45,243 bases of DNA. It comes from an uncultured Lachnospiraceae bacterium. GTDB lineage: Bacteria; Bacillota; Clostridia; Lachnospirales; Lachnospiraceae. The DNA lies in NCBI GenBank assembly GCA_947626795.1, contig CANQTH010000015.1:1-45243 (forward strand), in the 5' to 3' direction. The notes beneath the pieces were generated by a model. That model did no database searches. It saw only the letters and a list, made by a program, of their open reading frames with translations, and was not told where the DNA came from. Position numbers and translations under genes: made by a program. Shown piece after piece: positions 1 through 45,243 of the stretch. The first letter of the stretch is position 1. Every line of letters begins with the position of its first letter.

Positions 1-41
1 TTTCGACATAAAAATTTAAACTATATTCAGAGTTATGGCTA

Positions 42-716
42 TTAAAAACATCGATTTTTAATAGCCGAAGTAATACCAATTACGCCATCAATTAATCTCG
101 TTAGGGGACAATAATATACAATCCATTCTTGTAAGTCAGGACAGTTCAATCCTAGTTGATATCCCCATGCTACTACTCTTTCACTGGAAACGCCTAAAAA
201 CAACTGGATGGAAAACAATATAAGCAACATCAAATAAACCATGTTGATATTTGCAACTCTGATTATATGTTTCAGTATCCAAGGAAATATTGTGTAAAAT
301 AGTAAAATTGCACACAGAAACCATGCTGCGCCATTTATAGTCCTAAATACAATGGGGATATATTCTTGCACTAAACCAATATTAAATATCAATCTTGCAA
401 TCATTTCTCTGGGGGAATATGCCGTCGGATTGCAAAACCAAAAATATTCAAACATCAAAAATGTCGTAATAATATAAAGAGGATACAACTTTTTTATTTT
501 GCAAATTCCGAAAATTATGTTTTTAGTCAATGAACACCCTATGCATCTGTCCGCATACTGATACATCATCAAGAATCCAGATAACACAAAAAACACTTCT
601 ACGCCCCACCATCCAAATGCCCGAAAGATCTTTATATCAGTATGAGATAAAAATACCCCAAGAAATGCCATGGCTCTAATAATTTGCAGTGAATAAATTT
701 TTCCTTTTCCATTCAT
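42..716 (-). CDS. Acyltransferase family 3 (OafA-like) membrane O-acyltransferase, 3' end truncated or frameshifted
   Basis: This is a polytopic membrane protein of the acyltransferase-3 family, which moves acetyl or other acyl groups onto extracytoplasmic sugars. The N-terminal part shows the family signature: an Arg-Ala start to TM1, a His-Thr-Asp at the end of TM1 (FLSHTDIK) and the GVEVFFVLSGFLM stretch that follows. Several hydrophobic helices come after it. I chose the ATG at 716; an upstream TTG at 746 adds ten residues and has only a distant GGAG. The frame stops at 42 after about 224 residues, whereas the family usually has 330-380. Another minus-strand frame is open from about position 60 to the window edge and reads KIDVFNSHNSEYSLNFYVE, which could be the lost continuation. 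It is the last visible gene of the carrier-protein block and may be the membrane step that uses the activated acyl group. Confidence 0.75.
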   Translation of the reverse strand: MNGKGKIYSLQIIRAMAFLGVFLSHTDIKIFRAFGWWGVEVFFVLSGFLMMYQYADRCIGCSLTKNIIFGICKIKKLYPLYIITTFLMFEYFWFCNPTAYSPREMIARLIFNIGLVQEYIPIVFRTINGAAWFLCAILLFYTIFPWILKHIIRVANINMVYLMLLILFSIQLFLGVSSERVVAWGYQLGLNCPDLQEWIVYYCPLTRLIDGVIGITSAIKNRCF

Positions 717-785
717 TTTATTGATACCAATCGTAAATATATTCAATGATTTTTAATGTTCTCCAAATAATTCATAAAACTTTTG

Positions 786-1034
786 TCAGGAATTGGTGCT
801 TTTTTCCATGCCCATCACTCTTTTTAATAAAGCAAACATATTCTCTACTGTTTTAAAATTTTTTTCTATAACATCCTCGGATTTGATTTCAATACTAAAG
901 ATTTTTTCCATCTCGCCTACGATCTCTATAACAGCAAAGGAATCTAGCAATCCCGCATCAAAAAGATTGCTTCCATCATATGAAACAATATCTTCATCAA
1001 TATCATCTAAAAGAGCAATTAACTTATCCCTCAT
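786..1034 (-). CDS. Acyl carrier protein (DltC/ACP-like)
   Basis: This is an 82-residue acidic four-helix carrier protein. The phosphopantetheine attachment serine lies in the GLLDSFAVIEI motif, at about Ser32, preceded by the usual Asp. The size and the single DS motif fit a stand-alone ACP, D-alanyl carrier protein or peptidyl carrier protein. A GGAGGG ribosome site lies inside the end of the upstream adenylation gene, and the two frames overlap by 11 bp. They are therefore probably translationally coupled, and this carrier is the likely acceptor of the acyl-adenylate made by that enzyme. Nothing in the sequence tells which acyl group it carries. DltC is the closest functional analogy, but no MBOAT DltB follows directly. 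Confidence 0.88.
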   Translation of the reverse strand: MRDKLIALLDDIDEDIVSYDGSNLFDAGLLDSFAVIEIVGEMEKIFSIEIKSEDVIEKNFKTVENMFALLKRVMGMEKSTNS

Positions 1035-2547
1035 TTGGCCCTCCTACTAAAATCATATTATTCAGTTTCTGCCTATCGATCTTTCCATTTAGATTGAGCG
1101 GCATCTCCTCCATCTTCACAAAATCATTCGGTATCATGTATTTAGGAATCAACGTTTTGATGCCTCTCTTTATATCCCGCATTTCAAGACAGCCCGAATA
1201 AAATAATACAATTCTTGACTTTTCCTTGTCATAGAGGCAGCAAGCTCTCTGGATACCATCCAGCGAGGATACAGCCGCTTCAATTTCACCCAGTTCAATC
1301 CGATAACCCATATGTTTAATCTGAAAATCTTTCCTTGAGACATAAATTATTTCATCTAATTCATTTACATAGACAAGATCGCCTGTCCTATATATGGTTT
1401 CAGGATAAGACTGATTCAAGGGGTTTTGGACAAAAGTCATTTTTGTTTTATCCGAAGAATTATAATAGCCATATGCAAGAGAAGCCCCTCTAGCGCACAG
1501 TTCTCCAATTTCTCCTTTTTTCACTTCCTTATTCTTATCATTTAATATTAGCAGCGACATATTATCGCATGCTTGGCCAATCGGCACGGATTCAGAATCT
1601 TTCAATTCCCGATTTAGGATATAATAACTGCATATATCTGTTACCTCGGTAGGACCAAACAGATTCGCATACATAGCATCCGGCAATGCCCTCCGCCACA
1701 TATTTAGTTGTTTGGTCGGCATTACTTCCCCCGCAAACAGCACAGAGTGCAGTTTCCCAAGATGCTTCGGATTTTCAAGTGCCTTTAAATTGGCGACTTG
1801 ACACAAAGCCGAAGGAACCCAATAAATTGTATTAATGCCATTAGCGTCAATATATTCCAGAAGCTCTGCAGGAAAAGAAAAAAGCTTTTTAGGAATAATA
1901 TTTATTGTCGCGGCGCTTTTGAGTGTCTGAAAAATATCAAGTACCGACATACTGAAATAGAACGGGGTCTGATTTCCGAACACCGTAGTCTCATTAAAGC
2001 CAAATGCTTCAGCACTCCATTCCATATAAGTAATTACATTACGATGTGATATTGAGACACCTTTCGGCACACCTGTAGATCCTGATGTAAACAAAACATA
2101 TACAAGATCTGTATCTATTATCTTGCGGTTTACATTTTTTATGGCTTCTAGGTTAAAAGATCCATCTAAATTATCGAGCAAAATCAGAGGGACTCCCAAT
2201 CCGCTAACAGTATCTTCATGCGCTGCATCAGTAATAATATATTCCGGCTCCAAAACCTCGCATATCTTTCGGACACGTTCGATAGGCATATCAACATCTA
2301 AAGGGGTATAAAAATTGCCGCTGTAAACAACCCCCATAAATGAATATAGACATTTCGTACTTTTATCTAAATAAATCGCTATAGGCTTTTTGAATACGTT
2401 CCTATTGATAATTTCGCTTGCTACTGCATAAGAATAGTCCCGGAACTTTTTAAAAGACACCTCCCCCTCCTGATCAACAAATCCTATTTTTTTCGGGCAT
2501 CTTTGAACCGTTTCATCCAAATAATCCGTAACAACCTTATTGTACAT
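1024..2547 (-). CDS. DltA-like AMP-forming adenylation enzyme (acyl/amino acid:carrier ligase) with altered substrate pocket
   Basis: This is a stand-alone ANL-superfamily adenylating enzyme of about 507 residues, the usual size of DltA. It would activate a carboxylic acid with ATP and load it on the neighbouring carrier. Visible motifs are A3 FTSGSTGVPKG (about 152-162), GPTEVT (A5), YRTGDLVY (A7), the hinge-region KDFQIKHMGYRIELGE (A8) and a C-terminal LNGKIDR with the catalytic Lys (A10). The pocket differs from D-alanine enzymes. The motif that reads FDLSV in DltA reads FSMSV here, so the amino-group-binding Asp is Ser (about residue 199), and the following LFCGE reads LFAGE. The ATG at 2547 is preferred because AAGGAAGGTG lies just upstream; an in-frame ATG at 2577 would overlap the upstream gene. 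The substrate is unknown. Confidence 0.85.
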   Translation of the reverse strand: MYNKVVTDYLDETVQRCPKKIGFVDQEGEVSFKKFRDYSYAVASEIINRNVFKKPIAIYLDKSTKCLYSFMGVVYSGNFYTPLDVDMPIERVRKICEVLEPEYIITDAAHEDTVSGLGVPLILLDNLDGSFNLEAIKNVNRKIIDTDLVYVLFTSGSTGVPKGVSISHRNVITYMEWSAEAFGFNETTVFGNQTPFYFSMSVLDIFQTLKSAATINIIPKKLFSFPAELLEYIDANGINTIYWVPSALCQVANLKALENPKHLGKLHSVLFAGEVMPTKQLNMWRRALPDAMYANLFGPTEVTDICSYYILNRELKDSESVPIGQACDNMSLLILNDKNKEVKKGEIGELCARGASLAYGYYNSSDKTKMTFVQNPLNQSYPETIYRTGDLVYVNELDEIIYVSRKDFQIKHMGYRIELGEIEAAVSSLDGIQRACCLYDKEKSRIVLFYSGCLEMRDIKRGIKTLIPKYMIPNDFVKMEEMPLNLNGKIDRQKLNNMILVGGPNEG

Positions 2548-2563
2548 ATCTTTACACCTTCCT

Positions 2564-4315
2564 TTACCATTCAACATCTGACATTACATCTTTTGCAGGA
2601 TTTCCCAGAACCATATGCCTGCTTTTTACATTCCTTGTAACTGTGGAATTAAGGCCACATATCGCACCAGCGCCTATCCTTAATCCTTTTGCAATCGTAA
2701 CACCGGAACACAACCAGACATGATCCTCGATAACCAACGGTTTTCCCTTTACACTTTTATTTATGCCAGTCGGATGGTAATTGCTGTCATATATCATGAC
2801 ATTTCTCCCAATGCCAATGTCGTCTCCCATCGTAATTTTATTGGAGCATACAATCACCGTCCCATAATTTGTGTCGGTTTTTCCCATCGTCAACTCCGCA
2901 TCCGGCAGGACATCAAGCGTATTCCCAGCCGCCAGTTGGACAATTCCATTAATCTCATATTTTCCATTTCTGTAAATATGCAAATATACCTCCTCATGAG
3001 AATGTTTATGCCTATTCGTATTTACATACAATGATGAATGAAGTACTAATTTGCCACCCTTTTCAATATTAATCCTGGTTCCTCTATAAGGGATCATATA
3101 ACATCGCTTATCCCTTTTGACACCAGAGCAAAAATAATTATAATGAACAAATTGAAGCGGCCTGCACTTCAGTATTATAGAAACAACCTTCTTTATTTTT
3201 CGTATTAGCGCTTCTTTTCTCCTGTTCCTCCCATATTTATTATGGATATAAGGGATAGACCGGGTTTCCAAGTCATGAAAAAACGCTTCTGCCCCTTCTT
3301 TCCTATGTAACTGATGAAGAAGGGCATAGTTTCCTTTTGATACCTCCCACAGGTTTCGTTCTTCAAACTGGATGCGGTCAGATATTCCCTCAAACAGCTT
3401 CTGCCCCCGCTCCGAATTGACCATGACTGCTGATACGCCATTTTTTAGTATCTCATTATCTATGTTCTTTATCGCCCAGAAATCACCTACTGTAATATCA
3501 CAAAGCCTCGGATTCTCTCTGTATTTACAGTCAAAACAAGATGGTCTGGTATTAAAATCGTCCCTGTGAAACATGATTTCATACGGATCATCATATTGGT
3601 TCACATAGTAAGATTTTCCATTCTGAAATTCAAATTTTGTGCCAAAATTTCTCCAGCCTTTGGTCTTATTTTTATACTGCACATTCGAAACCGGGGATCT
3701 ATATTCAGTTTCAAGATATTCTATCCTTTTTTGATGGTACTTCTGGGATGAATAGCCTCTGCAAATAAAGTCACAACAGATCAGGTTTTCACTCAGTCTG
3801 TCCCCTACATAATATCTTAATGCCGCATTTGTACAAGCTGTTCCGATATAAAGAACCGTTTTCCCTTCTGCTAAAACCCCTTTCACTTCTTCATATATGT
3901 TTCCCATTTCCGGTTGAAAGTACTTGGTCTGGGTAATGAGCTGGAGTTCATTTATTGAAGTTATCAGCTTATACTCGGCATTCCTATAGTGATCGCACCA
4001 TGCGACTCCCGCCACACAGCCTCCATTTTCAAGTACATATTTTGATATTTCATAACATATACCTCCAGAAGTACATTGCTCACGCTGCCCTGTATCCTTA
4101 GACCATGCCGCATAAACCGCAGGATACTTATTGGACGTGGATTCCCTGTTAAGTGCCGGGCATTTTTTCATACACAGATCACAGTCAATACATTTCTCCT
4201 TGCTTACAACCGGATAGCGAAAACCATTTCTCACTTCATAGGTTATGGCGCCCGTCGGGCAGATCTGACCGCATAAGGTACAGCCTGTACATTTGTCATC
4301 ATTGATTTTAAGCAT
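2564..4315 (-). CDS. Fusion of ferredoxin + F420-hydrogenase/dehydrogenase beta-type domain + hexapeptide-repeat acyltransferase
   Basis: This 583-residue protein joins two usually separate activities. Residues 9-19 and 42-52 carry two CxxCxxCxxxC clusters for [4Fe-4S] centres. Residues of about 60-380 match the FrhB/FdhB beta-subunit family, with CTSGGICYEISKYVL and a second Cys-rich patch (RPSCFDCKYRENPRLCDITVGDFW). From about residue 400 the chain becomes a left-handed beta-helix acyltransferase, with the hexapeptide ladder, a DSNYHP active-site His segment and the closing GNPAKDV. FrhB-like proteins are often found in exopolysaccharide loci beside pyruvyltransferase-family proteins, and one lies at 7818. 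Their reaction there is not settled. Here the redox and acyl-transfer steps may act on the same sugar or acyl intermediate. The start has an AGGAGAAAG site. Confidence 0.85.
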   Translation of the reverse strand: MLKINDDKCTGCTLCGQICPTGAITYEVRNGFRYPVVSKEKCIDCDLCMKKCPALNRESTSNKYPAVYAAWSKDTGQREQCTSGGICYEISKYVLENGGCVAGVAWCDHYRNAEYKLITSINELQLITQTKYFQPEMGNIYEEVKGVLAEGKTVLYIGTACTNAALRYYVGDRLSENLICCDFICRGYSSQKYHQKRIEYLETEYRSPVSNVQYKNKTKGWRNFGTKFEFQNGKSYYVNQYDDPYEIMFHRDDFNTRPSCFDCKYRENPRLCDITVGDFWAIKNIDNEILKNGVSAVMVNSERGQKLFEGISDRIQFEERNLWEVSKGNYALLHQLHRKEGAEAFFHDLETRSIPYIHNKYGRNRRKEALIRKIKKVVSIILKCRPLQFVHYNYFCSGVKRDKRCYMIPYRGTRINIEKGGKLVLHSSLYVNTNRHKHSHEEVYLHIYRNGKYEINGIVQLAAGNTLDVLPDAELTMGKTDTNYGTVIVCSNKITMGDDIGIGRNVMIYDSNYHPTGINKSVKGKPLVIEDHVWLCSGVTIAKGLRIGAGAICGLNSTVTRNVKSRHMVLGNPAKDVMSDVEW

Positions 4316-4335
4316 TTTCTTTCTCCTGACTGTAA

Positions 4336-5328
4336 TTACAGATTATATACAAATCCTGGGCAATCATTTGTTTTGTTATTGTTCTTGTCAAATGAATAGT
4401 TCGTATTAAGTTCTTCTAGCCTCTCCATTTCATCATCCATTAATGAAAAGTCAAATATGTCCAGATTTTCCTGCAAATGCTCCTCTGATATGGATGACAC
4501 AATCGGGATCACCGAATTCTGATAGTGCCAGCGATAAATGATTTGTGCCGCTGATTTATCGTATTTCTTTGTTAAGCCAGTCATTATTTCGGATTCAGTT
4601 ACTCTATTACTCATATGTGCAGTAGGAGTGTGTGACATTACGACTATCCCATTATCACTGCATAACTTTCTGAGTTCTCTTTTTGTATTAAGCGGATGCA
4701 ACTCAACCTGGCATATCATGGGCTTGATTTCACATATTTCCAGAAGGGATTCCATTTCATCCGCGTCAAAATTACAGACGCCTAGGGCTCTTACTTTTCC
4801 AGCTTTATATTCCTTCTCGATTTCTTTGTACATCGAGACCCAATCTCCGGAAGGAAAATGAAGCAGATAGGCATCTGCATAATCTGTATTCAAAAATTTT
4901 AACGATATCGACAAATTATCATGTACAGTTGCAGCATTTGGATAACGAATCAGATCAACATCTGATACTTTCGTAATGATAAAGAAATCTTCCCTGTTAT
5001 ATTTACCTACTGCTTCCCCAATAAACTTCTCAGAGTGTCCGTACAGTCTTCCTGAGTCAAACATTCTGTACCCACACTGAATGGCAGTATCCAACGTTTT
5101 CTGAATTGTCATATCATTTTTCAGAAAACGTACCATCTTTCTATGCTTTACAGACCGAAGCAGGGCAACCATAGTATCCTTGATATACATGGCTTTATTT
5201 CTGTAAAAACGTTTAACAACTCCTGTGCCAAAAGCAATACATGGCATACGGATCCCATTGCAAAGGATAACCTCTTCCATTTTCAACTGACATTCTGTTT
5301 GTTTTGAACACGTAGACAATTCTTTCAT
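4336..5328 (-). CDS. Aldo/keto reductase family oxidoreductase
   Basis: This is a 330-residue NADPH-type aldo/keto reductase. The complete catalytic tetrad is visible: Asp and Tyr in FDSGRLYGHSE, Lys in ITKVSD and His in YLLHFPSG. The GVCNF motif and the C-terminal cofactor segment IPIVSSISEEHL also fit. An insertion of about 30 residues follows the first strand (KRFYRNKAMYIKDTMV region), unlike the shortest family members. It sits 8 bp from the SGNH-like gene and 20 bp from the ferredoxin/F420 fusion, so it is co-transcribed with the carrier-protein block. A role in reducing a carbonyl on a sugar or on the acyl group is plausible, but the substrate cannot be read from the sequence. Confidence 0.85.
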   Translation of the reverse strand: MKELSTCSKQTECQLKMEEVILCNGIRMPCIAFGTGVVKRFYRNKAMYIKDTMVALLRSVKHRKMVRFLKNDMTIQKTLDTAIQCGYRMFDSGRLYGHSEKFIGEAVGKYNREDFFIITKVSDVDLIRYPNAATVHDNLSISLKFLNTDYADAYLLHFPSGDWVSMYKEIEKEYKAGKVRALGVCNFDADEMESLLEICEIKPMICQVELHPLNTKRELRKLCSDNGIVVMSHTPTAHMSNRVTESEIMTGLTKKYDKSAAQIIYRWHYQNSVIPIVSSISEEHLQENLDIFDFSLMDDEMERLEELNTNYSFDKNNNKTNDCPGFVYNL

Positions 5329-5335
5329 ACTATTA

Positions 5336-6199
5336 TCATTCCCCCCATAGCTCTTTCTGAAGTCTCCGGTTAAATATGTCCTTTCCCAATTCGTTTAGGC
5401 AGATAGGAGTACTGTAATACCTTTCATCTTCAAGTTCCTTATCATCCCAGAAATTGACTACCTTAATTCCTCTTTTCTTTATTAACTCAATATAATCCCA
5501 GAGACATTCATCGAGGATATTATACGGCATTATTTTCTTTAAATGTATATTGAATGGTGGCACTACGATAACAGGAAGCAGACCATTTCTGTCACAGAAC
5601 TCAATGTCCTTTAAGAAAATATCCCATGATCTGCTTAACGTTTTTCTCTGCTCATCCGTAAGTTTTACTTCATCATCCCAGCCAAATTCATGGAGCCAAT
5701 TAGCCATAGCCTGTCTTGATCTTGCTTCCAGTGATGCCTTCGTTGCATTTCTTTGCAGCTTTAGAATCCTTTTTATAAAGCTCTTTATTTCCTGCTTCAT
5801 CTGCCTGTTATCAAGCAGTCCAGGACAGTGCTTTATCATCCATGCCTTTCTGTCGGAATAATTCAATATCCTTTGAGGTTCCACATAGCCATAGTACTTA
5901 TAATTATGATAATCTGTTTCATATTTATCTACAAGGAAGGCAAATTCTGATATACTTATAAATACGAGGGCTCCTTTTTTCAAATGCTTACCATACTGTT
6001 CCAGAAGCTGATTATCATAATACATATCCTGAGGGCCAGAGGCAAAATTAAATCCACAACCATCCCAATATGAATAATCAAAATTATTTGCGTCACACGT
6101 ACTTCCTAGATTTGCAAAATCAAGGTTATCAGGGATTTCGTCATATCGTTTCCATTCTTGCATCCATGATACATAAAGAACTGAATTCTTTCCAAACAT
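5336..6199 (-). CDS. SGNH-like protein of unknown activity
   Basis: This is a 287-residue soluble protein without a signal peptide or membrane segment. The pattern FANLGSTCDANNFDY near the start, the buried strand GALVFISISEFAF, LLPVIVVPPF in the middle and the final LNELGKDIF segment recall SGNH/DltD-type folds common in Firmicute polysaccharide clusters. The late block that normally reads Asp-x-x-His-Leu-Asn reads TPICLNELG here, so the usual catalytic Asp and His are absent. It may be inactive, may use another mechanism, or may be only distantly related. An AGGGGA site precedes the ATG. Its place between the aldo/keto reductase and the flippase suggests a role in polymer modification. Confidence 0.6.
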   Translation of the reverse strand: MFGKNSVLYVSWMQEWKRYDEIPDNLDFANLGSTCDANNFDYSYWDGCGFNFASGPQDMYYDNQLLEQYGKHLKKGALVFISISEFAFLVDKYETDYHNYKYYGYVEPQRILNYSDRKAWMIKHCPGLLDNRQMKQEIKSFIKRILKLQRNATKASLEARSRQAMANWLHEFGWDDEVKLTDEQRKTLSRSWDIFLKDIEFCDRNGLLPVIVVPPFNIHLKKIMPYNILDECLWDYIELIKKRGIKVVNFWDDKELEDERYYSTPICLNELGKDIFNRRLQKELWGE

Positions 6200-6232
6200 A
6201 TTGCGTGATCCCCTTTCAAAATATTTTCTGAT

Positions 6233-7765
6233 TCAGATTCTCCCTTTTGCTAAGATGATTTTGAATTTTAAAAATATATTCTTAGCCATTGCTTTTTCAG
6301 ATCTGTTAAACGCAAAAAACCACATAGAAATCCCATAAATTAGAATATATAATATACCCCAAAAAGCAATATTTACATAATTTGACTTAAGCAAATCAAA
6401 ACAAGTTATCAATATTCCATAAATGACCGGGGCAACAAGGCCCGGTGCAATTCTTGCTATTTCGAAAAATAATTCCTTTATAGATAGCCCTAAAACCTTT
6501 CTATAGTATATAGGCTCAACAACGGCACACATCATTATTTCTGAGGCAAATGTGCCAAATGCTGACCCCATTGCGCCGAATCTCATTGCCAAGGGAACAC
6601 TTATGATTCCATTAATAAGGCAAATCGCAAAATTTATGACTATTTGCAATTGGTGCTTATTCATGGCTCTTGCTATATCTTGAGCTAAGCCCATTGTCAA
6701 AGAAATTGTGACAGGAAGCATAAGCAATACGCCTACGGCATAGGATATTTCATATTCGCTTCCGGCCCATCTGATGACAAACTGTCGGCCAAAAATTAAA
6801 TATGCAGACATGACCAACCAGATAAAATATGCAAATATCCGGCTTGATCTTATAAATAATTGATTTATTTTTGGCATATCTTCATTCGCGTACAACTTGT
6901 TTATCCGTGCGATAAACACACTTGGCATAGCGGCCGAAAAAGTGATGTAATATGTATTGAGTGTTGATCCGACAGAATATACGGATATTTCATCCGCTCC
7001 ATGCGTCCTTGCAAGGATAAACTTATCAATTTGCCAATTTATTTGATCCATAACACTTTGCAATACTATAAATCCAGCAAATTGCGCTATATTTTTTAAT
7101 AGTGCATAATCCATCCGATTCAGCAGAAACTGTACGTTAAGAACGCGGAAACAATACAGCATATTAACCAGCAATGTAAGTGTCATCGTGATCAAATGAA
7201 TCACGATAATGGCAATACAATCATACCCTGCAAAAAGAAACGGAACCGTTAGCGCTGGATTTAACACGGCAACGACTATATTGATCATTTTAGAAAAAAT
7301 GAATTTTTCGTTTGCAATAACCAAGGAACTGAATATACAGTTCATAATCTGAACCGCTGAATTAATTGCCAAATAAAAAAAGCAACTTTTGACGATGTCA
7401 TATTCTTCCGGGCTGATTTTGCTCCCCAAAATAACGGGACTAAAAAATCCCAATATCCAACCGCCAACAAGGGCGATCAGAGCCAATACCGAAAAAATTT
7501 TCAAAAAAATTCCGTTTAATTCAGGCACTTTGGCAGAGTCTTTGACTTTCGTTTGTACATAAAATCGTATGTATGCGGCATTGGCTCCACCATTCATGAT
7601 CGTAAGATACCCAATAAATGAAGTGCAAAGCGAATAAATGCCATACTGGCTTTTCCCTAAAGTACTCAATACAATTGGCGTATACACAAGGCCGCTGATA
7701 AATTGCACAACGATTACCATATAAGAAAGTATAGCTCCAATTGATATTTCTTTCCTGTTATCCAT
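6233..7765 (-). CDS. Wzx-type polysaccharide flippase (MOP superfamily)
   Basis: This integral membrane protein of about 510 residues has some 12-14 hydrophobic segments. It opens with the typical amphipathic start followed by GAILSYMVIVVQFISGLVYTPIVL and YGIYSL, and has the family-wide layout of two six-helix bundles. Such proteins flip undecaprenyl-linked repeat units across the membrane. I start it at the ATG at 7765, which has AGGTGG at a good distance. The longer reading from 7825 would run into the upstream pyruvyltransferase gene and lacks a ribosome site. Together with the Wzy-like protein at 12388 it indicates a Wzx/Wzy-dependent pathway; no ABC exporter is seen. Confidence 0.9.
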   Translation of the reverse strand: MDNRKEISIGAILSYMVIVVQFISGLVYTPIVLSTLGKSQYGIYSLCTSFIGYLTIMNGGANAAYIRFYVQTKVKDSAKVPELNGIFLKIFSVLALIALVGGWILGFFSPVILGSKISPEEYDIVKSCFFYLAINSAVQIMNCIFSSLVIANEKFIFSKMINIVVAVLNPALTVPFLFAGYDCIAIIVIHLITMTLTLLVNMLYCFRVLNVQFLLNRMDYALLKNIAQFAGFIVLQSVMDQINWQIDKFILARTHGADEISVYSVGSTLNTYYITFSAAMPSVFIARINKLYANEDMPKINQLFIRSSRIFAYFIWLVMSAYLIFGRQFVIRWAGSEYEISYAVGVLLMLPVTISLTMGLAQDIARAMNKHQLQIVINFAICLINGIISVPLAMRFGAMGSAFGTFASEIMMCAVVEPIYYRKVLGLSIKELFFEIARIAPGLVAPVIYGILITCFDLLKSNYVNIAFWGILYILIYGISMWFFAFNRSEKAMAKNIFLKFKIILAKGRI

Positions 7766-7817
7766 ATTGTAAAAACCACCTGCGCCACGATACGCCATAT
7801 TTTTATGTGCTTGTTTC

Positions 7818-8981
7818 TCAATCAAATATTAATGCGCTTAAAAATCTTTCTGATTTTTTCCGGAAGCGTTCTAAGTTCTGCTGGATCTTTTCGCCGTCCC
7901 ACGAGAAATCATCAAATCGGATCACTTTATCAAGATCCACATACTTGTTCGATTCACCCAACGTGTCAAGATAATCCATCAGCCGCATATTCAAGTTCAA
8001 TGCATCTTGCCTTTTCACGGCAATAAAATTTGTCGAAAATATGCTGGAAAACACCAATCCATGGAAACTGTCCGTCACCACATACTGTGCGTGATGAATG
8101 AGCCAGAGCCATTCCTGCGGAGAACAGTCCTCAACTAGGATATTTCCAAAGCAATCTGACTCATCATCCATATATCCGCTGATATACGGAATAGTAACAA
8201 GATAAAGATTGGCTTGTTTGCAAAGCTGTCCAATTTTTTGCCGTTGCTTTTCATCATTCCCAAGCAGATACGCAAAACAAAAAGAGCCATTTTTCTCATT
8301 TTCGGCATTTTGTTTAAATAATGCTGGTTTTTGTTCTATATTTTCCCAATCTTCTTTCCTTAAGAGCAAGGTTGGATCGCAAGTATGGACAACATTTTGT
8401 ATGCCAATCTGATTTAATAATCTCACAGATTGGCGTTCTCGCACAGATATGGCTTTAAAATCAGCCAAGCATTCCTTTAGCAGTTTAACATTTTCGGGAG
8501 GTATGTGATTTTTCCCGAAAGAAGCAGCATAAGATATTTTGACCGTGTTAGGATTGGACACAAAGTCAAGGAATTTCGTTCGCTGTATGAACCCTCTCCA
8601 TTGAAACCATACAACATCTGACCCAACCACGATAATATCAGAATCAGAATTTTTAAGCTGCCCCCAACTCTTGACCGTATTGTTTATATTGATATATTCC
8701 TGGGCAAACAAGAAAAAATTTTGGAAACGAGATTCCAACTTTTTCCCATGCTTGATGGGGAAAAGGGAATGCTTGCACTTTGCAAGACACCTTCTGGTTG
8801 TGAGCCATATCCACCAAAACAAGGAAGCATACTTTCGTTTTTCGCACTTGTCCAGTAGAAGTGTTTCTACTGTCGCTTTAGGGTACTTTCTCGCAAGATA
8901 TTGATTGATGGCATAGGCCTGCAGGTGGTTTCCGTAATTTACGGTATTTAGGCTAAATTCATTTATGATTCTGATTTTCAA
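7818..8981 (-). CDS. Polysaccharide pyruvyltransferase family protein (WcaK/CsaB-like)
   Basis: This protein of about 387 residues belongs to the PS_pyruv_trans family, which has a GT-B-like fold and moves pyruvate from phosphoenolpyruvate to sugars to form ketals. Diagnostic stretches are NYGNHLQAYAINQYL at the N-terminus, DIIVVGSDVVWF with the conserved Gly-Ser-Asp, ISVRERQSVRLL, CDPTLL, and VVTDSFHGLVFS. The start is probably the TTG at 8981, eight bases after GGGAGGG; the first TTG at 8987 is too close to that site. This is the first intact gene after a 300-bp gap that seems to hold gene debris. Its partnership with the F420-hydrogenase-beta fusion is a recurrent arrangement in exopolysaccharide loci. 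Confidence 0.88.
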   Translation of the reverse strand: MKIRIINEFSLNTVNYGNHLQAYAINQYLARKYPKATVETLLLDKCEKRKYASLFWWIWLTTRRCLAKCKHSLFPIKHGKKLESRFQNFFLFAQEYININNTVKSWGQLKNSDSDIIVVGSDVVWFQWRGFIQRTKFLDFVSNPNTVKISYAASFGKNHIPPENVKLLKECLADFKAISVRERQSVRLLNQIGIQNVVHTCDPTLLLRKEDWENIEQKPALFKQNAENEKNGSFCFAYLLGNDEKQRQKIGQLCKQANLYLVTIPYISGYMDDESDCFGNILVEDCSPQEWLWLIHHAQYVVTDSFHGLVFSSIFSTNFIAVKRQDALNLNMRLMDYLDTLGESNKYVDLDKVIRFDDFSWDGEKIQQNLERFRKKSERFLSALIFD

Positions 8982-8987
8982 TATCAA

Positions 8988-9283
8988 AACCCTCCCAACA
9001 GCAAATCATTATTATCATTCGTTAAAATTCACGGAGAGGAATTGGGTGTTCTCTACACCATTGTGTAAAATATGGTTTGCTAGCAAAACAATCGAAAGAT
9101 TTATGCTTTTCGAGGGGAAATTTATCTTTCATTAGAATCTGGATAGGTCACGCATAGATATTTTCTATAAAAAATCAATGTTCCCAAGAAGCTTTAAATA
9201 TTGCCGATGTTTTATACGTGAGAAAATCGTTCTGATAGTTAAAGCATCATATATGTCCCCTTGTCTGATTTCTATCATAGGCA
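8988..9283. other. Intergenic gap with two short minus-strand reading frames, possible gene debris
   Basis: Nearly 300 bases separate the epimerase gene from the pyruvyltransferase gene. On the minus strand an ATG at 9284 overlaps the epimerase stop as TAATG, a classic coupling junction. It opens a 39-codon frame (MPMIEIRQGDIYDALTI...) that ends at 9165. A second frame, 9132-9022, encodes MKDKFPLEKHKSFDC... and ends with PIPLREF. Both have plausible amino-acid use but match nothing I recognise. The simplest reading is a decayed gene. A perfect 12-base palindrome, TTTGCTAGCAAA, lies at about 9077-9088. I see no convincing promoter. Confidence 0.35.
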
Positions 9284-10414
9284 TTATTTCCGCCAAATCA
9301 TCTTATTAATAATTCCTGTATAACTCTGGATAATCTTGATGACTTTCATGCTTACATTATCATCTGCATAAGAAGGCACATCAGCTGCGCAATCTCCATT
9401 GGCATACATTGCAACGGTCAGCTCGACAGCTTGTAGAACTTGTTCAGTGCTAATACTACCTATTGTAAATACCCCCTTATCCATTGCTTCTGGGCGTTCT
9501 GTACTCGTCCTGATGGATACGGCAGGAAATCCAAAATATGCCCCTTCTTCTGGAATAGTGCCACTATCGGATACTACACAAAATGCATTCTGCTGAAGTT
9601 TATTGTAATCCAAAAATCCCAATGGTTTATGTTTTATAACTCTTTTGTCAAATTTAAAATTTCTTGTCTCAATATACTTCTTGCTTCGTGGATGGCAGGA
9701 ATAGAGTATTGGCATATCATATGTTTCCGCCATTGCATTAACCGCATTCATGAGTGACAAAAAATTCAATTCATTATCAATATTTTCTTCTCGATGTGCA
9801 GATAATAGGATGTAGTTTCCGGTATCTAACTCAAGTTCATCCAAAATTGTACTTTTATCTATTTTTTCTCTATAATTATTTAATACTTCTGTCATTGGTG
9901 ATCCCACAACATACGTATATTCAGATTTTACTCCCGAATCTAAAATATATCTTTTGGCATGCTCTGAATAGCACAAATTAACATCACTAGTTACATCTAT
10001 AATTCGCCTAATCACTTCTTCTGGAAGATTTTCATCTTTACAACGATTACCTGCCTCCATATGAAATATTGGGATTTTTAAGCGTTTTGCGGATATTACA
10101 CAAAGGCATGAATTTGTATCGCCAAGCACAATCAACGCATCCGGTTTCGTCTTCTCCATCAACTCATATGATTTCGAAATCACATTACCCATAGTCTGCC
10201 CGATGTTGTCCCCCGCCACGCCCAGGTAATAGTCCGGTTTACGCAAGTTAAGATCGTCAAAAAACACTCTGTTAAGTTCATAATCATAATTTTGCCCTGT
10301 ATGAACCAGAATTTGTTCAAAATACCTATCTGCTTTCTTTATTATTTCCGACATCTTTATAATTTCGGGACGCGTACCAACTATCGTCATCAAACGTAAC
10401 TTTTTTCTTTTCAT
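9284..10414 (-). CDS. UDP-N-acetylhexosamine 2-epimerase, non-hydrolysing (FnlC/CapG/WbvD type)
   Basis: This 376-residue enzyme is of the WecB fold. It opens with MTIVGTRPEIIKMSEII, and continues with HTGQNYD, VLGDTNSCL, HMEAGNRC and the active-site SAHREENID. SDSGTIPEEGAYFGFPAVSIR and ERPEA complete the UDP-binding site. In a set with the CapE-like and RmlD-like genes just upstream it would do the last step, inverting C2 of a UDP-N-acetyl-6-deoxy-L-hexose. The product would be UDP-L-FucNAc or UDP-L-QuiNAc (see the reductase entry). GGAGAG precedes the ATG. It is separated from the reductase gene by 44 bp and belongs to the same transcription unit. Confidence 0.9.
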   Translation of the reverse strand: MKRKKLRLMTIVGTRPEIIKMSEIIKKADRYFEQILVHTGQNYDYELNRVFFDDLNLRKPDYYLGVAGDNIGQTMGNVISKSYELMEKTKPDALIVLGDTNSCLCVISAKRLKIPIFHMEAGNRCKDENLPEEVIRRIIDVTSDVNLCYSEHAKRYILDSGVKSEYTYVVGSPMTEVLNNYREKIDKSTILDELELDTGNYILLSAHREENIDNELNFLSLMNAVNAMAETYDMPILYSCHPRSKKYIETRNFKFDKRVIKHKPLGFLDYNKLQQNAFCVVSDSGTIPEEGAYFGFPAVSIRTSTERPEAMDKGVFTIGSISTEQVLQAVELTVAMYANGDCAADVPSYADDNVSMKVIKIIQSYTGIINKMIWRK

Positions 10415-10458
10415 TAATAATACTCTCCTTGCTTGTCAGACAGCGCTTTTATTTTGAT

Positions 10459-11313
10459 TTACAAATTATAATGGGGATATAGTTTCTTGTGATTTCTAAT
10501 CCATTCTTTAAGTTCGATAATCATCGTTTCATAATCCGGAATCATATATCCAAAATCCCAGCGGGTTCGTTTTAACGACTTATCAACAGTTATGTTATTA
10601 TCTGGAATAATCTCAACTTTTTTGGCTTTGAGATATTTGTTAAATAATTTTAATAAATCATACTTTGATATGCTTGCATCAGGCACAGCATTATAGAGAC
10701 CATGCGCCTTCTCTTTTGCTGCAATTTCCATCGTTTTAGCAAGCTGTAGTGTTGTTTGCCCCGTCCATATTGCCCGAGTATATCCAATTACTTTTTCGTT
10801 TTTTTGCATAAACCAATTAAGAAGGCCTATCCCATTTTGATTAATATCTGGTCCAACAATAGAACTGCGTAACGTGATATTCTTTTCGTCATCAAGTTCG
10901 CCGAGTGCTTTGGAACGATCATAGAAAGTGATTCCATCTTTCAAATCATCTTCCGAATATTGACCTTGTTTACCACTAAAAACACAATCCGTACTTATGT
11001 GAATAATTTGTGTATCAGTACCTGCGGTCAACTGTGCTAAATAATGCGGAAAATATGAATTCAAATATGTGGCATCAGCCTTATTATTTTCGGCAAACTG
11101 ATTAAGTACCCCAATACAATTTATTACCGAATCAAACTTACTGATACCAATGAGTTCTCGAATAAATTCAGAGTCTTTTGCATCACCAACAACCGAATTA
11201 ACCAAATTAGATTTTTTTAACGCAAAACCTAATACATCATGTCCACGCTCTTTAAGATAGAGGCTGATTGTATGACCAGCCATACCATTACATCCAAGAA
11301 TCAAAAATTTCAT
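10459..11313 (-). CDS. RmlD-like SDR reductase (WbvR-like / short CapF-like), UDP-6-deoxy-L-HexNAc pathway
   Basis: This extended SDR of about 284 residues resembles dTDP-4-dehydrorhamnose reductase. The NAD(P) loop is LGCNGMAGHTISLYL. The STDCVFSG segment carries the catalytic Ser/Thr, and YDRSK gives the Tyr-x3-Lys pair. I use the ATG at 11313, which has AAAGGGG upstream. The frame overlaps the CapE-like gene by 26 bp. CapF of Staphylococcus is about 370 residues because of an added C-terminal cupin domain, and that domain is missing here. A plain RmlD-like reductase in this position is what the Vibrio WbvB-WbvR-WbvD route to UDP-L-QuiNAc uses, so this product is as likely as UDP-L-FucNAc. 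Confidence 0.82.
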   Translation of the reverse strand: MKFLILGCNGMAGHTISLYLKERGHDVLGFALKKSNLVNSVVGDAKDSEFIRELIGISKFDSVINCIGVLNQFAENNKADATYLNSYFPHYLAQLTAGTDTQIIHISTDCVFSGKQGQYSEDDLKDGITFYDRSKALGELDDEKNITLRSSIVGPDINQNGIGLLNWFMQKNEKVIGYTRAIWTGQTTLQLAKTMEIAAKEKAHGLYNAVPDASISKYDLLKLFNKYLKAKKVEIIPDNNITVDKSLKRTRWDFGYMIPDYETMIIELKEWIRNHKKLYPHYNL

Positions 11314-12364
11314 TTTTTTCCCCTTTAGTTCCAAGCTTCATTTGTTCTTGCACATAATCAGTTGTCAAAAGTTTGTCCACAGTACCTTCAACATCCAATC
11401 TTGTTGTATTATGACTGGTATATGCTTCGTCAGATTGTGTTTGTACATACCCTTTAATGAAGTACTTGTCATAGTTAAGATTTCGATTATCAGCAGACAC
11501 CCTAAAATACTGTCCCATATCTTCGCATCTCAATCGTTCTTCAGTTGTTAATAGGGTCTCGTACAGTTTTTCTCCATGACGAGTTCCTATGATACAAGTT
11601 CCAGTATCACCAAACAATTTTTGTACTGCTTGGGCAAGATTTCCGATCGTACTAGCATCTGCTTTCTGTACAAAAAGATCACCTGGCTTTGCATGTTCAA
11701 ATGCAAACTGCACTAAATCAACTGCTTCGTCAAGATTCATAAGAAATCTTGTCATTTCAGGATTTGTTATTGTGATCGGATTTCCTGCTTTAATTTGATT
11801 GATAAAAAGCGGAATGACAGATCCTCTTGAACACATTACATTCCCATATCTTGTGCAGCAGATCACTGTATCTCCTCTCTCTGCAGCCACCCTTGCATTT
11901 GCTGTTATGATATGCTCCATCATTGCCTTAGAAATACCCATGGCATTAATCGGATAAGCTGCTTTATCAGTAGACAAGCATACCACTCTTTTCACACCGG
12001 CTTCTATCGCGGCATGTAGTATATTATCCGTACCTTCGACATTAGTTTTAACTGCTTGCATTGGAAAAAATTCACACGAGGGAACCTGCTTAAGCGCTGC
12101 TGCATGGAAGATATAGTCTACTCCAGGCATAGCATCTTTAATAGATTGTGGATCTCTAACATCCCCGATATAAAATTTGACTTTTTGGGCATACTCAGGA
12201 TACTTGGCTTGAAGCCTATGCCTCATATCATCTTGTTTTTTTTCATCCCGACTAAAAATGCGTATTTCTCCAATATCAAAAGTCAAAAAATGCTTAAGGA
12301 CAGTATTGCCAAATGATCCTGTTCCGCCGGTTATCATTAGGGTTTTATCTTTGAATATAGACAT
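11288..12364 (-). CDS. UDP-GlcNAc 4,6-dehydratase/5-epimerase (CapE/FnlA/WbjB-like)
   Basis: This 358-residue SDR starts the pathway from UDP-GlcNAc by 4,6-dehydration and C5 (and possibly C3) epimerisation. It shows MITGGTGSFGNTVLKHF at the NAD site, FSRDEKKQDDMR, YIGDVRD and AALKQVPSCEFFP. The active site reads LSTDKAAYPINAMGISKAMME, in which Met replaces the usual SDR tyrosine of Tyr-x3-Lys, as in the FlaA1/PglF/CapE group. It has an AGGAAGTG ribosome site and is the first gene of the three-step epimerase set. It shares the Ser-Thr-Asp-Lys signature with the PglF-like protein at 27714 but lacks the membrane domain. Confidence 0.9.
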   Translation of the reverse strand: MSIFKDKTLMITGGTGSFGNTVLKHFLTFDIGEIRIFSRDEKKQDDMRHRLQAKYPEYAQKVKFYIGDVRDPQSIKDAMPGVDYIFHAAALKQVPSCEFFPMQAVKTNVEGTDNILHAAIEAGVKRVVCLSTDKAAYPINAMGISKAMMEHIITANARVAAERGDTVICCTRYGNVMCSRGSVIPLFINQIKAGNPITITNPEMTRFLMNLDEAVDLVQFAFEHAKPGDLFVQKADASTIGNLAQAVQKLFGDTGTCIIGTRHGEKLYETLLTTEERLRCEDMGQYFRVSADNRNLNYDKYFIKGYVQTQSDEAYTSHNTTRLDVEGTVDKLLTTDYVQEQMKLGTKGEKNEIFDSWM

Positions 12365-12387
12365 TGTTTCACTTCCTTAATCAATAG

Positions 12388-13599
12388 TTAGGTATTGCTT
12401 TTTGCCAAAATCCCAGGTATTAAAAGAGTGCTTAATATTATATGTGGATGATATAAAACAGGATTTATTAAAAACATTATCCCAAAAGTTCCCGCCATGA
12501 AAATAATAAATCTCCGATTATATGGTTCATCTATTTTTTTCGTTCGAGAAACAAAAGCTAGAACTAAAATTATAGCACTGGTGACTCCAAGTATTCCCAT
12601 TGAACCAATAAGATCAAAAAATTCACTATGGAATCCCAAAAGATTTTCAATTTCTTCACGTCTAGTAAAAAACAAGCCAAAAGGGTGCAAAAGAAATGAC
12701 CGGATTCCTCTCATATACAATTCAAATCTCGCTCCCGCATCTCCTGACGTATTTCCCCAAATCAGTAAATCCATCAGATTTTTTATCCTTAATTGTATCA
12801 TGGTCAAATTGCTCTTGACTGCTAATTCGTAAAAAAATGTTAAAATTGCGCTTCTTTCTATCCAAGCAATTAAAGCGGTCAAAAAAAGGAATATACTTCT
12901 TAAAACAAACTTCCTATTCGATCCATTCATCAACACTAAAGTGAATACAATCCCTGATAATATTACTGCAAAAACCAGTTGTGACATTAAAACGCATATC
13001 CCGTCGGATATAATAATTATAAGCAAAAAAATGTTCTTTTGCTTTTTGTATGTATATATCAATGACCCTTCCATAAAGCCCATACCAAATAGCAGTCCCC
13101 ATCCTGCCATATTATATCTTCGAAACATGAACTGCATCGGAGAATTGTCATCCGATGATGCCTGGCCCAAAACCCTTACCGCCATTGGAAATTTAAACAA
13201 TCCACAAATTGTTGTTAAGGCCGTCACAAAGGTCGCAATAAAGAATAACCAAACTATTTTATCTGGCAGGTTCAGTTTCCCATCCAAAATCATCCATGTA
13301 CATACCAAAAATTCAAGACTTACCAACATTGGAAATACATACGAAGAAAAACTTAACATAACACTCCACGATACAAAATAATATAATAATCCCATTCCAA
13401 CGGTCAGCATATATATAACAAAATATTGCATTCTTGAAATAAGCAATGCTACCACAAAACTCATCAAGCCAACGATCAATAACGGTTTGCGAATAATTCC
13501 CGGCATGGTGATGGTGATTGGGAAAAAATATAATATAAGAAACAGAAATAAAGAAAAATATATTAAATTCTCTGTTGAAATACGGATTCTGAGATTCAT
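12388..13599 (-). CDS. Wzy-like O-antigen/polysaccharide polymerase
   Basis: This hydrophobic protein of about 403 residues has some ten or more membrane spans and a larger extracytoplasmic loop in the second half (LLIWGNTSGDAGARFELYMRG). That loop is followed by LLHPFGLFFTRREEIENLLGFHSEFFDLIGSMG. Loops of this kind, with Arg and His-Ser-x-Phe, are typical of Wzy/WaaL-family polymerases and ligases. These enzymes are very divergent, so the call rests on topology, this loop and the locus. I start it at the ATG at 13599; the earlier TTG at 13611 adds four residues. It would polymerise the lipid-linked units exported by the flippase at 6233. Confidence 0.75.
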   Translation of the reverse strand: MNLRIRISTENLIYFSLFLFLILYFFPITITMPGIIRKPLLIVGLMSFVVALLISRMQYFVIYMLTVGMGLLYYFVSWSVMLSFSSYVFPMLVSLEFLVCTWMILDGKLNLPDKIVWLFFIATFVTALTTICGLFKFPMAVRVLGQASSDDNSPMQFMFRRYNMAGWGLLFGMGFMEGSLIYTYKKQKNIFLLIIIISDGICVLMSQLVFAVILSGIVFTLVLMNGSNRKFVLRSIFLFLTALIAWIERSAILTFFYELAVKSNLTMIQLRIKNLMDLLIWGNTSGDAGARFELYMRGIRSFLLHPFGLFFTRREEIENLLGFHSEFFDLIGSMGILGVTSAIILVLAFVSRTKKIDEPYNRRFIIFMAGTFGIMFLINPVLYHPHIILSTLLIPGILAKSNT

Positions 13600-13741
13600 C
13601 TTACCTATCAACTTTCTTCTAAGATTTTATTCTGATTATAATATGTATTTGATCCATGTTTGTATATATAAGCTTATCTAATACACTCTGTTCATGTCTA
13701 TAAATCCAGAACGAATATGCTTGCACCTAGCTCTTCCATCT

Positions 13742-14800
13742 TTATTTAACTACATCTTTGAGGATTTTAACTGTATGTTTAAATCCCGTTTTTGCATCAA
13801 AGCAACCTCGCCACCCAAGTTCTCTTAGACTTGTGCTTTCAAGAGAAGAATTGCTCATGGGGTTAAACCTGTTCTGTTCATCTTCAGTTGGTGAACACAT
13901 TACCAATTCAACATCAGCCGTTTTTGCTAATATTTCTGCCATTTCTTTAATAGTAATTACGGAAGTAGGATTTGAGATATTGTATGCATGACATTTTTTC
14001 CCCTTTATAAGAACCGTTAGAATTGCCGAAGCACAGTCAAGGCAATAACAATAGCTCCGAATTTGCGATCCGTCACTTTTCATAACAATATTCTCACCAT
14101 TTACAGCTGCATACACCCAGGCAGAAGAAACCCTATTGTCATAAATAGATGCAGTCGGACCATAGATATGCCCTGGTCTTGCAACCACGCTCTCAACATC
14201 ATACTCTTCAGCATAAGCCACACATAGTGTTTCAGATGCTCTTTTTCCTACGGAATATGAATTCCTGGACTGTAACAAATCTATATATCCATACTGATTT
14301 TCTTTGTATGGTTCTGAGCCGTTTTTCTCCCCATAGACTTCGCTAGAACTAATATATAATATTCTTTTGGCAGCATTTTCTTTTGCGTATTCCAAAAGAA
14401 ATTTCATTCCAAGAAAGTTAGAAAACATAGTTTCAACAGGCTCTCTTATTATCTTGTCAGGAGATGCATTGCTTGCACCATGAATGATATAGTCAGCGTG
14501 AAGATTTATTAGATTATCTGTTTTTGCTGCATCATAGCTGACGAAATGAAAATCTGTTCGATTTACCATCTCATGAAAGCGTTCTTTCATTTTTTCGAGG
14601 CTCCGGCCTGCTGCAAGAATTTGAATCTTATCCTTGTGTGTATCATTATATCGAAACAAAACATCTACTACCGAAGAACAAATCAAGCCAGATGCCCCTG
14701 TAATCATTACTGACGAATTGGCAAGTTTATCCAGTTCGGGTATGACTTCTATTGTTTTATCTATATCTGCAATCCACTGCGGATTATCATATAATCGCAT
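13742..14800 (-). CDS. NAD-dependent sugar epimerase/dehydratase (extended SDR)
   Basis: This 352-residue extended SDR has its nucleotide-binding loop at VMITGASGLICSSVVDVL (the third Gly is Cys). It also has ILAAGRSLEKM, YIIHGASNASP, YISSSEVYGE with the catalytic Ser, and YSVGKRASE as the Tyr-x3-Lys pair. AYNISNP near the C-terminus is typical of nucleotide-sugar epimerases and dehydratases. It has a short N-terminal extension of about 30 residues before the Rossmann fold. GGAAGAG precedes the ATG. It lies in a run with a TarI/IspD-like cytidylyltransferase and LicD, so it may act on a CDP- or UDP-activated precursor used by those enzymes. The exact substrate is not readable. Confidence 0.82.
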   Translation of the reverse strand: MRLYDNPQWIADIDKTIEVIPELDKLANSSVMITGASGLICSSVVDVLFRYNDTHKDKIQILAAGRSLEKMKERFHEMVNRTDFHFVSYDAAKTDNLINLHADYIIHGASNASPDKIIREPVETMFSNFLGMKFLLEYAKENAAKRILYISSSEVYGEKNGSEPYKENQYGYIDLLQSRNSYSVGKRASETLCVAYAEEYDVESVVARPGHIYGPTASIYDNRVSSAWVYAAVNGENIVMKSDGSQIRSYCYCLDCASAILTVLIKGKKCHAYNISNPTSVITIKEMAEILAKTADVELVMCSPTEDEQNRFNPMSNSSLESTSLRELGWRGCFDAKTGFKHTVKILKDVVK

Positions 14801-14823
14801 ACTTGTTCTCTTCCTTAAAAAGT

Positions 14824-16014
14824 TCAGTTTTCTGTGAAGGATTTTATGAAAGCCCTTGTCATTTCTTGAGATACAAAAAAATCATGTTTTTCCTGAGACA
14901 TTTTCAAATTGTTCTGCCCAATATCCCAAGCTAACTTTTTATCGTTCTTCAATTCGACAATTTTCCTTGCCAAATCCCTTCCGTCCTTCGGTTTAAATGT
15001 TAATGCGTTATATCCGTCAATGAAATATTCTTTTGTTGCCTCAAAATCAGATATAATAACTGGTTTCCCATAAAATCCGGCTTCAATGCAAGGCCGCGGT
15101 TGATGAACTTTTGATGAAGGAAATATAACGACATCACTGGCACACATTAAAGGTGATATGTTTTTTTGATATCCCATCAATAATATTCTTGAATCGCCTT
15201 TATGCTTTTTTAATAAAATTTTAATTCGAATTAAATATCTCACATAATTAATATTATAAATATGCAGAAGGATGTTTTTAACCGTAAATAATCTGATGTT
15301 TATATTTCCAGACACTATTACGCAAGCATCTTTATCCAAATACTGTATGCTGCTCAAAACCGTATCAAACCCCTTAATTGGCACTGTGCCACCCATATAT
15401 AAAACATAATATTTTTCATTACTCAACTTTAGTTGTTCTCTTGCGATATGTTTAGGCGTTTTTATAATGGATGATGGTTCAAGAATATCTGGTATAATTA
15501 TCTGTTTCGGCCTTTTTATATCCAAAACGTATTTTTCGTGTTCTGCAATATATGCTACTCCATCGATATAATTTTCTAATGTGTTTTTTATCACTTTCAT
15601 AATGGGCGTTCGGATAATGGTTTCCCTAATAAAGCATATTGTTTTGACTGACCTAGGTATCCGCCTCGCAATAATAGATGTTACCAAACTGTTGAAAATT
15701 ACAATATCTGGATTCGATTGCATTAACTCTTCAACAACCGCATCAATATATTTATATCGCATAATACCCGTTATAAAGTTTTTGCTAAATAAACTCGGTC
15801 CTCCCGAGAACACGCCTAACACCGGAATCGGAACAGTCATCTCATGGCACGAGATTCCATATTGTGCAGCATACTCTATTGTGATATCGCTTCCAGAAGG
15901 AAGACAAATTAATACTTCAAACTCATCCTTCAGCATTACGGCTATATCAATGAGACTCTTTGTTCCTCCACCTTGCTCTGAAACATGATGGAGCATTAAT
16001 ATTTTCTTTTTCAT
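14824..16014 (-). CDS. Glycosyltransferase, GT4 (GT-B fold)
   Basis: This 396-residue GT-B retaining glycosyltransferase starts with LMLHHVSEQGGGTKSLIDIA, the N-terminal acceptor-domain signature with its Gly-rich loop. The C-terminal donor domain contains YVLYMGGTVPIKGFDTVL, VVIFPSSKVHQPRPCIEAG with the conserved Glu at about residue 311, and IISDFEATKEY. It is cytoplasmic or membrane-associated and would add one sugar to the growing repeat unit. Its ATG overlaps the TGA of the upstream glycosyltransferase gene as ATGA, so the two are translationally coupled and probably act in sequence. Donor and linkage are unknown. Confidence 0.88.
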   Translation of the reverse strand: MKKKILMLHHVSEQGGGTKSLIDIAVMLKDEFEVLICLPSGSDITIEYAAQYGISCHEMTVPIPVLGVFSGGPSLFSKNFITGIMRYKYIDAVVEELMQSNPDIVIFNSLVTSIIARRIPRSVKTICFIRETIIRTPIMKVIKNTLENYIDGVAYIAEHEKYVLDIKRPKQIIIPDILEPSSIIKTPKHIAREQLKLSNEKYYVLYMGGTVPIKGFDTVLSSIQYLDKDACVIVSGNINIRLFTVKNILLHIYNINYVRYLIRIKILLKKHKGDSRILLMGYQKNISPLMCASDVVIFPSSKVHQPRPCIEAGFYGKPVIISDFEATKEYFIDGYNALTFKPKDGRDLARKIVELKNDKKLAWDIGQNNLKMSQEKHDFFVSQEMTRAFIKSFTEN

Positions 16015-17288
16015 TTATCAATCTCACTTCGCAGGGATCTATTATTATCATCAAACGGTTCTTCTGTTTTTTGAATAAAATTATATATAATATCTGCCGT
16101 GTATTCTGGAGTGTTTTTAGGGAACATTTCTTTTGCTGCCTTATAAGAGACCGTCTTTCCAGCATTAACGCATATAAAATCGAGATATTTTTTAACATTA
16201 ATATTAAAATCATCCTCGGGATTTATAATGCATGCTAATCCATATTTCTCTAAATATTCAACGGCACTATCATTATCACCGCCATGAATATGAATAATAG
16301 GCTTGCCAATTGCAATATACTCTAATATTTTTGAAGGTAAGGATCTGTCATCACCTGTAAGTTTATTTCCTATGCTAAGCAAAAAATCAGCTTTATTTTG
16401 AATTTCCACTACTTCATCAGAAGATATATATCCCATTTGATAAATTACTTCTGGATATCTTAAAGCAGATTCTCGTAAAATATCTTCGCAATTTCCCCTT
16501 GAATAAAACATATAACGCCCATTTGTCTCACTATATGTTGCTGCTATCAACCGTATCAAATATTCCGGACTTCGTATATCCCTTATGAGAGTGCCAAAAT
16601 ACGCAAACAAAAATTTATTGCTTCCTCTGTCAAAGTTTTTGCGGGGAAACTCTGTAAGGTTTGGAATATCCGCAAAAACGGACTTATTTCTGTAGGATGC
16701 ATATTTTCTGTTTTGAAAATATGATCTGTTAAATTCCATATGTATGATCAACGATGAGTTATCAAATACTTCCTTTTCTATTTTTTCAATTCTTTTTCTA
16801 TACAACGATTTGATTCTACCTGTATTCTGTGGCGTATTTGTAATAGCATCCAACTCATAAAAAATATATCTTTTAAAACCTATTCCCGCATAAGCAGTAT
16901 CTACCGGAAGGGAAACTCCAATTATGGCATCATATTGAATTGAAGCATTTAATTCGGAAATTTTTTCCCTATATTTATTATTCAGTTGATACCCATAATA
17001 AAATGGAAATCTATGCGCTACGGCGGCCCGCTTTAAAAACAGCCTCAATTTGTTTTTTGCAGTAGTATCCAATAGCCCTGTCCCAGCGCCTATAGAATAA
17101 ACATTTCCATACTTTGTTTTTTCGATTATCCCCTCAGTTCCGGTGAATTGCAAAACATCGCTTTCTATCCCTTTTTCGTATAGCGATTTTCTGACACGTT
17201 TTACGCATATTTCACAAACCTTGGGAATTGGAGCATACTGTCTTGCTAAAAAAAGTATCCGTTTTTTATCATTGTGTCTTTTTTGCAT
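16011..17288 (-). CDS. Glycosyltransferase, GT4-like
   Basis: This 425-residue protein has GT-B architecture. The N-terminal motif ILFLARQYAPIPKVCEICVKRV is typical of GT4 enzymes. The donor domain shows FLFAYFGTLIRDIRSPEYLI, then ADFLLSIGNKLTGDDRSLPSKILEYIAIGKPII with the Ser-Lys-x-Glu-Tyr core. A Gly in the acceptor loop is replaced by a more basic patch (KRVRKSLYEKG). It is the upstream partner of the coupled pair at 14824-17288. No strong ribosome site is seen; GAAGGG lies rather far from the ATG. It presumably adds another sugar of the repeat unit; the donor is unknown. Confidence 0.82.
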   Translation of the reverse strand: MQKRHNDKKRILFLARQYAPIPKVCEICVKRVRKSLYEKGIESDVLQFTGTEGIIEKTKYGNVYSIGAGTGLLDTTAKNKLRLFLKRAAVAHRFPFYYGYQLNNKYREKISELNASIQYDAIIGVSLPVDTAYAGIGFKRYIFYELDAITNTPQNTGRIKSLYRKRIEKIEKEVFDNSSLIIHMEFNRSYFQNRKYASYRNKSVFADIPNLTEFPRKNFDRGSNKFLFAYFGTLIRDIRSPEYLIRLIAATYSETNGRYMFYSRGNCEDILRESALRYPEVIYQMGYISSDEVVEIQNKADFLLSIGNKLTGDDRSLPSKILEYIAIGKPIIHIHGGDNDSAVEYLEKYGLACIINPEDDFNINVKKYLDFICVNAGKTVSYKAAKEMFPKNTPEYTADIIYNFIQKTEEPFDDNNRSLRSEIDK

Positions 17289-17303
17289 TTTATATAACTA
17301 TTA

Positions 17304-18020
17304 CTATCCCTTCAACCAATCTGATCTTTTTGCATCTAATAAAGCCTTAAAAATATCTATATCTTCCACAGTCGTAAGTTTTATATTTTTTTCGGATCCC
17401 GTACTGAAATACACTTGCTCCCCCATCTCAATCTTAAGTGTAACGGATGCTACCGAATTTGTAATGCCCGCTTTAAGAGCTTTCCTATGGAGTTCACAAA
17501 TATCTCCAATTTTAAATGCTTGTGGTGTCTGCGTCCTTTTTAATTTATCACGAGGATAAGAACCCACGGATACCAATCCATCTTCTGTCTGAATCATTGC
17601 TTCTGCACATGGAATAACAGTAATCGCGTTACCATATTCACGGGCGACGCGTATATTATCAGAAATAACGGCCGAACTTACCATTGGTCTTATCGCGTCA
17701 TGCACAAGAACGAAATCTGTAGCAGCATAGTGCTTCTCGAGTTCAAATACGCCATTACGTATAGATTCATGACCATTTTCCCCGCCGGGCACAACATACT
17801 TAAGCTTTGTAATATTAAACTGTTTTGCATACGCCCAAAGCACATTTTCCCATCCGGCAATGCAGACAACCGCTATGGCATCAATCTCGGGATGCTTTTC
17901 GAAAGCCTCTAGCGTATATACAATGACCGGCCGTTCATTTACTGTAATAAATTGCTTGGGGATATCTTGATGCATACGATTCCCCGCACCGCCTGCAATT
18001 AGCAATCCTATATTTGCCAT
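17304..18020 (-). CDS. TarI/IspD-family cytidylyltransferase
   Basis: This nucleotidyltransferase of about 238 residues has the signature LLIAGGAGNRMHQDIPKQF, with the Gly-Arg-Met and Lys-Gln-Phe residues that bind CTP. VLVHDAIRPM supplies the metal-binding Asp, and RTQTPQAFK closes the site. In the IspD family this chemistry makes CDP-methylerythritol. In TarI it makes CDP-ribitol, and related enzymes serve capsule loci. Its position next to LicD and an SDR argues for a CDP-polyol or CDP-sugar for the polymer rather than isoprenoid synthesis. The start at 18020 has AAAGG upstream; a longer start would overlap the LicD gene. No TarJ-type alcohol dehydrogenase is seen. Confidence 0.85.
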   Translation of the reverse strand: MANIGLLIAGGAGNRMHQDIPKQFITVNERPVIVYTLEAFEKHPEIDAIAVVCIAGWENVLWAYAKQFNITKLKYVVPGGENGHESIRNGVFELEKHYAATDFVLVHDAIRPMVSSAVISDNIRVAREYGNAITVIPCAEAMIQTEDGLVSVGSYPRDKLKRTQTPQAFKIGDICELHRKALKAGITNSVASVTLKIEMGEQVYFSTGSEKNIKLTTVEDIDIFKALLDAKRSDWLKG

Positions 18021-18027
18021 TTTGTTT

Positions 18028-18882
18028 TTACCTTTCATATTCGATATAACTCTTGAACGGATCTATTTTAACATATGTATGATGAACCACCCGATCTTCC
18101 GGCGGGGGGAATTTCATATATTCTCCATATCGTTTTCTCATATATTTTTCTGGTTCTGTTGCACCGTTAAAAAACCTTCCTTCAAATTCCAACTTTTGTG
18201 GTTTTCCGAACCATTCCTTCGGATATGAGATCGCCGTAAAAAGAGTGATATCTTGCCCATAATAATCAAGAATCTCTGTCCCTTTTACCGAGGCAATCTG
18301 TTTTTCCAACTTGGCTATTTTTTTTAGACGCCGTTCCCCCGAATACAAAGCCAATATACATTTTGATATTTTTTTCGCTATTTCTCCATGATTCATCGGA
18401 GGGCGATTGTTTACCAAGATCTTCAGGAAATTTGATTTTAAAATATTAATCGTACGTATTATCTTATTGTTAGGACATTCATAATATGGATAAATATCAA
18501 TGTAAATTCCCTTATGTGTTTTTAAGTCAGCTTCATCAGCTTCAATGCAAGTAGTATCTTCATTTCGCAGGCGCATGGCTATAGATCTAAAATCGGGATC
18601 GGTCTCCTTGCATTGCACAAAAATTTTTTCGCCAAACTGCTTCTGTAATTCTATAAGTTTTCTGCTGTCAGCATATGGCATAAGTACGTCAATATCATCA
18701 TCCCATGGAATAAAGCCTTTATGACGTAATGCTCCTAGACACGTTCCAAACGCCAGATAATACATCAGCCCATTTTTTCTGCAAACTTCATCAAGCTTGG
18801 TCAACAAACACAGTTGGACTTTTCTCACTTCTTTTCTCGTTTCTTCTTCAGTCGCTATTTTCAATTTTCTTGATTCAATCAT
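18028..18882 (-). CDS. LicD-family phosphotransferase
   Basis: This 284-residue LicD protein (a nucleotidyltransferase-like fold) transfers phosphocholine or other phospho-groups from CDP-activated donors to cell-surface glycans. The defining stretch is YYLAFGTCLGALRHKGFIPWDDDIDV, here at about residues 41-66, with the metal-binding Asp-Asp-Asp-Ile-Asp. It continues with IDIYPYY and the C-terminal RYGEYMKFPPPEDR block. It is the first gene of the leftward run that ends at 13742. Its product, the cytidylyltransferase and the SDR form a plausible make-and-transfer module for a phosphodiester-linked substituent. Confidence 0.9.
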   Translation of the reverse strand: MIESRKLKIATEEETRKEVRKVQLCLLTKLDEVCRKNGLMYYLAFGTCLGALRHKGFIPWDDDIDVLMPYADSRKLIELQKQFGEKIFVQCKETDPDFRSIAMRLRNEDTTCIEADEADLKTHKGIYIDIYPYYECPNNKIIRTINILKSNFLKILVNNRPPMNHGEIAKKISKCILALYSGERRLKKIAKLEKQIASVKGTEILDYYGQDITLFTAISYPKEWFGKPQKLEFEGRFFNGATEPEKYMRKRYGEYMKFPPPEDRVVHHTYVKIDPFKSYIEYER

Positions 18883-19367
18883 TGACTACGCCCTTTTGAT
18901 AAATACCAGCATATGGTTTCAACGCTTTCCGTTGACCACCAATGCTATCCATATATAAAGTCACATCTTTACGGCATACTCACATCGTAGAGGAAACCGT
19001 GGAACACATCAATACCTTACCTGTCATGCAAACCTCCCGGCCATGCAAGAGGCCCCTCCCCCTTGCGGCCCAATCCGAAAAAGTGTACTTTTTCGGATTC
19101 TCTTCCAAACACCCGTTCCCCTGGCATTTTGCACAAATTCCTCTTTTAAAAAATCCAGGATTTTCCTGCATAACTCATGCATAAACATACGAAATTCAGA
19201 ATAAATATACATTCAAAAATCGAATTCAAAAAAGATATGAAAACCCCGAAACGAAAAAAAAGCCCAAACGGGTTTCATGCCCATTCGTGCCTTTTACAGA
19301 AAAACAGAGATGCAAGACTCGCAAACGAGTCTTGTACTGAACGCTGCCATCAGCCCATCGCGTTTTC
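18883..19367. other. 485-bp gene-free region rich in inverted repeats
   Basis: No convincing gene is present. The stretch has a perfect 12-bp inverted repeat at 19072-19083/19088-19099 (AATCCGAAAAAG, loop TGTA). Next to it, at about 19030-19071, is a second imperfect hairpin built on GGCC-GCAAG and CTTGC-ATGGCC. A further 9-bp hairpin lies at 19313-19334 (separate entry), and the minus strand has a run of eight T at 19261-19254. It resembles a structured dispersed intergenic repeat more than a promoter. It separates the low-GC LicD block from the GC-richer genes to the right. Confidence 0.5.
19313..19334 (-). terminator. Hairpin downstream of the orphan protein gene
   Basis: CAAGACTCG and CGAGTCTTG form a perfect 9-bp stem with loop CAAA (plus-strand reading), 34 bases after the stop codon at 19368. 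The minus strand continues with CTGTTTTTCTG, so it is a fair but not ideal rho-independent terminator. The stronger T8 tract is further on, at 19261-19254. Confidence 0.45.
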
Positions 19368-21131
19368 TCACTTCCACATTCCAAAATAACTCTTCATTTC
19401 TGACTGAAACGCAGAATGCCGCGGAAATTTCTTTTTATACGCCTGGAAAACCTCCTGCTTCGCTCCTAAGTTTCCCATGCTCTCTTTGATTTCCGCGACC
19501 ATCGAAAGCATTGCTGCAGCCTTGCCATAATGCCTTCTGTGTTGTCCCCCTACGATTGCGTCTGCCCTGTCGTATACAATCTTCTCTGCCCAGGAAAGAT
19601 AGTTTTCCCGTTCTTCCCGCGTCATTGGGAAAAAACGTTTCCATCGCTGGAAATAGCTCCAAAACAAGCTTGTATGGTTCTTATCGCTTTCTCCCTGAAT
19701 CTCCGTCTCAAACGCCAGCGCATACTCCGAACCTTTTTCTTCCTGAAACTCAATGTCGCCCGCAATGTCTGCCGCCGCTTGGGAAGGCAACGGGTTTTCA
19801 TATAAATACAGCAAAAACAGCCGGATTCCATACCAAATAAAATTCCCGCTCCAGCCCAAGGAGCCGCTTGGGTTCTTTGACGCTTTCTGGACTTTTGCAA
19901 ACTCTCCAAAATAAAAGCTCAAGGTCAAGCGCTGCGTATCCCCGACCGTGCTTTGGCGTAGTTCCAGATTCCTTTCGTCTCCTCCGAAATTTCTTTTTTT
20001 CCTGGCGCGCAAAACATCATGCCCTTGCATCCCATACTGCTTCGCCATCTCTTCCGACCCAAACAGCCGAAGGAAATTCCGCTCCGAAGGATCCGAGCAG
20101 AAGCCTTCCCAGCAAAACCGCATGACATTATCCATATGAGAAAGGCAGGAGGAGGCATATGCCGCCCGCAACGCTATCTTGCTTCGGATGATCAGGCCCT
20201 CCTCCAGGTTCTCAAGCGCACGCGCGCCTAGTTTTTCAACCTGCGCATAGTCGTGCCTTTTCAGCAGCTCTTCCATAGCAAATAAATACAAAGACGGATG
20301 CACGGCGCAATCCTCATCCGCCATTTCTATCAACTCTTTTGTGCCGCCCTGCCATAAAACCGCCTCTTTCAGCAGCCTTGCCTCCATCTCCCCAGACTTG
20401 GCTTTCAATAATGCGATCCAATCCTTCCAAAACTGCTCTTTTTCCTCTAATTCTTCCCTTCCCACGCGAAACATATCCTCGATACGCAAGCGCCGAAACA
20501 CGCTAAAAGAAAAATACCGATAGATTCCTTCCGCCCGCTGATCCGGATCCTGCGTTTGATAAGCCGCATACAATGTCAGCAAAGCCAGTTTTTCCATATC
20601 TGTTCGTATGATCTCATTTTCCGCCAATACTTCCAGCCCGACCGTGTCGTATTCATCTCCATATTCGCTGTCTACGCTCACGTCCATTTCCCACAGCCAC
20701 TCATACAAAGCATTTGCTTCCACATACTTCCGATCGTTCACACAATCGTTCGCAAACCGGATGATCTCAGCAATCTTCTCTCCGATTCCCTGGTTGTCAT
20801 AATATTCTATGATCCAGTCGCTGTCCCAATACCCCGACGAGTAATCCTCATATTCTTCTGTATCCAGCCACAGATCCCCCTCGTCAATCTCCGCCATATA
20901 GCCCTCAAGCAGCTTCATTTTTTCCTCTGTATATTCCCTGGACATTCTGGCTTCCGCTTGGACCGTCTCATTTCCCTTCCCATCATCCTGCGCTTCCAGC
21001 AAGTTTTCAAACGCCGCATATTGCTCCTCCGAGAGCATCTCCACGATTTCCAATAAGATCTTTTGTAATTTCTCCTTGCTGAACCCATCCGTTTTTTGCT
21101 TTATCCCCGCGAATTTTCCCGTATTTGGCAT
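19368..21131 (-). CDS. Orphan acidic helical-repeat (TPR-like) protein
   Basis: This 587-residue protein has no motif that names a function. It is rich in Glu and Trp and almost wholly helical by inspection. It has repeated helix-turn-helix pairs such as YVEANALYEWLWEM, YAQVEKLGARALENL and YGKAAAMLSMVAEIKES, which is TPR- or SEL1-like. The last segment, AYKKKFPRHSAFQSEM, recalls the helical C-terminal part of SWIM-zinc-finger proteins, but no zinc finger is present. There is no signal peptide, so it is probably cytoplasmic. It has a strong GAGGAGG site, its own promoter at 21372-21400 and a hairpin downstream, so it is a separate one-gene unit placed inside the glycan locus. GC content is higher than in the genes to its left. 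Confidence 0.7.
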   Translation of the reverse strand: MPNTGKFAGIKQKTDGFSKEKLQKILLEIVEMLSEEQYAAFENLLEAQDDGKGNETVQAEARMSREYTEEKMKLLEGYMAEIDEGDLWLDTEEYEDYSSGYWDSDWIIEYYDNQGIGEKIAEIIRFANDCVNDRKYVEANALYEWLWEMDVSVDSEYGDEYDTVGLEVLAENEIIRTDMEKLALLTLYAAYQTQDPDQRAEGIYRYFSFSVFRRLRIEDMFRVGREELEEKEQFWKDWIALLKAKSGEMEARLLKEAVLWQGGTKELIEMADEDCAVHPSLYLFAMEELLKRHDYAQVEKLGARALENLEEGLIIRSKIALRAAYASSCLSHMDNVMRFCWEGFCSDPSERNFLRLFGSEEMAKQYGMQGHDVLRARKKRNFGGDERNLELRQSTVGDTQRLTLSFYFGEFAKVQKASKNPSGSLGWSGNFIWYGIRLFLLYLYENPLPSQAAADIAGDIEFQEEKGSEYALAFETEIQGESDKNHTSLFWSYFQRWKRFFPMTREERENYLSWAEKIVYDRADAIVGGQHRRHYGKAAAMLSMVAEIKESMGNLGAKQEVFQAYKKKFPRHSAFQSEMKSYFGMWK

Positions 21132-21239
21132 GATCGCTTCCTCCTCTTCCGGATTGCGCGCATTTGCCTTTATCCCCGCCGTATCCTACATTCCTTCCGG
21201 ATCGACGCCTGCGCCATCCCAGTAATTTTCTCCTAACAC

Positions 21240-21290
21240 AAAATTCCAGTCGATAAGAACTCGTATAACACTCCTATCAACTGGAATTTG
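21240..21290. repeat. Imperfect 19-bp inverted repeat
   Basis: The left arm at 21241-21259 (AAATTCCAGTCGATAAGA) pairs with the right arm at 21272-21290 with two or three mismatches, around a 12-base loop. TTTTATTTTT follows on the plus strand. It lies in the leader of the orphan gene and might be a terminator, an attenuator or the remains of a small mobile element. Confidence 0.5.
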
Positions 21291-21371
21291 TTTTATTTTT
21301 AATAGTCCCCTCAAGCTAAATCATATAACCAAACCTCGTTTGGTTCTCTGCCCTCTTCTTAAGCCTCTTTT

Positions 21372-21400
21372 ATAATATCAAATTTTGCGCCTTATGTCAA
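21372..21400 (-). promoter_or_regulatory. Sigma-A type promoter for the orphan gene
   Basis: On the minus strand TTGACA (21400-21395) and TATTAT (21377-21372) are 17 bases apart, a consensus -35 and a five-of-six -10. Transcription would start near 21365 and run towards the gene beginning at 21131. Confidence 0.7.
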
Positions 21401-21534
21401 TAATATAACCATTTATTTTCCAAGATATTACAGACTTTTTTCTCTTTAAAACAAATTTCGACAAACTTCTCTGCCTATTTGCGCCTTCCCAGAACGTCCT
21501 TCTTAAAAATGGCCCGCCAGGAACAGCCCCGGCT

Positions 21535-23238
21535 TTATCCGATCTGCCTTATCGCCAGGCATTCTTTCCGGTAGAAGCAAAGGCCGTAAGCCAAAATATC
21601 TTCATACCCCTCTTCTTCCAATTCCCGCCGATATTGTTTTTCCGCAATCTGATCCAATGCCGCCTCACAGCCCGTCTCCATTTCGCGGAAGCTCTTCACC
21701 GCCTTGAGTTCCAATATAATGGCGCGGCCTCCTCGGATACGCGGTGTCCGCAAAATGAGATCCGCGCGCCCCAATCCAGCCTCCCGATTCGACAGCACCC
21801 GGTATCTGCCTCCTCGCTGCAGCAAGCCTGCCAAAAAGCCGTGATAATAACTTTCTCCATAATCAAAATAACTGATGGTCTTTTCTAAGAAATAGGAAAT
21901 CTCTTCCCCCATCTTTTCTGCGTCTCCATTTTCCATCGCAGCAAACAGCTGCGATAGATCAAATTCTTTCTGCTTTTTCTCAAACCAGGCATGGATGGTA
22001 TTTTTATAAATATAAGAAACTTCCATATTGGGGATTGCCATCGTGACATACTGCCCCTCGCCCTCCATGCGGGAAGAAATCTTCCTTAAATATCCCGTAA
22101 AAAACAAAAAATTCCAAAGGTTGTCCTCTGAATCATAAATGTTGTCATATGTGATATCCTCATGAACCTGCTTTTCAAGCGTCCCGCCGTTCATCAACTG
22201 CTCCAACTGGACCTGCACCGACCCGTCCCCATCGTCCATGCGCTCCACCAAGCTTCGCACAATATCGTTGGAACTCGTGTTTGCCCAATAGGGGCGCGGA
22301 AATGCCTCGGTATTGGCCGCCAGCTCATCTATATAATTCAAAATGCTCCATGGATTATAAATCTCAACGCTGCCAAACTGATACCCGTCGTACCACTCCT
22401 TGATCCGCTCGCTCTGTTCCATCTGCCCATAATACTGCAGCAGTTCCAGAACCTCCTCTTCCGTAAATCCAAAATGCCTGCTATAGTTTTCGCTTAAAAT
22501 CGTGCAGCTTTTCAAATTATTCAGCCCGGTAAAAATAGATTCCCGCGAAATGCGCAAACAGCCCGTAATTACCGCAAACTCCAAATAGACATTCGTCTTT
22601 AACGCTGATTCAAAAAGCGACCGGACAAATGCCGCCATCTCCTCATAAAATCCCGCAAAATATGCATTCTCTAGCGGCACGTCATATTCGTCGAGCAATA
22701 TGATGCATTTCTTCCCATATGCTTTATAAAGACACTCCGACAAAAACGCCAAGCTGGTCAGATGATCCGCGTTCCCGCCTTGCCGCCTGCGGATACGCAT
22801 ATATTTCTCCAGATCCGCGCTGTCCAGCTTCCCGGCGACAGCTTGCGCGTGCCTCGCGTATTCTCCCGCGATAGCCTCTGCAAGGCAGGCCGCCGCATCC
22901 TCATACTTCATCTGCTTTGCAGATTTTAACGTCAGCATAATGACCGGATACCGATTCATCTCATCCGCATAGCTTCTTCCCGCCCGTGCAATCGCAAGAC
23001 CGGAAAACAGGCCTGCATTCCTTTTATTTTGAGCCTCGTCCCCCGTATCCTCAAAATAATATTTCAGCATACTCAAATTCAGCGTTTTCCCAAAACGCCG
23101 GGGACGGGCGATTAAGTTGACCTGCCCTTTTTTATCCAGCAATTCCTTGATCAAAAGCGTCTTATCCACATAATAATAATTTTTCCGGAATATTGTCTCA
23201 AAATCATCTACTCCGATCGGCAAAGGGCAAAATCCCAT
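21535..23238 (-). CDS. AAA-ATPase-like protein with C-terminal PD-(D/E)XK nuclease domain
   Basis: This protein of about 567 residues belongs to the group with an AAA-ATPase-like N-terminal domain and a DUF1703-type nuclease C-terminus. The N-terminus reads LPIGVDDFETIFRKNYYYVDKT, followed by a Walker A variant ARPRRFGKTLNLSML and Walker B CIILLDEYDVPL. The C-terminal LGRADLILRTP ... RAIILELKAVK carries the Asp and Glu-x-Lys of the PD-(D/E)XK fold. The ATG at 23238 is preceded by GGGAGG; longer readings would overlap the acetyltransferase gene and lack sense. Members are often multicopy in gut bacteria and behave like mobile or selfish genes. Its biological role is not established, and it has no obvious link to the glycan pathway. 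Confidence 0.85.
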   Translation of the reverse strand: MGFCPLPIGVDDFETIFRKNYYYVDKTLLIKELLDKKGQVNLIARPRRFGKTLNLSMLKYYFEDTGDEAQNKRNAGLFSGLAIARAGRSYADEMNRYPVIMLTLKSAKQMKYEDAAACLAEAIAGEYARHAQAVAGKLDSADLEKYMRIRRRQGGNADHLTSLAFLSECLYKAYGKKCIILLDEYDVPLENAYFAGFYEEMAAFVRSLFESALKTNVYLEFAVITGCLRISRESIFTGLNNLKSCTILSENYSRHFGFTEEEVLELLQYYGQMEQSERIKEWYDGYQFGSVEIYNPWSILNYIDELAANTEAFPRPYWANTSSNDIVRSLVERMDDGDGSVQVQLEQLMNGGTLEKQVHEDITYDNIYDSEDNLWNFLFFTGYLRKISSRMEGEGQYVTMAIPNMEVSYIYKNTIHAWFEKKQKEFDLSQLFAAMENGDAEKMGEEISYFLEKTISYFDYGESYYHGFLAGLLQRGGRYRVLSNREAGLGRADLILRTPRIRGGRAIILELKAVKSFREMETGCEAALDQIAEKQYRRELEEEGYEDILAYGLCFYRKECLAIRQIG

Positions 23239-23279
23239 CTTTTTCCTCCCTTCCTGTCTGTTCTGGTAAACTTTTCTGC

Positions 23280-23912
23280 CTATTTGATTGCTCTTGCTGG
23301 CATCCCAACGGCAGTTCGTCCGTCTGGCACATCTTCCACAACGACCGCCCCTGCCCCCAGGATAACATCCTTTCCAATATTTTTCCCTTGGATGATCTGC
23401 GCGCCAGTCCCTAATTCTGTACATTCTCCCACTTTAACATTCCCTGACACATTCACGCTTGGGTAAATGGTAACAAAATCAGAAATAACGGCATCATGTC
23501 CAATTGTGCAATCCAAATTAATAATAACGTAATTCCCAATCTCAACATCAACTGTAGCAATTGTCCCTGCGCATACAATACATCCTTCTCCAATCCGCAC
23601 TCTCTTCGACATCCGTACGGCGGGATCGATCAGCGTTGCAAATTTCACATTGCTATCTTGCAGCTTTTCAATAATTTTTTTCCGCACATGAGCTGCTCCG
23701 ATGGTGCATACTGCGTATGCTTCTTTTTGCATTTTTAAGTAGTCGCAACCGCCAAGTATTGGGTATCCGCCTGCCATCCTTCCCCAAATTTCTTCATTAT
23801 CATCGATAAATCCCTTTATATTCCATATTTTTTCTTTATCATTAATCCGTTCTGCCAGCCAGGCGATTTCCCTTCCAAAACCTCCCGCACCGATCAAATA
23901 TAGATCTTTCAT
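23280..23912 (-). CDS. pglD: NeuD/PglD-type sugar O/N-acetyltransferase
   Basis: This acetyltransferase of about 210 residues has an N-terminal Rossmann-like sugar-nucleotide domain (LYLIGAGGFGREIAWL) and a C-terminal left-handed beta-helix that ends with GRTAVGMPARAIK. The proposed catalytic His is in CTIGHDAVISDF. PglD acetylates the 4-amino group of the UDP-amino-sugar in bacillosamine synthesis; NeuD homologues acetylate sialic acid. The aminotransferase, PglF-like dehydratase and PglC-like transferase next door favour the PglD role. I place the start at 23912, behind a GGGGGTG site. Confidence 0.85.
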   Translation of the reverse strand: MKDLYLIGAGGFGREIAWLAERINDKEKIWNIKGFIDDNEEIWGRMAGGYPILGGCDYLKMQKEAYAVCTIGAAHVRKKIIEKLQDSNVKFATLIDPAVRMSKRVRIGEGCIVCAGTIATVDVEIGNYVIINLDCTIGHDAVISDFVTIYPSVNVSGNVKVGECTELGTGAQIIQGKNIGKDVILGAGAVVVEDVPDGRTAVGMPARAIK

Positions 23913-23978
23913 GCCGCACCCCCAACAATCCATTCTATCAGGAATGCTGCATCCCGCTTCTTGTCTGAATCGGACGCG

Positions 23979-25583
23979 CTACTTACTCTGCGCCCCCCCC
24001 TTAATATATTTTACCACTTCATTTATGGAACATATTCTTAACATATTTTTACTTTGACAACAATCGCTGTATAATCCATCCTCATTCTCAACTAATATAC
24101 TTTTCATCCCAAGCTGTTGTGGTGCTTGAAAATCCTTGTTCATATTATCACCAATATATACAACGTCCTCTGCATTAAACCTCCAACGTGTAAGCATTAT
24201 CCTAAACGCAATATCACACGGTTTACGAAATTGGACGCCGCCAAGCTCATCTGTTATAATCACATCTTTCACAATATTTAAAAGCCCTAATGATTCTAAC
24301 TTTTTTCTTTGTCCTTCCGGCCTCCCATCCGTAATAATTCCAACCTTAATATTCTTTGATCGCAAAGCTTCAATCATCTCGCTTACCCCAGAATAAAGAT
24401 GAATATCAGGCATTTGATTACGATAAATATTCAATACCTCATTCTTTTCTTCTGGTCTGCCCAATTCATTTAGCAATTCGTCTATAGCAAGTTTCCCCTC
24501 TTTAAAAAATCCCCATAATACCTCCTCATACCCACCACCTAAATAATCGCTCACAGCTTTAAAACCAGATTTTATGTACTCCTTCTCAGAGTATAGCGTA
24601 TCATCCAAATCAAAAATAACACCTTTAATCTGACCTATACCTTCTGTGATGCATACGGATTGATCAAATCGGCTATAAATAGCTCCATCTGCAATTACTT
24701 TTCTGTTGATTCTTTCACAATCCAACATCTTTAGGACATCTTCCGCGCTTCTCGCGCCAGCTTTCATGGAAAGAGGCACACCACCGCCGTAACGAGGATT
24801 AATTTCTATAAACCAGTCCACTCCGGCATCATCTCTAATAAGCTGAACCGTCATAGGACCACAGGGTTTAAATATTCTACACAATTCCCTGCCAGCTTCA
24901 ATCATTTTCATATCCATGCAAATTCGCGTTTTAAGCACTTCTCCACTCCGAATCTGCAAACGCTCCCGAGGCACTATGCTGATGGGATTTCCACTCCAAT
25001 CGCAAAAAACATCAATGGTGTATTCATGACCTGCTATAAACGGTTGCACAATATAATCATCAATTTGATCCGCATAAACTTTTAATTCATCTATACTCTC
25101 AACTTTAAAAGCATTTATACTGGAGCTTCCATCCTTTGGCTTAATAAAGGCCGGGTATCCGCCTTCATACTTTCTCCAGTCATCTACAGGCATAGGTGCC
25201 TTCAACCCGCATTCCACAAAAAACTTACTGGTTTTATTTTTATCACGGCAAATTCTTATCCTATCCGGATCACTTATCAGAACTTTCGTGCCAATATCCT
25301 CAAATTTCTCTTTATTCTCACTAAGTATCAGCAAATCCGTATCAATTGTCGGAATAAGAAGATCTATTCTCTCTTTCTTACATATCTCCAACAAATTTGG
25401 AATATACCCATCTTCCTTCATCGACACAACTTTATATGCATGATCACAATATGTCAATGCTGGAGCTGTTCCGTCCATATCTGTACCGTAAATCTTCAAT
25501 TCTTTCTTTAAGACCAATGCCGCGTCGCGAAAAGCCTGAAGCAATTCGATCCTTCTTCCGACACCTGTAAAAATAATGCGCAT
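23979..25583 (-). CDS. ATP-grasp ligase fused to HAD-family hydrolase
   Basis: This protein of about 534 residues has two domains. Residues 1 to about 310 are an ATP-grasp enzyme of the CarB-like type: N-terminal MRIIFTGVGRRIELLQAF, DLLIPTIDTDLLI, AFIKPKDGSSS as the ATP loop, YIVQPFIAGHEYTIDVF, and the metal-binding WFIEINPRYGGGVPLS. From about residue 325 it is a HAD phosphatase: GVIFDLDDTLYSEKEY (motif I Asp-x-Asp), VGIITDGRPEGQ (motif II) and VVYIGDNMNKDF (motif IV). The start at 25583 has GAGGAG. ATP-grasp enzymes form amide or similar bonds, so it might attach a group to an amino-sugar of this pathway, with the HAD domain removing phosphate. The substrate is unknown. A G8 run lies in its last codons. 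Confidence 0.82.
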   Translation of the reverse strand: MRIIFTGVGRRIELLQAFRDAALVLKKELKIYGTDMDGTAPALTYCDHAYKVVSMKEDGYIPNLLEICKKERIDLLIPTIDTDLLILSENKEKFEDIGTKVLISDPDRIRICRDKNKTSKFFVECGLKAPMPVDDWRKYEGGYPAFIKPKDGSSSINAFKVESIDELKVYADQIDDYIVQPFIAGHEYTIDVFCDWSGNPISIVPRERLQIRSGEVLKTRICMDMKMIEAGRELCRIFKPCGPMTVQLIRDDAGVDWFIEINPRYGGGVPLSMKAGARSAEDVLKMLDCERINRKVIADGAIYSRFDQSVCITEGIGQIKGVIFDLDDTLYSEKEYIKSGFKAVSDYLGGGYEEVLWGFFKEGKLAIDELLNELGRPEEKNEVLNIYRNQMPDIHLYSGVSEMIEALRSKNIKVGIITDGRPEGQRKKLESLGLLNIVKDVIITDELGGVQFRKPCDIAFRIMLTRWRFNAEDVVYIGDNMNKDFQAPQQLGMKSILVENEDGLYSDCCQSKNMLRICSINEVVKYIKGGAQSK

Positions 25584-25706
25584 CCCTTTCTCCTCTTCCA
25601 TATATTTCATGGTGATTATCTGATACTCAAATTATTCTATATATTTTCAAATCGCCGCAAATATATTTTAATGTCATCCTAATATACCTGACTAAAATTC
25701 TATGTA

Positions 25707-26312
25707 TCACCCATTCCCCCGGAACTCTTCCATCGTCATTGACGTATCGCTGCTGATCCCTTCCTTCTTCAGCACTACGCGAACCGTATCCGCCAAAATC
25801 CTCAAATCTCCCCAAAAGGTCATATGCTCCACATACTTCACGTCCCACTCAAATTTTTCTGCCCACGAAATGCTGTTCCGTCCATGCACTTGCGCCAGCC
25901 CTGTAATCCCGGGACGCGCCTCATGGCGCCTTCGCTGCCGCTCGTTATATAAAGGCAGATACTGTACGAGGAGCGGCCGCGGCCCCACGATGCTCATGTC
26001 GCCTTTCAAAATATTCCACAACTCCGGCAGCTCATCCAAGCTGGTGCTGCGCAGGCATTTCCCAAACGCCGGCAACCGTTTCTCGTCCGGAAGCAGGTTT
26101 CCATCCGCATCCCGCTCATCCGTCATTGTCCGAAATTTGTACATACAAAATATCTTTTCGTCCTTCCCGGGACGTTCTTGCCTGAAGATGACCGGGCTGC
26201 CCAGCTTGATTCTGACCAAAACCGCCAAGATTAAAAATACCGGGCTTAATAAAATGATCGCCACGAGGGACACGAAAAAATCAATCCAGCGTTTCACATA
26301 TTTTTTATACAT
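25707..26312 (-). CDS. pglC: PglC-type undecaprenyl-phosphate phosphoglycosyltransferase
   Basis: This 201-residue monotopic transferase moves the first sugar-1-phosphate from a UDP-sugar to undecaprenyl phosphate. It has a single N-terminal re-entrant membrane helix ([22 protein letters not shown]). The core follows: [21 protein letters not shown], the Asp-Glu catalytic pair in [13 protein letters not shown], and [26 protein letters not shown]. It lacks the large N-terminal domain of WbaP/WcaJ, so it is the minimal PglC form. With PglD, PglE and PglF homologues around it, UDP-diacetylbacillosamine is the expected donor. It should start the repeat unit of this polymer. Confidence 0.9.
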
Positions 26313-26351
26313 TCGGCGCCTCTCTTTATCATTCTTCTATATTCCTATGGA

Positions 26352-27536
26352 TCACTCCCACAGCCCCCGTATCACCGCGCAGACCCGATCCAGATCCTCT
26401 TCCGTCATCTTCGTGTCGCTCGGCAGGCAGACCCCATGCTCAAAAAGCTGCCCTGAAACGCTGTTGTCCGCTCCGGTTTCTTCATCTACGACCTTTAAGC
26501 CCCCCGTCAGGGACACGAAATCACAGTCCGCAAAGATCGGCTGCAAATGCATCGGCTTCCAGACCGGGCGGCTCTCGATGTCGTCCTGCTCCAGCGCCTC
26601 CATGATCGCAAGCGGCGTCGCCTTGCATCCTTTTTCCAACTGGATGACTGTGAGCCAGCAGTTGTTCCTCGCCCCTTCCTGCTCATCCAGGAAATGAACC
26701 CCCGACAGATCCCCAAGTTTCTTCTTATAATACTCAAAAATGAACCGTTTCTTTTCTACGCGCTCATCCAGGACCTTCAACTGCCCGCGCCCAATGCCCG
26801 CGACGATATTGCTCATGCGGTAATTGTATCCGATTTCCGTATGCTGATACCAACGCGCGGGCTCCCGCGCCTGCGTCGCCCATTTCAGGACCTTCGCCGC
26901 CACCTCTTTGGCGTCCGCGCCGTTAGCCAGCATCATCCCGCCGCCAGACGTCGTAATGATCTTGTTCCCGTTAAAGCTGATAATCCCAAAATCCCCGAAC
27001 GTCCCCGTGCATTGCCCTCGGAAATTCGTCCCCAAGCTCTCCGCCGCGTCCTCCACAAGCGGCACGCCGTGCTGCCTGCAGATTTTTGCGATCTCGTCTA
27101 TTTTCGCGCAGATCCCATACAGATGCACCGCGACGACAGCCGCAGGCTTCTTTCCCATTTTTTCATACTTTTCAAACGCAAGCTCCAACGCCTTGGGATC
27201 CATATTCCAGGTATCCTTCTCGCTGTCAATAAAGACCGGGACCGCCTTTTCATAAGCGACCGGATTGGCAGACGCCGAAAATGTCAGCGACTGGCAGAAC
27301 ACAATGTCCCCCTGCTTTACCCCGGCTGCCTTCAGCGCCATATGGATCGCGGCCGTTCCCGCCGAAAGAGCGACCGTCGCTTTTGCCCCCAGCTTTTCGG
27401 CCATCTCTTTTTCAAATTCCGTCACATTCTTCCCAAGCGGCGCGATCCAGTTGGTGTCAAACGCCTCTTTGATGTAGTCCTTTTCGTACCCTTCTTCGCT
27501 CATATGGGGCGAAGCAAGAAAAATATGCTCTTTCAT
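26352..27536 (-). CDS. pglE: DegT/DnrJ/EryC1/StrS aminotransferase (PglE-like)
   Basis: This 394-residue PLP enzyme makes a 4-amino sugar from a UDP-4-keto-6-deoxy sugar. The fold signature is clear: MSEEGYEKDYIKEAFDTNWIAPLG, ALSAGTAAIHMALKAAGV, VEDAAESLGT, and the PLP-binding Lys in ISFNGNKIITTSGGGM. NYRMSNIVAGIGRGQL and the C-terminal LPSDTKMTEEDLDRV complete it. It lies directly downstream of the PglF-like dehydratase, as expected for bacillosamine synthesis, and has an AAGGAAGG ribosome site. Related enzymes (for example in perosamine synthesis) act on other donors, so the exact sugar is an inference. Confidence 0.9.
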   Translation of the reverse strand: MKEHIFLASPHMSEEGYEKDYIKEAFDTNWIAPLGKNVTEFEKEMAEKLGAKATVALSAGTAAIHMALKAAGVKQGDIVFCQSLTFSASANPVAYEKAVPVFIDSEKDTWNMDPKALELAFEKYEKMGKKPAAVVAVHLYGICAKIDEIAKICRQHGVPLVEDAAESLGTNFRGQCTGTFGDFGIISFNGNKIITTSGGGMMLANGADAKEVAAKVLKWATQAREPARWYQHTEIGYNYRMSNIVAGIGRGQLKVLDERVEKKRFIFEYYKKKLGDLSGVHFLDEQEGARNNCWLTVIQLEKGCKATPLAIMEALEQDDIESRPVWKPMHLQPIFADCDFVSLTGGLKVVDEETGADNSVSGQLFEHGVCLPSDTKMTEEDLDRVCAVIRGLWE

Positions 27537-27622
27537 TTTCCTTCCTTCTTTCTTGTATCTTAGATATTATAACACTGCCCTATGCGGCGCGTTCCCGCGC
27601 TGAAAGCAAATCCTGTCGGCTT

Positions 27623-27733
27623 CCGTTCCCGCCGCCGTTTCGCAATGACCGCGTCCTCCAACCCGCTGTCGCTCCGCTTTGCAATGATTGCATCTTACTT
27701 ACTCAGCCCGCCGTCACTCCGCCTTGTAATGAT
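27623..27733. repeat. Three tandem copies of a CATTGC-type element
   Basis: On the minus strand the pattern ATCATTGCAAAGCGGAGC followed by GACAGCGGG occurs at 27733-27704, 27688-27659 and, less well, 27649-27623, with spacing of about 45 and 39 bases. The first copy covers the stop codon of the PglF-like gene. This resembles dispersed intergenic repeats beginning GTCATTGCGA that occur in many bacteria. The intervening bases show no gene or terminator. Confidence 0.6.
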
Positions 27734-29570
27734 ACGTCGTGACGATCTCCTGCACCCACTTGCGGATATCGTCCGGCTCCTGCTCGACATATTCCTTTAA
27801 ATGCGCGAGCTGGGACAGGAACTTCTCCTCGTCCATTTTAATCGGCTTGCCGATGTGGATCAGCTTATTTTCCGTGTCCTGCATCCCCTCTTCCTTCATG
27901 AGCATTTCCTCATAAAGCTTCTCGCCCGGCCGCAACCCGGTAAAAATGATCGGGATGTCCTCGTCCGGCTTATGCCCGGACAAAAGGATCAGGTTTCTCG
28001 CCAGATCCACGATCTTGACCGGATCTCCCATGTCAAGGACGAAGATCTCCCCGCCCTTCGCATATGCGCCCGCCTGCAGCACCAGGGATACCGCCTCCGG
28101 GATCGTCATGAAATAGCGGATGATGTCCGGATGCGTTACCGTCACCGGGCCGCCCTGCGCGATCTGCTTCTTAAAGAGCGGGATCACGCTCCCGTTGCTC
28201 CCCAGCACGTTGCCGAACCGCACCGCCACAAATTCCGTCTTGGAACGGCGGTTGTACGTCTGGATCAGCATTTCGCAGATACGCTTGGTCGCCCCCATGA
28301 TGTTCGTGGGATTGACCGCCTTATCCGTCGAGATCATGACAAAACGCCGCACCTTCCACTTGTCCGCCGCCTGGACGACTTTCCAGGTGCCTAAGACATT
28401 GTTCTTCACCGCCTCGTTCGGGCTGTCCTCCATCAGCGGCACATGCTTATGCGCGGCCGCGTGGAACACGATCTGCGGCCGATAGATCTCAAAGATCTGA
28501 TCCATCCGCTTCGTGTTGCGGACGGATGCGATCAGCGTCACCAGGTTCAGGTCCGGGTACTTGTTCCTCAGCTCATTCTGGACATCATATGTCGTATTCT
28601 CATAAATATCCACAAGCACCAGGCACTTTGGCCGATGCTCGGCCACTTGTCGGCAGATTTCGCTCCCAATCGAGCCTCCGCCCCCTGTCACCAGAATGAC
28701 TTTTCCCGCGACATAATTTAAGATCTCCGACAGATCCACCTTGACCGGGTCGCGTCCCAGAAGGTCGTTGACGTCGACGTCCTTCAGCTTGCTGACACTC
28801 ACTTCTCCGTTCACCAACTGATAAACGCCCGGCAGCCGCTTCAGCTCGCACCCGGTCTCCTTGCAGATATCCAGCACTTCTTTCACTTCTTTGGCCGGAG
28901 CGGACGGCATCGCGAGGATGATCTCATCGACCCTGTATTTCCTGACAAGTTCCGGGATGTCGGCGCGCTTCCCCGCCACCTTGACGCCATGCAGATAGCT
29001 TCCCTCCTTGCTCTTGTCGTCGTCGACAATGCAGACCACGCGCTTATGGATATGGACGCTCGTCCCGATCTCCTTTACCAGCACGTTCCCTGCCGCGCCC
29101 GCGCCCACGACAAGCACACGTGAACAGCCCTCGCCGTTATTCCGGGGCTTGATCAGCATCCGGATCGCCCGGTAAGCGTAACGGCTGGCAAACACCAGCA
29201 CGACCAGGCAGCCGCCATACAAGATATAGTAGCTCCGCGGCATCCTCATATCAAAGAAGATCATGACCGCCATCTGCACGCCCGCGGACAAAACGCAGGC
29301 CGCCACGATATTCACAAGCTCGGACGCCCCCGCAAAAGTCCAAAGGCTGCTATATAAATGGAAAAAGTAAAAGATCAGCAGCGTGAGCACGATGATGAAC
29401 GTGATATTCTGCTGGCTTTTTACAAGATAATCATGTGGGATATTTTCATATTTCCCCTCAAATCGGATAAAGATTGCCAAAAGGCTCGCCGCCACGACAG
29501 CGGCCGCGTCGTAAATCATTAATAGGATCTTTTTCAAGATCTGCTGATGTTCCTCGATCAGTGCCTTCAC
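27714..29570 (-). CDS. pglF: PglF/CapD-like membrane UDP-GlcNAc 4,6-dehydratase
   Basis: This 618-residue protein begins with four membrane helices (residues of about 10-130). A CoA-binding-like Rossmann domain follows (VLVVGAGAAGNVLVKEI, about 150), and then the catalytic SDR domain (VILVTGGGGSIGSEICRQ, about 290). The active site has ISTDKAVNPTNIMGATK, with Thr-Asp-Lys and Met in place of the SDR tyrosine, as in PglF and FlaA1. It would convert UDP-GlcNAc to the 4-keto-6-deoxy sugar for the aminotransferase downstream. The start is GTG, with GAGGAAG at short range, and a promoter lies at 29732-29760. It is the first gene of the bacillosamine transcription unit. Confidence 0.9.
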   Translation of the reverse strand: MKALIEEHQQILKKILLMIYDAAAVVAASLLAIFIRFEGKYENIPHDYLVKSQQNITFIIVLTLLIFYFFHLYSSLWTFAGASELVNIVAACVLSAGVQMAVMIFFDMRMPRSYYILYGGCLVVLVFASRYAYRAIRMLIKPRNNGEGCSRVLVVGAGAAGNVLVKEIGTSVHIHKRVVCIVDDDKSKEGSYLHGVKVAGKRADIPELVRKYRVDEIILAMPSAPAKEVKEVLDICKETGCELKRLPGVYQLVNGEVSVSKLKDVDVNDLLGRDPVKVDLSEILNYVAGKVILVTGGGGSIGSEICRQVAEHRPKCLVLVDIYENTTYDVQNELRNKYPDLNLVTLIASVRNTKRMDQIFEIYRPQIVFHAAAHKHVPLMEDSPNEAVKNNVLGTWKVVQAADKWKVRRFVMISTDKAVNPTNIMGATKRICEMLIQTYNRRSKTEFVAVRFGNVLGSNGSVIPLFKKQIAQGGPVTVTHPDIIRYFMTIPEAVSLVLQAGAYAKGGEIFVLDMGDPVKIVDLARNLILLSGHKPDEDIPIIFTGLRPGEKLYEEMLMKEEGMQDTENKLIHIGKPIKMDEEKFLSQLAHLKEYVEQEPDDIRKWVQEIVTTYHYKAE

Positions 29571-29731
29571 TTGTCTTCCTCTTTTCCCGCCCGAGCCGCC
29601 TGCCGCCTGTCCGCAGGCCGGACGCCCATTCCCTTCCTTTTCACAGGCGATGCGCCCGCTGGCGACGCGGCGCCCTGCCGCCCGCCATCCCGGATTCGCA
29701 ACTTTCCAGCCTTCTCTTCTCTGTTACCCGT

Positions 29732-29760
29732 ATTCTACTATATCTTACGAAAAATTGCAA
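29732..29760 (-). promoter_or_regulatory. Sigma-A type promoter for the bacillosamine unit
   Basis: On the minus strand TTGCAA (29760-29755) and TAGAAT (29737-29732) are separated by 17 bases. Transcription would start near 29725 and read through pglF, pglE, pglC and onwards. Confidence 0.6.
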
Positions 29761-29786
29761 TTCTCGTCCTGATTTTTCCTTTTCCG

Positions 29787-29861
29787 ACCGTAACAGTTCA
29801 GCCTTCGGCTTCACAGTTACGGACTTTGCAGCAAGTGCAAAGCCCTGGGCGGAACGGTTAC
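29787..29861. repeat. REP-like palindromic element, copy 1
   Basis: Read on the minus strand it starts GTAACCGTTCCGCCC, then CTTTGCA-CTTGC-TGCAAAG (a perfect 7-bp hairpin). A second hairpin, CCGTAACTG...GAAGCC-GAA-GGCTGAACTGTTACGG, follows. The first 45 bases recur at 42238-42281 and 44741-44784 on the plus strand. It lies just after the SGNH gene, where it could also slow transcription, but no T-run follows. Confidence 0.7.
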
Positions 29862-29869
29862 TCCGCTCC

Positions 29870-30997
29870 TTATTTTTCTTCCGCTTCTTTTTTCTGCGCG
29901 GCCCAGCCTTCCTTATAAAATTTCACGAATTTTTCGTAAGCCTCGTCCCAGCTCTCGTAGCCTTCCTGCCCGCGCTTGTCCGCAAGCTGGTACGTCTCGC
30001 TCAAATATTTCGCAAAGTACCGCGTGAACTTCACGCCGCCCCTGCTGTTCATATGGTGCGCATTGTATAAGTCCTGGGAAAAATCCATCCCGAACGCCGC
30101 ATAATACTCATCCTTATTAAAATTGATGACATTCGCCCCATGCTCCTGCAAGTACTCCGCTGCGGCGTTAAATTCCGTCTGCTCGCCCTTGCTCAGCTTG
30201 GACGGAGACACGATAAAGAGGATCTCAAGGCCCGTATCCTTCCCGTACGCCATGATCTCGTCCAAAAGCCTGGTCTGCATACCGTTCAGCTCTTTCGTAT
30301 TCCCGACCACTTCGGTCGGATCCTGCGCTTCCACCGTAAACGCCATGTTCTCAACGTTATACACGCCCTTCATCGTATTGTACGGCGTGATGAAATCGTC
30401 CCGCGTAAGCCCTTCCGACCAGCGGGAATGGTATTTCAGGAACGGAAAGTACAGCGACGCCTCGTCCAGGCTGTCCAGCATCTTGTCCGCCTCTTCCTCC
30501 CCTTCGATCGCGCGCATCTCCTCATCCTGATAATAATCCTTATAGTAATCGATGGCGTGCGCTATGGTATCCCAGCGGTTCTTGGAATATTTCATGTTGT
30601 CCGTCACGCGCCGGAACGTGCTGTCCTTCGGGCGCACAGTGGACGACCGTATGCCGCGGACGTCCACGACCGCCAGCTTGATGTCCTGCGTCTTGCGCAC
30701 CTCTTCCAAAATACCCGTCGCAAGCACCAGGGGCTGCACGTCCGTATTCAGGGCATACCCCGTTATGCCGTATTTATCCCATGCCTCCGGGGCGATCCAT
30801 TCCCGGTCGACGCTGCTCGTCCCAAGCAATACGAAGTCGATCGTATCCTCCGGCTCCGCGTAAAAAGAATGGTAGCGCTTCGTGCAGGCGAGCGCATTCC
30901 CTTCCGCCGGAAGCCCGAACACGCTTACGACCGCCCCCGCCGAGATCCCCAGAGCCACGATGAATAATAGAAACCTCAATCCCTGTTTTATCGTCAT
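29870..30997 (-). CDS. SGNH-type (DltD/AlgX-like) membrane-anchored protein, partner of MBOAT
   Basis: This 375-residue protein has one N-terminal membrane anchor (LRFLLFIVALGISAGAVVSV) and an extracytoplasmic SGNH-like domain. VLLGTSSVDREW carries the nucleophile Ser block. ILFIVSPS is the central strand, and LYNAHHMNSRGGVKFTRYF supplies the late Asp-x-x-His-type block. It follows the MBOAT gene by 12 bp, the same pairing as DltB-DltD or AlgI-AlgX/AlgJ, in which the MBOAT passes an acyl group through the membrane and the SGNH protein completes transfer to the polymer. The C-terminus is a charged Lys/Glu tail. It has a strong AGGAGGAAGG site. Confidence 0.85.
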   Translation of the reverse strand: MTIKQGLRFLLFIVALGISAGAVVSVFGLPAEGNALACTKRYHSFYAEPEDTIDFVLLGTSSVDREWIAPEAWDKYGITGYALNTDVQPLVLATGILEEVRKTQDIKLAVVDVRGIRSSTVRPKDSTFRRVTDNMKYSKNRWDTIAHAIDYYKDYYQDEEMRAIEGEEEADKMLDSLDEASLYFPFLKYHSRWSEGLTRDDFITPYNTMKGVYNVENMAFTVEAQDPTEVVGNTKELNGMQTRLLDEIMAYGKDTGLEILFIVSPSKLSKGEQTEFNAAAEYLQEHGANVINFNKDEYYAAFGMDFSQDLYNAHHMNSRGGVKFTRYFAKYLSETYQLADKRGQEGYESWDEAYEKFVKFYKEGWAAQKKEAEEK

Positions 30998-31009
30998 GAT
31001 ACCTTCCTC

Positions 31010-32608
31010 CTAAAACTGCTGGTAAATAAACTCCCCGGCCGAGTACCCTGCCCCGTAGTTCCCATAAACCATCAACACGAGGACAGCCCCAATGTAGATC
31101 GCCCAGCGGAAGAACACGTTCTGCCTCGCGATGGACTCGCGGATGCGGACGCCCCGCTCCTGCAGGATGCCCACGACCAAAAGCACAAGCACGAAGATGA
31201 AGATCACATAAAAATCTTTATACGACAGCCCAAGTTCTAAAAACGACCCGTCAAAGAACACCCACGGGTTCAGCCCCGTAAACGTCCGCTTGATCATGTC
31301 GAGCGCCACCATGCAGGAAGCCGCCCGCGGGAAAAACCGCCCGAAGCTGCTCAAGAGGAACGTGCGGAACATCTGAATGAACTTCCATCCAAAGCTCTCC
31401 GAATCAATCCCGCATTTTTTCAGCGAGCTGTCATAGACCGGCTCAAGCAGGATGCTCGACACGATGATGATCCCATTCCACAGGCCGTACCCGATATATT
31501 TCCAGCTCGACCCGTGCCAGATCCCCACCAGCAAAAACACGATGAACATCGACAGGAAGGAGGGAAGCTTCTTCCCTATGTAGCTGCCGAAGACCTTCCG
31601 GGTGCGTTTCCCCAGGTTCGAAAACGCCTTCGATAAAGAAAGCGGATAGAACACGTAATCGCGCATCCAGTTCCCCAGGGAAATATGCCACCTGCGCCAG
31701 AACTCGCTGATGGACCTCGAAAAATACGGCCGCTCGAAGTTCAGCACCATGTCAATGCCAAGAACCTGCGAAACGCCGCGCGCAATGTCCATCCCGCTGG
31801 AGAAATCCGCGTAAACCTGGAGGCCGTACGCCGCCGCCGCGACGAACAGCACAAATCCCTCATAGGAAGACGGGTCGTTAAAGACGCAGTCCACCAGGAC
31901 CGCGATGCGGTCCGCAAGGATCAGCTTCTTCATCAGCCCCCACAAGACCAACTGGACGCCCTGCGTCACCCTGTCATAGTCAAATTTGTGCGGCTCGTAC
32001 AACTGCCGCGCCAACTGGTCGTACCGCGCGATCGGCCCCTGGACGATCTGCGGGAAAAACGTCATGAACAGGGAAAATTTGAAGAAATTCCGGTCGGGCT
32101 GGTATTTCCCGCGGTATATGTCCACAATGTAGGCGATGGACTGCAGCGTATAGAAAGAAATGCCCAGCGGCAGCAGCAGCTCCAGGGCTGGAAGCCGCCC
32201 GGATATCCCCGTGCGGGCGACCACGGCGTTGATGTTCTCCGCGATGAAATTATAATATTTCAAAAATACCAAAAGCCCCAGGTTGATCAGGACGGCGCAG
32301 CCAACGACGCGCCGCTTCGCCTTCACCGCCTTGCTTTTCAAGGCCTTCTTCTCTTCCCGGGACAGCTCTTCCTTCCGCTCCTTCAGCGTCTGGGACAGCT
32401 TGCTGTTCTCTCGCCCCAGAGCCAGCCCCGTCACAAACGTCACGAACGTCGTCGTCACCAGGAACACCAGCGCCTTCGCGCTCGAACATACGTAAAACGC
32501 GTAGCTGCCCAGCAGCAGGACCACCCACTTGCATTTCCCGGGCACAAGGAAATAGAGGATGGCCAGCACCGCCACAAACATCATAAATGAGACTGAAATA
32601 AAATCCAT
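31010..32608 (-). CDS. MBOAT family O-acyltransferase (AlgI/DltB-like)
   Basis: This 532-residue polytopic protein is of the membrane-bound O-acyltransferase family. It begins with MDFISVSFMMFVAVLAILYFLV and contains the hallmark SRSISEFWRRWHISLGNWMRDYVFYPL, with the invariant active-site histidine in a second block (VGIWHGSSWKYIGYGLWNG). About ten membrane helices are visible, and the charged insert RKEELSREEKKALKSKAVK lies between early helices. It is most likely a polysaccharide O-acetylation channel. It is co-transcribed with the SGNH partner 12 bp downstream and with the glycerophosphotransferase-like gene 6 bp upstream. Confidence 0.92.
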   Translation of the reverse strand: MDFISVSFMMFVAVLAILYFLVPGKCKWVVLLLGSYAFYVCSSAKALVFLVTTTFVTFVTGLALGRENSKLSQTLKERKEELSREEKKALKSKAVKAKRRVVGCAVLINLGLLVFLKYYNFIAENINAVVARTGISGRLPALELLLPLGISFYTLQSIAYIVDIYRGKYQPDRNFFKFSLFMTFFPQIVQGPIARYDQLARQLYEPHKFDYDRVTQGVQLVLWGLMKKLILADRIAVLVDCVFNDPSSYEGFVLFVAAAAYGLQVYADFSSGMDIARGVSQVLGIDMVLNFERPYFSRSISEFWRRWHISLGNWMRDYVFYPLSLSKAFSNLGKRTRKVFGSYIGKKLPSFLSMFIVFLLVGIWHGSSWKYIGYGLWNGIIIVSSILLEPVYDSSLKKCGIDSESFGWKFIQMFRTFLLSSFGRFFPRAASCMVALDMIKRTFTGLNPWVFFDGSFLELGLSYKDFYVIFIFVLVLLVVGILQERGVRIRESIARQNVFFRWAIYIGAVLVLMVYGNYGAGYSAGEFIYQQF

Positions 32609-32614
32609 TGGTAT

Positions 32615-35260
32615 TTACCGCCTTTCCCTTTCTTCGCTGATCGTCTTCCCCAGCATCTTATCCAGGACGCGCCTGCAGCTCCCCCTGTCGTTGTACGCGA
32701 ACGTCTCCTCGATCCGCCTCGCGTATTTCTCCTTGAGCCTGCAGCCGCCTTCCATATATTCGATCACCCGCGCCACAAGCCCTTCGAGGTCTTCCTCCAC
32801 TTCCCCGAAGCCGTCCTCCTGATAATTGAAATATCCCTCCACATAAGAATGCCCGCCGGAGAAGAACTCTTCCCGGTCAAACTGGCAGTAGACGATCGGC
32901 TTGCGCAGGTAGGCGAAGTCAAACACGACCGATGAATAATCCGTCACCAGCAGATCCGATTCCGCAAACACCTCCCGGTACGCCTTCGTGCTGTCCCAGA
33001 ATACCACGTCCGGATGGCGGTGGAACAGTCCGATGGCAGGCTCGATGTTCGGATGCGGCATGAAGCAGACCGTATAACCGTATTTTTTCGCGGCCGCCAG
33101 CAATTTCTCATGATTAAGCAGCCGATCGTAAAACTTGAAATAATCGCTTTCCACGAAATCATCCCCGACAAGCCAGACGCCCGAGGCGTCCGTCCCCGCG
33201 CTCAGCGTCTTGCGCCAGGTCGGCATGATCGTGACGTACCGCTTCTCATCATGCACGAGCGCGTCGTAACGCGGCATCATGGTAAGCCATACTTCCTTCG
33301 GCGTATAATAATAGCCGTAATCCAAGATCGAGTCATATTCCGGCAGCGTGTTCACTACAAACCCGTAAAGGTTGCGGCTGTAACGGTTGAGCCAGGCCGA
33401 CTGGTCGTCCTTCGTCACGCCATGCTGCAAAAACACGAGCCTCTTTTCAAAAATAATATCCCTGTAATAATTGCCAGCCGCCCCGAACGGGTTCACGACC
33501 GGCTTATTCGCCTGGGAAGACGCCGTATAATCGCTCAAAAGGAACAGGAACTTGTGCTTCCAGGAATACAGCGGGACAACCTCCCCGTACTCCTGCATCC
33601 GCTGATAATCCGGCGCATCCTTCGCTATGATAAAATACGGCTTGACGTTCGGCAAATCCTGCCCGCAGACATAGCGGAAAAAGACTTCCCCGTTATCATC
33701 CCCGCGGTTCGGCCTGTCCAAAAACAGCCAGATCTCTTTTTTCTTAAAATGCGCCAGAACCCCGTACGCCGCCCTGGCCAGGATCGCCTTGCGGGACGCG
33801 TTCTCCGTCTTCAAAAGCGAGAGCAGCCTGCGGCAGCGCAGCTTCATCGCCCTGCCTTTCCCCGCCGGGGCGGCAACCAGCTCGCCCGCCTCCGCGTCAA
33901 AAAAGATCAGCCAGCCGTGTTTCTGGTAAAACATATCCATGCCGTTGACAAGGGGCGTGAATTTCCCAAAGCGGTACGCCTTTTGGCGGATTTCCTCCCC
34001 GCCCGCCGCGCAGACGACCTGGATGCGCAGCTCTTCCGCGCCTTCTAATGGGATGCTGCACGACGCGTACCGCTTCGTGCAGAAAACCTCCCCGAACCAC
34101 TCCGTCAGATCCTCCCGCTCATTCAGCTTCCCTTCCACGCGCCTGCCGTTCACTTCGAAAAAGACCTTGAACTCCTTCTGCCCAAACATCGCGGCCCTGC
34201 ATTCGATCTGGAGCTTCCCCGGCTCGATCCGGATAAACTGGTACACAGTATCGAGGCGGGCGCCGTCCAGGATGTCCTTCCGGCGCGCCTCGACTTCCGG
34301 GTTCTCCCGGTTTTCCCATCGGAGCTTCTTTTCCAGGAAATACTTATATTCCCTGCTCAAATACTGGTTGAACAGCAGAACCTCGTCGTCTTTGATATAT
34401 TCCGCCGCAGCCTCTATGGCCTCCTGGATCTCGCGCGCCTCATCAGGATCCTCTCCCGGCGCATAATTGTTGATGACGCGGCTGCAGTAATACATCAGGT
34501 TATATTTCGCATTTTTCACGCAGGCAGGGCTTTCTTCCCTGCAGAACGCCAGCAGCGGCCCTATGAGCGAGCGGCAAAGCTCCAGGCAGCCACCCCCCAG
34601 CATCGCCTCCCAGGGCGCCGTCGCCTCGTCCCGCGCCGCGATCCGGAGCTTGGCGTCCTTCACAAGCCCAAGCTTCGGATCCGCCGTCACGGTATAGAAG
34701 ATCTTCTTCAAAACGGACAACGTCCAGGACGGATCCGCGCAGTTCCGATCCGAGAACGACTCCCGCCGGATGAAATACGTAAAATAATTGCAATGCACGA
34801 TATGGTAATTGCGATCTAAGTCCGTCTTCCCGCCGGATTTCTTCCATTCCTTGCGGAACGCGTAGACTTCCTTCATGACGGCGGAATTTTTCCCGGATAC
34901 CGCAGGCACGAGGATCTTGCCTTCTTTTTTCTTTTCCGCATACCGATAAATCCTGGAAAGATAGTCCCCCTCATACAAAACGCCGGATTTCGTGATGTTG
35001 ACGTATTCCCCGACAGCCATGCCAAGCGCCTGCTCCAAGATCCTATCCCGGTTTTCCTCCGTGACTTCCAGATAATCCGTCCGGACGCCTTCCTGCCCGG
35101 CGCGCCGCGCCGCCTCACGCGCGCCGCCCGCTTCGTCCACGAGGACGATCTGCGCCGGAATGGCCTTCCGCTTCAGCCCCTGGCAGATGCTCTCCAGCGT
35201 CGCATCCAGTTTTTCCGTCTTGTCATGAAAAACAATAAATGTAAAGAAATATTTTTCCAT
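32615..35260 (-). CDS. Teichoic-acid-type polymer transferase: degenerate GT2-like domain + CDP-glycerol glycerophosphotransferase domain
   Basis: This 881-residue protein has two parts. Residues 1 to about 250 resemble a GT2 (GT-A) domain, but the key acidic motifs are lost. Where its paralogue at 36221 has VDDGS and FMDSDD, this one has VDEAGG and NITKSG. From about residue 500 it is a TagF/TagB-type glycerophosphotransferase: LFLDRPNRGDDNGEVFFRY, VFLQHGVTKDDQSAWL, MMPRYD, MPTWRKT, CFMPHPN and VTDYSSVVFDFAYLRKPIVY. Such enzymes add glycerol-phosphate or ribitol-phosphate from CDP donors to a carrier-linked chain. It is GC-rich, with a good AGGAG site. The GT2-like part may now be structural or bind acceptor. 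Confidence 0.88.
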   Translation of the reverse strand: MEKYFFTFIVFHDKTEKLDATLESICQGLKRKAIPAQIVLVDEAGGAREAARRAGQEGVRTDYLEVTEENRDRILEQALGMAVGEYVNITKSGVLYEGDYLSRIYRYAEKKKEGKILVPAVSGKNSAVMKEVYAFRKEWKKSGGKTDLDRNYHIVHCNYFTYFIRRESFSDRNCADPSWTLSVLKKIFYTVTADPKLGLVKDAKLRIAARDEATAPWEAMLGGGCLELCRSLIGPLLAFCREESPACVKNAKYNLMYYCSRVINNYAPGEDPDEAREIQEAIEAAAEYIKDDEVLLFNQYLSREYKYFLEKKLRWENRENPEVEARRKDILDGARLDTVYQFIRIEPGKLQIECRAAMFGQKEFKVFFEVNGRRVEGKLNEREDLTEWFGEVFCTKRYASCSIPLEGAEELRIQVVCAAGGEEIRQKAYRFGKFTPLVNGMDMFYQKHGWLIFFDAEAGELVAAPAGKGRAMKLRCRRLLSLLKTENASRKAILARAAYGVLAHFKKKEIWLFLDRPNRGDDNGEVFFRYVCGQDLPNVKPYFIIAKDAPDYQRMQEYGEVVPLYSWKHKFLFLLSDYTASSQANKPVVNPFGAAGNYYRDIIFEKRLVFLQHGVTKDDQSAWLNRYSRNLYGFVVNTLPEYDSILDYGYYYTPKEVWLTMMPRYDALVHDEKRYVTIMPTWRKTLSAGTDASGVWLVGDDFVESDYFKFYDRLLNHEKLLAAAKKYGYTVCFMPHPNIEPAIGLFHRHPDVVFWDSTKAYREVFAESDLLVTDYSSVVFDFAYLRKPIVYCQFDREEFFSGGHSYVEGYFNYQEDGFGEVEEDLEGLVARVIEYMEGGCRLKEKYARRIEETFAYNDRGSCRRVLDKMLGKTISEERERR

Positions 35261-35276
35261 TTTTCCTTTGCTCCTG

Positions 35277-36188
35277 CTACTTGCCCAATTCCAAGAAATA
35301 ATCTAATTTTTCCGCCGCCGTCCGAAGGCTGTTCAGCCGCTCGTCCATTTTTCCAAAATCCACGTTTCCTTCCGGCCTGCCCCGGTATATATGCCGATCG
35401 TCCTTATACACCTGGTTTTTTTCCGTATTTTCTTCTTTCCACGCATGGACGCAAGCTCCATCCCAGAAAATATTCTCTTTTAGCAGCTTGGCAGGATTTC
35501 CGCCCCACGACGTATTGGCCGGGATTTCTTTCCCTGCCGCCACGCCCATCGCGCCCAAAATGCTGCCCGCCTGGATCCTGGTTCCTTTTAAGATCATGGC
35601 GGACTGCCCGACCCAAACATGGTCGCCGATAAAAACGCTCTTTGTCGGGTTTATGCGTTCCATCGTCTCTGCGCTGTAAATCAGGTGCGGATCCGCGTTC
35701 CGTATCCATATGCCAAAGGAAAACAGGCACTCCGAGCCAATATAACAATGCCTTTGCTCGGACAAGACAATATTCAGCGTTCCGTTCATATAATTATCTT
35801 TCCCCATATGGCACGCCGAATTATGATTAATGGAAATATTGAGCCTGTATTCGCGCTTGCTGCCGCTCAAATATATGATAGAATCGCTGCCGTTAAAAGC
35901 CAGTGTGCTGTTTACCAGCTTCACTCCTTCCCCGCAGTACAAAATATTGTTCTTCCCTTTAAAATTTATGTTGGAATTGACAAGCGCAGGCCTCTCCCCT
36001 GCCAAACGGTTCCCGTCCGCCAGGTCTTCAAAATCCCCCTCTTTGTCCGTAATGCGGGATATTTTCTTTTTCTCTGCAGGAACCTCCTGCTCCTTTTCCC
36101 GCCCAGCCGCAGCCTCATTTCCCGGCACGCCGTCACTCTTTTGATCTTTTGACATCATCTTCTGTATCTTGCCTTTCAAATTTCTCAT
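35277..36188 (-). CDS. Hexapeptide-repeat acyltransferase (LbH, xenobiotic/maa-like)
   Basis: This protein of about 303 residues has a charged N-terminal stretch (about 1-60), then a left-handed beta-helix: NINFKGKNNILYCGEGVKLVN, IGSECLFSFGIWIRNADPH and VFIGDHVWVGQSAMILKGT, ending with WGGNPAKLL. The HVWVG and NADPH segments are as in serine and sugar acetyltransferases of capsule loci. A GGAGG at the right distance favours the ATG at 36188. An earlier ATG pair at 36224 overlaps the stop of the upstream gene. Its helix resembles the acyltransferase domain of the fusion at 2564. It probably acetylates a nucleotide sugar or lipid-linked sugar in the cytoplasm. Confidence 0.82.
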   Translation of the reverse strand: MRNLKGKIQKMMSKDQKSDGVPGNEAAAGREKEQEVPAEKKKISRITDKEGDFEDLADGNRLAGERPALVNSNINFKGKNNILYCGEGVKLVNSTLAFNGSDSIIYLSGSKREYRLNISINHNSACHMGKDNYMNGTLNIVLSEQRHCYIGSECLFSFGIWIRNADPHLIYSAETMERINPTKSVFIGDHVWVGQSAMILKGTRIQAGSILGAMGVAAGKEIPANTSWGGNPAKLLKENIFWDGACVHAWKEENTEKNQVYKDDRHIYRGRPEGNVDFGKMDERLNSLRTAAEKLDYFLELGK

Positions 36189-36220
36189 AAACGCAATCCT
36201 CCGCTCATACCATTTCCGCA

Positions 36221-38917
36221 TCATAAAGCCCGAATGGCTTCATAAACTCTTTCACAATTCTTTTTATCCCTGTATGGAAATGTCTCCTCTATACGTTTCC
36301 GATAAACCTCTTTTAACTGACAACCATTCTCCATATACTCGATCAGCCTGTCCACTAATGCTTCCGCCGTATACTCCACTTCGCCGAACCCATCCTTTTC
36401 GTAATCAAAATACCCCTTTTGATACGTATGCTTTCCCGAAAAAAACTCTTCTGAATCCTGCTGATAATACAACACTGGTTTCCCAAGGTATGCGAAATCA
36501 AAAACAGCGGACGAATAATCGGTAACGACCAGCTTAGCCTCTGCGAACATATCTCGATAGCGGGTATTTTTATCCAAAATCTCCATTTTCCCCTCGCATC
36601 CCAAATATTTTATGCTCTCCCGAGGCATGGACGGATGCATTAAAAATTTAAGTTCAAAATGATATTTTTTTACAGTCTCCTGCAACTTCCTATTTAAAAA
36701 AACCTGTCGGTACATCCGACAATAAGCGCTATTCTCAAACCCACTCTTTAAAATCCGCTCTTCCTTTTGCACATCATATTTCCCTACCAAATAAGCCCTC
36801 CATGTCGGCATAAAAACAATAACTTTTTTCGCATTGTCATAAAGGCAATCAAACCTTGGAAACCCTGTGCATTTTACTTGTCTTTCATCATATCCATAAT
36901 CATATTCCAAAATGGACTGACACTCTCTCCTTGTTGACGTCACGAATAAGCTGATATTCTTATTCGTACGCGCAAGCCAGCCGCTTAGGTCATCCTTTGT
37001 CACGCCATGTTGTAAAAACACAAATTTCTGATGATGTAAAATATCTTTATAAAGTTGCATCTGCCCAAAAAACGGGTTAAATACACGATCTTCACCCTGC
37101 GAGGACACTACCTTGTCACACAACAACGATAACATCTTAAATTTCAAAGAATGGAACGGCACTACTTTTCCTATTTTTTGAAGCTGCCCATACGCTTCTG
37201 TCTCTTTGTTTATCACAAAATACGTATCAATTCCCGATTTTTTACTTTCCGCATTTATATAGGAAAAAAATACTTCCCCATTGTCATCGGCTTTTTCCAG
37301 CCTGTCACTGATCATCCATATTTCCTTTTTCTTAAACTTTCTAAGAAACCGATATGCCTGCCGTAACACAAGGCCCTTGTATGCTTCCAATTTCATGCCT
37401 TTAAGTATCTCCATTTGGAATCTTTGCTCGCATCTCCGAAGCATCCGCTTGTTCACATTTTTTGACAACCGCAAAATATTATCCGAATATGTCATTAAAA
37501 TCCCATCTTGAAAAAAATAGCTGTTTTCATAATTTCTTGACAATGGAAAAAATTTTCCAAATGCAAGCGTCTTCCAAACAATATCATTCCCTTTGTAACG
37601 CAAGCAGAGTTGCAACCCAACTTCGCCTGGCAGTTCTTTCCTTGGAATAACAAGCCGAATACTCTTCGCTTGCGTGATGGGCTTATCCATGCAATAATCA
37701 TACCTGCGCTCCCTATCACAAATTTGCGCCTTATACTCCCATTCTCGATCTACGCCCTCCACTACTTTCAAAATAACTTCCGCATCTTCTAACCCCGCAA
37801 AATACCGAACAAGCCCTTCCAATTGGATTTCCTCTTGGGAAATACTCAAAAACTCAAAAAACACAACATACGAAGCGACCGCCGTATAACACATATCTCC
37901 CATGCAGATCCGTAAGTCATCGGGGCAGACTGCCATCTCCATTTTATTTTCTTTTTTCAACATTAAAATAGCCGCTTTTAAATTACCATTAATATTTTTC
38001 TGCTCATCAATAATTGAGTCATCAATATAAAGAATTGCTTTTTTTAACAATGCTTTATATCGTTCCTCCTCTTCCTCTCTTAATATGCCAGGTTCTACAA
38101 GGGGCATCTGCCTAAAACGCCACTGAAGATCATACATACAGGTAAACTGTATAAAATGCGGGATATATCCTTTCTTTTTCTTTGCATTTTCCAAAGAATA
38201 AATGGAAAACCGCTCCATATACGGCACATAGTAGCGGGGATTTACTCGTCCCGTATTGATCGCAGATCCCCCCTCTTCCCGTCTCCGATACAAATAGCTC
38301 GTTTCACAAACTACGCCATACCTCATCTTTTCCAAGAGAATATCCAACATAAGCTGCGCATCTTCCGCGTATGACAATTCTGTATCAAACTTCCTGTCTG
38401 CAAAACATTCGCGCTTCACCAGAGCAGAACTCATGGACATTTGGATATTTTTATATTCTTTCCGCAAGTCAACTATCCTGGTTTTACTGAAACGGTAATT
38501 TAGCGGATGATCCCCTTCCCTCGCTCCGAAAAACACCAATTTTATCGCTACTACATCAATCCATTTCTGGTTCTTATGAAGATACTCGTACATCAATTCT
38601 AACGCATTATCCTCCAGCATATCATCTGAATCCATAAAATTGACATACTTTCCCTTCGCAATTTCAAGCCCCCTATTCCTCGCCAAAGCCACGCCGCCGT
38701 TCTCCTGATGCAATGCAACGATATTATCGGGATACCGCGCGGCATAACAGTCGCAGATCTCCCCCGAGCCGTCCTTGGACCCGTCGTCCACCAGGATCAA
38801 CTGAATATTCTCGAACCCAATCGTCTGGGCAATAATACTCTCGATCATTTCTTTCAGGTATTCTTCCACATTGTAAACCGCCGTTACAACAGATACCTTA
38901 TATTCTTTTTCTTTCAT
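36221..38917 (-). CDS. Bifunctional GT2 glycosyltransferase + CDP-glycerol glycerophosphotransferase-like protein
   Basis: This 898-residue protein has an intact GT2 domain at the N-terminus: VSVVTAVYNVEEYL at 8-21, VDDGSKDGSG at 43-52 and NFMDSDD at 93-99 (metal-binding Asp-x-Asp). The C-terminal third is a glycerophosphotransferase domain: MISDRLEKADDNGEVFF, VFLQHGVTKDDLSGWL, GFPRFD, MPTWRAY, MHPSMP and VTDYSSAVFDFAYLGKPVL. It is likely to add a sugar and then a polyol-phosphate, or to build a phosphodiester-linked repeat. The first 250 bases or so are GC-rich and nearly identical to those of the broken gene at 43739-44629, whereas the rest is AT-rich, which points to recombination. It has its own promoter at 38971-39000. 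Confidence 0.9.
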   Translation of the reverse strand: MKEKEYKVSVVTAVYNVEEYLKEMIESIIAQTIGFENIQLILVDDGSKDGSGEICDCYAARYPDNIVALHQENGGVALARNRGLEIAKGKYVNFMDSDDMLEDNALELMYEYLHKNQKWIDVVAIKLVFFGAREGDHPLNYRFSKTRIVDLRKEYKNIQMSMSSALVKRECFADRKFDTELSYAEDAQLMLDILLEKMRYGVVCETSYLYRRREEGGSAINTGRVNPRYYVPYMERFSIYSLENAKKKKGYIPHFIQFTCMYDLQWRFRQMPLVEPGILREEEEERYKALLKKAILYIDDSIIDEQKNINGNLKAAILMLKKENKMEMAVCPDDLRICMGDMCYTAVASYVVFFEFLSISQEEIQLEGLVRYFAGLEDAEVILKVVEGVDREWEYKAQICDRERRYDYCMDKPITQAKSIRLVIPRKELPGEVGLQLCLRYKGNDIVWKTLAFGKFFPLSRNYENSYFFQDGILMTYSDNILRLSKNVNKRMLRRCEQRFQMEILKGMKLEAYKGLVLRQAYRFLRKFKKKEIWMISDRLEKADDNGEVFFSYINAESKKSGIDTYFVINKETEAYGQLQKIGKVVPFHSLKFKMLSLLCDKVVSSQGEDRVFNPFFGQMQLYKDILHHQKFVFLQHGVTKDDLSGWLARTNKNISLFVTSTRRECQSILEYDYGYDERQVKCTGFPRFDCLYDNAKKVIVFMPTWRAYLVGKYDVQKEERILKSGFENSAYCRMYRQVFLNRKLQETVKKYHFELKFLMHPSMPRESIKYLGCEGKMEILDKNTRYRDMFAEAKLVVTDYSSAVFDFAYLGKPVLYYQQDSEEFFSGKHTYQKGYFDYEKDGFGEVEYTAEALVDRLIEYMENGCQLKEVYRKRIEETFPYRDKKNCERVYEAIRAL

Positions 38918-38970
38918 CGTTTTATCTCACCTTATGTTTTTTAGAAACCAAGTTATAGTATGCCCAATTT

Positions 38971-39000
38971 ACTATAAACTATAAATAAGTTTGCTGTCAA
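38971..39000 (-). promoter_or_regulatory. Repeated promoter, copy A
   Basis: Minus-strand TTGACA (39000-38995) and TATAGT (38976-38971) are 18 bases apart. The flanking sequence ATAGTTTATAGTA and GGGCATACTATAA is shared with the copies upstream of 42132 and 44629. Homology with those copies covers only about 60 bases here and stops just beyond the -35 box. Confidence 0.65.
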
Positions 39001-39104
39001 GCAGAACTGTATCCCCCCCCCTTCAAAAATCCGCAAAAATTTCCTGTCTCTCATTTTGCTTGCAGCAACTCACCTCAGAATCTGAAAATCTTTTTTGAAA
39101 AAGA

Positions 39105-39133
39105 TTGCATTTTTCAAAAAGAAGCGTTAAAAT
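39105..39133 (+). promoter_or_regulatory. Promoter for the gtrA-like gene
   Basis: TTGCAT (39105-39110) and TAAAAT (39128-39133) are 17 bases apart on the plus strand. Transcription would start near 39140, 75 bases before the ATG at 39214. Confidence 0.55.
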
Positions 39134-39213
39134 ATTTCGACATAAAAGATAAAATCTTCATATGTCATTGATAATTGATACATCTGCCACTTCGCAGCAG
39201 GAGGGATGCCTTA

Positions 39214-39615
39214 ATGAAATTATTTGATAAAACAACCATAAAATTTTTAATCGTTGGCGTGATAAACACTCTAGTCGGCACAAGCATCATGTTCTTTCTG
39301 TATAATCTGCTCCATGTAAGCTACTGGATCTCCTCTGCTTCCAATTACATAATCGGCAGTATCGTTAGTTATTTTTTAAATAAATATTTCACATTCCAAA
39401 GCAAAGAAAAATCCCTTGCCATGGTCGCTAGATTTGTCATTAATATCTCTGTCTGCTATCTCTTGGCCTATGGATGCGCAAAGCCGCTCATGCGCCTAGC
39501 GCTAAAGGACGCTTCGATCGCCGTACAGGAAAACCTTGCGATGCTGACCGGAATGATACTTTTTGTGATCTTGAATTATCTCGGCCAGCGGTTCGTGGTT
39601 TTCAAGAAGAACTGA
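39214..39615 (+). CDS. GtrA-family membrane protein
   Basis: This 133-residue protein has four membrane helices. It opens with KFLIVGVINTLVGTSIMFFLYNLL, has the conserved ISSASNYIIGSIVSYFLNKYFTF and ends with LNYLGQRFVVFKK. All of these are hallmarks of GtrA proteins, thought to flip bactoprenol-linked glucose or similar sugars across the membrane. I chose the ATG at 39214 because GGAGGG lies eight bases upstream. It is the only clear plus-strand gene and faces the GtrB-like gene tail to tail with only a few bases between. No terminator separates them. Confidence 0.88.
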   Translation: MKLFDKTTIKFLIVGVINTLVGTSIMFFLYNLLHVSYWISSASNYIIGSIVSYFLNKYFTFQSKEKSLAMVARFVINISVCYLLAYGCAKPLMRLALKDASIAVQENLAMLTGMILFVILNYLGQRFVVFKKN

Positions 39616-39621
39616 TTTCTC

Positions 39622-40572
39622 CTATCTTTTCCGAACAATAGAGCCATTCTGATAAACGTCTTTCACAATATAGATAGGCCGATCTTTAATTTCCGCAAAT
39701 AGTATGGCAATATATTCGCCTATGATCCCTATCACGATCAGCACAATGGAAAACATAAAACATATGGCAACAATAATCGTGGAATATCCTGCAGGCGCGC
39801 CATTAACTATTTTATTGATAATCGTATATGCCATCAAAATAAAGCCGATCAACGCAACGGACAATCCTGTATACAAGCCAAGTTTTAAGGGAAAGTCAGA
39901 AAAACTGCACATCGTATGGATCGAAAATGTCAATAGTTTCCGTATATCATATTTGCTTTCTCCTGCTTCACGTTTTGCAGCCTGAAATTCCAGCGTAGTC
40001 TTCCGAAACCCCACACTTTGGACATAACCTCTTAAATACCGAATCTTCTCCCGGTATTCCTCACGCAAAACACTTGCGACAGAATCCGAAAATGCAAAAA
40101 AATCCGAAGAATTATTTTCAAACTTAATGGGCGACATGAGGCGCAGGACTTTATAAAATGCGCTAGATGTGATTCGTTTAACTAATCCTGCATCCGCATT
40201 TTTGGTGCGTATCATAGATATGACATCATACCCCTCTTCAAATTTGAGTACAATATCTAAAATAGATTCCGGAGGATGTTGCAAATCAGCATCCATACAT
40301 ATAATCCCCTCCCCGGTAGCATGATCAATCCCTGCGATCATCGCGGCTTCATGCCCAAAATTTCTGGAAAAATCTATGACGCATACTTTTGAATTAGCAT
40401 TAGAAAATCCCTTCAAAATCTCCAAACTATTATCGACGCTTCCGTCATTTACAAAAATCAATTCGTAATCCCATCTGCAACCTCCTAAAACTTCCATTAG
40501 CTTAGCATAAAAAGATTTTAGGGAAAGCTCTTCATTATATACCGAAACAACAATGGACAGTTTTTTATCCAT
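39622..40572 (-). CDS. GtrB-like polyprenyl-phosphate glycosyltransferase (GT2, DPM1 type)
   Basis: This protein of about 316 residues has a cytoplasmic GT2 domain and two C-terminal membrane helices. Motifs are LSIVVSVYNEE, FVNDGSVDNS, DFSRNFGHEAAMIAGIDHA, the CMDADLQHPPE metal site and SSDFFAFSD. The helices are about 230-255 and 265-295, and the tail ends DRPIYIVKDVY. It should load a sugar from UDP- or GDP-sugar onto undecaprenyl phosphate. With GtrA and the large membrane protein next to it, it forms a side-chain glycosylation module. The ATG at 40572 has GGAG nearby; a TTG at 40590 would extend it by six residues. Confidence 0.9.
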   Translation of the reverse strand: MDKKLSIVVSVYNEELSLKSFYAKLMEVLGGCRWDYELIFVNDGSVDNSLEILKGFSNANSKVCVIDFSRNFGHEAAMIAGIDHATGEGIICMDADLQHPPESILDIVLKFEEGYDVISMIRTKNADAGLVKRITSSAFYKVLRLMSPIKFENNSSDFFAFSDSVASVLREEYREKIRYLRGYVQSVGFRKTTLEFQAAKREAGESKYDIRKLLTFSIHTMCSFSDFPLKLGLYTGLSVALIGFILMAYTIINKIVNGAPAGYSTIIVAICFMFSIVLIVIGIIGEYIAILFAEIKDRPIYIVKDVYQNGSIVRKR

Positions 40573-40596
40573 GACTTCTCCGACCTCCAAAACATA

Positions 40597-42096
40597 TTAA
40601 TTTTCAGCGCTATAGTTCCAAACATCTTTCAACTTCAAATCGTCAGGCAATCCGTAAAATAGCTTATAACGGTCTGACCAAAGCTTATTTGCCGGTGTGG
40701 CGCACCAAATATACGATTCATATGGATAATGGATAATTTCAGCCGAAGATTCCCCGGATGCAACCGCTTCTTTGATATGCGCAAGGCGCATCCGATCCGT
40801 CTGATGGATAACAGCAAAAATATGAATGTAAAAGGCCAGTCCTGCTAAACATATACAACCACACAGCCGTGAAAATATCCGGCTCTTTAAAAACTGCCGT
40901 ACAAAGCCTAGTTCTACCATACCGAGCAATTCCAAAAAAAGCATTCCAAACATTATGTATGTCGCAAAAAAGCAACGCTCCCCAATCGGATTAACAACCA
41001 GCAGCGGAGCCGCTATGCATATGATCGACAGTTCCCAAAAAGCAATTTCCCAAAATCTATGACACTGAAAAGCAATTATCATGGTATAGCTCAGCAACGC
41101 CAGCATATATAAAGTAACGAGAATCGCCTCACAATAAAGCGTCAATTTCACACGCTGCTCTGTAATAATCTCAAAAGAAGACAGCGCAGCCCATATATTA
41201 TAGAAGATCATGACGCTCAAACTTACTTTCACAACAAAGCAAGTCCATTTCCCCACTATTTTCCCTAACATTTGACGATATAACAGGAGACATATGACTA
41301 AAATGAACATATTTATCCACACATTGTCAAGGCACAGATATTTTATCATAACATTAATATAATTTTCAAAAGCACGAAAAACAACACCGCCTGCAGCAAT
41401 CTGGCGATAGGTATCCTGATTTGATGCGATCGCATGGTAAGCGCCATTTGAAAACATATAGGCCGCGCCACAAATACTGCCCAAAAAATAAGCCATATGC
41501 GGAATATATAATTTGTGGCAAACAAACAAAGCATATGCTAAAACGCCCATTGCCAGAACCACATTGTAAATTGTCAAATGCTCTACAATAAGCGCATTCA
41601 ATATAGCCAGCGCAAACAACGGGAAACTATGCCATAGCCGAAATCTGCGCTCCAGAATCTCTGACTCTGAATGAAAAACTGGATATATATACACAATATA
41701 CAGCAATGTAAGCGATACGGATGTTACGTAATTTGAAAAACCTGCAGTCCACACAACGGCCTGACGAAGTATTAATTTTGGTATTAACGCCAACAGAATT
41801 AAGGATAAATAAAACGCCCATTTTTGTTTAAAAATACATTCTGCGCAAAAAACAATTTCCATAAGGAAAAGAGCCATTACAACAGCTTTCAACAGATTAG
41901 ACCTTGTCAAAACAAGAACAATCATATTCCCTACGTAACGGCCATTGTAATTGGAAAACCATGCGTCTAACCGTTCAAGGCCAATACGGCTTCCCCACGC
42001 CCAATCATCTCCCGTATATGGAAATAGCCCACATAATAAGGCAATTAATAAAAATGCCATAACATAACGCAAAACATTTGCTTGCCTCTCCCTCAT
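40597..42096 (-). CDS. Large polytopic membrane protein, probable GT-C (GtrII/DUF6056-like)
   Basis: This protein of about 499 residues has some 11-13 membrane helices. The first extracytoplasmic loop after TM1 reads PYTGDDWAWGS, with the paired Asp expected of GT-C enzymes that use polyprenyl-phosphate sugars. NYNGRYVGNMIVLVL and VVNPIGERCFF are also typical of this DUF6056-like group. The ATG at 42096 has GGAGGG at a good distance. An ATG at 42132 with GAGGAG would add 12 residues and is a real alternative. It lies 24 bp upstream of the GtrB-like gene and completes a gtrA-gtrB-gtrX set. It would transfer the sugar to the polymer outside the membrane. Confidence 0.78.
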   Translation of the reverse strand: MRERQANVLRYVMAFLLIALLCGLFPYTGDDWAWGSRIGLERLDAWFSNYNGRYVGNMIVLVLTRSNLLKAVVMALFLMEIVFCAECIFKQKWAFYLSLILLALIPKLILRQAVVWTAGFSNYVTSVSLTLLYIVYIYPVFHSESEILERRFRLWHSFPLFALAILNALIVEHLTIYNVVLAMGVLAYALFVCHKLYIPHMAYFLGSICGAAYMFSNGAYHAIASNQDTYRQIAAGGVVFRAFENYINVMIKYLCLDNVWINMFILVICLLLYRQMLGKIVGKWTCFVVKVSLSVMIFYNIWAALSSFEIITEQRVKLTLYCEAILVTLYMLALLSYTMIIAFQCHRFWEIAFWELSIICIAAPLLVVNPIGERCFFATYIMFGMLFLELLGMVELGFVRQFLKSRIFSRLCGCICLAGLAFYIHIFAVIHQTDRMRLAHIKEAVASGESSAEIIHYPYESYIWCATPANKLWSDRYKLFYGLPDDLKLKDVWNYSAEN

Positions 42097-42177
42097 ACTT
42101 ATGCCCTCCATCCAAAATCTCACATTGAGCATTTGTCTCCTCTAAATTTAAAGTCAAGATTACAATATACCCAATTT

Positions 42178-42207
42178 ACTATAAACTATAAGCAAGGCCA
42201 CTGTCAA
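42178..42207 (-). promoter_or_regulatory. Repeated promoter, copy B
   Basis: Minus-strand TTGACA (42207-42202) and TATAGT (42183-42178) are 18 bases apart. It drives the GT-C/GtrB-like pair. Confidence 0.65.
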
Positions 42208-42237
42208 GAAAAAGGACTTGAAAATTCTGGAAATTTA

Positions 42238-42281
42238 GTAATCGTTCAACCCAGGGCGTTGCACTTGCTGCAAAGTCCATA
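42238..42281 (+). repeat. REP-like element, copy 2 (first half only)
   Basis: It reads GTAATCGTTCAACCCAGGGC, then GTTGCACTTGCTGCAAAGTCC, matching copy 1 near 29817-29861 with few changes. The second palindrome is missing. Confidence 0.65.
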
Positions 42282-42378
42282 GGAATACAAAGATTTCACC
42301 AAGACGGAATCCCCCCCCCCACTACAGGCGATTTGGAATAGACGGATTTTCTTATTCGCTTTGCAGGCAAGAACGCGC

Positions 42379-42418
42379 AAAAAACCACCCCAAGACGCTG
42401 TCTGACGCCGAGGTGGTT
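42379..42418 (-). terminator. Rho-independent terminator in repeat copy B
   Basis: On the minus strand AACCACCTC and GGGGTGGTT pair around an 18-base loop with inner pairing, followed by a T-run ending at 42379. It now has no intact gene upstream within the repeat, and it would stop transcripts coming from the acyltransferase gene at 42512. Confidence 0.75.
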
Positions 42419-42511
42419 CTGCTATTCCTACGTTTGCCATGCCGCCTTGCAGACGGGCGCTTTCTAGCTCTCGCTAATCCGGAACTCGTCCCGCAACGCC
42501 CCCTAATGGGT

Positions 42512-43648
42512 TCAGCCGTAATACTGCTGCAAGAATGAAAGAATCCTCTTTTCGCAGCAAATCCAGATAGAATGAAAAAAATTTTTGATCCGTTCCAAAT
42601 ATTTGTCGAAAAATCGAAGTAACAGCCGTTCCGCCGTTGCCTGCCGTATCAGGTCAATAAGTGTGCAGACAACATATATGCTGAAAATAACGGCAATCGC
42701 ATGAAGGATGAGATAGTGGGAAGAGTACCACTGGCTGTTTTTAAAAAGCGTTTTCCATAAATAAGGCCGCATAAACCGATTGTCATGGATGAGATAAACC
42801 CCGAAAGAAGCGCTTGCCAGCGTGTTAATAAAGCGGCTGTAATGAGGACGCATTTTCAAAAAGCCAAGCAGCAATTCAACGGAGGAAAGAAGAATCAGCG
42901 GACTGTTTATTCCTGAAAGACGACTGCTTTGGGAAAGAAGTTCCTGGGCGGAAGTCATATGGCTCAAATAAATGATGGCGGCATTGTATATGGCAATCAG
43001 AAAATAGCAGATCATGCCGACTGCAAAATGACGGCTGGCATTCTCTTTTTCTATGTCTACATATTTTCGGAGATAACCAGCAATTAAATATAAAATAATA
43101 AACCATAAGCTGTTATTGGTTCCGTAATGAACGGATTTGAAGCAACAAGGCAGAATAGACCATATGACAATAAAAGGAAGCAATAATTGCAGATGCGTTT
43201 TTTGATTGGTATGGTTTATAAAAAAGTTAAGAATAGGCGAAAAGAGCATCATAACAATATAAGAAGTAATAAACCAGTAAGATTCTGAGCCAACAGGCAT
43301 AAGTATAGGAGTAATATCTGCCGGGCTAAGCGGCGTTACCGGAGTCAGTACAAATAAAAATATAAGGCCGATACCGATTGAGTAAAACAAAACCTCAGCG
43401 ATCAACTTTATTAATTTATAAACCGTAAAGCGTGAGGAAACCATAAAATATCCTGAGATCAAAACAAAGCAGGAGACACCAAACTTACCTCCGAGTGACA
43501 AAAAACCGACGAGAAATTGATTTGCGCAGTAGCCCAATTTTTGAATATTAAATCCATGTACTGAATAATGGTGTGCAATAATAAGCACTATGCTGATAAT
43601 GCGAAGCAGCTCTAAATTAGAATTTCTGTTTGTTTTTCTAGGTGGCAT
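42512..43648 (-). CDS. Acyltransferase family 3 membrane protein (OafA/WecH-like)
   Basis: This 378-residue protein has about ten membrane helices. The start NSNLELLRIISIVLIIAHHYSVHG shows the Glu-x-x-Arg and TM1 His-His pattern of the acyltransferase-3 family. Other marks are GKFGVSCFVLISGYF, SESYWFITSYIVMML, and SFGVYLIHDN near the end. It should O-acetylate or otherwise acylate the polymer or its lipid-linked unit. It lies between the two copies of the 350-bp repeat. GC-content and codon use are ordinary. AAGGAGG is rather far upstream of the ATG, with GGGGG nearer. It is intact, in contrast to the related broken gene at the left window edge. Confidence 0.88.
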   Translation of the reverse strand: MPPRKTNRNSNLELLRIISIVLIIAHHYSVHGFNIQKLGYCANQFLVGFLSLGGKFGVSCFVLISGYFMVSSRFTVYKLIKLIAEVLFYSIGIGLIFLFVLTPVTPLSPADITPILMPVGSESYWFITSYIVMMLFSPILNFFINHTNQKTHLQLLLPFIVIWSILPCCFKSVHYGTNNSLWFIILYLIAGYLRKYVDIEKENASRHFAVGMICYFLIAIYNAAIIYLSHMTSAQELLSQSSRLSGINSPLILLSSVELLLGFLKMRPHYSRFINTLASASFGVYLIHDNRFMRPYLWKTLFKNSQWYSSHYLILHAIAVIFSIYVVCTLIDLIRQATAERLLLRFFDKYLERIKNFFHSIWICCEKRILSFLQQYYG

Positions 43649-43738
43649 AAATATTCCCCCGCTTCCTCCTTAAATTATAAGATTTTAATAATTATAGATG
43701 TTATTACCATATATTGTGAACTGAACCGTTCCCTCTTC

Positions 43739-44629
43739 TTACCCAAACAACTTCTCCCGCGGGTTCAGTTTCTTTCCCGGCCTCACCTCCAGGATCCTTC
43801 GGTAAATCCACTCGCTGTTCTTGTCGTCCCGCAGCGGCAGCAGGTAATCCCACTGCTCCTTCTGCCTCTCGTCCTCCTGGAAGCCGTTCCCGATGTATTT
43901 ACAAAGGGCTGGCCGTCAACTCCTCCTTGGTGCAGACGACATCGCCGAACGCGTTTTTTTCCATGTCAACATAGCTTCCCTCACAGACCACCCCGTACCG
44001 CATTTTATCCAGCAAAATATCCAATAAAAGCTGCGCATCTTTTTATCCAGCATTACCTGCGCGTCTTCCGCCAGCGACAGCTTTGTATCAAACTTCCGGC
44101 GTTCAAAACACTTTCGCTTCACCAGAACGGAATTTACCGCCAACTGGATATTTTTATATTCTTTCCGTAAGTCAACCATCCTATTTTTCTTAAAGCGGTA
44201 ATTGAGAGGATGCTCGCCTTCCCGCTCCCCAAAATAAACCATCTTTATAGCTACCAGATCTATCCATTTCCCGTTCTTTTTCAGATACTCATGCATCGCT
44301 TCCAATGCGTTGCTCTCTAACCGATCGTCCGCATCGGTAAAATTGACATACTTCCCTTTTGCCGCCTCAAGCCCTCTATTCCTTGCGGAGGACACGCCGC
44401 CATTTTCCTGGTGCAGCGCAACGATATTATCGGGATACCGAGCGGCATAGCGGTCGCAGATCTCCCCCGAGCCGTCCTTGGACCCGTCGTCCACCAGGAT
44501 CAACTGAATATTCTCGAACCCAATCGTCTGGGCAATGATGCTCTCGATCATTTCTTCCAGGTATTCTTCCACATTGTAAACCGCCGTTACAACGGATACC
44601 TTGTACCTATTCTCTTTTTCTATTCCCAT
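43739..44629 (-). pseudogene. Internally deleted GT2 / glycerophosphotransferase fusion gene
   Basis: This is the wreck of a third protein like that at 36221. Codons 1 to about 205 encode a GT2 domain almost identical to that paralogue at the start (VTAVYNVEEYL, LVDDGSKDGSGE; DADD in the metal site). A 26-base tandem duplication near 44034-44067 (GATGCGCAG repeated) shifts the frame. Soon after, near 43970, the sequence jumps from the GT2 region (VVCEGSY) to the far C-terminal end of a glycerophosphotransferase domain. VDMEKNAFGDVV and RDDKNSEWIYRRIL match FDYEKDGFGEVE and RDKKNCERVYEAI of the intact gene. A further frame change follows near 43910, and the frame ends at 43739 (KKLNPREKLFG). 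About 600 codons are missing. The open frame 43916-44629 (237 codons) is what remains readable. Confidence 0.8.
44034..44067. repeat. Short tandem duplication that breaks the frame
   Basis: On the minus strand GATGCGCAGGTAATGCTGGA is followed 26 bases later by GATGCGCAGCTTTTATTGGA. The extra 26 bases are not a multiple of three and end the GT2 frame. The two versions differ, so it may be a recombination scar between two paralogues and not simple slippage. Confidence 0.6.
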
Positions 44630-44681
44630 CTTCTTCTCTCACTTTGTACTTTTTAGAATCAGATTATAGTATGCCCAATCT

Positions 44682-44711
44682 ACTATAAACTATAAGCAAG
44701 GCCACTGTCAA
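44682..44711 (-). promoter_or_regulatory. Repeated promoter, copy C
   Basis: Minus-strand TTGACA (44711-44706) and TATAGT (44687-44682) are 18 bases apart. It lies upstream of the broken GT2 gene at 44629, so that remnant may still be transcribed. Confidence 0.65.
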
Positions 44712-44740
44712 GAAAAAGACTTGAAAATTTGGGAAATTTT

Positions 44741-44784
44741 GTAACAGTTCAACCCAAGACTTTGCATATGCTGTAAAGTCCGTA
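44741..44784 (+). repeat. REP-like element, copy 3 (first half only)
   Basis: It reads GTAACAGTTCAACCCAAGAC, then TTTGCATATGCTGTAAAGTCC. It has the same layout as copies 1 and 2, with changes in the hairpin loop and one arm. Confidence 0.65.
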
Positions 44785-44884
44785 GGAATACGAAAATTTA
44801 GCCAAGAGGAAATCTGCCCCACTGTAGGCGATTTGGAATGGATGATTTTCTTATTCGTTTTTCGTTTTGCAGGCAAGAACACGC

Positions 44885-44924
44885 AAAAAACCACCTCAAG
44901 ACGCTGTCTGACGCCGAGGTGGTT
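44885..44924 (-). terminator. Rho-independent terminator in repeat copy C
   Basis: Minus-strand AACCACCTC and GAGGTGGTT form a 9-bp stem around an 18-base loop, followed by TTTTTT (44890-44885). It lies about 45 bases after the stop of the Rpn-like fragment and fits as its terminator. Confidence 0.8.
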
Positions 44925-44969
44925 CTGCCATTCCTACGTTTGCTATGCCGCCTTGTATGCGGGCGCTTT

Positions 44970-45053
44970 CTAGCTCTCGCTGATCCGGAACTCGTCCTGC
45001 AGTGCCCCCATCTTCTCCTCATAACTAAGGCTCGTGGAAAACATCTTGCTCAG
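44970..45053 (-). pseudogene. Fragment of an Rpn-family (PD-(D/E)XK transposase-like) gene, middle part
   Basis: The minus-strand frame reads LSKMFSTSLSYEEKMGALQ, then DEFRISES and a TAG stop at 44970. A segment of this kind (Ser-x-Glu-Glu-Lys-Met ... Glu-Phe) occurs between the nuclease domain and the C-terminal tail of Rpn-type proteins. No nuclease domain precedes it here and no tail follows. The same end (GALRDEFRISES) occurs in repeat copy B at 42464. I am fairly unsure of the family. Confidence 0.45.
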
Positions 45054-45112
45054 TAGAGGTTGTGGCAAGCACGCGAAGACGCAACCCACACCTATCGCCC
45101 TTTTTTGCCCTG

Positions 45113-45243
45113 TCACTCTGCAGGCATCCCTCCGCGCTCCGCGATCCATTCCTGGATCGTCTCCGCGCTGGCCTTGACGGCACGCGCGATCTTGTCCAGC
45201 GGCAGCCCCATGTCCAAAAGCTCGTACGCCGTCTCCTTCGCCT
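45113..45243 (-). CDS. C-terminal end of an Rpn-family recombination-promoting nuclease-like protein (partial)
   Basis: The frame enters from the right window edge and encodes 42 residues before the stop at 45113. It begins AKETAYELLDMGLPLDKIA and continues RAVKASAETIQEWIAERGG. This tail, with a Leu-Leu-Asp-Met-Gly helix and an Ile-Ala-Arg-x-x-Lys/Ala-Ser helix-turn-helix-like pair, is typical of the end of Rpn/YhgA-type PD-(D/E)XK proteins in gut Firmicutes. The nuclease domain would lie outside the window, so activity cannot be judged. Confidence 0.6.
   Translation of the reverse strand, partial: AKETAYELLDMGLPLDKIARAVKASAETIQEWIAERGGMPAE

Follow-up and report, generated by a model that had tools for sequence, protein, structure and literature searches.

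Acylation of envelope polymers by a ligase and a carrier protein is exemplified in textbooks by the Dlt system for D-alanylation. The stretch analysed here (45,243 nt of an uncultured Lachnospiraceae bacterium, "the window") encodes a DltA-like enzyme in which the residue that binds the amino group has been replaced. This raises two questions, i.e. which acid is activated by this enzyme, and which transferase receives the acyl group.

An adenylation protein with an altered acid pocket

The gene for a stand-alone adenylation protein (A-protein, 517 aa, positions 1024–2577, minus strand; PF00501, 198.1 bits) overlaps by 11 nt with the gene for an acyl carrier protein (ACP, 82 aa, positions 786–1034, minus strand; PF00550, 30.4 bits). 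The positions and the coupling of the two genes are thus as described in an earlier, sequence-only reading of the window. A further overlap of 14 nt joins the A-protein gene to the gene for an Fe-S/acyltransferase fusion. The core motifs TSGSTG, GPTE, YRTGD and NGKIDR were all found in the A-protein, and the ACP carries the residues GLLDSF where phosphopantetheine is presumably attached. The A-protein scores far below the cut-offs of the DltA models (TIGR01734, 307.9 vs. 559.85 bits; NF003417, 320.7 vs. 476) and narrowly above that of TIGR01733, the model for NRPS-type amino acid adenylation (319.7 vs. 317.4 bits). The ACP is likewise below both DltC cut-offs (NF003464, 34.1 vs. 68; TIGR01688, 22.8 vs. 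52.35).

For comparison, the pocket was aligned with that of a true DltA (L129, 701 bits to TIGR01734), with which the A-protein shares 28% identity; the residue numbers Asp197 and Cys269 were counted by hand on an alignment of L129 with the Bacillus cereus protein (3fcc). According to PMC4176424, Asp-197 stabilises the amino group of D-Ala and Cys-269 shapes the choice of the enantiomer, in agreement with the premise of the earlier reading. The alignment pairs FSMSV with FDLSV and LFAGE with LFCGE, confirming the replacements noticed before, and places Ser209 at the Asp197 site and Ala282 at the Cys269 site. Eight of the ten positions of the pocket code, read from the same alignment, are unlike those of the true DltA, two of them counted from GPTE because the alignment is gapped there.

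Conservation of the pocket among relatives

The motif FSMS together with a single pocket code, SM[LST]Y[LM]FALDIK, defines the "S-type" and is found in 32 of 161 distinct A genes (window included), a frequency that is biased by the selection of the rows, i.e. L049–L128 were picked for similarity to the window A-protein, and L165–L240 are mostly best matches from a search of 250 genomes of the family or neighbours of window-like MBOATs. Because it recurs in 32 distinct rows, the pocket of the window is not a lone mutation and reflects more than chance. The hosts among the named records are Lachnospiraceae, other Clostridia, Clostridium, Erysipelotrichaceae, and one member of the Spirochaetales. 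A distant relative of DltA is common in the family of the window; with a threshold of E ≤ 1e-60, A-family members are encoded in 104 of the 250 genomes, a count that includes the genome of the window. By contrast, a separate sample of the phylum gave few matches to the DltA model, with 3 of 149 reaching E ≤ 1e-100 and two of these exceeding the cut-off.

The window groups with L049, L050, L051 and L182 on the A tree (97*). The possibility that FSMS comprises two separate groups was discarded; the first tree, which contained one in three FDNSI rows, split them, yet a single clade was not rejected (p-AU 0.172) in a test for which the FDNSI, FDVSV and DA types were thinned more and three long rows were removed.

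Proposed transfer in the cytoplasm

The fusion gene (583 aa, positions 2564–4315, minus strand) encodes 4Fe-4S motifs, an FrhB/FdhB-like part and a hexapeptide acyltransferase domain (PF04432, PF04422 and Fer4 families), hence "FrhB-LbH". Its C-terminal end matches WcaF/WbbJ-type models, with best stretches at residues 488–578 and 448–576. It is followed on the map by genes for an aldo/keto reductase (330 aa, positions 4336–5328, minus strand; PF00248, 162.1 bits) and for a conserved protein of 287 aa (positions 5336–6199, minus strand). The label "SGNH-like" for the 287-aa protein was not confirmed, as a Pfam search (E ≤ 5) gave no match, a profile search against the PDB gave one insignificant match (E 1.5; alignment A3, i.e. 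A1 minus the row carrying the aldo/keto reductase), and the match to DltD-like proteins is weak (hhalign probability 2.4%, E 0.02, 62 columns). In L050, this protein and the reductase are fused into one ORF.

FrhB-LbH accompanies the A gene in 4 of the 32 S-type rows, and so does the reductase. The set of reductase, FrhB-LbH, A-protein and ACP is common to L049, L050 and L051, and among 157 sources the FrhB profile had no match outside these three and the window. At E ≤ 1e-80 the fusion was detected in one of the 250 family genomes, the window's own, showing that the gene set is rare.

These genes, the rebuilt and conserved pocket, the absence of PLP and formyltransferase genes around the 32 S-type rows, and the set common to the three relatives are direct observations, whereas the substrate (its class as well as its identity), the transferase and the acceptor are inferred. 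In the reading to which we lean, albeit tentatively and somewhat short of calling it probable, the A-protein and the ACP make a non-amino acyl-ACP that is used in the cytoplasm by the hexapeptide domain of the fusion. The pair would generate acyl-ACP for use on a surface polysaccharide. The A-protein would adenylate a small carboxylic acid with no amino group in the alpha position and would then load it onto the ACP. This acid is most likely short and either alpha-hydroxylated or unsubstituted, lactate being the single best guess. Within the sub-branch of EPS loci to which the window belongs, the hexapeptide domain, fused to the FrhB-like domain, would unload the ACP and pass the acyl group to a sugar precursor, and the aldo/keto reductase may act on the acid or on the sugar. 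The hexapeptide domain resembles acetyltransferase models, and its sequence does not reveal the donor.

An MBOAT/SGNH pair in the same locus

The most common S-type operon has the gene order A-ACP-MBOAT-SGNH (24 of 32 rows) and is a Dlt/Pat hybrid. Of 122 MBOATs of all types with at least 450 aa, 103 end with FxYxxF, and four more with xYxxF. The assembled window has neither an MBOAT nor a DltD-like gene next to the A/ACP genes, and its contig ends 1 kb downstream. The sequence 3′ of the A gene stops after 0.5–1 kb in the window, L049 and L050, so that a downstream MBOAT could lie beyond. For L051, about 10 kb downstream of the A gene were searched, without an MBOAT match. The genomes of L049, L050 and L051 carry MBOATs elsewhere. 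The metagenome-assembled genome of L049 has a second S-type A gene in an A-ACP-MBOAT-SGNH operon of its own, and the pair in its EPS locus therefore probably serves a different transferase. Soluble partners do occur, since the S-type pairs without an MBOAT in L053 and L127 adjoin AAC(3)-like acyltransferase genes (PF02522 was tested for L127 only).

AAC(3)-like genes are not peculiar to the S-type and were also found in 10 of 52 FDNS rows.

The main rival to the hexapeptide domain is a gene pair at positions 29870–32608, to which the A-protein and the ACP could supply acyl groups in trans. It encodes an MBOAT (positions 31010–32608, minus strand; PF03062, 54.3 bits; 155.7 bits to the DltB model TIGR04091, cut-off 375) and a DltD/SGNH-like partner (positions 29870–30997, minus strand), for which Pfam gave no match up to E = 5. 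The acyl group would pass from the ACP to the tyrosine of the C-terminal MBOAT motif FIYQQF, from which the SGNH-like protein would move it to the polymer outside the cell; a Tyr shuttle mechanism is described in PMC12148441. We regard this route as rather unlikely, although several observations are in its favour. The prevailing S-type operon has just these partners, the window MBOAT retains the shuttle motif, and the SGNH-like protein retains the Ser, Asp, His and Asn residues common to all 13 rows of alignment A4. In a genome of the same genus (G176), the orthologous MBOAT (73%) is preceded by an A-ACP pair, and this pair is missing in the window between the MBOAT and a gene that we take to be TagF-like (this name, as well as NeuB/NeuC, legionaminate-like and phosphonopyruvate decarboxylase, is our own reading of the sequences). 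The window's genome has no second close A-family member (the next match has 178 bits), two of the three MBOATs in the L050 genome, the two with examined surroundings, have no adjoining A or ACP gene, and an MBOAT of the L051 genome is the sister of the MBOAT of the S-type locus L182 (96*). However, this L051 MBOAT adjoins an ACP gene of its own and an FDVSN-type A gene, and the window pair is about 27 kb away from the A/ACP genes. On the MBOAT tree (DN and DA types limited to 12), the window MBOAT nests among MBOATs linked to Asp-keeping FDVSV-type enzymes rather than to S-type enzymes, and its orthology with the S-type-linked MBOATs, at which raw phmmer scores had hinted, was therefore dismissed. 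Lastly, orphan relatives on C49 and on C14 of G176 have no A or ACP gene alongside, which makes the use of acetyl-CoA by the window MBOAT just as likely.

The activated acid

The sequence-only reading had proposed a hydroxy, keto or simple carboxylic acid in place of an alpha-amino acid. An enzyme acting on amino groups (a PLP enzyme or a formyltransferase) is encoded near 54 of 114 Asp-keeping rows vs. 0 of 41 Asp-less rows; the count omits 6 of the 161 distinct A rows (motifs HAGGL, HSNAL, INRSL, YTMGL, YTYGL and YIAAI), and inclusion of the Asp-less row L174 (YIAAI), which has a PLP enzyme, changes the latter value to 1 of 42. None of the 32 S-type rows has a PLP enzyme or a formyltransferase nearby. 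Conversely, a Na+/solute symporter is found near 7 of the 41 Asp-less rows, six of these among the eight V/I-type rows, vs. 0 of the 114 Asp-keeping rows. The contrast in amino-group enzymes clusters on the tree, and because only two independent pairs are left (sign test p 0.5–1) it cannot demonstrate a non-amino acid.

According to a review (PMC11253843), this Asp (Asp235) is replaced in adenylation enzymes for hydroxy, keto and aryl acids, and McyG has Val at the site, yet activates L-Phe. HcaB keeps the Asp, yet a keto acid is proposed as its substrate (PMC10949194). Thus, the Asp code is not strict in either direction. The proline of GPTE is present in all 32 S-type rows; PMC11253843 gives Met for the residue of the keto-acid enzyme StsA that, by our own mapping, corresponds to it, and a keto acid is therefore less likely.

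Taken together, the rebuilt and conserved pocket, the low DltA scores and the absence of neighbouring amino-group enzymes suggest that the substrate is likely to be an acid without an amino group. The earlier claim that no alpha-amino acid is activated is thereby supported indirectly, not proven in view of McyG and HcaB, and among the three acid classes proposed, the keto acids have lost ground. Retention of an alpha- or beta-amino acid as substrate, with Ser replacing Asp without a change in the substrate class, appears improbable to us. It would have McyG as a precedent, and the near kin of the S-type on the A tree include the Asp-keeping FDNS branch, but the differences in eight of the ten code positions and the lack of amino-group enzymes near all S-type rows argue against it, as does the retention of the Asp by the beta-amino acid enzymes covered in PMC11253843.

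An incomplete acyltransferase-3 gene

The earlier model, in which an acyltransferase-3 (AT3) replaces DltB, takes the acyl group off the ACP and carries it over the membrane, is very improbable. In its favour, the AT3 reading frame (234 aa, positions 42–746, minus strand) directly follows the ACP gene. However, the gene lacks its C-terminal part (181 of 326 positions of PF01757, i.e. 1–181) and ends in a repeat, and AT3 was found beside only 1 of 32 S-type enzymes, that of the window itself (counted with a weak profile), whereas 24 of the 32 are accompanied by MBOAT and SGNH-like genes. The repeat (positions 1–75) contains a 12-bp hairpin (positions 37–66; DNA fold z = −4.0), runs into the AT3 gene, and has a copy at the beginning of contig C52 (97% over 75 nt). 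A fold-back assembly artefact as the cause of the AT3 stop was rejected, because the flanks of the hairpin are, by eye, not mirrored beyond the 12-bp arms and the same stretch is present on C52.

Wider implications

Beyond the window, it is possible, and we advance it with some reserve, that Clostridia, Erysipelotrichaceae and some Spirochaetes share a large, apparently undescribed set of A-protein, ACP, MBOAT with its own Tyr shuttle, and SGNH protein. The A pocket would have diversified into acid types with matched helpers, i.e. a formyltransferase for FDNS, a PLP decarboxylase-like enzyme for FDVS, a Na+/solute symporter for V/I, and none for FSMS. FSMS enzymes would add a non-amino acid such as lactate to an exopolysaccharide, and the sub-branch of the window would have swapped the membrane transferase for the cytoplasmic FrhB/hexapeptide one. 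Among the open-licence papers listed, as far as titles and abstract openings reveal, none describes a ligase-ACP-MBOAT-SGNH system besides Dlt. The pocket occurs in conserved types that differ in their helper genes. Provided that these types stand for different acids, the surface polymers of these bacteria would bear predictable, uncatalogued substituents, and a short code could reveal the acid once one member per type has been assayed.

Comparison with known systems

Like DltA/DltC, the window encodes a stand-alone adenylation enzyme and a separate carrier near envelope-polymer genes; unlike DltA, the enzyme has neither the amino-binding Asp nor the selectivity Cys, and no MBOAT/DltD-like gene adjoins. 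A 2023 paper reportedly deals with the DltX shuttle. The S-type relatives resemble the PatAB and DltB/X/D pairs in combining an MBOAT with an SGNH-like protein, and differ from PatAB-type pairs by the addition of a dedicated ligase and an ACP; according to PMC12148441, MBOAT/SGNH pathways besides Dlt lack such a carrier. Similarity to the exosortase-A-associated system is low. The window ligase has 172.6 bits to TIGR03098, far under the cut-off of 592.35, the PLP enzyme of the FDVSV-type locus L177 has 194.2 bits to the associated decarboxylase model TIGR03099, far under 478.45, and the S-type rows have no PLP enzyme nearby. The NRPS domains EnSynA1 and StsA, which activate hydroxy and keto acids, respectively, share with the window enzyme the replacement of Asp235 (PMC11253843). 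They have Gly/Ala or Ile at this site instead of Ser, whereas the window enzyme stands alone, lies in a polysaccharide locus and keeps the GPTE proline.

Gene order and pocket of the adenylation enzyme

The window equals the entire contig C15 of a 2.9 Mb genome in 144 contigs. In the order of transcription, its minus strand encodes a polysaccharide pyruvyltransferase, a polysaccharide flippase-type protein, a 287-aa protein (5336-6199), an aldo/keto reductase (4336-5328), a fusion protein in which ferredoxin motifs and an FrhB-like domain are joined to a hexapeptide acyltransferase (FrhB-LbH, 2564-4315), the adenylation (A) protein (1024-2577), the ACP (786-1034), and a piece of an acyltransferase-3 (AT3) gene (42-746). 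The A gene overlaps the ACP gene by 11 bases and the fusion gene by 14 bases, and the A/ACP stretch belongs to a polysaccharide locus.

In an alignment with a true DltA (L129, 701 bits to TIGR01734), FSMSV and LFAGE of the window enzyme take the places of FDLSV and LFCGE, so that the core of the pocket observation made in the sequence-only reading is sound. The replaced residues correspond to Asp197 and Cys269, as counted by hand on the alignment via the B. cereus structure sequence. The relevant sections of PMC4176424 describe Asp-197 as stabilising the amino group of D-Ala, and Cys-269 as setting the choice of enantiomer, which is relaxed in C269A. The enzyme stays under both DltA cut-offs (307.9 versus 559.85 and 320.7 versus 476), and scores slightly over that for generic amino-acid adenylation domains. 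It looks active, because the core adenylation motifs, including the Lys of NGKIDR (position 499), are present.

Distribution of pocket types

Of 250 family genomes, 104 encode a similar A enzyme at E<=1e-60, the window's own among them. A scan of named genomes yielded at least 588 relatives, of which 80 were retained. A set of 157 sources (window, L049-L128, L165-L240) contains 163 A genes, 161 of them distinct. Named by the motif at the Asp197 position, these comprise 52 FDNS, 32 FSMS (window included), 30 FDA-type, 27 FDVS, 8 V/I-type enzymes without Asp, and 6 of other types; 6 odd enzymes were left out of the counts. All 32 FSMS enzymes share the pocket code SM[LST]Y[LM]FALDIK, and a single origin is not rejected (p-AU 0.172). 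The FSMS pocket is a conserved type and not an isolated change. In the tree, the window enzyme clusters with those of L049, L051, L050, and L182 (97*).

Neighbouring genes and the substrate class

PLP enzymes are encoded near 19 of the 27 FDVS genes (e.g. decarboxylase/racemase-like, L177 8429-9643), and formyltransferases near 28 of the 52 FDNS genes; in L085 such a gene (11580-12467) separates A from ACP. FDNS systems thus possibly put N-formyl-aminoacyl groups on polymers. Neither enzyme was found near any of the 32 FSMS genes. Six of the eight V/I types have a Na+/solute symporter nearby (L122 11670-13292, L105 11686-13347, L052, L088, L196, L206), and their acid may therefore be imported. 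Across the 155 typed genes, amino-group enzymes accompany 54 of 114 with Asp versus 0 of 41 without, and symporters 0 of 114 versus 7 of 41. Fisher values for this contrast ignore kinship, and since the tree holds only two independent pairs, it is suggestive, not significant.

The sequence-only reading had proposed a hydroxy, keto or simple carboxylic acid. A non-amino acid substrate is likely rather than proven, judging from the conserved pocket and the 41 counted Asp-less loci devoid of amino-group enzymes. According to passages of PMC11253843, the Asp is replaced in hydroxy-, keto- and aryl-acid enzymes and used by beta-amino-acid enzymes, but McyG activates L-Phe without it; those of PMC10949194 have HcaB retaining it, though a keto acid is its proposed substrate. 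L174, among the odd enzymes, has no Asp, yet a PLP enzyme is present. A keto acid is disfavoured for FSMS enzymes, because all 32 keep the GPTE Pro, which by our mapping is the conserved Pro that is Met in the keto-acid enzyme StsA.

Candidate transferases

Two transferase candidates were studied in the locus, and the hexapeptide domain of the fusion is our tentative choice as predicted consumer of the acyl-ACP, at somewhat below even chances. The FrhB-LbH/reductase set is common to L049-L051, and the L049 genome holds a second FSMS enzyme within its own MBOAT operon. Against this, the L050 and L051 genomes also have MBOATs, two of those in L050 without adjacent A or ACP. Sequence stops soon after the ACP in the window, L049 and L050, which limits the meaning of a missing downstream MBOAT.

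The main alternative, which we rate as somewhat less likely, is that the MBOAT of the MBOAT/SGNH-like pair at 29870-32608 takes the acyl group. On the tree, this MBOAT nests among MBOATs of FDVSV systems. Its ortholog in a same-genus genome, G176 (73%; L166 4864-9464), is preceded by A (FDVSV) and ACP genes; the window has no such A-ACP pair there, and 6 bases separate its MBOAT from a TagF-like gene, so that this MBOAT has no dedicated ligase. The genome encodes two MBOATs and a single A enzyme of the family, the next match scoring 178 bits. The acyl donor of the MBOAT may be borrowed FSMS acyl-ACP or else acetyl-CoA.

The earlier proposal that AT3 replaces DltB falls: the gene spans 181 of 326 domain positions before a 75-base repeat at the contig end interrupts it (window 1-75; perfect 12-bp hairpin, strong fold; contig C52 begins with a 97% match over 75 bases), and among FSMS loci a profile of low sensitivity finds AT3 beside the window enzyme only. 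Further acyltransferase-like genes of the window, recognised by eye, include one for a hexapeptide protein at 35277-36224 and, at 42512-43648, one for an AT3-like protein.

The conserved GSTCDA and TPICLN blocks of the 287-aa protein recall SGNH motifs by eye, but with Cys instead of His, and none of the searches made supported membership of that family. Its fusion with the reductase into one ORF in L050 suggests that the two function jointly. Upstream of the L050 cassette (3-2199), Pfam domains mark an iron-containing alcohol dehydrogenase as well as a ThDP enzyme that resembles phosphonopyruvate decarboxylase; a phosphonate polymer is possible.

Comparison with known acylation systems

MBOAT and SGNH-like genes accompany 23 of the 32 FSMS genes on the same strand, and 24 with L182, where both and the ACP are on the opposite strand. 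The other eight are the window and L049, L050 and L051 with FrhB-LbH and reductase, L053 and L127 (AAC(3)-like), L188 (342-aa protein, no Pfam match), and L124 (contig end). The L188 A and ACP genes, which the 342-aa gene adjoins, lie in a locus (2372-13932) resembling, by eye, nonulosonic (legionaminic-type) acid synthesis. In L255 (4128-11700), one FSMS A gene is followed by two successive ACP-MBOAT-SGNH-like sets with a small opposite-strand ORF between them.

Among 122 MBOATs of at least 450 aa, drawn from every type of locus, 103 terminate in FxYxxF and 4 more in xYxxF; PMC12148441 describes this ending as the acyl-shuttle motif of DltX and PatA. The window's system is best read as a variant of Dlt-like polymer acylation with a conserved FSMS pocket type. 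Since the same paper describes MBOAT/SGNH pathways other than Dlt as having no carrier protein, the combination of ligase, ACP, self-shuttling MBOAT and SGNH represents a hybrid of Dlt and the carrier-less MBOAT/SGNH pathways.
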